DNA of 38,564 nt, taken from the NCBI GenBank assembly GCA_019240655.1, contig JAFAXX010000171.1:1-38564 (forward strand), given 5' to 3'. Source of the DNA: Solirubrobacterales bacterium. GTDB lineage: Bacteria > Actinomycetota > Thermoleophilia > Solirubrobacterales > Solirubrobacteraceae. This document shows positions 1-38,564 of the stretch, one piece after another; within the stretch, counting starts at the first letter, position 1; each line of letters starts with the position of its first letter. The position numbers and the translations under genes were made by a program. The notes beneath the pieces were generated by a model, which worked only from the letters and a program-made list of their open reading frames with translations, was not told the DNA's origin and ran no database searches.

Positions 1-126
1 CGGGCCGGCGCCGAGGTCGTGCGCGAGTTGACCGACACCGACTACGGCTCGCGGGAGTTCAGCGTTCGCGATCCCGAGGGCAACCTGTGGTCGTTCGGCA
101 CGTATGACCCGTACGGCGGCGGGTAA
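1..126 (+). CDS. VOC (glyoxalase/bleomycin-resistance) family protein, C-terminal end only
   Basis: Frame 1 is open from the first base and ends at TAA 124-126, giving 41 residues. The peptide contains EFSVRDPEGNLWSFGTYDP, the usual C-terminal strand of VOC-fold proteins (F.v.DPEGN.W.FG.Y). In that family the Glu of DPEGN-W and nearby residues line the metal or substrate site, but the substrate cannot be told from this fragment. The 5' part lies outside the window. The next gene begins 10 bases downstream on the same strand, so the two may be cotranscribed. Confidence 0.75.
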   Translation, partial: RAGAEVVRELTDTDYGSREFSVRDPEGNLWSFGTYDPYGGG

Positions 127-135
127 TCGGAAGCC

Positions 136-459
136 GTGACGCGGAGGGCCAGGATCCGCGGCTATGGGAGCGCGGCGCTGCTGGTGCTCGCCGGGGCGGT
201 CGGCGCCGCGGTGATCGGCGGGGGCCTCGGCCAGATCCTCGCGCTGGCTCTGATCGGGCTCGGCTTCGTGACCGCGACCAGCCTGATCTTCCTAGAGGTC
301 GGGCTGAGCGAGGATCGCGACCGCGCCCGGGAGGAGGCGGCGGCTCGGGCCCGCGCTGGGCGGGAGGGCGCCGCGCGCGGCGCCGCGCGCGTGACGCGCC
401 CGCGTCCGGGCCGGCCGAGGCTCGACCGCAGCCGCGGCCGGCGCCGGCGGCTCGATTGA
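136..459 (+). CDS. Small membrane protein with Arg-rich tail, unknown function
   Basis: This 107-residue protein starts at GTG 136, 10 bases after the VOC stop. Residues about 11-30 and 32-53 form two hydrophobic segments (AALLVLAGAVGAAVIGG and LALALIGLGFVTATSLIFL). They are followed by an acidic patch GLSEDRDRAREE and a long Arg/Ala/Pro-rich tail, which is probably cytoplasmic. I recall similar about 100-residue proteins with a conserved LEVGLSEDRDRAREE stretch after two TM helices from Solirubrobacter-type genomes, but no function is known to me. The tail is so GC-rich that the opposite strand is also open; the TM pattern and the spacing to the upstream gene favour this strand. Confidence 0.65.
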   Translation: MTRRARIRGYGSAALLVLAGAVGAAVIGGGLGQILALALIGLGFVTATSLIFLEVGLSEDRDRAREEAAARARAGREGAARGAARVTRPRPGRPRLDRSRGRRRRLD

Positions 460-614
460 GGGCGGCGACCTCCGATCGGCGAGCCGACGTAGCGCAGCCT
501 CGGAATCCGTCGATCGCGTGGCGCCCGCGTGGGCGAGACGCCGCCGCGTCGGAGCTCGCGCAGGTGAATGCCCAACACCCGCTCGATGCGCGGCTCGGTG
601 CTCCGCGTCGCGGC

Positions 615-1718
615 TCATTTGAGAAGCTCAGAGGTGAGGAACTGGCTGGCGACCGTGGCGGGGCTGCGGTGGTCTAACACCACCTCGGCGTTCATGTGCT
701 GCATCGTTGAGGTGGTGAGGCGGCTGCTGACCGCGTTGAGCGTCTGGGCGAAAGCGGGACCTTCGCGGCTGAGCACGTCCTTTGAGACGACCGGCGCGAC
801 GTTCTGGTAGCCGAAGATGTTCTTCGGGTCGCTGAGGATGGCGTAGCGGCGTGCCAGCAGCTGGCCGTCGGTGGTGAAGATCGCGATCGTGTCGACGCGG
901 TGCTGGTTCAGTGCCTGGTATTGGTCGCCGATCGGGAACGGGACGAAGGTCGCGTTGGTCAGCCCGTAGGCTTGGCGCATGCCGACGACGCCTTCATAGC
1001 GGGTCTGGTTCTCGGGCGGCCCGCCGTAGGTAAACGGCCTGAGCTTGGCGAGGTCGCTCATCGTGTGCAGTCCGTGCGCCTCGGCGTACGCCGGCAGCGT
1101 CGCGACCCGGTCGGCGTCTTGGAACGGCGTGGGCTGAAGCAGCGTGAAGCCCCGATGGTCCTCGAAGCGAGCCGCTTCCTCATAGGCCTGCGCGGCCGAC
1201 TTGGGCGGCGACGTGGCGCTCGCCGCCCCGCCGCCCCCGGGGGCGCCCGCGTTGATGTTGGCCAGTGTGGAGAGGATGACGCCGGTGTACTCGGGGTAGA
1301 GGTCGATCTGGCCGGAGATGAGCTCGGGGTCGACCGTTTCGGTCGGCCCGATGTTCTCGACGAGGTGGACGGTGTACCCCTTCGCCTCGAGCGCCTGGGC
1401 GTAGAGCTGGCCGAGGATGAATTCCTCGGTGAAGTTCTTGGTGCCAAGCGTCACCGCGGGCTTGCCGTGGCCCGGCTCGCCGCTGGGAAAGCTGGCCAGC
1501 GTCGTGCTCGGCGCGAAGCTTTTGCCACCACACCCGGCCAGCACTACGGGGATCAGGAGCGCGAGGGCGATGAGCGCCGGGAGACGGGATCGGGGACCCG
1601 CGCCGGCCGCCGAGTGCGCCGCGCCGCGGCCACCGCGATGCCGACTCGACCCCTGTGGGCGGACGGGGGACCGCGCTTTTGCCGGCGCCGGCGGCGAAGC
1701 CAGACTCGCCGGCGTCAT
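615..1718 (-). CDS. Osmoprotectant (glycine betaine/choline)-type ABC transporter substrate-binding lipoprotein
   Basis: This 367-residue protein belongs to the OpuAC/ProX-OsmF type-2 binding-protein family. It has a basic, disordered N-terminus, a hydrophobic segment near residues 47-60 and a lipobox LAGC with Cys63, so it should be a lipoprotein on the outer face of the membrane. The family's opening motif follows: GTKNFTEEFILGQLYAQALE, then ENIGPTETVDPELISGQIDL and YPEYTG. Binding would be to quaternary amines such as betaine or choline. The ATG at 1718 was chosen because the open frame extends upstream to 1889 only through non-family sequence that overlaps the divergent MFS gene; no strong RBS is visible. 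No permease or ATPase gene lies nearby, so it is an orphan binding protein in this window. Confidence 0.85.
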   Translation of the reverse strand: MTPASLASPPAPAKARSPVRPQGSSRHRGGRGAAHSAAGAGPRSRLPALIALALLIPVVLAGCGGKSFAPSTTLASFPSGEPGHGKPAVTLGTKNFTEEFILGQLYAQALEAKGYTVHLVENIGPTETVDPELISGQIDLYPEYTGVILSTLANINAGAPGGGGAASATSPPKSAAQAYEEAARFEDHRGFTLLQPTPFQDADRVATLPAYAEAHGLHTMSDLAKLRPFTYGGPPENQTRYEGVVGMRQAYGLTNATFVPFPIGDQYQALNQHRVDTIAIFTTDGQLLARRYAILSDPKNIFGYQNVAPVVSKDVLSREGPAFAQTLNAVSSRLTTSTMQHMNAEVVLDHRSPATVASQFLTSELLK

Positions 1719-1817
1719 CGATGCAAAGCCAGGGTGATCGTCGATGGCTGATCTTGACTTGTGGTGGCGAATCTGCAAAGTATGCCAGACGTATATCACA
1801 GCCGGGGTGGTTCGCCA

Positions 1818-3230
1818 ATGACCAACGGGACGGATAAGCCGAGCAGCTCCGATACGCCTGAAGGCAGCGCACCGGGCGTGTTCATACACGTGCCGCCGAC
1901 GGTCAAGTCCAACAAGGGCTTTCTGCGGCGCGTGACTGCGGCGACGGCGCTCGGTGAGGGGCTGGACGGATATGACCTCGGGATCATCAGCGTGGTGCTA
2001 CCGCAGATCACCCACGAGCTCGGTCTCTCGGCCGCGATGGTCGGGCTCATCGGCGCCTCGACATTGATCGGGATCTTCTTCGGCAGTCCGGTCGTCGGTT
2101 ATCTAACCGACCGCTTTGGCCGCCGCAAGCTGTTCACGGTCGACATCGTGTCGTTCGTGATCCTCGGTGTCGCGCAGCTGTTTGTCGCCACCGGGTGGCA
2201 GCTTCTGATTGTCCGGCTGCTGTTGGGGATGGCGATCGGTGCCGAGTATGCGATCGGGTCAGCGATGCTGGCTGAGCTGTCGCCGTCGCACGGGCGCGGC
2301 GGGCGCCTGTCCTGGCTCCAGACGATGTGGTATGTGGGCTTCTTGGCGGCGGTGGTACTCGCCTACGTGCTTACCAGCGCCAATGTGTCCTGGCGCTGGA
2401 TCCTGGCCACCAGCGCGGTTCCCGCGATCTTCACGCTGATCCTGCGCTACGGCCTGCCGGAGTCCCCCCGCTGGCTGATGAGCCGCGACCGGATCGAGGA
2501 GGCGCGCCGGATCGTCAACCAGTACCTCGGCGGCGAGGCCTACTTCACCAGCGAACAGCTCGCGGGCGAAAGCGTCAAGCCCGGGAGGCTGGCCGACCTG
2601 TTCGCGCCGGGGATGCGCTCGCGGACCGCGTTTGCCTGCATCTTCTGGTTCTGCCTGGTCGCACCGTATTTCGCGATCTTCACCTTCGCGCCGCTGGTGT
2701 TCTCCACGCTGAACATCTCAAACGAGCGCGTCAGCACGATTGCCGCCAACGGCGTCGCCGCGCTGGGAGCGCTCGCAGGGACGCTGGTCATCGAACGGAC
2801 CGGACGGCGCCCGTTGCTGATCGTGTCCTTCTGGGTGATGACGATCACGCTCGCGGTGATCGGCGGCTGGACGGGCGCCCCGGGGATGATCATCGTCATC
2901 TGCTTCGCCTTCTTCTCGTTCTTCAACGCGATCTCGGGCGATTTGTGCGGCGTGTACCCCAGCGAGCTGTTTCCCTCGGAGTTGCGCGCCAGCGGGATTG
3001 GGCTTGCCGCCGCGTTCAGCCGCATCGGCGCCGCCGGCGGCACCTTCCTGCTCCCACTCGGCATCACCCACATCGGTATCGGCGCGAGCGTGCTGATCGG
3101 AGCGGCGCTATGCGCGATAGGCCTGTTCGTGACCTACATCTGGGCGCCCGAGACGACGGGCGTCTCGCTCACCAGAACCAGCGCGGTCGGGGAGCTCGCG
3201 ACTCCCGCCGTGCTCCCGGCTTCCTCATAG
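1818..3230 (+). CDS. Major facilitator superfamily transporter (sugar-porter/AAHS-like)
   Basis: The protein has 470 residues and 12 hydrophobic segments, the usual MFS length. Signature loops are present: DRFGRRKLF between TM2 and TM3, PESPRWLMSRDR before the central loop, ERTGRRPLL between TM8 and TM9, and PETTGVSLT at the end of TM12. These belong to the sugar-porter and aromatic-acid/H+ symporter branches; the substrate is unknown. A GTG at 1761 and an ATG at 1782 are also in frame, but the hydrophilic leader fits the ATG at 1818 best. TTGACT at 1754-1759 could be a -35 box, but I see no well-spaced -10. It is divergent from the osmoprotectant binding protein, so the roughly 100-bp gap carries both promoters. 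Confidence 0.9.
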   Translation: MTNGTDKPSSSDTPEGSAPGVFIHVPPTVKSNKGFLRRVTAATALGEGLDGYDLGIISVVLPQITHELGLSAAMVGLIGASTLIGIFFGSPVVGYLTDRFGRRKLFTVDIVSFVILGVAQLFVATGWQLLIVRLLLGMAIGAEYAIGSAMLAELSPSHGRGGRLSWLQTMWYVGFLAAVVLAYVLTSANVSWRWILATSAVPAIFTLILRYGLPESPRWLMSRDRIEEARRIVNQYLGGEAYFTSEQLAGESVKPGRLADLFAPGMRSRTAFACIFWFCLVAPYFAIFTFAPLVFSTLNISNERVSTIAANGVAALGALAGTLVIERTGRRPLLIVSFWVMTITLAVIGGWTGAPGMIIVICFAFFSFFNAISGDLCGVYPSELFPSELRASGIGLAAAFSRIGAAGGTFLLPLGITHIGIGASVLIGAALCAIGLFVTYIWAPETTGVSLTRTSAVGELATPAVLPASS

Positions 3231-3335
3231 ACGAGAACAACGGATGCCCGCGGACCCTGTCCGTCGACCGCAGTGCAGTGGCGTTTGACTGAGCGGCACT
3301 GCCGGGCTTCCGGCAACGGGAATCGAGAGCTTCCT

Positions 3336-3395
3336 GTGTCCGCGACGGCCGCGGCGGCGGTGGTGCCGAAGACCGCCCTGGTCGCGGTGAGCTGA
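3336..3395 (+). CDS. Possible 19-residue leader peptide upstream of the threonine ammonia-lyase
   Basis: A GTG-started frame reads MSATAAAAVVPKTALVAVS and stops at TGA 3393-3395, directly before the ATG of the next gene. GAGAG lies about 8 bases before the GTG. The peptide is rich in Ala and Val (4 Val of 19). Leader peptides rich in branched-chain residues are known in front of ilv genes, but I cannot draw a convincing terminator/antiterminator pair here. It could equally be chance, since the frame is simply the in-frame upstream extension of the lyase. Confidence 0.2.
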   Translation: MSATAAAAVVPKTALVAVS

Positions 3396-4625
3396 ATGTC
3401 GCCCACCGCGCAGGCCCGAACGTCGCTCGAGGAGCTCCGGCGCATCCACGCGGCCGCCGGCGCGATCGTCCGGCATACGCCGGTGTTCAGCCTCAACAGC
3501 GTCAGCGAGCGCTGCGGGGGACACATCGTGCTCAAGGCCGAGAACCTCCAGCGCACCGGCTCGTTCAAGCTGCGCGGCGCACTCTCCAAGCTCGCCACGC
3601 TCGCCGAGCGCACGCATGGCGTGGTGGCCGGCAGCGCCGGCAACCACGCCCAGGCGCTCGCCTACGCGGCCCGCGCCCGCGGTATTCGCTGCACCGTCCA
3701 TATGCCGGCCGGCGCCGCGATTTCCAAGATCGCCGCCGTTCGCGCCTACGGTGCGCGCGTCGAGCAAGGCGGGGAGTCGGTCGACGACTGCGTCGAGCGC
3801 GCCCGCGCGGACGCCGAGGCGCACGGGTGGGTGTTCGTGCACCCCTTCGACGACGAGCACATCGTCCGCGGCCAGGCCGGCGTGGGCGTCGAGCTGCTCG
3901 GCGACGTCCCCGACCTCGCCCATGTGATCGTGCCGATCGGCGGCGGAGGACTGGCCGCGGGCGTCGCGATGGCCATCAAGCTGGCGCGCCCGGAGGTCCG
4001 GATCACCGGAGTACAGGCCGCCGCCTGCGCTCCGTTTCTCGCTTCCTTGCGTGAGCATCGCCCGATCCCCGCGCCCGCGGTCGCGACGATCGCCGACGGC
4101 ATCGCGATCAAGCGCCCAGGCCAGCTCACGCTCGGCCTGATCGAGCGCTGGGTCGACGATCTCGTCACCGTTGACGACGACGGCATCGCGGAGGCCATGA
4201 TCGTGCTGCTCGAGCGCGGCAAGCTGCTCGCCGAGGGCGCCGGCGCGGCCACCACCGCGGCCCTGCTCACCGGCGCGGTCACGCCCGCGCCCCGAGGCGT
4301 GACGGTCGCGATCGTCTCGGGCGGAAACGTCGACGCCAACGTCCTGGCCCGGCTGATCACGCGCCGCGAGACCCGCGTCGGCCGGCGCCTGCGGCTGCAC
4401 GCCCGCGTGCCCGATCGCCCCGGCGGCCTCGCGGGCCTGCTGGATACCGTCGCGGCGGCCGGCGCGAACGTGATCGAGCTCGTCCACGTGCGCGACGACC
4501 CGGACCTGCCGCTCGCGCAGACCGGCGTCGAGCTGCTGCTCGAGGTCCGTGGCGACGAACATGCCGACGCCCTCGCCGAGCGGCTTCAAGCCGCCGGATA
4601 CTCGACGCGGGGGCTCCAGCCTTAG
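3396..4625 (+). CDS. ilvA: Threonine ammonia-lyase (threonine dehydratase) with one ACT domain
   Basis: This 409-residue, fold-type II PLP enzyme converts L-threonine to 2-oxobutanoate and ammonia, the entry to isoleucine synthesis or threonine breakdown. The PLP lysine is K58 in RTGSFKLRGA. The AGSAGNHAQ loop (residues 79-86) and the glycine-rich phosphate loop IGGGGLAAG near residue 182 are intact. Residues about 330-409 form one ACT domain (LRLHARVPDRPGGLAGLLDT...), as in the medium-length form with one ACT unit, which suggests allosteric control by an amino acid. The start is ATG 3396, directly after an in-frame TGA, with a weak GGTGAG upstream. Length and motifs are normal for the family. 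The neighbours give no pathway hint, so biosynthetic and catabolic roles cannot be separated. Confidence 0.92.
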   Translation: MSPTAQARTSLEELRRIHAAAGAIVRHTPVFSLNSVSERCGGHIVLKAENLQRTGSFKLRGALSKLATLAERTHGVVAGSAGNHAQALAYAARARGIRCTVHMPAGAAISKIAAVRAYGARVEQGGESVDDCVERARADAEAHGWVFVHPFDDEHIVRGQAGVGVELLGDVPDLAHVIVPIGGGGLAAGVAMAIKLARPEVRITGVQAAACAPFLASLREHRPIPAPAVATIADGIAIKRPGQLTLGLIERWVDDLVTVDDDGIAEAMIVLLERGKLLAEGAGAATTAALLTGAVTPAPRGVTVAIVSGGNVDANVLARLITRRETRVGRRLRLHARVPDRPGGLAGLLDTVAAAGANVIELVHVRDDPDLPLAQTGVELLLEVRGDEHADALAERLQAAGYSTRGLQP

Positions 4626-4705
4626 GGTTCGCCGTGATGCCCGCACGCCGACAGCCGCAAAGCGGCGGGCGATGGCGTCCTCGCGCGTGCGGCCGGACGT
4701 CGCGA

Positions 4706-4732
4706 TAGGATCGCGGGTGAATTCCGATTCAC
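4706..4732 (+). promoter_or_regulatory. Candidate -10 box and palindromic operator of the acyl-CoA dehydrogenase operon
   Basis: TAGGAT at 4706-4711 fits the TAnnnT -10 pattern. Six bases on, GTGAAT-TCCG-ATTCAC (4717-4732) is a perfect 6-bp inverted repeat with a 4-bp centre. It lies 18 bases before the GTG of the first dehydrogenase and overlaps the expected transcription start. This is where a TetR-type repressor would sit, and one is encoded in this operon at 8730. No good -35 is visible. Assigning the site to that TetR protein is inference. Confidence 0.4.
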
Positions 4733-4750
4733 AACCGATCCGGAGCGCAC

Positions 4751-5962
4751 GTGGACCTGAACGACACCCCCGAGCAGGCCGCCTACCGCCAGAAGGTGCG
4801 GGAGTGGCTAGAGGCCAATCGCCAGTCGGCCCCTTCGAAATCCGGCTCCTATGAGGATCCGCGCTACGTCGACGCGCGGCGAGCGTGGCAGCGCCGCCTC
4901 GCCGAGGCCGGCCTGGCCGGCGTGACGTGGCCGCGCGAGTACGGCGGCCAGGGCCTCGGGCCGATCGAGCAGGTCACGCTGAACCAGGAGATCTCCCGCG
5001 CCGACGTCCCCGGGATCCTCGACGTGATCGGGATCGGCATGCTCGGGCCGTGCCTGATCGCCCACGGCAGCGAGGAGCAGAAGGCTAGGTATCTCGGGCC
5101 GATGCTGCACGGCGATGAGGTCTGGTGCCAGCTGTTCTCCGAGCCGGCCGCCGGCTCAGACCTGGCCGCCGTGCAAACCCGCGCCCGCCCCCAGGAGGAC
5201 GGGTCGTGGCTGCTCAGCGGTCAAAAGGTGTGGACGACCAACGCCCAGTTCGCCGCCTACGGTCTGCTGCTGGCGCGGACCGATCCGGACGTGCCCAAGC
5301 ACAAGGGCCTGACGATGTTCGTCGTGCCGATGGACGCGCGCGGCGTGGTCGTACGGGGGTTGCGCCAGATCTCGGGTGAGGCCGAGTTCAACGAGGTCTT
5401 CTTCGACGATGTCCGGCTCGACGCCGACACCGTCGTGGGCGGCGTCGGCAATGGCTGGGGGACCGCGCTGACGGTGCTGATGTTCGAGCGGCTGACGATC
5501 GGCTTCGGCTCGGAGACCTACGGCTCGCCGAGCCGGCTCTCGGCCGCGATCGGCGCCGATCCGGACGCCCGCGGCGACCTGGTCGTCCGCCGGCGGCTCG
5601 GCGAGATCGTCGGCGAGTTGCTCGCCGTGCGCTTCAACGGCTACCGCGCGCTCACGGCGCTCTCCCGCGGACAGATCCCGGGCCCGGAGGCCGGTCTCGC
5701 GAAGGTGACGATGGTCAACGCGGCGATCGCCGCGGCCGACCTGGCCACGGACGTGATCGGCCCGGACGCGCTGGCGGAGAGCAATCGGTGGAGCTATCTG
5801 ACCTCGTTCCTGCCCGGCCTGAAGTCAGCCGGCGGGACCGAGCAGATCCTGCGCAACACGATCGGCGAGCGGGTGCTCGGCCTGCCGCCCGAGCCGCGGC
5901 TCGACAAGGGAATTCCGTTCAGCGAGCTCCGCGCGCGGGAGAAGGAGGCGTCGGTTTCATGA
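4751..5962 (+). CDS. Acyl-CoA dehydrogenase (first of an overlapping pair)
   Basis: This 403-residue flavoenzyme of the acyl-CoA dehydrogenase family would introduce the alpha-beta double bond in an acyl-CoA, passing electrons to ETF. Family landmarks are WPREYGGQGLGPIEQ, FSEPAAGSDLAAVQTRA (FAD/substrate loop), SGQKVWTTNAQFA, and a C-terminal GGTEQILRNTIGERVLGLP. The start is GTG 4751, 18 bases after the candidate operator. Its stop overlaps the ATG of the next dehydrogenase (ATGA), so the two are translationally coupled. Adjacent FadE pairs in actinobacterial steroid and branched-acid pathways often form alpha2beta2 enzymes; I infer the same here. The acyl substrate is unknown. Confidence 0.92.
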   Translation: MDLNDTPEQAAYRQKVREWLEANRQSAPSKSGSYEDPRYVDARRAWQRRLAEAGLAGVTWPREYGGQGLGPIEQVTLNQEISRADVPGILDVIGIGMLGPCLIAHGSEEQKARYLGPMLHGDEVWCQLFSEPAAGSDLAAVQTRARPQEDGSWLLSGQKVWTTNAQFAAYGLLLARTDPDVPKHKGLTMFVVPMDARGVVVRGLRQISGEAEFNEVFFDDVRLDADTVVGGVGNGWGTALTVLMFERLTIGFGSETYGSPSRLSAAIGADPDARGDLVVRRRLGEIVGELLAVRFNGYRALTALSRGQIPGPEAGLAKVTMVNAAIAAADLATDVIGPDALAESNRWSYLTSFLPGLKSAGGTEQILRNTIGERVLGLPPEPRLDKGIPFSELRAREKEASVS

Positions 5963-7092
5963 ACTTCGCCCTATCCGACGAGCAACGGTTCCTGCGCGAG
6001 GCGGCTCAGGGAACGCTCTCGCGCTTCAAGACGATCGAGGCCGCGCGCGGGGCGCTCGAGGACGGACCTGCGGCGCTGCCCGACCTGTGGCCGGTGGCGG
6101 TCGACGCCGGGTGGCCGGGGCTGCTGATCGGCGAGGCGCACGGCGGCGCCGGCCTCGGGGTCTTCGAGTCCCTGCTCGTCGCCGAGGAGTGTGGCCGTGT
6201 GCTCGCCTCGGTTCCCCTGCTCGGGCTATGGCCCGCCAGCGCCGTGCTCGACGCCGCCGGCGACGGCGGCGCCCTGGCCGCGGTGGCCGCCGGCGAGCTG
6301 CGGCCGGCCTACGTGCCGGCGCGGCCGCCCGGTGACCTCGACCCGGGCTGGACCGTCGAGCCGCGGGCGGGGACGCGTCGCGCCGAGGCCCCGCGGGCGA
6401 GCGTCGACGGAGACGAGGTCGAGCTCGAAGGGTCGGCGTGTTTCGTGCCCGACGCGCCCGGCGCGGGGCTGCTCGTGGTGGTCGGCGAGTCGCAGGACGG
6501 CCGTCCCGTCGCCGCCGCGCTGGCCGCCGACGCTCCGGGCGTGTCGATCGAGGCGGTGATGCGCTACGACGCCACCCGTTCGCTCGGCCACGTCAGCCTG
6601 GCCTCGGCCCGCGGCCGCCGGCTGGCCGTCCCGCCCGGCGTGCTCGCTGACGCCTGGTATCTGGCGCACGCGCTGATCGCCGCCGAGTCGCTCGGGGCCG
6701 CCGAGACGTGCCTCGAGCTCAGCGTCGCATACGTCAAACAACGGTTCACCTTCGGCCGGGCGATCGGGTCCTACCAGGCGATCAAGCACGAGCTCACCGA
6801 GGTGCTCCGGCAGCTCGAGAACGCGCGCGGTCTGCAGTACTACGCCGGCTGGGCCGGTTCAGATCGACGGGCCGAGTTTCCGCTGGCGGCGAGTGCCGCC
6901 CGCGCCGTGGCGGGGCACGCGCTCGACTTCGCGGCCCGCTCGATGATCAACGTGCACGGCGGCATCGGCGCCACCTGGGAGCACGACGCGCCGCTGTTCT
7001 TCCGGCGGGCGCAGCTGTCCCGGCGACTGCTCGGCGGCACCGAGGACGCCACCGACCGGCTGGCGGAGCGGTCGCTGGCCGAGGTGGCGTAA
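5959..7092 (+). CDS. Acyl-CoA dehydrogenase (second subunit-like partner)
   Basis: This 377-residue acyl-CoA dehydrogenase family protein starts at ATG 5959, which overlaps the previous stop. AAGGAGG at 5942-5948 is a strong RBS. The frame is open further upstream to 5788, but that part is a shadow of the preceding gene. Motifs include FALSDEQRFLREAAQGTL at the N-terminus, RFTFGRAIGSYQAIKHEL and INVHGGIGATWEHDAPLFF near the C-terminus, which are typical of the FadE partner subunits. The middle domain is divergent and Ala/Gly-rich, with a reduced SEPxAGSD-type loop, as in the less conserved member of alpha2beta2 pairs. It probably works with the upstream dehydrogenase; the substrate is unknown. 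Confidence 0.9.
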   Translation: MNFALSDEQRFLREAAQGTLSRFKTIEAARGALEDGPAALPDLWPVAVDAGWPGLLIGEAHGGAGLGVFESLLVAEECGRVLASVPLLGLWPASAVLDAAGDGGALAAVAAGELRPAYVPARPPGDLDPGWTVEPRAGTRRAEAPRASVDGDEVELEGSACFVPDAPGAGLLVVVGESQDGRPVAAALAADAPGVSIEAVMRYDATRSLGHVSLASARGRRLAVPPGVLADAWYLAHALIAAESLGAAETCLELSVAYVKQRFTFGRAIGSYQAIKHELTEVLRQLENARGLQYYAGWAGSDRRAEFPLAASAARAVAGHALDFAARSMINVHGGIGATWEHDAPLFFRRAQLSRRLLGGTEDATDRLAERSLAEVA

Positions 7093-7113
7093 CGCCGTGG
7101 AGGGGAGAGCGCC

Positions 7114-8733
7114 GTGAGCACCACGCAGGTGGGCGACCCGGCCCGGGAGGTGCTGAATCAGCCGGAGCCGCTGCAACCGGTCAACCTGTTCGACGTCGAC
7201 CTCGCCATGAGCGAGGCGCTGGCCCGGGAAGGCGGAGGCTGGGGCGTGGATCGTGCGCGCGAGGCCGGGGCGGTGGCCGGCGGCGCCGAGGCGCTCGAGC
7301 ACGGACGGCGGGCCGAGCGCAACCTGCCGATCCTCCGCACCCACGACCGATTCGGCCGACGGGTCGACGAGGTGGAGCTCGATCCCTCTTGGCACTGGTT
7401 GCTGCGGGGAGCGGTGGAGCGGGAGATCCACTCGCTGCCGTGGCGGGATCCGCGCCGCGGCGCCCACGTTGTCCGCGCCGCGCTGTTCATGCTCTGGAGC
7501 AACGCCAACGACGGCGTCATGTGCCCGGTCTCGATGACCTACGCCGCGGTGCCGGCGTTGCGCGACGGCGCGCCGGAGATCGCCTCGGATTGGGAGCCGC
7601 GCCTGACCCGGCCGGACTACGAGACCGGCGCGCTGGCCGGCATGGCGATGACCGAGCGCCAGGGCGGCTCGGATGTCCGCGCCAACATCTCGCGGGCCGA
7701 GCCGGCGGGCGACGGCCGCTACGAGCTTCACGGCCACAAATGGTTCTGCTCGTATCCGCCCTGCGATGTCTTCCTGGTGCTCGCCCAGGCACCCGGCGGC
7801 CTCTCGTGCTTCTTCGTCGAGCGCGGCCCGGGCATGGAGTTCCAGCGTCTCAAGGACAAGCTCGGCACGCGCTCGCTTCCGTCCTCGGAGGTCGAGTTCC
7901 GGGGAGTCCCCGGCCGCCTGGTGGGAGAGGAGGGGAGGGGCGTGCCGGCGATCATCAGGATGGTCAACCACACCCGCCTGGACTGCCTGCTCGGCTCGAC
8001 CGCGACGCTGCGGCGGGGCACGCTGGAGGCGATCCACCACGCCCGCAGCCGCGTCGCGTTCGGGGCGCGGCTGGTCGAGCAGCCGGTGATGCTCAACGTG
8101 CTGGCCGACCTCGCGCTCGAATCGGAGGCCGCGACCGCGGCCGCGCTGCGGGTGGCGCGCAGCTACGACTCGCCCTCGGAGGCTGGGTTTCGCCGCTTCG
8201 CGACCGCGGTGATGAAGTACTGGGTGTGCAAGCGCGCGCCCGGCCACGCCGCCGAGGCGCTCGAGTGTCTCGGCGGGAATGGCTTCGTCGAGGACTCCGG
8301 GATGCCGTTGCTGTATCGCGACGCGCCGCTCAACTCGATCTGGGAGGGCTCTGGGAACGTGCTCGCCCTCGACGTTCTGCGGGCGATGGTGCGCGAGCCG
8401 AGCGGCCTCCCGGCGTTCATGGCCGAGTGCGAGCTGGCGGCCGGAGCTGACCCGCGCCTCGATGCCCACCTCGAGCGGGTGCGGGCCGACGTGCAGGCGC
8501 TGTTCTCCGGCTCGGGCGACAGGCTGTACCAGAGCCAGTTCGGCGCGCGGCGTATCGTCGGCGGCCTGGCGCTGGCCCTGCAGGGATCGCTGCTCGTCCG
8601 CCACGCCCCGCCGGAGGTCGCCGATGCCTTCTGCGCCGCGCGGCTCGACGGCCACGCGGCCGGCCGGGTGTACGGGACGCTGCCCGCCGGCGTCGCCGCC
8701 CGGCCGATCGTCGAGCGCGCCCACCCGGTATGA
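7114..8733 (+). CDS. AidB-like acyl-CoA dehydrogenase
   Basis: The 539 residues match the long AidB / isovaleryl-CoA-dehydrogenase-like branch, which carries an extra N-terminal domain and a longer C-terminal helix bundle. Landmarks are VCPVSMTYAAVPALR, AMTERQGGSDVRANIS, HGHKWFCSYPPCDVFLVLAQ and LECLGGNGFVEDSGMPLLYR followed by SIWEGSGNV. The Glu in WEG aligns with the catalytic base of classical acyl-CoA dehydrogenases. E. coli AidB binds DNA and protects against alkylation, but most actinobacterial relatives are annotated as acyl-CoA dehydrogenases, and the operon supports a metabolic role. It starts at GTG 7114, preceded by GGAGGGGAG, and overlaps the TetR gene by ATGA at its end. Confidence 0.9.
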   Translation: MSTTQVGDPAREVLNQPEPLQPVNLFDVDLAMSEALAREGGGWGVDRAREAGAVAGGAEALEHGRRAERNLPILRTHDRFGRRVDEVELDPSWHWLLRGAVEREIHSLPWRDPRRGAHVVRAALFMLWSNANDGVMCPVSMTYAAVPALRDGAPEIASDWEPRLTRPDYETGALAGMAMTERQGGSDVRANISRAEPAGDGRYELHGHKWFCSYPPCDVFLVLAQAPGGLSCFFVERGPGMEFQRLKDKLGTRSLPSSEVEFRGVPGRLVGEEGRGVPAIIRMVNHTRLDCLLGSTATLRRGTLEAIHHARSRVAFGARLVEQPVMLNVLADLALESEAATAAALRVARSYDSPSEAGFRRFATAVMKYWVCKRAPGHAAEALECLGGNGFVEDSGMPLLYRDAPLNSIWEGSGNVLALDVLRAMVREPSGLPAFMAECELAAGADPRLDAHLERVRADVQALFSGSGDRLYQSQFGARRIVGGLALALQGSLLVRHAPPEVADAFCAARLDGHAAGRVYGTLPAGVAARPIVERAHPV

Positions 8734-9359
8734 GCGCGGTCGCGGGCGAGGCGGTCGGGACCCGCGAGAGGTTGCTCGACGCGGCGCGGGCCGTGATCGA
8801 GGAGCGTGGCTACGGCGCTGCTTCGGTGGTCGCGATCGTCGCACGGGCGGGCGTGGCGGCGGGCACGCTATACCGCCACTTCGCCTCCAAGGAGGAGCTG
8901 TTCGTCGAGGTCTTCCGCTCGGTGTGCGCGGGCGAGGAGCGTGCGATGCGGCTGGCCGCCGCGCGGGCGGCGCCGGAAGCGAGCCGGGTCGCGGTGCTCG
9001 AGGCGGTGCTGGCCACCTTCGCCGAGCGCGCCCTGCGCAACCCGCGGCTGGCCTGGGCGCTGATCGCCGAACCGGTCGACCGGCGGGTCGATGCCGAGCG
9101 CCTGCGCCACCGCGAACGGTACGCGAGGACGGTAGCCGAGATGCTGCGCGCCGCCGTCGCCGCCGGCGAGGTGCCGCCTCAGCGCGTCGAGTTCACGGCA
9201 GCGGCGCTCATCGGCGGCTGCGGCGAGGCGCTGGTGGGGCCGCTCTCACCGGTGGCCGGCGCCCGTCCGGCGCCGGCGGAGGTCGCGGCGGCGCTACGGA
9301 TGTTCGTACGCCGAGCGGTCGGCGCTCGGGTGGAGGGTGGTGACGGGCGGTGCGAGTGA
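8730..9359 (+). CDS. TetR/AcrR family transcriptional regulator
   Basis: The protein has 209 residues. The N-terminal helix-turn-helix reads TRERLLDAARAVIEERGYGA...VVAIVARAGVAAGTLYRHFASK (residues about 11-53), a textbook TetR domain, and the C-terminal helices form the ligand and dimer part. Its ATG overlaps the stop of the AidB-like gene, so it is made with the operon. It probably represses the surrounding acyl-CoA genes and responds to an acyl-CoA or acid, by analogy to KstR/FadR-like TetR proteins. Candidate targets are the palindrome at 4717-4732 and CCGTTC-GGT-GAACGG at 9366-9380, just after its own stop. Confidence 0.9.
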   Translation: MSAVAGEAVGTRERLLDAARAVIEERGYGAASVVAIVARAGVAAGTLYRHFASKEELFVEVFRSVCAGEERAMRLAAARAAPEASRVAVLEAVLATFAERALRNPRLAWALIAEPVDRRVDAERLRHRERYARTVAEMLRAAVAAGEVPPQRVEFTAAALIGGCGEALVGPLSPVAGARPAPAEVAAALRMFVRRAVGARVEGGDGRCE

Positions 9360-9365
9360 ACGCGA

Positions 9366-9380
9366 CCGTTCGGTGAACGG
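9366..9380. promoter_or_regulatory. Inverted repeat CCGTTC-GGT-GAACGG after the TetR gene
   Basis: A perfect 6-bp inverted repeat with a 3-bp centre lies 6 bases after the TetR stop. A second copy with one mismatch (CGGTTC-GGT-GAACGG, 9413-9427) follows because of the 47-bp duplication. It could be an operator or a weak intercistronic hairpin. There is no U-run, so it is not a classical terminator. Confidence 0.3.
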
Positions 9381-9461
9381 CTAGTGGCGTCGCCGGTGCG
9401 AATCGAGCGCGACGGTTCGGTGAACGGCTAGTGGCGTCGCCGGTGCGAATCGAGCGCGACG
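9368..9461 (+). repeat. 47-bp tandem direct duplication covering the enoyl-CoA hydratase start
   Basis: Bases 9368-9414 are repeated exactly at 9415-9461, with the homology fading after one or two mismatches on each side. Each unit holds the inverted repeat half GTTC-GGT-GAACGG, CTAGTGG and the first codons of the enoyl-CoA hydratase. Because 47 is not a multiple of 3, the first copy encodes a 15-codon version of the N-terminus (GTG 9384) that ends at TAG 9429-9431. That stop overlaps the GTG (9431) of the real gene. Confidence 0.95.
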
Positions 9462-10201
9462 GTCCGGTGTTCACCGTGCTGCTGTCCCGGCCGGAGCGGC
9501 GCAATGCGGTGGACGGGCCGACCGCGGCGGCGCTGTCCGAGGCCTTCGACCAGTTCGATGGCGATGACGCCGCGTCCGTGGCGGTGCTGCACGGCGAAGG
9601 TGGCGTGTTCTGCGCCGGCGCCGATCTCCGCGCCGTGGGGTCGGCGTCGGGCAACCGCGTGGCCGCGGACGGCGACGGCCCCATGGGCCCGACGCGAATG
9701 CGGCTCTCGAAGCCGGTGATTGCCGCGGTGGCCGGGGCGGCGGTGGCGGGCGGGCTGGAGCTCGCGCTCTGGTGCGACCTCCGAGTGGTGGAGGCTGGAG
9801 CGGTGTTCGGAGTGTTCTGCCGGCGCTGGGGCGTGCCGCTGATCGACGGCGGGACCGTCCGCCTGCCCCGGCTGATCGGCGCCAGCCGCGCCATGGACCT
9901 GGTGCTGACCGGCCGGCCGGTAGACGCGGAGGAGGCGCTCGCCATCGGCTTGGCCAACCGGCTGGTGGCCGACGGCACCTCTCGGGCAGAAGCCGAGTCG
10001 CTGGCGCGATCGCTGGCGGCGTTCCCGCAGACCTGCCTGCGGGAGGACCGGCTGTCCCTGCTCGAGCAGGAGGGCCTCAGCGAGGAGGCGGCGATGGCGG
10101 GTGAGTTTCACCGCGGGGTGCGCTCGCTGGCCCAGGCAGAGACCGGAGTCGCGCGGTTCCGCGCCGGCGAGGGCAGACACGGCGGCTTTTCGCCGGCGTG
10201 A
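9431..10201 (+). CDS. Enoyl-CoA hydratase/isomerase (crotonase) family protein
   Basis: This 256-residue crotonase-fold protein would hydrate or isomerise the 2-enoyl-CoA made by the upstream dehydrogenases. It shows the N-terminal strand VFTVLLSRPERRNAVDG and the first oxyanion-hole loop FCAGADLRAVG (residues about 58-68). It also shows AAVAGAAVAGGLELALWCDLRV with the second oxyanion glycine, then FGVFCRRWGVPLIDGGTVRLPRLIG, where Asp of LIDGG replaces the more usual Glu near E144 of rat hydratase. Start GTG 9431 was chosen because the family sequence begins there; it sits in the second copy of a 47-bp duplication and overlaps the stop of the duplicated 15-codon fragment. It is the last gene of the operon. 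Confidence 0.88.
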   Translation: MASPVRIERDGPVFTVLLSRPERRNAVDGPTAAALSEAFDQFDGDDAASVAVLHGEGGVFCAGADLRAVGSASGNRVAADGDGPMGPTRMRLSKPVIAAVAGAAVAGGLELALWCDLRVVEAGAVFGVFCRRWGVPLIDGGTVRLPRLIGASRAMDLVLTGRPVDAEEALAIGLANRLVADGTSRAEAESLARSLAAFPQTCLREDRLSLLEQEGLSEEAAMAGEFHRGVRSLAQAETGVARFRAGEGRHGGFSPA

Positions 10202-10214
10202 ACGGCCCGTCTTT

Positions 10215-10320
10215 GCGCGGCGCGCCGTCAGACCAGACCGGGCGCGCGGCGCGCCGTTAGACCAGACCGGTACGGACCGGTGCGCGCGCGGCGCGCCGTC
10301 AGACCAGACCGGTGCGGACC
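10215..10320. repeat. Three copies of the 3' end of the response-regulator gene
   Basis: A 27-bp unit (GCGCGGCGCGCCGT(C/T)AGACC...) occurs at 10215-10241, 10244-10270 and 10286-10312. Copies 2 and 3 share a longer 36-bp stretch that includes GGTRCGGACC. Copy 3 contains the last codons and the stop of the minus-strand response regulator (GLV-stop); copies 1 and 2 lie in its 3' flank and repeat the same codons and stop. Each unit contains the 8-bp palindrome GGCGCGCC, so the transcript can form a row of small GC hairpins between the convergent genes. Confidence 0.9.
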
Positions 10321-10940
10321 GCCCGCACCGCGGCCTGAAGGCGGTTTTCGACCTGGAGCTTGATCAGGATGCTCGAGACGTGGTTCTTCACCGTGTGCTG
10401 GCTCAGATACAGCGCCTCGCCGATCGCGGCATTGTCGAGCCCGCGACACAGAAGCGCGAGCACCTCGAGCTCACGCGGCGTCATTCCCTCGCTCCAGTGG
10501 ATCGGCTCGATGTGCGCGGGCTCGCGCAGACGGGTGACCAGCCGGCTCGCGACGCGCGGGGAGATCAGCGACTCCCCGCGGGCGGCGGCCCGCACGCCTT
10601 CGGTGATCTGATCTATCGGAGCGTCCTTGACGAGGTACCCGCATGCGCCCGCCAGGAGCGCATTCATGACGTACTCGTCGTCGGTCATCATGGTCAGGAC
10701 GACCACGCGGGCCAGCGGCGCGGCGGTGGTGAGCCGCTGGGTGGCCTCGATCCCGGACATGCCCGGCATGTTGAGGTCCATGAGCACGACTCCGGGACCC
10801 ATCCTGGCCGCCAGAGGGATCGCGTCGGCGGCCATGGCCGCCTCGCCGAACACTTCGATGCCACGTTCGGCCAGCAGCCCCGACAGGCCGCGGCGGTACA
10901 GCTCGTGGTCATCCACCACGATGACTTTGACGTCGCCCAA
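10299..10940 (-). CDS. NarL/FixJ-type two-component response regulator (canonical receiver)
   Basis: The 213 residues form a receiver plus a LuxR-type helix-turn-helix. The receiver has all key residues: the acidic pair in VVDDHELYRRG, the phospho-acceptor Asp in VLMDLNMPGMSG, the Thr in VVVLTMMTDD and the Lys in GYLVKDAP. The C-terminal domain reads MTPRELEVLALLCRGLDN...HTVKNHVSSILIKLQ. It starts at TTG 10940, with GGAG and GGGG upstream. There is no kinase beside it; the only sensor kinase in the window is the HisKA_3-type protein at 26513, which belongs to the right class to be its partner, but that pairing is inference. Its 3' end is the source of the repeats at 10215-10320. Confidence 0.92.
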   Translation of the reverse strand: MGDVKVIVVDDHELYRRGLSGLLAERGIEVFGEAAMAADAIPLAARMGPGVVLMDLNMPGMSGIEATQRLTTAAPLARVVVLTMMTDDEYVMNALLAGACGYLVKDAPIDQITEGVRAAARGESLISPRVASRLVTRLREPAHIEPIHWSEGMTPRELEVLALLCRGLDNAAIGEALYLSQHTVKNHVSSILIKLQVENRLQAAVRAVRTGLV

Positions 10941-11068
10941 CTTCGCCCCAATTCTCCGTATTCCGTTACGTTGAGAGACCGCGGCCGCGTCCTGCGGCCA
11001 AGTCCCTATTCCTTTCTACAGCTCATCATACCGGACGCCGCCGCCGTCGTGAAGCCCTGGTTACGAGC

Positions 11069-12352
11069 TCACGAATGAGCCACCATCTGGGCCGGCGGGT
11101 CGACGCCGGGCAGGTAGCCCGCCGCACACGGTGAGCTGTCGAACTCCTCGGCGGCCGGCCCCTCTCCGAAGTAGTGCGCGATCGCGGCGACCGACCGCTG
11201 AGCGGCGAGGCCGTCGCCGTAGGGATTGACCGCGTTGGCCATCGCCGCATAGGCATCGGCATCGGTCAGCAGGCGGCCGACCATTGCGGCGATCAGGTCC
11301 TCGTCGGTTCCGACCAGGCGGACGGTGCCCGCGTGCACCGCCTCGGGTCGCTCGGTCGTCTCGCGCATCACCAGCACCGGCTTGCCAAGGCTCGGGCCTT
11401 CCTCCTGGACGCCGCCGCTGTCGGTGAGGATGACCGTGGCCCGGTTCATCAGCCGGGAGAATCCACCGTAGGGCAGCGGCTCGGTCACGGTCACGTTCGC
11501 GAGCCGGCCGATCGCCGGCAGCACCGCATCCCGGACGAGTGGGTTGCGGTGGATCGGGAAGACGATGCGCAGGTCGGGGTGCGAGCGTGCGATCCGGGCC
11601 AGCGCGCGGCCAACCGCGCGCAACGGGGCACCCCAGGACTCGCGCCGGTGTGCGGTGACCAGCAGCACCGGTCCAGGCGCCGCGTCCAGCGCTGCGAGCG
11701 CCGGATCGCCGTAGTCGAGTCGACAGGCGACCGCCCACAGCAGCGCGTCGATGACCGTGTTCCCGGTCACCACCACCGAGCTCGGGTCAACGTTTTCGGC
11801 CAGCAGGTTCGCGCGGCTGGTGGCGGTCGGAGCCAGGTGCAGCGCCGCCAGGCGCGTGGCCAGGCGCCGGTTTATCTCCTCCGGATAGGGCGCGTAGACG
11901 TCCCCGGTGCGCAGGCCGGCCTCGAGATGGAACACCGGGATCTTCTCGTAGAAAGCGGCCAGAGCGGCGGCGAAGACCGTCGTCGTATCACCTTGGACGA
12001 CGACGGCGTCCGGGGCCTGATCTGCCAGCAGCCTCCGCACGCCGGTGAGCGCGCGGGTCGTGATATCGGTGAGCGTCTGGCCGGGCTCGTGGATGTCGAG
12101 GTCGTAGTGGGGCGTGATTCCGAATACCTCATTGACCTGATCGAGCATGCTGCGGTGCTGGGCGGTGACCGCGACCAGCGGCGTGAACAGCGGTGAGTCG
12201 TCCAGGGCCCGGATCAGCGGTGCGACCTTGACCGCCTCCGGTCGTGTTCCGTACACGACCATGATGCGGCGCGGAGGCCCGGGTCTGACCGGCTCGGGCG
12301 CGGCGACCAGGTGGGGCTTCGACGGATTGCGGTGGCGGTCGGCGGCAGGCAT
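11069..12352 (-). CDS. wecB: UDP-N-acetylglucosamine 2-epimerase (non-hydrolysing)
   Basis: This 427-residue cytoplasmic enzyme interconverts UDP-GlcNAc and UDP-ManNAc, a precursor of surface polysaccharides and teichoic-acid linkage units. Motifs are VYGTRPEAVKVAPL at the nucleotide site, GDTTTV with Asp122, FHLEAGLRTGD with Glu144, PEEINRR with Glu158/159 and VTAHRRES with His235. These match the catalytic D95, E117, E131 and H213 of the E. coli enzyme. LTDSGGVQEEGPSLGKPVLVMR binds the UDP end. GAGGAGC, which overlaps the stop of the upstream glycosyltransferase, is a strong RBS five bases before ATG 12352. The two genes are therefore one operon, and the enzyme probably feeds that transferase or its product. 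Confidence 0.95.
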   Translation of the reverse strand: MPAADRHRNPSKPHLVAAPEPVRPGPPRRIMVVYGTRPEAVKVAPLIRALDDSPLFTPLVAVTAQHRSMLDQVNEVFGITPHYDLDIHEPGQTLTDITTRALTGVRRLLADQAPDAVVVQGDTTTVFAAALAAFYEKIPVFHLEAGLRTGDVYAPYPEEINRRLATRLAALHLAPTATSRANLLAENVDPSSVVVTGNTVIDALLWAVACRLDYGDPALAALDAAPGPVLLVTAHRRESWGAPLRAVGRALARIARSHPDLRIVFPIHRNPLVRDAVLPAIGRLANVTVTEPLPYGGFSRLMNRATVILTDSGGVQEEGPSLGKPVLVMRETTERPEAVHAGTVRLVGTDEDLIAAMVGRLLTDADAYAAMANAVNPYGDGLAAQRSVAAIAHYFGEGPAAEEFDSSPCAAGYLPGVDPPAQMVAHS

Positions 12353-12362
12353 TACTTGCTCC

Positions 12363-15300
12363 TCATGGTTTGGGGTTGGCGGCGGCGGCCGACCCGGCGG
12401 GCAGCGCCTGAACGTGGATGTCGTCGAAGCGCGCGACCGAGTCCTCGGCGTAGACGCCGAAGCCGCCGGTCAGATACGGCCGCTCGGTGTCGACGAACTT
12501 GGTCAGCACACGGCCTTCGGCCGAGACCGTGATCTGATTGCCGCTCTGAACCACTCCCACGCGGTGCTCGGCGCCGATCGGGAACTGCGGAAGCTTGCCC
12601 GAGGCCAGGAATCGCTCACCGCCGGGATACGCCGGATCCTGCTTGGAGAGCAGCCAACCGGTCGGTTCGAGCGTCAACGCGTAGAAACGCTGCGGCGAGC
12701 TGTAGTGCCACACCACCCAGCCGACCTCCCACGGGTTGGGGGTACCGGCCGCCCCGTGACGCAGCTGGCGCGTCGTGCGAACCTGCGCGCCGGCGACGAA
12801 GTCCTGATACCAAGTCCGGCTCAGCACCAGGGCCGCGTGCGTCACCCGCGGGGATTGGGTGGTCGCGACCGAGAGGGTGATGGCCTGGCTCGGCCCGGAT
12901 CCGGTGAGCGACGTGTGGCCGTAGCCGCTGAACACCTGATACCAGTCGCTCCGCACGGGGCGGCTGTGGCCGCCGAACGACAGGAGGGCCACCCCGAGCG
13001 CCGCGAAGCCGACCGCGGCCGCCACCGACACCGTGCGGACGGACTTCTGCAACGGCGCACGCCGGCGCCCCGGCGGCCGAGGAGCACCCGAGGGCGAAGG
13101 CGCGGGTGCAGGGATGACGGCGAGGCGTCGATCGCCGTTTTGAGCGAACCGCGCCTGCGAGCTGTCCGGGCCTCGCTCGAGCGCCACCAGCGGAGCCTCA
13201 GCCACCCGATCGGTCTTAGACCAGTTGGTGCGGCGGCGCAGCGTGCGGCCGACCGCCCACCAGCCGGCGGCGTACCACATCAGGCAGTAGCCGACGTACA
13301 GATGGGCGAGCCCCGCAGTGCGGGCCAGCGACATACCGCGGTCGCGCTCGCGCAGCCAGTAGGTGTAGCTGTAGAGCACGGCCGGTCCGAAGGCCAGCGC
13401 GTAGGTCGAGAGCACCCACCAGCCGAGCGGGTTGCCCCCGTCGGCTGCGACGACTCCACTGCCGAGCAGCGAGCAGGCGAACGATGCGGTCAGTAGCGAG
13501 CCGATCAGCAGCAGCGCCGGGCTCGACAGGTGATAGAGGAGATCGACCCGCGCCGGCCGCGGCGCACCGCGCAGGATCCGCGGGATGAGCTTCCACGACT
13601 GCAGGTGGCCCTGGAACCAGCGCGAGCGTTGCCGGATCAGCCTTCGCAGCTCGATCACGCCCTGCTGATGGACAGCCGCCGTGTGGCAGTACTCGTTGCG
13701 CCAGCCCGCGGTGAGCAGGCGGATGCCGAGGTCGAGGTCCTCGGTCAGGCTGCGGGTCCACGGCGCCTCGCCGAGCGAGCGGAGCGCCGAGAGCCGCATG
13801 AACTGGCCGTTTCCACCCAGCCCGACACTGCCGAGATGACGCCGGCCGCGCTGGAAGACCTCGGTGTAGATGACGAACTCCATGTCCTGCATCCGGGCCA
13901 ACCGGCTCATCTCGCGGTTGTTGATGCGGACGCCGATCTGCACCGCGCCCACGGTCGGGTCGGCGAAGTACGGCGCGACCGCCGACAGGCTGTGCGGATC
14001 GACGCGGCCGTCGGCGTCGACGACCACGACGACGATCCGGTCGGGATCGCGACCCTCGAGCCACGAGCTCTCCGACAGCCGGGCGATGGCGGCATTCAGC
14101 GCCTCGCCCTTGCCCTGCCGGGCGTTCGGAGGCGTGCGCTGCATCAGCCGGACGCGCTCGTCCGCCACCCCCCTGACCGCTGCCGCGGTCCCGTCGTCGG
14201 AGCCGTCGTCGATCACCATCACCCCGAAGTTCTCGCCCGGCAACGAGAGCAGGCGCCGAAGGCTGTTGAGGATCACCTTCTCCTCGTTCAGGCACGGCAG
14301 CAGGAAGACGAAGAACAGCTCGTGCGCAGCGGCCGGCGGCGAGGCGCTCGCCATCGGCGCTCGGCGCCGGCGCCGGCGGCCGCGGGGCTCACGCCGCGAG
14401 GCGCCGAGCATCGTCAGTCCGTAGACGATCAGCAGTCCCACCGCGACGAGTGCCGCGATGGCCAGCGGCACCACCGCAGCGGCCCGTGAAGCCGACGCGA
14501 CCGGCGCGAGCGGCGGCGCGGTCGGGTTGGCGGCGGGCAGGGTGGCGACTGCGGTGGCCGTCCCGGCGGGTGTCCGGACGTTGATGCGCGCCTGCGCCGG
14601 CAGCGGGGCCGTGTCGGTGAAGCGCACGTAGTACTGACGGTTCAAGTCGGCACCGATTCGGCGCAGCGCGCCGGGCCAGTCGCCGGCCGTGCGGATGCGG
14701 GTGACGAAGCCGCCGTTTCCGGCGACGAGCGCCGTGTAGGCGGGCGCGCCCGTAGGGGAGGCGTCGAGCAGGTACAGCGAGGTGCCGCTGGCGGCCAGTT
14801 GCCGGCGCAGCCGCGCGCTCGCTGCCGCGCCGAGCGGTTCGTTCGCGCTCAGCACGAGAACCACCGTGCGCCGCACCGAGGCGCCCGGCGAGAACGCCGA
14901 CAGCGCCTCGGTGAGCCGGAGCGCCGCTGGCTCGCGCGGTCCGCGCGCGAGCGCGAGGTCGCTGGTCACCGCCGCGGCGGGATCGCCAGTCAGCTGGCCG
15001 GTGGCGGAGACCGCGGCCTCCGCGCCGGCGGGCAGCCCGGCGAGAAAGCCGGCGCCGGCGGAGCGCTCGAGCCCGAGCTCCGAGCTCCGCACGTGCAGGT
15101 CGGGCGAGAAGACGATCTGCAGATCGCCCGGGGAGAGCTGGCGGACGCTCGGGTGCTGCGACGCGCCCCCGACCTGGACAGTGATGTCCTTGCCGGTCAA
15201 CGGTCGCGAGGCCTGCGGCACGGTGATCACCATCCCGATCTCGGGCCGGCGCGAGACGTCGACCCGGAACGGCATGAGCGCAGTCGACAGTGCGCTCGCC

Positions 15301-15599
15301 GGCGAGGGCACCGGATTCATGGAGGCGTTGGTGGGGGGCCGGGCGGGCGGCGTCGAGCCGCCATGGGGTGCGCTGCTCTGACGTGCACTCGTGTGACGAG
15401 CGCTGGTGTGGCGGGGGGTGCTCTGGCGTGGGCTTCCCTGACGTCGGCCGCTGTGACGCGGGCTGCTCTGGCCGGGGCCGCCGTGGGCCGAGACGGCGGC
15501 CGCCGCCGTGACCGTCGCCAAGGCGGCGATCGCCAGAGCTGCGATCGCTAGAGCGGCGATCGCCAGGATCCCCGCGATCCGTCGGTGAAACCGCCTCAT
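12363..15599 (-). CDS. Membrane glycosyltransferase (GT2) with an N-terminal secreted VWA-like domain and a C-terminal lectin-like domain
   Basis: The protein has 1078 residues. Residues 1-38 are a signal peptide built from IAALA repeats, and 40-105 are Ser/Arg/His-rich low complexity. About 110-330 resemble a VWA fold but lack the DxSxS MIDAS motif. A TM helix spans 373-397. About 427-680 form a family-2 transferase with DDGSDDG (464-470), VDADG (527-531), LTEDLDLG (618-625) and RQRSRWFQGH (656-665; QxxRW), all hallmarks of processive synthases. TM helices follow to about 785, another at 853-876, and 880-1065 look like a concanavalin/LamG or DUF1080-like domain (WEVGWVVWHYSSPQRFYALTLEP...GGFGVYAED). 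The topology places both end domains outside. The long frame extends upstream to 16010, but ATG 15599 overlaps the stop of the small upstream gene (ATGA) and starts the signal peptide. WecB follows in the operon. The sugar is unknown. Confidence 0.88.
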   Translation of the reverse strand: MRRFHRRIAGILAIAALAIAALAIAALATVTAAAAVSAHGGPGQSSPRHSGRRQGSPRQSTPRHTSARHTSARQSSAPHGGSTPPARPPTNASMNPVPSPASALSTALMPFRVDVSRRPEIGMVITVPQASRPLTGKDITVQVGGASQHPSVRQLSPGDLQIVFSPDLHVRSSELGLERSAGAGFLAGLPAGAEAAVSATGQLTGDPAAAVTSDLALARGPREPAALRLTEALSAFSPGASVRRTVVLVLSANEPLGAAASARLRRQLAASGTSLYLLDASPTGAPAYTALVAGNGGFVTRIRTAGDWPGALRRIGADLNRQYYVRFTDTAPLPAQARINVRTPAGTATAVATLPAANPTAPPLAPVASASRAAAVVPLAIAALVAVGLLIVYGLTMLGASRREPRGRRRRRRAPMASASPPAAAHELFFVFLLPCLNEEKVILNSLRRLLSLPGENFGVMVIDDGSDDGTAAAVRGVADERVRLMQRTPPNARQGKGEALNAAIARLSESSWLEGRDPDRIVVVVVDADGRVDPHSLSAVAPYFADPTVGAVQIGVRINNREMSRLARMQDMEFVIYTEVFQRGRRHLGSVGLGGNGQFMRLSALRSLGEAPWTRSLTEDLDLGIRLLTAGWRNEYCHTAAVHQQGVIELRRLIRQRSRWFQGHLQSWKLIPRILRGAPRPARVDLLYHLSSPALLLIGSLLTASFACSLLGSGVVAADGGNPLGWWVLSTYALAFGPAVLYSYTYWLRERDRGMSLARTAGLAHLYVGYCLMWYAAGWWAVGRTLRRRTNWSKTDRVAEAPLVALERGPDSSQARFAQNGDRRLAVIPAPAPSPSGAPRPPGRRRAPLQKSVRTVSVAAAVGFAALGVALLSFGGHSRPVRSDWYQVFSGYGHTSLTGSGPSQAITLSVATTQSPRVTHAALVLSRTWYQDFVAGAQVRTTRQLRHGAAGTPNPWEVGWVVWHYSSPQRFYALTLEPTGWLLSKQDPAYPGGERFLASGKLPQFPIGAEHRVGVVQSGNQITVSAEGRVLTKFVDTERPYLTGGFGVYAEDSVARFDDIHVQALPAGSAAAANPKP

Positions 15600-15796
15600 C
15601 GCGCTCGGCGGCGGTCGTTGAAGCGTCCCACGCTGCCAGCGACGAGCAGCCCGACGACGATCAGGAAATAGAGCGCGAACAGCGCCCCCGCCGCGTCGAG
15701 CAGCACCCAGGCTCCGCTCCAGAAGACCGCCGCGTGGCGAAGCTCGGTCGCCGAGGCGACCATGGTCAAGCTCGCTGGCCCAGCTGAGTAATGCAT
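15596..15796 (-). CDS. Small membrane protein, first gene of the glycosyltransferase operon
   Basis: From ATG 15796 this is a 66-residue protein; an in-frame ATG at 15763 would give 55. Neither has a strong RBS. Residues about 22-53 (AAVFWSGAWVLLDAAGALFALYFLIVVGLLVAGSVG) make one or two membrane helices, followed by a basic tail FNDRRRAR. The stop overlaps the glycosyltransferase ATG, which indicates coupled translation and a partner role, such as the small accessory subunits seen beside other membrane glycan synthases. I do not recognise the family. Confidence 0.6.
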   Translation of the reverse strand: MHYSAGPASLTMVASATELRHAAVFWSGAWVLLDAAGALFALYFLIVVGLLVAGSVGRFNDRRRAR

Positions 15797-16114
15797 AGTT
15801 GCCCCGCGCCCGCCGGCGGTGAGCCGTCCGTGGATTTGGCCGTCTCCGGCGAGCGTTCTGCGTCGTTGGTCGAAATTCGACCGGGCGGAGCGGTCGTTGC
15901 GACCGGGCACGGAGGTGCCAGGTGCGGGTGACCGCGCCAACCCAATCGGCGGAAGCTTGGCAGCCGAGGTGTGACACCTGAAGGGGTCGGCCCGGCGAGT
16001 TTGCGTTCACGCTTGAACATCACCCTGCGATGCCCGAGGTGATGCCGGTGACTCGGGCCTTCGACGGCCTGGTGGAAGGGGTCGGCGTGCCCGGCGGCCG
16101 CTAGATTGGCGGCG
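15797..16114. other. Divergent intergenic region between the glycosyltransferase operon and the secreted hydrolase
   Basis: About 318 bases without a gene. It holds GTTCA-CGCT-TGAAC (16005-16018), a 17-bp inverted repeat arm at 16008-16024 whose partner covers the hydrolase start (16114-16130), and a 12-bp direct repeat GAAGGGGTCGGC at 15980-15991 and 16075-16086. I see no clear sigma70-type -35/-10 pair. Confidence 0.7.
16005..16018. promoter_or_regulatory. Candidate operator GTTCA-CGCT-TGAAC
   Basis: A perfect 5-bp inverted repeat with a 4-bp centre lies in the divergent promoter region of the glycosyltransferase operon and the hydrolase. It shares the GTTCA-N4-TGAAC core of the stronger palindromes in front of the two atypical response regulators (20052-20069 and 36687-36705). 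Confidence 0.35.
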
Positions 16115-16130
16115 GTGAAGTTCAAGCGTG
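16008..16130. repeat. 17-bp inverted repeat spanning the hydrolase start codon
   Basis: The arms are CACGCTTGAACATCACC (16008-16024) and GGTGAAGTTCAAGCGTG (16114-16130). They are complementary at 16 of 17 positions and separated by 89 bases. The right arm contains the GTG start of the hydrolase and its first five codons. If transcription starts upstream of 16008, the arms could pair in the mRNA and hide the start codon. Confidence 0.9.
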
Positions 16131-17101
16131 TTCGTGGCTCGGCCGCAGCCGTGACCTTGGGGGTCGCGGGATTGGCGACACTGGCGCTGAGCGGCCCGGC
16201 CGTTACGTCGAGTATTAAGTCGCAAGCCGCTCCTCCGCCGGCCAGCGCCGTGTCGCCGCAACGACTCCCCGGTCCGCTATACGGGGTCACGGTCGACGGC
16301 ATCGACAACCTCGGTCAGGTGCTCGATGCCCTGCGGGCAATGCCGCAGCGGCCGACCACGCGGATCGTCTTCGACCGTCAGCAGTCGCCCGGGTACTACG
16401 CCTCCGCCGTGGGAGCCATGCACCCGGTTAGTTACGTGATGGGCGAGCTGCTCGACTCCTCCGACGCATCACGGGTCAGCACCACGGCGTTGCGGCGGCG
16501 CGTGGACGCGTATCTCGCGGCACTCGGCGGCCGGATCGACGTCTGGGAGATCGGAAACGAGGTCAACGGAAACTGGCTCGGCCCGTACCCAGAGGTGGAA
16601 GCCAAGCTGGTGACCGCCTACGACGCGGTCTCGGCCGCCCGCCGGCGGACCGCGCTCACGCTCTACTACAACGTCGGCTGCGGCGACGGCGCGAGCGAGC
16701 TCGATCCGCTCAGCTTCAGCCGGCGGTTCGTGCCGGCTCGGGTCCGCGACGGGCTGAACTTCGTCCTGCTGAGCTACTACGAGCAGAACTGTCGCGGGCT
16801 ACGTCCGAGCGCCTCGGCGTGGACAAGTTACTTCGCCGCGCTGCACCGGCTGTATCCGAACGCGAGGCTTGGCTTCGGCGAGGTCGGGTTGACCGAACCG
16901 GCACGCTGGTCCACCCTGGGCTACGCAGAGGGAATGATCCGCTATTACTACGGGCTGGCGATCCGCCTGCCGTACTACGTCGGCGGTTACTTCTGGTGGT
17001 ACTGCGACGAGGACTGCGTGCCTTACCGCTCCGCGCCGCTGTTTGCCGCGGTGCGCCGCGCGTTGCGCTCCGAGGCCGCAACTCTGCGCCCCGAACGGTG
17101 A
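16115..17101 (+). CDS. Secreted glycoside hydrolase-like TIM-barrel protein (clan GH-A type)
   Basis: This 328-residue protein has a signal peptide (KFKRVRGSAAAVTLGVAGLA to about residue 42). The body looks like a clan GH-A beta/alpha barrel: DVWEIGNEVNGNW puts Glu149 in the NE acid/base position after strand 4, and LGFGEVGLTE puts Glu256 as candidate nucleophile after strand 7. It should act outside the cell on a polysaccharide, probably the product of a neighbouring synthase; I cannot name the GH family or substrate. GTG 16115 fits best (MKFKRV, basic signal-peptide start); TTG 16106 is an alternative. The start codon lies inside one arm of a long inverted repeat. It is divergent from the glycosyltransferase-wecB operon. 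Confidence 0.75.
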   Translation: MKFKRVRGSAAAVTLGVAGLATLALSGPAVTSSIKSQAAPPPASAVSPQRLPGPLYGVTVDGIDNLGQVLDALRAMPQRPTTRIVFDRQQSPGYYASAVGAMHPVSYVMGELLDSSDASRVSTTALRRRVDAYLAALGGRIDVWEIGNEVNGNWLGPYPEVEAKLVTAYDAVSAARRRTALTLYYNVGCGDGASELDPLSFSRRFVPARVRDGLNFVLLSYYEQNCRGLRPSASAWTSYFAALHRLYPNARLGFGEVGLTEPARWSTLGYAEGMIRYYYGLAIRLPYYVGGYFWWYCDEDCVPYRSAPLFAAVRRALRSEAATLRPER

Positions 17102-17586
17102 TCGGTCTCGTCGCGGGTGTAGCTGCACGGGATCCGAGGGCACCGCTGCGCTGCTGTGTGCGCTCGTACTGGTACGGGTCAGCGCCCTGATACACAGCAG
17201 CTCGCCGACCGTCTCGCTTCCAACCTCGTCTCGCTCGCCACGGGACTCGAGACCAGCAAGGCCGGGATGCTGTTCGCCAGCTTCATGGTCACCGGTTACA
17301 CCGACGCCTACCCAGCCCAGCCGCCGGTCGTGGCGGCTTTTGTCGGGATGGCCGGACTTTTTCGCCACGCCCAGGCCGGACGCGGCGGCCTCGACCACGT
17401 CCCCCTCGTGCGACCGAACTCGGCGCTCATTCCCTACCTCAGGCGGGACCGAGGCCGCGATTCCAAGGCAGCGCCCTCGAACAACTGCTCGACGCTCCCG
17501 AGCGGGGGAGTCGCTGCCCGTACGGACGGAAAAACACGGATCGGCGCCCGCGCCTGGCCGGGCGCGAGCGCCGAGTCCGCGTCTGA
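17102..17586. other. Intergenic region without a convincing gene
   Basis: About 485 bases between convergent genes. The open frames here have no domain, RBS or composition I can support. A 10-bp inverted repeat GCTGCTGTGT (17150-17159) / ACACAGCAGC (17192-17201) encloses GTAC-TG-GTAC (17166-17175). It may form a long hairpin after the hydrolase gene but has no U-run. Confidence 0.6.
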
Positions 17587-19917
17587 TCAGCCCCCGGTTA
17601 CGGTGGGATCAGTTGGTCCGACGAATGTGTAGCCGAGGTTCTTGATCCCGGTCACGATCGTCTGGAGATTGGCCAGCGGGTTGTCGTTAGCGTCGTAGAA
17701 GAAGCTCGCGAAACCCTGCCGGACGGCGAGGTTCACCTTCGCCTCGTTGATGATGTCGGACTCCACTCGCGGCGGATTGCCGTTCTGGGCCGTGGGCTCG
17801 TAGTCACCCAGGTTCTCCGGGAGGATTTCCTCGCCGTACGCGTCGTGAACCACGTAGGGGAAGAACTGCCCGAAGGTGTGGCTGTAGTCGAGCGCGGCGC
17901 CCGGCGTGATCAGTCCGCTCGGGAACGTCTCGCGCTCGTAACGGACTGGGAACTGGCTGTCGATGGCCGCGTAGTCGGGGGCCGAGGCGAAGTAGTGCGG
18001 CGTGATCCACACCGACGGCACCGTCAGCCCCGCCTGCTGGAACAGAGCTTTCCCGGTGGTGACCCGCTCGGTCGCCCAGGCCTGTGAGTCTCCGTCGACC
18101 GGGCCCGTCCAAACGACGTAGTCGGTGGTCGGGCACGGGCTGGTTGCCGTGACGGTCACCGGCGTCGCTGTGTTTTGTGTGCTGGAGCACACCGCCTTGT
18201 AGAACTCCGCGTCATCGCCGCTGATCCCGGTGTACGGGTTCGGGACGTTGGAGTACTGGTGGGTGTAGCCCTCCTCGTTCAGCGTCCCGCCTTTGGACTC
18301 GATGTACTTGAGGGCGGCGACGACCCCGGGCTCGTCCGCGAGCGTCTTGGTGCACGGCGCTCCCGCCGGGATTCCCGCGCAGGCCGCGACGTTGGCGTTG
18401 TCGACCCCCAGCGGGTCGGTGTACTCCGGGATCACGTTGACGCTGAACGGCACGTTCTGCGAAGCCATGTAGTCCGCAAACGACTGCAGCGTGGCGGGGT
18501 TGGAGGCCGGCGAAACGTCCTCGAGCCGGACCATCGCCTGGTGCGACGGCGTCGCCGACGGATCGAGGGCATCGAACAGCAGGTCCGAGAAGATCAGGTA
18601 ACGATCGGTCTCGGAAATGTACGAGAACGGGTCCTCGCCGACGTAGGTCAGGTTGGACGACCGGATCGCCCACGGGAACGTCGATCCGACGCTGGCGCCC
18701 GGTGCCTGCGAGGCGCAGTTGGCGGGCGGCGTAGCGGTGCTGCAGTTGGCCTCCGCCAGCACCTTCACGGTCGCCGAGTTAGTGATGTGCGGCTGGAGCA
18801 TCTGGCCGGTGCCATTCAGGGCGTTCCGGGTGAACGTCTGGCCGTTGTAGGTGACCGTGGTCGGGTTGTCCAGTGTGTCGAAGTAGGACGAGGACGGGTC
18901 CCAGCCGTACTTGGCGATGAAGGCGGAGTTCGCGCTGCCGCCCGCGGTCCCGGACAGCTGCCAGATGTTTTGTCCCGCCCAGATCACCGGGTGGCTGGTG
19001 GCGAGCACGTCGTTCAGGAATGCGGTCGGGATCGGCTCGTTGTACGTCGAGCCGACGTAGACGGTCGCGGTGTACTGGTCGATCTGGCCGGACTGGTAGT
19101 CCGCGACCGGCTCGGCGGTGATCTTGCCGAAGTGGGTGGCCAGGTTGCCCGCGGCGATGGCGTCGAGCTCGCCGATCCAGCCGTACTGGCCGGTGGTGTC
19201 GTAGACGACCAGCGTGGTCGCCTTGCCGCTCGCACCCCACGTCTTAGCCTGGGGAGGTGTGACCGGCGTCGGCGTCGGAGTGGTCGTCGTGGGGGTTGGC
19301 GTGGTCGTGGTGGTAGTCGGTGTCGTCGGGCTCGGGCTCGGGCTCGGAGTCGGATTCGTGTAGTGGGGCGGCGGCGCCGGCACCTTCGGCGCCGCGGGCG
19401 GCGCCGGAATCGGCTTGTTGGCGACCGGAGGCGTGGGCGTCTTCGGCGCGCTCGTCAGCTTGAACCTCAGCGTGTGGCGCGCGGAGTTGCGTCTCGCATT
19501 CTGGGCCACCACGGTGGCGAGGTACTGACCCGCCGGCAACCCGGCGAGGGTCACCTTGAAGTGGTTCTTGCCGCGAGCGCCCTGGTAGACGTGCATCGCG
19601 ACCTGGACGGTGACGCTGCACGGCTTGCCCTTACCGGGCCGCGTCTGACAACGGCCGTGCGCTCGGTGGCCTGCCAGTGTGCGTCCAATCGCCACGGTGA
19701 CCCGGGCCCGGCCTGACAGCGTCATGTTCAGAGTGCGGGTGACGCCCGACCCGGAGAGGTTCAGATGCGTGATCACGGGCGGCGCGGGATGCTTGGCCGC
19801 GACCGAAGCCGAGGGCCACAGCAGCGCTGACGGCGCGAGCGCGGCGAGCGCGAGAAGCGCGCGGACGCACCCGGTTCGCGTCGCGGACCCGCGAAACGAG
19901 GAGAGAAAACTGCCCAC
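17587..19917 (-). CDS. Secreted DUF2334 protein (polysaccharide-deacetylase-like)
   Basis: From GTG 19917 the protein has 776 residues. That start is set by AGGAAGG, six bases upstream, and by a clean signal peptide directly after it (MGSFLSS...LLALAALAPSALLWPSASVAA); the frame is open further up, with an ATG at 19974. Residues about 45-165 are a beta-sandwich-like domain, followed by a Pro/Thr/Ser linker with TTTTTTPTPTTTTPTPTP. The catalytic-like part carries MVRLEDVSPASNPATLQSF (the DUF2334 RxxDV signature), FSVNVIPEYTDP, LNEEGYTHQYSN and WITPHYFAS, in the NodB/carbohydrate-deacetylase fold. Action on an extracellular amino-sugar polymer is inferred and would fit GlmS and WecB nearby. It is divergent from the regulator-glmS operon. 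Confidence 0.85.
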   Translation of the reverse strand: MGSFLSSFRGSATRTGCVRALLALAALAPSALLWPSASVAAKHPAPPVITHLNLSGSGVTRTLNMTLSGRARVTVAIGRTLAGHRAHGRCQTRPGKGKPCSVTVQVAMHVYQGARGKNHFKVTLAGLPAGQYLATVVAQNARRNSARHTLRFKLTSAPKTPTPPVANKPIPAPPAAPKVPAPPPHYTNPTPSPSPSPTTPTTTTTTPTPTTTTPTPTPVTPPQAKTWGASGKATTLVVYDTTGQYGWIGELDAIAAGNLATHFGKITAEPVADYQSGQIDQYTATVYVGSTYNEPIPTAFLNDVLATSHPVIWAGQNIWQLSGTAGGSANSAFIAKYGWDPSSSYFDTLDNPTTVTYNGQTFTRNALNGTGQMLQPHITNSATVKVLAEANCSTATPPANCASQAPGASVGSTFPWAIRSSNLTYVGEDPFSYISETDRYLIFSDLLFDALDPSATPSHQAMVRLEDVSPASNPATLQSFADYMASQNVPFSVNVIPEYTDPLGVDNANVAACAGIPAGAPCTKTLADEPGVVAALKYIESKGGTLNEEGYTHQYSNVPNPYTGISGDDAEFYKAVCSSTQNTATPVTVTATSPCPTTDYVVWTGPVDGDSQAWATERVTTGKALFQQAGLTVPSVWITPHYFASAPDYAAIDSQFPVRYERETFPSGLITPGAALDYSHTFGQFFPYVVHDAYGEEILPENLGDYEPTAQNGNPPRVESDIINEAKVNLAVRQGFASFFYDANDNPLANLQTIVTGIKNLGYTFVGPTDPTVTGG

Positions 19918-20051
19918 TGGAGACCTTCCTTGTCTTGAGGAGCGCGACGTCCACGCCCGGATTCGGGGAGCCATGTGCTCGGCGCCCCATTGCTGGCGCG
20001 CAGTGTGGACGAGACGACACGACGCCGCCAATGGCCTCAGCCGGCCGTTCC

Positions 20052-20092
20052 GCGTTCAGGTCTGAACGCTTATCGCGTTCAACCTCTGAACG
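20052..20092. promoter_or_regulatory. Twin palindromes GCGTTCA-N4-TGAACGC and CGTTCA-N5-TGAACG
   Basis: Site 1 is GCGTTCA-GGTC-TGAACGC (20052-20069), with perfect 7-bp arms (8 bp counting the inner G-C pair). Site 2 is CGTTCA-ACCTC-TGAACG (20076-20092), with perfect 6-bp arms, about 24 bases further on. Both lie in the divergent region between the DUF2334 gene (start 19917) and the atypical response regulator (start 20210). The same palindrome occurs in front of the second atypical regulator at 36687-36705. Size and symmetry suit a LuxR/NarL-type dimer. Confidence 0.55.
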
Positions 20093-20209
20093 GCGATCCC
20101 GCCATGCGACCCCTCGACACCGTCGCGCGGCGGGCTACGGTGTACCGACGGATTCGGTCCAGGGCGGGACCGATCAAGGGGCAAGACGAGCGAAGTAGGC
20201 AGACCCGAC

Positions 20210-20962
20210 ATGGAACAGTTGAGCGTGCTCCTGGCCGATGACCACGTGCCCGCACGGGTGGGCATCCGGCAGGCGATTGAGCCTCACGGACTGCGCGTCG
20301 TCGCCGAGGCGGCCAGCGCGGCAGAGGCAGTTCACCGAGCGCTGGAGTCCCGGCCACAGGTCGCCGTGGTGGCGGTCGCCATGGCCGGCAGCGGCATCGA
20401 GGCGGCGCGTCTGATCTTCCGTGCCTTGCCGGAGACGAAGATCGTGATGACGACCACCTCCGTGTGCGAGGACGAGTTCTTTGCCGCACTCAGAGCCGGC
20501 GCCGAGGGATATGTGCCGATGAGCACCTCCGCCGCGCGGCTGCCCTACGCCATCCGCGGAGTAGTGGCCGGCGAGGCGGCCATCCCCCGGACCCTGACCG
20601 CTCGCCTGATCGGGGAGTTCCGTGAGCGGGGTACGCCGCGGCGTCTGGCCCTGCCGGCCGGCGGCGAGGCGAAGCTGACCGCACGCGAGTTCGAGGTCCT
20701 CGCCCGGATGCGCCAGCACGAGCGCACCGCGCAGATCGCCGCTCGCTTGGGGATCTCGGAGGTGACCGTACGGCGGCACGTGTCCTCGGCGGTGCAGAAG
20801 CTGGGGACGCGCAGCCGCCGAGAGGCGATCGAGCTGATCGAGCGGACCGAACAGGCGGAGCTACAGGCCGGCGCGCCGGCCAACGATGTGATCAACCCAC
20901 GTAGCCAGGCTGAACAGCAAGGAAAGGAAGTTCACGGATGTGCGGAATCATCGGCTATGTAG
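20210..20962 (+). CDS. Atypical NarL-type response regulator lacking the phospho-acceptor Asp
   Basis: The protein has 250 residues with a receiver (about 1-120) and a LuxR-type HTH (about 155-220: LTAREFEVLARMRQHERT...ISEVTVRRHVSSAVQKLG). The acidic pair D10-D11 is kept, but the phospho-acceptor is Ala55 (VAVVAVAMAGSG where VLLDVRMPG is usual) and the conserved Lys is Met104 (GYVPMSTS for GYLVKDA). It therefore should not be phosphorylated in the normal way. The end overlaps glmS by 25 bases on the same strand, so the two are one operon. A pair of palindromes lies about 120-160 bases upstream. The 3' tail beyond the HTH is unstructured. A role in controlling amino-sugar or envelope synthesis is inferred from context. 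Confidence 0.9.
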   Translation: MEQLSVLLADDHVPARVGIRQAIEPHGLRVVAEAASAAEAVHRALESRPQVAVVAVAMAGSGIEAARLIFRALPETKIVMTTTSVCEDEFFAALRAGAEGYVPMSTSAARLPYAIRGVVAGEAAIPRTLTARLIGEFRERGTPRRLALPAGGEAKLTAREFEVLARMRQHERTAQIAARLGISEVTVRRHVSSAVQKLGTRSRREAIELIERTEQAELQAGAPANDVINPRSQAEQQGKEVHGCAESSAM

Positions 20963-22788
20963 GCGGCCGGCCCTGTCAGCGGCTGCTCCTCGATGGCCTG
21001 AGGAAACTGGAGTACCGGGGCTACGACTCCGCCGGGATGGCCTGGCGTGAAGGTGAGATGGCGCGGTGCATCAGGGCGGTAGGAAACCTCGACTCGCTCG
21101 AGTCGGTGCTCGCCTGCGCAGTTGGTGATGGCGGTGTGGCGACGGCGACGGCAACCGTCTCGGCCGGCATCGCGCACACGCGGTGGGCCACCCACGGAGG
21201 AGTAACCGAGATCAACGCACATCCGCACGAGGACGCCAGCGGCCGCTTCCGCATCGTCCTCAACGGGATCATCGAGAACCACCTGGAACTGCGCGACCGT
21301 CTCGCCGCCGACCTGGTCACGCTCCGCTCGGACACCGACGCCGAAGTGGTGGCGCATCTTCTGGCGCTGCACTATGACGGCAACCTGGCCGAAGCCGTCC
21401 GCCGCTCGCTCGATGAGCTCGAAGGCCATTACGCGCTGGTGGCGATGTGCGACGAGGAGCCCGACACCTTGGTCGGGGTCCGGCGCGAGTGCCCTCTCGT
21501 CGTCGGCCTCGGCGACGGCGAGCAGTTCATCGCCTCTTCGATCTCCGCTTTCCTCGCCCACACGCGCGAGGCGGCGGTGCTGAGCGACGAGGAGATCGCT
21601 GTGCTGCGGCCCCACGAAGTCGAGGTGTTTGACGTCAAGGGGCTTCGACACCGGCCGGCTTCGACGCAGGTTGAGTGGGATGAGGATCGCTGCGAGAAGG
21701 ACGGCTTTGAGACGTTCATGCTCAAGGAGATCCACGAGCAGGGCAGCGCGGTGCGGGAGACGCTCTCTCAGTGGCGCGCCAATCCTGAGCTGAGTGAGGA
21801 CGGCGCGCTCGCCGCCGAGCGCCTGGCTGCGGTCAAGCGAATCGTCATCGTGGCGTGCGGCACCTCGTACCACGCCGGCCTGGCCGCGCGGAACGCGATC
21901 GAGCGATGGGCTCGGATTCCGGTCGAGGTCGAGGTGGCCTCCGAGTTTCGCTATCGAGAGCCGATCGTCGCGGACGGCGCCCTGGTGCTGGGAATCTCGC
22001 AATCCGGCGAGACTGCCGACACCCTGGCCGCCATGCGTCTCGCCAAGGCGCAGGGGGCTACCGTGCTGGCGGTTACCAATACTCCCGCGAGCCAGGCGAC
22101 CCGCGAGGCCGATGGAGTGCTTTTCACCCGGGCCGGGCTCGAGATCGGCGTCGCCGCGACCAAGACCTTCGTCGCTCAGGTGGTGCTGCTATACGAGCTC
22201 GCGCTCCGGCTCGCCGCCGTAACCGGAGCGCAGTCGCCCGCCACGATGGCCGAGCTGCACGATCAGCTCGAGCAGCTCCCGCAGCTGATCGACCAGGTGC
22301 TGAGCTCGGTGGATGAGCCGATCCGTGGGCTCGCCGGGCGCCTGGCGCTCAGCCCCTTCTTCCTCTACCTCGGCCGGCTGGCCGGGCTGCCAGTCGCGCT
22401 CGAAGGCGCGCTCAAGCTCAAGGAGATCTCCTACGTGCCAACCGACGCCTACGCGGCCGGTGAGATGAAGCATGGCCCGATTGCCCTGCTCAGCCGGGAG
22501 ACGCCCGTGATCTGCGTGGCCACCGATGAGCGCGTGCTCCCGAAGCTGCTCTCGAACCTGTCCGAGGTCAGGGCCCGGGGCGCCCGGGTCCTGGCAATCG
22601 CCACGGAAGGCTCGAGGGAGATCGCCGAGCACGCCGAACACGTCGTCTACATCCCGCGCGCCGACCCGCTCATGCAGTGCGTGCTGGCGATCGTGCCGCT
22701 GCAGCTTTTCGCATATCACCTCGCGCGAGCCCGCGGCCTCAACGTAGATCAGCCTCGGAACCTGGCCAAGACCGTCACCGTCGAGTAG
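20938..22788 (+). CDS. glmS: Glutamine-fructose-6-phosphate aminotransferase (isomerising)
   Basis: This 616-residue protein makes glucosamine-6-phosphate from fructose-6-phosphate and glutamine, the first step to UDP-GlcNAc. The class II amidotransferase domain starts MCGIIGYVGG with the Cys nucleophile after Met removal, and has LEYRGYDSAGMAW and HTRWATHGGVTEINAHPH. Two SIS domains follow (ACGTSYHAGLAARNAIE; ISQSGETADTLAAMRLAK; TKTFVAQV), with KEISYVPTDAYAAGEMKHGP and the C-terminal DQPRNLAKTVTVE that closes the active site. AAGGAAAGGAAG lies just upstream of ATG 20938. It is cotranscribed with the upstream atypical regulator and followed by a degenerate nucleotidyltransferase. It is a likely feeder for the glycan machinery; whether it is the only copy in the genome cannot be told. 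Confidence 0.97.
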   Translation: MCGIIGYVGGRPCQRLLLDGLRKLEYRGYDSAGMAWREGEMARCIRAVGNLDSLESVLACAVGDGGVATATATVSAGIAHTRWATHGGVTEINAHPHEDASGRFRIVLNGIIENHLELRDRLAADLVTLRSDTDAEVVAHLLALHYDGNLAEAVRRSLDELEGHYALVAMCDEEPDTLVGVRRECPLVVGLGDGEQFIASSISAFLAHTREAAVLSDEEIAVLRPHEVEVFDVKGLRHRPASTQVEWDEDRCEKDGFETFMLKEIHEQGSAVRETLSQWRANPELSEDGALAAERLAAVKRIVIVACGTSYHAGLAARNAIERWARIPVEVEVASEFRYREPIVADGALVLGISQSGETADTLAAMRLAKAQGATVLAVTNTPASQATREADGVLFTRAGLEIGVAATKTFVAQVVLLYELALRLAAVTGAQSPATMAELHDQLEQLPQLIDQVLSSVDEPIRGLAGRLALSPFFLYLGRLAGLPVALEGALKLKEISYVPTDAYAAGEMKHGPIALLSRETPVICVATDERVLPKLLSNLSEVRARGARVLAIATEGSREIAEHAEHVVYIPRADPLMQCVLAIVPLQLFAYHLARARGLNVDQPRNLAKTVTVE

Positions 22789-22839
22789 CCGCAGGGCGAG
22801 ATGGAGCCACAACCTGGCCGGGACCTCGTCCGCGACCGG

Positions 22840-22938
22840 GTTCGCGCGCGCGAGTAACAGGTCGTTCTCGCGCGCGAGTCACGCGGGCCGTTCTCGCGCT
22901 AACGGGGGTCGTTCTCGCGCGCGCGAGTAACCGGGGTC
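22840..22938. repeat. Array of four imperfect palindromic repeats, core CTCGCGCGCGAG
   Basis: Between glmS and the next gene, about 100 bases hold four imperfect units of the type (C)GTTCTCGCGCGCGAGTAACGGGG, at roughly 22840-22860, 22863-22886, 22889-22908 and 22909-22936. The core is self-complementary: CTCGCGCGCGAG at 22867-22878 and a 14-bp version at 22914-22927. The third unit has lost half its core. In RNA each complete unit can fold into a GC hairpin. Confidence 0.85.
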
Positions 22939-22958
22939 AGCGGCCGTTCCTTAACCGC

Positions 22959-24017
22959 ATGGGCGCTGAGCTCGTAGGGATCATGGTTGTCCTGGACAGC
23001 GATGCGGAAGCCTCGGGCCGCATCCCAGCCCTGGAGCAGGTCGCGAACCGGCCGATCGCCGACCACGTGCTGAGCGCGCTCGACGCGGCCGGCGTGACCG
23101 AGGTCCTCGTGCTCTGCCCGGCCGCGCGCGCGGCGGAGATTCGCGACTGTCTTGGCTGTGAGCGGGCGGGCGGCGCGCCGCTCCGCTATGTCGAGGATCC
23201 GGGCCCATTCGAGCTCCGACGCGCTCTCCAGCTGGCGGCCGACTCGATCGGCAGCGCACCCTGCATCGTCCATCTGGCCGGCGGCCTGCTCAGCGAGCCC
23301 CTGTCGCCGTTTGTCGAGCGTGTCGTGCGTGGCGCGGCTGATGTGGTGCTGTTCGTCCATCAGAGCGAAGCGGCGGACGGGCACCTGAGTCCGGCCACCC
23401 AAGAGATGCTGCACCTGGCCGAGCTCGATCCCGACCGCGCCGCGCTGAGGCTGGCCGGCGTGTGGCTGTTCGCCGGTGCGGCTCTGAGCCGGGCTTGCGC
23501 CGCGCCCGGTCGATCGCTCAGCGGAGGCGACCTGCCGTCGGTGGCCGAGCAGATCACCGCCGACGGCGGAAACGTGCAAGTCGCGCTGGTCGACGCCTGG
23601 CGGCGATACACCGGCGCTCCGCTGGATCGGCTCGAGCTGAATCGAATTGCCCTCGATCGCCTCGAGTCTGATCCTCGCCGTCCGTCCAACAACGGCAACC
23701 TGATCGAAGGGCGCGTGTGGATCCACGAAAGGGCTTCGGTTCGAGCAAGTGTGCTCGTCGGCCCGGCAGTGATCGGCCCGGGCGCTCGCATCGCCGACGC
23801 CTACATCGGACCGTACACCTCGATCGGCGCGGGAGCGCGGGTCGAGGGAGCGGAGATCGAACGATCGATCATCTCCCCGGGTGCGAGCGTGCTGCACATC
23901 GGCGGCCGGCTGGCGGCCAGCGTTGTCGGGCGCGATGCCCGCATCTTCCGGGACTTCTCGCTTCCCCGCGCGTTGCGACTCCGAGTCGGGGACGGAACCG
24001 AGGTGGCGCTGTCCTGA
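22959..24017 (+). CDS. RmlA-long-like sugar nucleotidyltransferase homologue with degenerate active site
   Basis: The protein has 352 residues. The N-terminal part aligns with the long form of glucose-1-phosphate thymidylyltransferase (QVANRPIADHVLSALDAAGVTEVLVL matches the usual xVANKPIxxYxLExLxxAGITE). However, the nucleotide-binding signature GGxGTRLxPLT is replaced by LDSDAEASGRIPALE (residues 12-26), and the metal-binding GD of the LGDN strand by LAGGLLSEPL (106-115). Residues about 247-335 are a left-handed beta-helix with the family's IADAYIGPYTSIGAGARVEG. It is thus probably not a working transferase and may be a sugar-nucleotide sensor or scaffold. ATG 22959 was chosen because the family sequence begins there; the open frame upstream runs through the repeat array and the glmS 3' end. 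Confidence 0.8.
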   Translation: MGAELVGIMVVLDSDAEASGRIPALEQVANRPIADHVLSALDAAGVTEVLVLCPAARAAEIRDCLGCERAGGAPLRYVEDPGPFELRRALQLAADSIGSAPCIVHLAGGLLSEPLSPFVERVVRGAADVVLFVHQSEAADGHLSPATQEMLHLAELDPDRAALRLAGVWLFAGAALSRACAAPGRSLSGGDLPSVAEQITADGGNVQVALVDAWRRYTGAPLDRLELNRIALDRLESDPRRPSNNGNLIEGRVWIHERASVRASVLVGPAVIGPGARIADAYIGPYTSIGAGARVEGAEIERSIISPGASVLHIGGRLAASVVGRDARIFRDFSLPRALRLRVGDGTEVALS

Positions 24018-24246
24018 GCGGCCCACGAAGCGGCCGGCCGCTGACGCAGCCTACCGGGAGGTGGCAGTAGCGACCGCATTCCGTCGAGACGCCACATGAA
24101 GATCGCCGGGCTCGGTGAAGCCGTACTGCACAGCCCCGAGCCCAGAAGCGCTACACTTTCGTATCCAGGTGCTAGCAGGTCGGTGGAGGTCCGAAAGGGG
24201 GCACAGATGCCTCTGAAGCGACGAGTGGGCAACTAGGGCAACTTGC
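24018..24246 (+). other. Possible structured 5' leader of the surface-protein gene
   Basis: These 229 bases contain TACACT near 24152, which fits a -10 box, and a possible hairpin GGGGGCA-CAGA-TGCCTCT at about 24197-24214 with two G-U pairs. GGGCAACT occurs twice (24227-24234 and 24236-24243) just before the start codon. I could not match it by eye to any riboswitch consensus I know. Confidence 0.3.
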
Positions 24247-26148
24247 ATGGGTGGGGGCAATCCGTCAATCGTGTGTGCCGGCCGCGAGACGCCGCCGCGT
24301 GCCGCCGCGAGGAGAACCCGGACGTGGTGGGCCGCCGCGTTCGCTGTGGTCCTCGTCCTGGCCCTGCTCGCGCCGAGCGCGTGGGCTGACGCAGCATCAG
24401 CTGGGGCGGCGGCTGGCGTTGCGAGCCGGACGCCGTCCGACCCGGCCGCTGGCGTTGCGAGCCAGACGCCGTCCGACCCGGCCGCTGGCGTTGCGACCCA
24501 GACGCCGTCCGACCCGGCCGCTGGCGTTGCGACCCAGACGCCGTCCGACCCGGCCGCTCCGGGGCCGACGATCGGCGGCTCGACTCCGTCGACGCCGGCG
24601 GATCGCGGCGGTTCGGTGGATCAGGGCGCTCCCGCGTCGAGCGGCGACGGAGGCCGTGTCGCGGCTTCCCTCGCCCGCCGTGTCGCGGCCAACATCAGCG
24701 AGGTCGCGGCCAACAGCACCGTGTCGAGCGTCGGCGACTCGGCAACATCGGCGCCGGGCATGCTGGTCGGCGTCGCGACGGCGAGCTCGAGCGAGTCTCG
24801 GGCGGCGAATGCGCCGACGAACTCCGACACCGCCAAGCCGCCGGCTCAGAGCGCCGCCGCCACCGGAGCGCCGCTGACGCCGACTCCGGCGCAGGGCCTC
24901 GGGGGGGCGGCAGCGCCGACGGCGCCGACGCCCGCGCCGGCTGAGAGCATGGGCACCACGAGTACGTCGCCTCCAACCCCGGCCAGCGCGAACACTGCCG
25001 CCAAGGCACCATCGACTCCGAGCGCGGGCGCCTCCGCCGGATCGGGACAGGCGGCGAAGCCACCCGCTCAGAACGCGCTTGGCCCATCCGGTCCCGGCGC
25101 CCCGGATCACGGCCCGACCTCGCAGAATGCCCAGCTCGCGGATGCGGGCGCGGGATCGGCTCGTTCCGCCGCTGCCCTGAACCCCGCTGAAGCTCCTCCC
25201 TCGGCGCCGAACGTCGGGACCGCCGCTTCGACCCTGCCGCCCGCCACGACGATTCCCGCCGCCACGCCCGCGAGCACGGCGGCCAACGCTCCGCTCCGGG
25301 CGGCCATGCCGGCAGCGGCAGCGAAAGCGTCAACTGCAGTGGCCGCCGCCGCCGTGCAGCGGGGACAGCAATACCAAGCCGAGATCGTGACGATCGTCGA
25401 GCAGCTCGCTGCGCTGCCGCCCGAGCTGCAGGCGACGACGTCGTTCCGCAACGGGCTCGAGGCCCTGATCACTGGACTCCAGTCGCTGAGCCAGTCCGAT
25501 CCCGCCCTGAGCCCGTTCATCGCCGCGCTGCGGACAACCGGCCGCTCGCCGACCGGGCGGTCGGTGTTCGCCCAGGTCGCCCTCATCGTGCGCCTCCTCA
25601 CCGACCTGAGCCGAGCCGATCCAGCGGCCGCTCGGCGCCTGACCCTAGCCCTGCCTGCGCTTCACTTCGTGGTCAGCGACCTGCTCGCAGCCGTCAGCGG
25701 CGGGATCCCCTTGCGGCCGCTTGCCGTCGCCGCCAGCGGCCCCTTCGACCCGCTCCGCACTGTTCTGGTGCCGTCGCGGTGGCGGGAGACGATCCTCCCG
25801 GCGGGGGTCACGGTGACCGTGACCACGTCGGCGCAGCCACCGGCAGAGGCGACGCCGGCGCAAGCATCATCGACGACCGCCCACGGCATCCGTCGCCGCG
25901 TCATCTCTCGCGGCTCCTCGGCTCCCGCGACGGGCCTGCCGGAGCCTCCGCCGGCGACTGCGCCACCGCTCGGCGGCGCCGCGGCCGGGGCGAGCGGAGG
26001 CATCGGCGCCGGCGCCGCGGCCGGAGGCCTCCTGCTGGCCGTTCTCATCGGCTGGCTGATCGACGCGCTCGCCGCAGGCCGCCTTCAGTTCCACCTCGTC
26101 CCGCGGCCGGCGATGCTGCTTGCCGGCCGGCTAGAGCGCCCGGGGTAG
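24247..26148 (+). CDS. Ala/Pro/Thr-rich secreted protein with a C-terminal membrane anchor
   Basis: This 633-residue protein starts at ATG 24247. A signal peptide (RRTRTWWAAAFAVVLVLALLAPSAWA, cut near residue 48) is followed by four 12-residue repeats of AAGVA(S/T)xTPSDP at about 56-103. A long disordered stretch rich in Ala, Pro, Ser and Thr runs to about 360, and could be glycosylated. Residues about 365-485 look helical (QQYQAEIVTIVEQLAALPPE...VFAQVALIVRLLTDLSRAD). The end has a Gly-rich linker and one TM helix (GGLLLAVLIGWLIDALAAG) with a short tail, so the body should stand outside the cell on a C-terminal anchor. I see no LPXTG motif and recognise no family. It precedes the histidine kinase gene; a wall-spanning or adhesion role is speculation. 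Confidence 0.7.
   Translation: MGGGNPSIVCAGRETPPRAAARRTRTWWAAAFAVVLVLALLAPSAWADAASAGAAAGVASRTPSDPAAGVASQTPSDPAAGVATQTPSDPAAGVATQTPSDPAAPGPTIGGSTPSTPADRGGSVDQGAPASSGDGGRVAASLARRVAANISEVAANSTVSSVGDSATSAPGMLVGVATASSSESRAANAPTNSDTAKPPAQSAAATGAPLTPTPAQGLGGAAAPTAPTPAPAESMGTTSTSPPTPASANTAAKAPSTPSAGASAGSGQAAKPPAQNALGPSGPGAPDHGPTSQNAQLADAGAGSARSAAALNPAEAPPSAPNVGTAASTLPPATTIPAATPASTAANAPLRAAMPAAAAKASTAVAAAAVQRGQQYQAEIVTIVEQLAALPPELQATTSFRNGLEALITGLQSLSQSDPALSPFIAALRTTGRSPTGRSVFAQVALIVRLLTDLSRADPAAARRLTLALPALHFVVSDLLAAVSGGIPLRPLAVAASGPFDPLRTVLVPSRWRETILPAGVTVTVTTSAQPPAEATPAQASSTTAHGIRRRVISRGSSAPATGLPEPPPATAPPLGGAAAGASGGIGAGAAAGGLLLAVLIGWLIDALAAGRLQFHLVPRPAMLLAGRLERPG
24412..24555 (+). repeat. Four 36-bp tandem repeats within the surface-protein gene
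   Basis: Units start at 24412, 24448, 24484 and 24520 and encode (A)GVA(S/T)(R/Q)TPSDPA. They differ by only a few bases (AGCCGG, AGCCAG, ACCCAG, ACCCAG), which indicates recent expansion; the number may vary between strains. Confidence 0.95.
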
Positions 26149-26512
26149 GCCTCGCATCTGTGCTCGATTGGCGTTCGTCCCAAGGCTGAGGACGCTCGCC
26201 CGCGCCGGCGGAGGCACGGCTTCCGCAGCGCTACACGACCGCCGGACAGCCCGTGGCGCGACGCCGGGCGGGGCGGACTCTCTACAACGGAGTGCAGCAA
26301 TGCGATCGAACAAGGATTGTGCTGATGTTGGCGTCTTCGAATTCTGCGCCCGCCTGCTACGGGCATGGCCGACGCGAGCTGGGACGCAGACAGTAAAAAT
26401 CAGGCGAGACGGAGGAACCGGATCCTCGACACGGGCCGCGGCGAGGACGCGGGCAGCGACGCCGGCCCGCTCCCCCCTGCAGGCGCGGAATCCGAACGGT
26501 TCCCACGGGACC
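26149..26512 (+). other. Region between the surface protein and the kinase, no separate gene seen
   Basis: The kinase frame is open through this stretch (from TTG 26168, with an ATG at 26300), but the predicted residues are basic and low-complexity with no domain. I regard it as 5' flank. GAACGGTTC and a small GC hairpin lie just before GTG 26513. Confidence 0.5.
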
Positions 26513-27889
26513 GTGATCACCTTCTCGACGGCGACCGATCGGCTTGCACTCGCCGTGGCGGTGTTTTCGGCGGGAGTGCTCGGCTTCGAGGCCTTCGGGC
26601 CCGCGCATCTCGATGCTCCCGGCGTACGGACGGCTCTGGAGACGGCGATCGGTCTGTGCGCGCTGGTGGGCGTTTCGCTGCTGGCGCTCGTCTTGCATCA
26701 TCGACGCCGGCTGTCCGACCTGCTGCTGCTGATCGCGCTGGCTACGCTGGCTCTGGCCGACCTCAGCTTCGTCGGCCTGCCGGTGTTCCGCGGCGCCAAC
26801 GTCGTCGTCGAGGGCAGCGTTGCGCAATCGATTTGGGCAGTCGCGGTCTCGACGGCGCTCGCCGCGGCTGCCCTGGCGCCCTCGGCGACGCTGGTAGCGC
26901 GAAGGCGCCGCCTCCTGCCGGTGATCGCCGGCGCGGTGGCGCTCGTCGCGCTGATCGCGGTGGTGGCCGGGCGGCACTGGGCGCCCGATACGCTGCCCGA
27001 AGCCAACCTCGGCAACGTCGGCGATCCGCTGCTGATCACCGCGCAGCTGCTCTCGAGCGGCGTACTGATCGTGGCCGGGACCATGTTCGCCGCGCAAGCG
27101 GGCTCGAGAGATCGGGATGCGGGTCTGCTAGCCGGAGCGGCGTTCCTTCTCGCCGCCGCGAGGCTCGAGTGCGTCGCCATGCCGACTGTCTCAGCTCACT
27201 GGGTCACTCCGGGAGTGGGAATGCGGTTCGCCGCCTACGGGCTGTTGCTGGTCGTGGCGTTCAGGCGCGAGGAGAAGTCGCGTCAAGAGGAAAGGTGGGC
27301 GGCGGTGACCACGGAGCGCCAGCGGATCGCCCGAGACCTTCACGACGGGATCGCCCAGGACCTCGCCGTGATCGCCGTCCATGGGCCGCAGTTCGCCTCC
27401 CAGCTCGGCGCCGACCATCCCGTGGTAATCGCCGCGCAGCGCGCGCTGGCCACGTCGCGAGGGGCGATGGTCGACCTTTCCGCCTCGACCGCGCCCAACA
27501 CCGGCGCGGCGCTTCGTCAGGTTGCTGACGAGCTCGAGGGCCGCTTCAGCGTCCGCGTCAACGTCACCGTGAAGCCCGAGGGCGGCCCAGCCGGTGGCGG
27601 CGATCTAGACCCCGCTGAGCGTGAAGAGGTGGTGCGCATCACCCGTGAAGCGATCGCCAACGCGATCCGGCACGGAGCGGCGCGCCGCATCGATGTGGAG
27701 CTCGACTATGGTGGGCCGGAATTGCTCCGGGTCTGCGACGACGGTTGTGGAATCGACGCGAGCCCGGCGCGGTCGGGCAGCGGGTTCGGCCTTCCGACCA
27801 TGCGAGCGCGCGCGGAAGCGATCGGAGGAAGGCTGGTCACGCGCCGCAGGGTCGACGGGGGTACCGAGATCATGGTCCGCGTCCTGTGA
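26513..27889 (+). CDS. Membrane sensor histidine kinase (NarL-partner type, HisKA_3)
   Basis: From GTG 26513 the protein has 458 residues. About eight hydrophobic helices fill residues 5-250, a membrane-embedded sensor without an extracellular domain. The dimerisation helix has TTERQRIARDLHDGIAQDLAVI with the phospho-acceptor His277. The ATPase part has EAIANAIRHGAARR (N box), VCDDGCGIDAS (G1) and GSGFGLPTMRARAEAIGG (G2), so it looks active. Start choice is uncertain: ATG 26300 and TTG 26168 are in frame upstream, but the membrane region begins right after 26513. No response regulator is next to it. The canonical NarL-type regulator at 10299 is a possible partner; the regulators at 20210 and 36773 lack the Asp needed. 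Confidence 0.85.
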   Translation: MITFSTATDRLALAVAVFSAGVLGFEAFGPAHLDAPGVRTALETAIGLCALVGVSLLALVLHHRRRLSDLLLLIALATLALADLSFVGLPVFRGANVVVEGSVAQSIWAVAVSTALAAAALAPSATLVARRRRLLPVIAGAVALVALIAVVAGRHWAPDTLPEANLGNVGDPLLITAQLLSSGVLIVAGTMFAAQAGSRDRDAGLLAGAAFLLAAARLECVAMPTVSAHWVTPGVGMRFAAYGLLLVVAFRREEKSRQEERWAAVTTERQRIARDLHDGIAQDLAVIAVHGPQFASQLGADHPVVIAAQRALATSRGAMVDLSASTAPNTGAALRQVADELEGRFSVRVNVTVKPEGGPAGGGDLDPAEREEVVRITREAIANAIRHGAARRIDVELDYGGPELLRVCDDGCGIDASPARSGSGFGLPTMRARAEAIGGRLVTRRRVDGGTEIMVRVL

Positions 27890-28097
27890 GCGCCGCAAGC
27901 CAACTCGTCGTCTGCTTCAACGTGGGGAATTGCTGCGAACATTGCGCCACGTCCTAGTCCGCACTGGCCTGTAGACGGACGGCGCAAGTCGACCGAAGGT
28001 CACCTCGTTGATTGGCCAATGGTCGTCGAACGCCCACCGTGCCGGCACCCGCAGGCCGAGGAGCCTGAGCCGGCGGCGGAAGGAAGGGCTTCGCCTG

Positions 28098-29123
28098 ATG
28101 AGTGAATCCCGGTCGCTGAACGGCGACGGACCGGCCCGGCGTACGTCCGGGCGAGCATGGGTATCAGGCCGTGCCCGCCATTCACTCGACGCCCCCCAGC
28201 GGGCAATGCCTGATTCGGCCGAGGATCTTCTCGGGCCGGACGCTCCAGTCGACAACGCCGATGTTCGCGACGCCGCGCCGCCCGAGGCCGGGGCCCTAAA
28301 GCCCCGGCGCTTCGAGGTCCGCACGATCACAGAGACCGGGCTGCCCTGCGAGCCCGAATGCGCTTCCGAGCGTGACAGTAACGACGAGGTAGCGGCAGCC
28401 GCGCTCCCCCTCGCGGTCGAGCCCACCGTGGAGACGCTGGGCGGAGCAGACGGCATCAGAGGCCGGAGCGCGCATCCGGCGGGCGATGGCATCAAGGCGC
28501 CAATGGAGCCGTCCGTGGACCAATGCCTGAGCGAGCCGCATCGAGACGGGCGCGGGGACACGCAGCGGTGCACCGTCGCGCTGGTGCGACACGAGCGCAC
28601 CGCGGAGTTTCGGGTCGTCGTCCTCGACAACAGTGGCCGGCGGCGCGTGGCGGCGGTTTCCCCGACGTTTCGCGTGCGCCGCTGGAGACGGGTCCGCAAC
28701 CGCGGGGAGCCTCGCGCCGCCCATGCCGCGCTCGTGAAGCAGCTCCTCGATTCGGGTTGGACTCCGCTGGAAGTTCGCGGACAGTGGTATGACACCGCGT
28801 TCGTGCGTGAGCCCGATGAGCCCCGGGTGCCGACACGGCAGCTGCGCGTCGGTTGCCGCCACGACGGCACCGAGGGCCGGTTCTATGCCGAGGAGGTGGC
28901 CGACTCCGGGGATCGGAGATTCCGGTTCAGCTCGACGCGGTTCACGGTCGAGCTCAGAGGGTCGCGGGTGTGTCCCACCGAAGCGGCGATGAATGCCCAC
29001 GATGCGCTGATCGACGAGCTACAGGAAGCCGGATGGACCGCAACCGATGCTGGGCGCCCAGAGTGGTATTCCCGCGTGTACGAGCGGCCGCAGGAGGCGG
29101 AGCAGCGTTCCGCCGGAGGCTGA
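28098..29123 (+). CDS. Hypothetical protein with two tandem copies of an about 80-residue domain
   Basis: This 341-residue protein has its start fixed at ATG 28098 by AGGAAGGG at 28081-28088; a TTG at 28008 is the upper limit of the frame. Residues 1-170 are low-complexity and acidic to neutral. Two similar units follow, at about 180-260 and 265-335. Each has a beta-rich half (AEFRVVVLDNSGRRRVAAVS...; GRFYAEEVADSGDRRFRFSS...) and a helix with AHxALxxxLxxxGWT, ending in (G/E)WYxxxxxR (WYDTAFVR; WYSRVYER). I do not recognise the family. No signal peptide or TM segment is seen, so it is probably cytoplasmic. It lies between the kinase and the epimerase on the same strand. Confidence 0.7.
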   Translation: MSESRSLNGDGPARRTSGRAWVSGRARHSLDAPQRAMPDSAEDLLGPDAPVDNADVRDAAPPEAGALKPRRFEVRTITETGLPCEPECASERDSNDEVAAAALPLAVEPTVETLGGADGIRGRSAHPAGDGIKAPMEPSVDQCLSEPHRDGRGDTQRCTVALVRHERTAEFRVVVLDNSGRRRVAAVSPTFRVRRWRRVRNRGEPRAAHAALVKQLLDSGWTPLEVRGQWYDTAFVREPDEPRVPTRQLRVGCRHDGTEGRFYAEEVADSGDRRFRFSSTRFTVELRGSRVCPTEAAMNAHDALIDELQEAGWTATDAGRPEWYSRVYERPQEAEQRSAGG

Positions 29124-29151
29124 GGCCGAAACATCGGCCGCCGGTGACTAA

Positions 29152-29174
29152 CGGTGATCACCGACGCCGTCGGC
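29152..29174. promoter_or_regulatory. Perfect palindrome CGGTGATCACCG followed by a GC hairpin
   Basis: CGGTGATCACCG (29152-29163) is a perfect 12-bp palindrome, followed at once by CCGAC-GCC-GTCGG (29162-29174). It lies about 30 bases after the two-repeat hypothetical gene and 140 before the epimerase. It could be an operator or a terminator-like structure; there is no U-run. Confidence 0.35.
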
Positions 29175-29311
29175 GGTGATCGGAGAGACACGATCGGCGA
29201 CACTGCATGCGGGACGTGGTGGTGGGCCACCCGGCCGTTCGCGGCTGAGGTTGCTCTCACTCCGCCCGAACGGCGGCCTCGCGGTCGCCTCGTCGACTCT
29301 CAAAAATTCCT

Positions 29312-30355
29312 TTGCGGGTTCTCGTCACCGGACACAACGGCTACATCGGCTCGGTCCTCCTGCCGATCCTGCAGGCAGCCGGCCACGACGTGGCCGGACT
29401 CGATGCCGACCTCTTTGCTCGCTGCGTGATGGGCGACCCGCCGGCCGACGTCGAGTCGGTTCGGAAAGACATCCGCGCCGTCGAGACCGAGGACTTTCTT
29501 GGCTTCGACGCGGTGATCCACCTGGCCGCCGTTTGCAACGACCCGGTGGGCGATCTCAACCCGCAGGCGACCTACGACATCAACCACCGCGGTTCGATTC
29601 GCGTCGCCGAGAAGGCCAAGGCGGCCGGCGTGCCCCGTTTGCTGTTCTCTTCCTCCTGCAGCCTGTACGGCAGGGCGGGCGAGCGGATGCTCGACGAGAC
29701 GGCCCGCTTCGCGCCCGTGACTCCCTACGGTCGCTCGAAGGTTCTGTCCGAGCGCGACATCTCTGCCCTCGCCGATCAGGATTTCTGCCCGACCTACCTG
29801 CGCAATGCCACCGCCTACGGCTTCTCGCCGCGTCTGCGTCTCGATGTCGTGGTGAACAACCTCGTCGGATACGCGCACACGATCGGCGTGATCCTGATGC
29901 AGAGCGACGGCACGCCTTGGCGTCCGCTGGTTCACGTCGAGGACATCGCCCGGGCGTTCCTGGCCGTGCTGGACGCACCGCCAGAGCTCGTGCACGACCA
30001 GGCTTTCAACGTGGGGGCCAGTTCGGAGAACTACCGGATCCGGGAGGTGGCGGAGATCATCGCCGACGTGATGCCCGGTACTCGCGTCGCGTTCGCCCAG
30101 GGCGGCGGACCCGACAAGCGCTCATATCAGGTCGACTGCTCGAAGCTGGCTCGTGTGTTGCCTGCCGCCGCCCCGAAATGGACGGTACGCCGCGGAGCGG
30201 AGGACCTGCGCGACACCTATGCGCGCCATGGTTTGACCGAGGAGGACCTCAGCGGGTCGCGCTTCGTGCGCATCAAGCGGGTGACCGAGCTGCAAACGGC
30301 CGGACGCCTGGACGACGATCTGCGCTGGCGGGTGCCCGCCGGCTCGGCGCGATGA
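29312..30355 (+). CDS. NAD-dependent epimerase/dehydratase (extended SDR)
   Basis: This 347-residue extended short-chain dehydrogenase acts on a nucleotide sugar. The Rossmann loop is GHNGYIG (residues 7-13), the NAD-binding strand ends [11 protein letters not shown], and the catalytic SSSCSLYG / YGRSK residues supply the Ser and the Tyr-x-x-x-Lys pair. [36 protein letters not shown] and [19 protein letters not shown] are typical of GalE/WcaG-like sugar epimerases. The exact reaction is not clear. Start TTG 29312 is the only start the frame allows before the GHNGYIG loop; the bases before it (CAAAAATTCC) carry no SD, so it may be translated from a leaderless mRNA. It lies 130 bases before the CslA gene and may supply its sugar. 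Confidence 0.9.
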
Positions 30356-30443
30356 TCTTTACGCCCGCCGTATCGGGGTGTTGAGGACTCCGGGGGTCCG
30401 CCCTCGAGCGGCGGTGGGTGACGAGCGGTTCCGGTTCTCACCC

Positions 30444-30463
30444 CTGTTCGGACAGAAGTTCTG
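30444..30463. promoter_or_regulatory. Overlapping palindromes upstream of the CslA-like gene
   Basis: CTGT-TCGG-ACAG (30444-30455) can form a TTCG-loop hairpin and overlaps CAGAA-G-TTCTG (30453-30463), a perfect 5-bp inverted repeat. They are 23-42 bases before the TTG start of the CslA-like gene. Candidate operator only. Confidence 0.3.
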
Positions 30464-30485
30464 GAATCCGGTGTGCGTTTGATCG

Positions 30486-32606
30486 TTGAAAGCGTGGCGG
30501 GCGGGCGCTTTTGCGTCCCCAATCCCAGTCAGAACCCGAAGGCCGACCTTGCCAGAGATCCCGAACCCTCGGCGACGGCTCCGCGGAAGCGCTCGCCTGC
30601 GCGCGACGCCCACCGGACCGGAGGCCGACCCCGGCCGCGACGCGGCCGCTCCGGTTCTGCGGACATATCGACAGAGCTGGTCTCAGGGCCGTGCTGGGAA
30701 TTTCCGTGAGGACGCGGAGGGGACGCTTTCGCCCTTCCCGTGGCCACCTGGGGCCCGCAACGACGGCAGCGAGCAGCCGCCGAGCATCGGCGGGCGCCCG
30801 GGTTCGGGCGGCGAGCAACTTTTGCTCGCGCCGGAGCCGGAGCAGGCCGCCTACGACTACGAGCGGTACGCGCAGCTCACCGGGCCGCTGATCGAGCCGC
30901 TGTCGGCCGAGGCCCCCGTCCGATATCAGCGGCTTCCCGATGCCCGCCCCCGGCGACACCTGCTCGGCGCGATAGCGGTTCTGCTGATCCAGTCCGCCTT
31001 CCTGGTGTGGCTGCTGCTTCCAAGCCACCTTCCGCTGCACAACTCGTCACCGGTGCTCGCGGTGGCGTCGATCGTGATGCTCACCTCGATCTATCTGATT
31101 GAGGTGTTTCGGCTGTTGAACGTGACCAGCCTCTGCCTGGCGTCAGCTCTGGCGAGGGACCCGGTGCCGATGGTGCCGCTGCGCGGCACCCGCGTCGCCT
31201 TCCTGACCACGATCGTGCCGTCCAAGGAGCCGATTTCGGTCGTCGAACCGACACTACGCGCGGCGCTGGAAGTGCGCCACGCCGGCACGCTCGACGTTTG
31301 GCTGCTCGACGAGGGCAACGATCCGGCGGTTCGGAGAATCTGCGCCGGACTCGGGGTTCGCCACTTCAGCCGGCACGGCATCAAGCGCTGGAACCAGCCC
31401 GATGGGCGGTACAAGGCGCGGACGAAGCACGGCAACTACAACGCATGGATCGACTGCTACGGGGACGGATACGACTTCTTCGTCTCGGTCGACCCTGACC
31501 ACGTTCCGCTCCCGAGCTTCTGCGAGCGGCTGCTGGGCTACTTCCGCGATCCCGAGGTTGCCTTCGTGGTCGGCCCCCAGGTCTACGGGAATTACGACAA
31601 CTTCGTGACTAAGTGCGCCGAATCTCAGCAGTTCGTATTCCACGGCCTGATCCAGCGCATGGGCAACTACTTCCGCTGCCCCATGTTGGTCGGCACCAAC
31701 AACGCGGTACGGATAGCCGCGCTCAAGGACATCGGCGGCTTGCGAGACAGCATTACGGAGGATCTGGCCACCAGTCTGGTCTGTCATTCGACGCGCAACC
31801 CGCGCACGCGCCGATCGTGGCGGTCGGTGTACACGCCGGACGTGCTGGCGATCGGGGAGGGGCCGGCGAACTTCACGGACTTCTTCAGCCAGCAGCACCG
31901 GTGGAGCCGGGGGACGTTCGAGAACCTGCGCGGCCATTTCTGGCACTCCCTCCGCTCACTCTCGCGCGGCGCGCGGCTTCACTACTCGCTCATCACGTCT
32001 TACTACCCGACCGCTGCGATCGGATGGATCTTAGGTGCGGTCAACTGCATGCTCTACCTGCTGCTGGGGGCCTCGGGCATACGCGTGCAGCCGCATATCT
32101 GGATCGCGGTATACGTCGACCTCGCCATGGTCCAGTTCTCCCTCTACGCCTCCAATCGCAAGCACAACGTCTCGCCGCACGAGTCGAGCGGCTCCTCCGG
32201 CGTCGCCGGCATGTTCATCTCCGTGCTCGCCGCTCCGATCTACGTGGTCGCCCTAATCGGCACGCTCGTCCGGACCGGGAGCAGCTTCGTGGTCACGCCC
32301 AAAGGTGCTTCCCGATCGGTCGACCGGCTGGCGACGTTCCGCTGGCACCTGGGCTGGGGCGCGGTGCTGGCAATGGCGCTCGGTGCCTCGCTGTGGATGA
32401 ACCACCCGCAATCAAGCATGCGGCTGTGGTCCCTGACTCTGATCGCGGTTTGCCTCACGCCGCTCACCATTACGCTGACCTCGCGGGCGCTCTTGCGACG
32501 GCGAACCGCTCCGGCGCGCGAGACGGCCGCGAAAGTCACGCCGGTGGCGAGCCGAGGCCGCAGTCGCGACCACGGATTCGCCAGGGCTGCCGAAGACGCG
32601 AGATGA
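30486..32606 (+). CDS. cslA: Cellulose synthase-like glycosyltransferase (CslA type)
   Basis: The protein has 706 residues from TTG 30486. The first 120 are low-complexity and Pro/Arg-rich, so an internal start such as TTG near 30822 is possible. Two TM helices (about 158-178 and 187-210) precede the cytoplasmic GT2 domain: LLDEGND (273-279), SVDPDH with the DxD (334-339), SITEDLATS (422-430) and FSQQHRWSRG with QxxRW (467-476). At least five TM helices follow. QQHRW and the adjacent GlxA gene identify it with Streptomyces CslA, a membrane synthase of a beta-glucan at growing cell poles that works with GlxA. UDP-glucose or UDP-GlcNAc is the likely donor. The stop overlaps the GlxA ATG (ATGA), so translation is coupled. 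Confidence 0.9.
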   Translation: MKAWRAGAFASPIPVRTRRPTLPEIPNPRRRLRGSARLRATPTGPEADPGRDAAAPVLRTYRQSWSQGRAGNFREDAEGTLSPFPWPPGARNDGSEQPPSIGGRPGSGGEQLLLAPEPEQAAYDYERYAQLTGPLIEPLSAEAPVRYQRLPDARPRRHLLGAIAVLLIQSAFLVWLLLPSHLPLHNSSPVLAVASIVMLTSIYLIEVFRLLNVTSLCLASALARDPVPMVPLRGTRVAFLTTIVPSKEPISVVEPTLRAALEVRHAGTLDVWLLDEGNDPAVRRICAGLGVRHFSRHGIKRWNQPDGRYKARTKHGNYNAWIDCYGDGYDFFVSVDPDHVPLPSFCERLLGYFRDPEVAFVVGPQVYGNYDNFVTKCAESQQFVFHGLIQRMGNYFRCPMLVGTNNAVRIAALKDIGGLRDSITEDLATSLVCHSTRNPRTRRSWRSVYTPDVLAIGEGPANFTDFFSQQHRWSRGTFENLRGHFWHSLRSLSRGARLHYSLITSYYPTAAIGWILGAVNCMLYLLLGASGIRVQPHIWIAVYVDLAMVQFSLYASNRKHNVSPHESSGSSGVAGMFISVLAAPIYVVALIGTLVRTGSSFVVTPKGASRSVDRLATFRWHLGWGAVLAMALGASLWMNHPQSSMRLWSLTLIAVCLTPLTITLTSRALLRRRTAPARETAAKVTPVASRGRSRDHGFARAAEDAR

Positions 32607-34552
32607 CGAAGCCGAGGCGTTCGGCGCATCTGCGGAGGGTCCACGGCGTCGTCGCCGCGGTGCTCGTCTGTGCGTTACTGGCCGTCAACGGCCCGCCGGT
32701 GGTCGCTTTCATCCGCGACGCCTACCACAACATCGTTATCAACACCGCGTCGTACAAGCGGCGCTACGGCCACTGGTCGGTGCTCCCCGTGCCGTCCAAC
32801 ATGCGAGTGAACGCGGTGCACGCAATCATGCTTCACACCGGCAAGGTCCTGATCATGGCCGGTTCGGGCAACGACGCGGCTGAGTTCGCGGCCGGCAAGT
32901 TCGTGTCGGTGATCTGGAACCCGGCGAACAACAGCTTCAAGAAGATCACGACGCCGACCGACATGTTCTGCGGCGGTCACGTCATCCTGCCCGACGGCAA
33001 GGTCCTGATCGGCGGCGGGACGACGCGCTATGAGGTGGAGCGAAGCCAGATCGAATACGCCGCCGGCGTGATGACGGTCACCAACACGAGCCCGACCGCC
33101 AGTACGACGCTTCCCGCCGGCACGGTTTTCCGCTCCCGGTCGGGGTACCTGTTCAAGTCGGTCAGCGCGACGGCGATCCCGAAGGCGCAGAGGAAGTTCG
33201 TCGGCGCCGGCGCGCAGCGCAAGGCAGTCGTCGTACCGAGCAACGCACCGCTCTGGGTGACGGCGACTGAGCGCGGCGACGCGCCCGTCAGCCGGACCTT
33301 CCGGACGTACGGGATCGAGGGACTCGCGTCCGGATACGCGGCGGCCATGACGGCCACATCGTGGAATCTCACGCGTGATATCCAGACTTTCTGGGGATCC
33401 CGCGTGACCTATCTCTTCGACCCCGTGACCGAGCGCTACGAGAAGCTCTCGGACATGAACCTGGCGCGGTGGTATCCGAGCCTTGTGGGCCTGACGAACG
33501 GGAAGGTGCTCGCGGTCTCCGGACTCGACGGCCTTGGCCAGATGATCGACGGAAACACCGAGGAGTGGGATCCAGGCACGCACGAGTGGACGATCGACAA
33601 GACACTGACCCGGCCGTTTCCGACCTATCCGGCGCTCTTCTTGTTGCCAGACGGGAATCTCTTCTTCACCGGATCGTCCGCCGGCTACGGCCCTGTGACC
33701 GCCGCGTGGCGGACGCCCGGCATCTGGAATCCCATGACCAACGCCTTCACTCCGGTATACGGAATGCGCGACGCCGATCTCACCGAGACGAGTGCGAGCG
33801 TGCTGCTCCCACCGGCGCAGAACCAGCGCTATGCGATCATCGGCGGAGGGGGAGCGGGCCAGACGAATACCGGGACCGGGCGCATCGACGTCGTCGACCT
33901 CAATTCCCGTAATCCCCGCTGGCAGCCGGCCGGCTCGCTTCCCGAGCAGACGCGCTATCCCGAGGCGATCGTAACCCCCGACGACCGAGTCGTGATCGCC
34001 GGTGGCTCCAAGTACTACCGGGGCGAAGAGCAGAGTGACATCTTCGAATGCCATCTGTACAACCCCCAGACCGGGAAGGTCAGTACCCTGGCATCGCCGA
34101 CCGTCGGACGCGACTATCACTCCGAGGCGCTGCTGCTTGCCGACGGACGCATCCTCACGCTGGGCGGGAATCCGCTGTTCGGCAATAAAGCCGACACCAC
34201 GCCGGGCTACTTCGAGCAGCGGATCGAGATCTATTCACCCCCCTACCTGTACCGCGGTGCGCGGCCGCGTCTGACCGCTGGTCCCACTGAGGTTCGGCAC
34301 GGCCAGACCGTACTCTTCGCGACCCCGGATGCCGCCAAGATCGCGACGGCGCGGTTGATCCGGCCAAGCGCCGTGACCCACGTTACGGATCTCGAGCAGC
34401 GGTCGATCGCCCTCGGGTTGCGGCGAATGGACTCCGCCGTCGCTCTGACCGTCCCGACGGGCTCAGGTCTGGTGCCGCCAGGCTGGTACATGCTGTTCGT
34501 GACCGCCGCCAACGGGACGCCTTCGGTGGCGCGGTGGGTTCACGTCGACTAG
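32603..34552 (+). CDS. glxA: GlxA-like copper-radical oxidase (galactose oxidase superfamily)
   Basis: The protein has 649 residues and starts at ATG 32603, overlapping the CslA stop. An N-terminal signal anchor (VVAAVLVCALLAVNGPPVVAF, residues 16-36) places it outside the membrane. A seven-bladed kelch propeller is followed by a C-terminal E-set domain (about 550-649). All expected copper-radical ligands are present by alignment: Cys123 (DMFCGGH) and Tyr291 (ARWYPSL) for the thioether cofactor, Tyr505-His506 (GRDYHSEAL) and His593 (VTHVTDLEQRS). Trp264 may be the stacking residue. Streptomyces GlxA is a mono-copper oxidase needed, with CslA, for tip glycan deposition, which also requires copper delivery by Sco/DtpA-type proteins; none of those is in this window. 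Confidence 0.93.
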   Translation: MTKPRRSAHLRRVHGVVAAVLVCALLAVNGPPVVAFIRDAYHNIVINTASYKRRYGHWSVLPVPSNMRVNAVHAIMLHTGKVLIMAGSGNDAAEFAAGKFVSVIWNPANNSFKKITTPTDMFCGGHVILPDGKVLIGGGTTRYEVERSQIEYAAGVMTVTNTSPTASTTLPAGTVFRSRSGYLFKSVSATAIPKAQRKFVGAGAQRKAVVVPSNAPLWVTATERGDAPVSRTFRTYGIEGLASGYAAAMTATSWNLTRDIQTFWGSRVTYLFDPVTERYEKLSDMNLARWYPSLVGLTNGKVLAVSGLDGLGQMIDGNTEEWDPGTHEWTIDKTLTRPFPTYPALFLLPDGNLFFTGSSAGYGPVTAAWRTPGIWNPMTNAFTPVYGMRDADLTETSASVLLPPAQNQRYAIIGGGGAGQTNTGTGRIDVVDLNSRNPRWQPAGSLPEQTRYPEAIVTPDDRVVIAGGSKYYRGEEQSDIFECHLYNPQTGKVSTLASPTVGRDYHSEALLLADGRILTLGGNPLFGNKADTTPGYFEQRIEIYSPPYLYRGARPRLTAGPTEVRHGQTVLFATPDAAKIATARLIRPSAVTHVTDLEQRSIALGLRRMDSAVALTVPTGSGLVPPGWYMLFVTAANGTPSVARWVHVD

Positions 34553-34582
34553 CTGCTGGCCGAACGGAAAGCTCTCCCGTCA

Positions 34583-34603
34583 CCGGCGGGTGCGGATCGC
34601 CGG
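34583..34603. terminator. Possible bidirectional hairpin between convergent glxA and GH6 genes
   Basis: CCGGCG (34583-34588) and CGCCGG (34598-34603) form a 6-bp stem with a 9-base loop in the 123-bp gap between the convergent genes. There is no T-run, as is common in high-GC actinobacteria, so termination is a guess. Confidence 0.3.
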
Positions 34604-34675
34604 ACCTATAGCCACGCTGCGTGCCCGACATCGAAGCCCGGGCGCAACGTGTCGCATGAGTTGTGCCGCAGTCCC

Positions 34676-35695
34676 TCAGTGCCCACCGCGGGCGAGCGCC
34701 AGCGCGTAGGCCGGCCACCAGTTGCCGGCGGGGGGATCGCCGGGATTACACTGCCCGTCTGACGCGCCGGGATACTTAACCCATAGCAGGGCGTCGACCA
34801 GTGGATTTCCGGTGTCGGTCGTGGGCGGCGTGCCGAGAGCACGGCCGGGCGGGTTGCACCAGTGATTGGATCCGGAGCCCGGAGGGGGGCCGTTGCCGTT
34901 GCGGCTGGTGTCGATGATGAAGTGGCGGCCGCCGAGGCGCTCCGACAGGGTTTGGCCGTAGGCAATCGAGGCGCTGGTGGTCTGAAAGTTCGCGACATTG
35001 AGCGCGAAGCCGTCGGCGTCGGCGATGCCGGATCGCTCGAGCGGACCGACGATCCGCGCGGCCGGAAGCCAAGCGGCGTTGCCGGCGTCGAGGTAAACGT
35101 GCACGCGCGCCAGCCGCTTCAGGGTGCTCACCGCTTGCGAGAGCAGGCTGTAGCGGAGGGATATCTGGTCACCCGGCAGGCAGCCGGAGACCGCCTGGTC
35201 GACGGCATCGGGCTCGACGATGAATATGGCGGGATTCCGACCGATGCCCGCGGCGACCGCACGCACCCAGTCCAGGTAGCCGCTTGCCGTGCTCGCGCCT
35301 CCGGAGGAATAGTTCTGGCAGTCCCGGTCGGGGATGTCGTAGAGCACGAACTGTCCGGCGGCGCCGCCGCGGGCGGCGGCGGCGACCGTCTGGGTGGTGG
35401 TGCGCACGGATTCCGGGTCGCCGGTGAGCCACACGGCGGTGGGCTCCCTGGCGATGCGCTGCACCGCTGCAGCCGGCGCGGTGTTGCCCTGCGAGCGCCA
35501 GACCGCCGCCTGCACGGCCGCCGGGTTGTTCGGATCCACCCACAGGCGAAGGCCGCCGAGCGGGCCCGTCGGTCTCGCCGGCCGGGCGGGATGCTTCGAT
35601 TGCTCGCCGCATCCCGCCGCTGCGAGCGCGACGCACCCCGCTAAGAGGGTCGCTGTAGGGAGCCGAGCTCGCCGAAGGAAGCAGAATCTTGCCAA
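34676..35695 (-). CDS. Glycoside hydrolase family 6 lipoprotein (cellulase type, CslZ-like)
   Basis: This 339-residue protein has a lipoprotein signal (LPTATLLAGCVALAAAGC, lipobox AAGC with the second Cys near residue 29), then a GH6 domain. The first catalytic segment reads LYDIPDRDCQNYSSGG, with the Asp of DRDC as the proton-network residue. The second reads IFIVEPDAVDQ, whose Asp matches the catalytic acid of GH6 cellulases. NWWPAYALALARGGH closes the domain. GH6 enzymes hydrolyse beta-1,4-glucan with inversion. In Streptomyces a GH6 gene (cslZ) sits with cslA-glxA; here it is convergent to them, which supports a cellulose-like product. The start is TTG 35695 with no visible SD; a 10-bp inverted repeat begins at the next base upstream. 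Confidence 0.9.
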   Translation of the reverse strand: MARFCFLRRARLPTATLLAGCVALAAAGCGEQSKHPARPARPTGPLGGLRLWVDPNNPAAVQAAVWRSQGNTAPAAAVQRIAREPTAVWLTGDPESVRTTTQTVAAAARGGAAGQFVLYDIPDRDCQNYSSGGASTASGYLDWVRAVAAGIGRNPAIFIVEPDAVDQAVSGCLPGDQISLRYSLLSQAVSTLKRLARVHVYLDAGNAAWLPAARIVGPLERSGIADADGFALNVANFQTTSASIAYGQTLSERLGGRHFIIDTSRNGNGPPPGSGSNHWCNPPGRALGTPPTTDTGNPLVDALLWVKYPGASDGQCNPGDPPAGNWWPAYALALARGGH

Positions 35696-35753
35696 TTAGC
35701 TACGCGCCGCGCCGGCGCGCTCAGCACCGGAGGATCGATCCAAGCGTAGCTAA
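35696..35753. promoter_or_regulatory. 10-bp inverted repeat TTAGCTACGC / GCGTAGCTAA before the GH6 gene
   Basis: The arms 35696-35705 and 35744-35753 are perfectly complementary and lie 38 bases apart, directly upstream of the GH6 start (minus strand). The arm centres are 48 bp apart, close to a whole number of helical turns. This could be two half-sites of an operator or a stem in the 5' UTR. The AT-rich arms stand out in this GC-rich DNA. Confidence 0.5.
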
Positions 35754-35850
35754 CACGGTGTGCGTTCGGCCGCCGAGACCCCTGCCACCGGCTTGGGGGC
35801 GCCGCCGCCGTACAGCGTCGCCGCGCGCGGCGGCTTGCGGCGGCCACCTC

Positions 35851-36489
35851 TCAAGCTGCGACCGGTTGCCGCGGCGCGCGCGTCAGCGGCGTCGACCCGA
35901 GGCGCTGCAGCTCCCGCTGCAAGGCTCGCCGGCCGCGGTGATGCAGGCCGTGGATCGCGCCTTCCGAGCGGCCCATCCGGTCGGCGATCTCGCCGGGTGT
36001 GAGGCCGACGACGTGACGAAGGATCACGACCTGACGCTGCTCGTCCGGCAGCGTGGCCAACGCGACCTTGACCGCGTCCGCGCAGTCGGAATCCGCCCGG
36101 TAGCTCGCGTCCGGATCGACGACCGTCTCGGTGGGCGTCAGCCGGTTGGCCCGGAGATGATCGATGGCCGCGTTGCGGGCAAGGCGCAGCAGCCACGCGA
36201 AGAACGGCACGCCGCGGTCGTCGTAGCGGACGAGCGTCGTCATCAGCTTCGCGAAGACGTGCTGGGTCACGTCCTCGGCTTCGTGGTCGTCGCGCACGAT
36301 CGAGCGCACGTAGCCGTAGATGTTGTGCGAGTAAGTGACGTACAGATAGCGGATCGCCTCCTGATCACCCTCCTTGGCGCGTGCGACCGCGAGCCGCGTC
36401 CTGTCGCGCGTCTCGTGGGACTCGTCCAGCGACGTCCGGCTTCTGAAGCCGATAGTCCCTGGCGTCGCCGAAAATGCTTCCTTGATCAC
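35851..36489 (-). CDS. ECF-type RNA polymerase sigma factor
   Basis: This 212-residue protein has its start set at GTG 36489 by AAGGGGGA five bases upstream; the open frame extends to 36630 without family sequence. Region 2 reads AIRYLYVTYSHNIYGYVRSIVRDDHEAEDVTQHVFAKL (about 43-80) and region 4 reads ALATLPDEQRQVVILRHVVGLTPGEIADRMGRSEGAIHGLHHRGRRAL, with the HTH in the second half. It directs RNA polymerase to a small stress or envelope regulon. No anti-sigma gene with a zinc-binding or TM region follows within the window; downstream is the GH6 gene on the same strand. It is divergent from the atypical regulator, with the palindrome 36687-36705 between them. Confidence 0.92.
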   Translation of the reverse strand: MIKEAFSATPGTIGFRSRTSLDESHETRDRTRLAVARAKEGDQEAIRYLYVTYSHNIYGYVRSIVRDDHEAEDVTQHVFAKLMTTLVRYDDRGVPFFAWLLRLARNAAIDHLRANRLTPTETVVDPDASYRADSDCADAVKVALATLPDEQRQVVILRHVVGLTPGEIADRMGRSEGAIHGLHHRGRRALQRELQRLGSTPLTRAPRQPVAA

Positions 36490-36686
36490 GTCGTCCCCCT
36501 TGCTGAAACGTCCTGTGCCCGGCAGCCACGCATACCCTCGCCACCGACGACCGCCGTGCCCACTCGATCCGACGAGCCGGCTGCGGTCGTACCCCGGCCT
36601 TCCTGTTCGGAAGCGGGGTACTGCCCTCACGCCTGAGTATTAGGACGCGAGGCTGCGGGGTCAATGACCGAGCAGGCGCATTTGCA

Positions 36687-36705
36687 GCGTTCACCGGATG
36701 AACGC
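36687..36705. promoter_or_regulatory. Palindrome GCGTTCA-CCGGA-TGAACGC between the sigma factor and regulator genes
   Basis: Perfect 7-bp arms with a 5-bp centre, 67 bases before the atypical regulator start (36773) and about 200 before the divergent sigma factor. The arms are identical to those of site 1 at 20052-20069 in front of the other atypical regulator. Confidence 0.6.
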
Positions 36706-36772
36706 GTTCTGGGGCTTTGCGCCTACCGACGCCGGCGAGGTCGTCCGCGCGGCAGCCCGGAGATGTGCTCCA

Positions 36773-37402
36773 ATGAACGCTCCGATGCGCTTGCTCCTCG
36801 CCGATCACCCCGCCACACGAGCGGGAATCCGGATTGCGCTCGCGGGTCGAGCCGATGTGTGCGCGGAGGTCGGTGACGCCGAGGCAGCGACCCGAGCGGC
36901 GGAGCGCGAGCAGCCGGACGCGTGCCTGCTCAGCCGCGACATCCCGGGTGATTGGGTGGCCGCTGTGCGTGGCATCGGCGCCGTCGCCCCGCACGCGGCG
37001 GTCGTCGTGCTGTCGGAGCTCGGTGAGGCTGCGGAGCTACTGACCGCGGTGCGCGCCGGCGCCGTGGGGTACGTGCCCGGCACGCTGGACGCGAACCGCG
37101 TGCAGCGGATCATCGCGGCGATCGCCGCCGGCGAGGCGGTGGTGCCGCGGGCTATGGTCGCCGATCTCCTGCTCGCGCTGCGCGTTGGAGGCGGCGCCGC
37201 GAACGGGCTGACCGCGAGGGAGTCACAGGTGCTGGCCATGCTCCGCCGTGGGAGCACCACGGCCGCGATCGCGACGCAACTGGGTATCGCGCCGGTGACG
37301 GTGCGCCGGCACATCTCCGGGCTGGTACAGAAGCTCGGCGTCGAGGATCGCGCCGCGCTTGCCAACGCCGGCTCGCAGTCAGAAGGCGGACGCCGCGAGT
37401 AA
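36773..37402 (+). CDS. Atypical NarL-type response regulator with degenerate receiver
   Basis: From ATG 36773 the protein has 209 residues; ATG 36698 and ATG 36785 are also in frame. GGAGA lies 11 bases upstream of the chosen start. The receiver has lost several key residues: the acidic pair is reduced to Ala10-Asp11 (LLLADHPATR), the phospho-acceptor is Ser54 (CLLSRDIPGD), and the Lys is Gly103 (GYVPGTLD). The HTH is intact: LTARESQVLAMLRRGSTT...IAPVTVRRHISGLVQKLG. Its recognition helix VTVRRH is the same as in the atypical regulator at 20210 and differs from the canonical one at 10299 (HTVKNH). It should bind DNA without phosphorylation; autoregulation through 36687-36705 is inferred. Confidence 0.88.
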   Translation: MNAPMRLLLADHPATRAGIRIALAGRADVCAEVGDAEAATRAAEREQPDACLLSRDIPGDWVAAVRGIGAVAPHAAVVVLSELGEAAELLTAVRAGAVGYVPGTLDANRVQRIIAAIAAGEAVVPRAMVADLLLALRVGGGAANGLTARESQVLAMLRRGSTTAAIATQLGIAPVTVRRHISGLVQKLGVEDRAALANAGSQSEGGRRE

Positions 37403-37436
37403 AAGGAATTCCGTCCGGCCGGCGTTGGTTCGGCAC

Positions 37437-37709
37437 GTGAATCCCCCGGGCAAAGTCACGCCGGCGCCGGACTGCATCGAGTCAGCCCTCGACGCCGGAT
37501 GTGCAGCACTGATCACGCTGGAGTCGATTTGCGTCCGCCCTGGGGAAGGTCCGAACGAAGACGTCCGGCACCCGCTGCAGCAGGCGATCGAGTCGCTCCG
37601 GCAAGCCATCGCGGAGTTGCGCTCGGCGAGCGCGGGTACGACGAGGAGGCTGCCCGACGCGTTCGTGCTCCGGCCGCAGGGCTCCGAACTGAGCGCGGGG
37701 CCGCGCTAG
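37437..37709 (+). CDS. Small hypothetical protein
   Basis: From GTG 37437 this is a 90-residue protein; the frame is open back to 37359, inside the regulator gene. The RBS is weak. The middle is hydrophobic and helical (ESALDAGCAALITLESICV), and residues about 45-65 (DVRHPLQQAIESLRQAIAELRSA) look like an amphipathic or coiled-coil helix. I do not recognise it. The reading frame is plausible but not proven. Confidence 0.45.
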   Translation: MNPPGKVTPAPDCIESALDAGCAALITLESICVRPGEGPNEDVRHPLQQAIESLRQAIAELRSASAGTTRRLPDAFVLRPQGSELSAGPR

Positions 37710-37722
37710 CGGCTAGCCGAGT

Positions 37723-38564
37723 CTACGCCTCGGCAACAGCCTCGGTGACCCCCCGCGCCACGTCGCGCTCGAGGTCGATCAGGTCCTGCACGCTCTCGTC
37801 GAGGGGCCGCCTGCCCCATCCGCAGGAGGTCGCGAGTCCGAACGACGAAAGGTGCCGGCGGGCTACCTCGTAGCGGCGCATGGCACCGCCGACGCCGTCA
37901 CGCGAGTCGATCAGTCCGAGATACACCCTCGCGTCCGGGACATCGAGGCCCTTGAGCGCGGCGTAGTGCTCATCCTGCTCGCCGCGGGCAAACTGGATCG
38001 GCATGTGCACGAACTCGACCGACCGCCCGCACGCCTTCGCTCCGCGGTTGACCATCTCGACGCCCACCCGCAGGTCCCTGATCGGGACGTAGTGCGCGCT
38101 GTCGGGCGACTCGCCGGCTTTGTGCCCCAGCGATCCGTAGCACACGTGGAGCCCCAGCCACACGTCCTGCGGTACAGCTGCCGCGAGCTCGCCCACCGAG
38201 ACGCAGTAACGCTCCATCGCGTCGTGCGGGAGTCGCTCGAAGTCCGCGTCGGCAAAGTTGAACTCGACGTGCTCTACGGCCGCAGTCTCGCGCGCCAGGT
38301 CAAACTGGATGGCCAGATCCTCATGCGGGATGACCGCAGCAAGATCGGCAATTTCACGCGCAACCGCGTCGTTGTACGCGCGCGCCACCAGCTCGAACTC
38401 CCGCGCGCTGCCGAAGAACGCGCGAACTGCGCTCTCGGTGCCGGGATAGGCAACCAGGAAACGGATGCCCGCGGGGATCACGCCGGCGTCGCGCAGGCCG
38501 CGGAACACCTCATAGGAAGCCTTCGCCTCCCCGGCGTATCCGATCTTCTCGAAGTAAATCTCCT
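37723..38564 (-). CDS. Cobalamin-independent methionine synthase (MetE C-terminal)-like protein, 5' end outside the window
   Basis: The frame is open to the window edge; a GTG at 38508 exists, but the preceding codons read EIYFEKIGYAGEAKASYE without a stop, so the gene continues outside. 280 residues are visible. The fold signature is UROD/MetE-like: LAIQFDLARETAAVEHVEF, GLHVCYGSLGHK with the zinc-binding His-x-Cys, VEFVHMPIQFARG, YLGLIDSRDG and LATSCGWGRRPLDE with the third zinc ligand Cys. Full MetE is about 750 residues with an extra N-terminal half; related short proteins include methyltransferases and epoxyalkane:CoM transferase homologues that use the same zinc to activate a thiol. The substrate is unknown. 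Confidence 0.8.
   Translation of the reverse strand, partial: EIYFEKIGYAGEAKASYEVFRGLRDAGVIPAGIRFLVAYPGTESAVRAFFGSAREFELVARAYNDAVAREIADLAAVIPHEDLAIQFDLARETAAVEHVEFNFADADFERLPHDAMERYCVSVGELAAAVPQDVWLGLHVCYGSLGHKAGESPDSAHYVPIRDLRVGVEMVNRGAKACGRSVEFVHMPIQFARGEQDEHYAALKGLDVPDARVYLGLIDSRDGVGGAMRRYEVARRHLSSFGLATSCGWGRRPLDESVQDLIDLERDVARGVTEAVAEA

Follow-up and report, generated by a model that had tools for sequence, protein, structure and literature searches.

The BcsA-BcsB cellulose synthase and its fused AcsAB form have an exported partner joined to the synthase, an arrangement resembled by the polypeptide chain analyzed here. However, no sequence similarity was seen between their exported domains and those encoded in the window, by which we mean the whole stretch of DNA analyzed (38,564 nucleotides of contig JAFAXX010000171.1 from a Solirubrobacterales bacterium). 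The PgaC/IcaA poly-N-acetylglucosamine (PNAG) synthases likewise consist of a GT2 with membrane helices, and have a small membrane partner and a deacetylase and hydrolase alongside. The window GT2 is 29% identical to E. coli PgaC over 237 aa, and the window differs from these systems in having a linked wecB and extra exported domains.

In the E. coli Nfr system (NfrB, NfrA, WecB; NGR glycan) NfrB and WecB are proposed to make a ManNAc polymer, and the linkage of nfrB to wecB was taken as evidence for the substrate (PMC8669469; PMC8669472). The window shares with this system a processive GT2, WecB-made UDP-ManNAc as proposed substrate, and a wecB gene genetically linked to the GT2 gene. NfrB differs by its MshEN domain and its partner in the outer membrane, and the two GT2 sequences hardly match. 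The nfr cluster of A. xylosoxidans holds a BcsB homologue (PMC8669472). The Agd3/CE18 operons resemble the window in being bacterial exopolysaccharide operons with a metal-dependent deacetylase (PMC7229062). They are described there with a cytoplasmic glycosyltransferase, a multispanning membrane protein and often GH114, whereas the window combines a GT2 synthase with wecB and a PF06439-like protein; the two are set apart by description and may overlap.

We regard the window chain as a probable fused version of a synthase-dependent exopolysaccharide system. It belongs to an operon (GT2, PF06439-like protein, WecB, DUF2334 and GH) of which no description was found in the literature searched, mostly outside subscription journals.

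The proposed fused synthase chain

The genes and domains considered are listed below (L003 is a homologous locus in another bacterium).

11069..12352 (-): wecB, non-hydrolysing UDP-GlcNAc 2-epimerase, 10 bp after the synthase gene (TIGR00236)
12405..12947 (-): extracytoplasmic concanavalin/PF06439-like C-terminal domain, residues 885-1065 (matches of homologues)
12963..13046 (-): extra TM helix after the linker, which starts the separate gene in relatives (hydropathy, gene layout of relatives)
13215..13547 (-): C-terminal membrane-helix bundle of the synthase, residues 685-795 (hydropathy, comparison with relatives)
13590..14312 (-): GT2 catalytic core with DDG, DADG, TED and QRSRW (Pfam, NCBIfam, motifs)
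14400..14480 (-): TM helix leading into the GT2 (hydropathy)
14490..15314 (-): extracytoplasmic N-domain, residues 96-370 (45% identity to L003)
15489..15599 (-): signal-peptide-like segment, residues 1-37 (hydropathy; similar segment in L003)
15596..15796 (-): small membrane protein, 66 aa, beginning MHYSAG, first operon gene, stop overlapping the GT2 start
16106..17101 (+): secreted clan-GH-A-like glycosidase with WEIGNE and GEVG, divergently placed (motif, loci of relatives)
17587..19917 (-): secreted DUF2334 polysaccharide-deacetylase-like protein, start uncertain (up to 20031) (PF10096, 5e-42)

Positions 12363-15599 of the minus strand form a single uninterrupted frame of 1078 aa, in the order signal peptide, secreted N-domain, TM helix, processive-type GT2 core, further helices and secreted C-terminal domain. 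The original prediction of a three-part chain that begins with a signal peptide and has a TM helix before the C-terminal domain agrees with this frame and with hydropathy, by which a signal-peptide-like segment was placed at residues 8-26 and TM stretches at 374-392, from 685 and, ahead of the C-terminal domain, at 857-875. The ATG start overlaps the stop of the upstream 66-aa gene (ATGA). The same coupling, with GTGA, was found at this junction in L003 (N-terminus VRRPHR compared to MRRFHR in the window), and both observations support the start. The linker between the GT2 and the C-terminal domain contains neither a stop nor an ATG; barring a sequencing indel, the fusion therefore stands.

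The GT2 core was matched by Pfam at residues 432-737 (1e-25). Its motifs DDG (464), DADG (528), TED (619) and QRSRW (657) bear out the predicted processive-type core with QxxRW, and the marks of a processive GT2 polysaccharide synthase were found both in these motifs (DDG/DxD, TED and Q..RW) and in the membrane helices around the core (hydropathy). The best NCBIfam match was the XrtP-associated glycosyltransferase model (NF053846; 284.9 bits, residues 422-801). This score lies under the curated cutoff of 520 bits, and the window GT2 was not assigned to that family. Nor was it assigned to PgaC/IcaA (TIGR03937), the next best model, with 78.6 bits vs. a curated cutoff of 422. Orthology to NfrB was also rejected, E. 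coli NfrB giving a BLAST match of only E 0.014 over 73 residues. Among the three parts, constraint was strongest in the GT2 (pN/pS 0.37), intermediate in the C-terminal domain (0.58) and weakest in the N-domain (0.83).

The operon and its homologues in other bacteria

Nineteen loci were found in a scan of prokaryote genomes and a further one in a search of plasmids. The search patterns contained pieces of all three parts of the chain, and a match to the C-terminal domain was enough for a locus to be picked up; two such loci, L020 and L021, showed no GT2 and were left out of the counts. The 18 loci with a homologous GT2 (L003-L019 and L022) came from oral Actinomyces, Peptidiphaga, Frankia, Geodermatophilaceae and a Streptomyces plasmid. 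Many are from Actinomyces and hence not independent. The genes of the Actinomycetota loci are homologous to those of the window and in the same order, with GT2 cores 37-73% identical to that of the window. They differ from the window in that the C-terminal domain has its own gene, the N-domain occurs in L003 only, and the deacetylase is intact where checked.

wecB was present in all 18 loci; in L005 it is divergent, and in L018 it lies upstream. Of the 17 loci L003-L019, all but L018 (16) have DUF2334, and L022 has an annotated polysaccharide deacetylase. A GH-A-like gene was present in 12 of the same 17. Similar small membrane proteins starting with MHYS are encoded directly upstream of the GT2 in L004, L006-L011, L013-L015 and L019; that of L003 lacks MHYS, and none was found in L005. 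The operon had been predicted to add a small membrane protein and WecB to the synthase, and both are there, WecB scoring 460 bits against the TIGR00236 equivalog model (curated cutoff 210). The prediction had not noted the genes for a deacetylase and a hydrolase, nor that the operon is conserved and that relatives encode the C-terminal domain in a gene of its own.

The C-terminal domain is a separate protein in all 18 other GT2-holding loci. Its gene adjoins that of the GT2 in 17 of them, the exception being L022, where wecB lies in between. In L003 the N-domain is fused to the GT2 while the C-terminal domain has its own gene; two fusions therefore lie behind the window chain. In the tree, window and L003 group together with 96/95 support. 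Judged by gene layout, the window chain is a fusion of operon partners that keeps the predicted membrane topology, which suggests that the GT2 and the exported concanavalin-like protein work together.

The DUF2334 protein of the window lacks the HxxxH motif and the C-terminal catalytic His expected of an active CE18-like deacetylase. The first His of HxxxH is replaced by Glu (EGYTH) and the C-terminal FFHP stretch, with its catalytic His, by FYDAN, while nine aligned relatives with DUF2334 keep both catalytic His. We assign roles to these motifs after Agd3 (PMC7229062). Agd3 (CE18) was not returned when solved structures were searched with the deacetylase profile, and the searches with the deacetylase and hydrolase profiles gave weak matches only. 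Since two catalytic positions are lost, the polymer of the window may stay acetylated.

Near the DUF2334 gene lies glmS (window 20938-22788; 740 bits vs. a cutoff of 418), and L004 has a GlmS-isomerase-like SIS protein (6615-7691) beside the homologous operon. Supply of amino sugars is a possible role for these genes.

The exported end domains

The C-terminal domain of the window had no Pfam match of its own, and a search of solved structures with its profile gave weak matches only. Among 15 aligned homologues, eight matched PF06439 (best 4.9e-10; three of those listed scored above the gathering score) and a few matched laminin-G families weakly. These matches make a lectin-like or concanavalin label reasonable as a description of the fold, and the predicted concanavalin/LamG-like domain is thus supported through relatives. 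In L021, from a Peregrinibacteria assembly, the C-terminal domain family is joined to three S-layer homology domains (7257-8489), which suggests surface binding by this family.

The N-domain is known only from the window and L003. The original prediction had called it VWA-like. No VWA or other relevant family was found in it in Pfam and NCBIfam at E<=10. hhalign against seven VWA proteins gave 0.2%, and pairwise z-scores against VWA, computed with shuffled sequences (-0.8 to 2.4), overlapped those of non-VWA controls (-0.6 to 3.7), compared to 11 to 23 between VWA pairs. The tblastn search of plasmids gave no backing for the assignment either. The VWA label is therefore not upheld, by comparisons that all rest on only two N-domain sequences and are hence weak tests, the hhalign one included. 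The order of strand-like and helix-like segments, judged by eye, could be compatible with VWA and serves as a lead only. The N-domain was not found among 12 same-genus and 8 same-order genomes, several of them incomplete assemblies; this fits a recent gain or a wide loss.

The place of the N-domain is that of a 615-aa exported protein encoded just upstream of the GT2 in L018 (6130-7977, between wecB and the GT2), which has a C-terminal helix. This protein may be read as BcsB-like by its GFERFPQVL stretch, a motif judged by eye, while a Pfam scan gave no match. DUF2334 and VWA were both rejected as identities for it.

Proposed function and competing explanations

We consider the window chain to be a single-chain, membrane-embedded exopolysaccharide synthase that uses WecB-made UDP-ManNAc and whose C-terminal domain holds the emerging chain (probability roughly 0.55). 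WecB would make UDP-ManNAc, which the cytoplasmic GT2 would use as donor, adding sugars processively and threading the chain through its own membrane channel. Topology places the C-terminal domain at the exit side, where we infer that it binds the emerging chain, either retaining it on the surface or handing it over to the secreted deacetylase and hydrolase. Sitting in the slot of the BcsB-like protein of L018, the N-domain would perhaps be another module that contacts the chain or serves assembly; the small membrane protein may act as a PgaD-like partner. UDP-ManNAc is proposed because the GT2 is genetically linked to wecB, the same argument as was used for NfrB (PMC8669469; PMC8669472). An earlier suspicion of ManNAc is strengthened by the presence of wecB in all 18 other loci, and the gene set around the synthase probably makes an N-acetylmannosamine-type surface polymer. 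It is most likely that the chain makes, exports and holds such a polymer, the sugar and the holding being what we infer. The original prediction had one chain coupling synthesis, guiding and holding: synthesis and holding fit the topology and the operon, while a guiding role for the N-domain could be read from no more than its position. Weighing against the synthase reading are the distance of the GT2 from NfrB and the reading of the L018 protein as BcsB-like by a motif where Pfam gave nothing; WecB could also serve another glycan.

It is doubtful that the product is instead GlcNAc-type (PNAG-like) or mixed GlcNAc/ManNAc, with WecB linked for another wall glycan or a minor sugar. PgaC/IcaA is the next best family after the XrtP-associated model (79 bits), the deacetylase and hydrolase of the locus match the functions of PgaB, and glmS is in the same window. 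However, PNAG does not need the epimerase, and every locus with the GT2 also has wecB, even the rearranged L005, L018 and L022. The C-terminal domain could be an enzyme, since the PF06439 members with known function are hydrolases, including a 3-ketotrehalose hydrolase and an endo-xanthanase/lichenase (PMC9007349), and hydrolases are frequent in synthase loci. That it is a hydrolase or lyase which trims or releases the chain, and not a lectin, is nevertheless unlikely given the separate GH-A-like hydrolase in 12 of 17 loci and the S-layer homology domains of the L021 protein, neither of which is decisive.

Two further explanations are both improbable. An indel might have joined the genes of the GT2 and the C-terminal domain during assembly; these are separate in all relatives, the linker (residues 800-840) shows a weak GC3 signal for the frame, and the genome is a 191-contig assembly. 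Yet the two domains share a frame that neither a stop nor an ATG interrupts between them, and genes overlapping by ATGA, as in L003, are in different frames, so that the indel must also have removed a start and a stop. Alternatively, the cassette may be decaying in the window lineage and yield little or no polymer, as the two lost deacetylase positions and the failure to find the N-domain in the 12 same-genus and 8 same-order genomes might indicate; against this, the GT2 keeps its motifs and is under stronger constraint than the other two parts.

The synthase reading can be extended, tentatively and at less than even odds, to the Actinomycetota. An undescribed operon, present also in common mouth Actinomyces, would make a partly deacetylated poly-N-acetylmannosamine surface polymer, and the window synthase would have taken in the chain-binding partner and a new exported domain, with its deacetylase now non-catalytic and possibly polymer-binding. 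The fusion offers a testable list of components for what seems to be an undescribed surface polymer of Actinomycetota, including culturable oral Actinomyces, and the constant link to wecB makes the sugar identity of this polymer directly testable.

The glycan genes of the window are flanked by two LuxR-type response regulators (10299-10940 and 20210-20962). About 11 kb from the DUF2334 gene, positions 30822-35539 hold a cellulose-synthase-like GT2, a GlxA radical copper oxidase (NF052501, 821.5 bits, cutoff 800) and a GH6 gene, a group which resembles the cslA-glxA-cslZ tip-glucan locus of Streptomyces.
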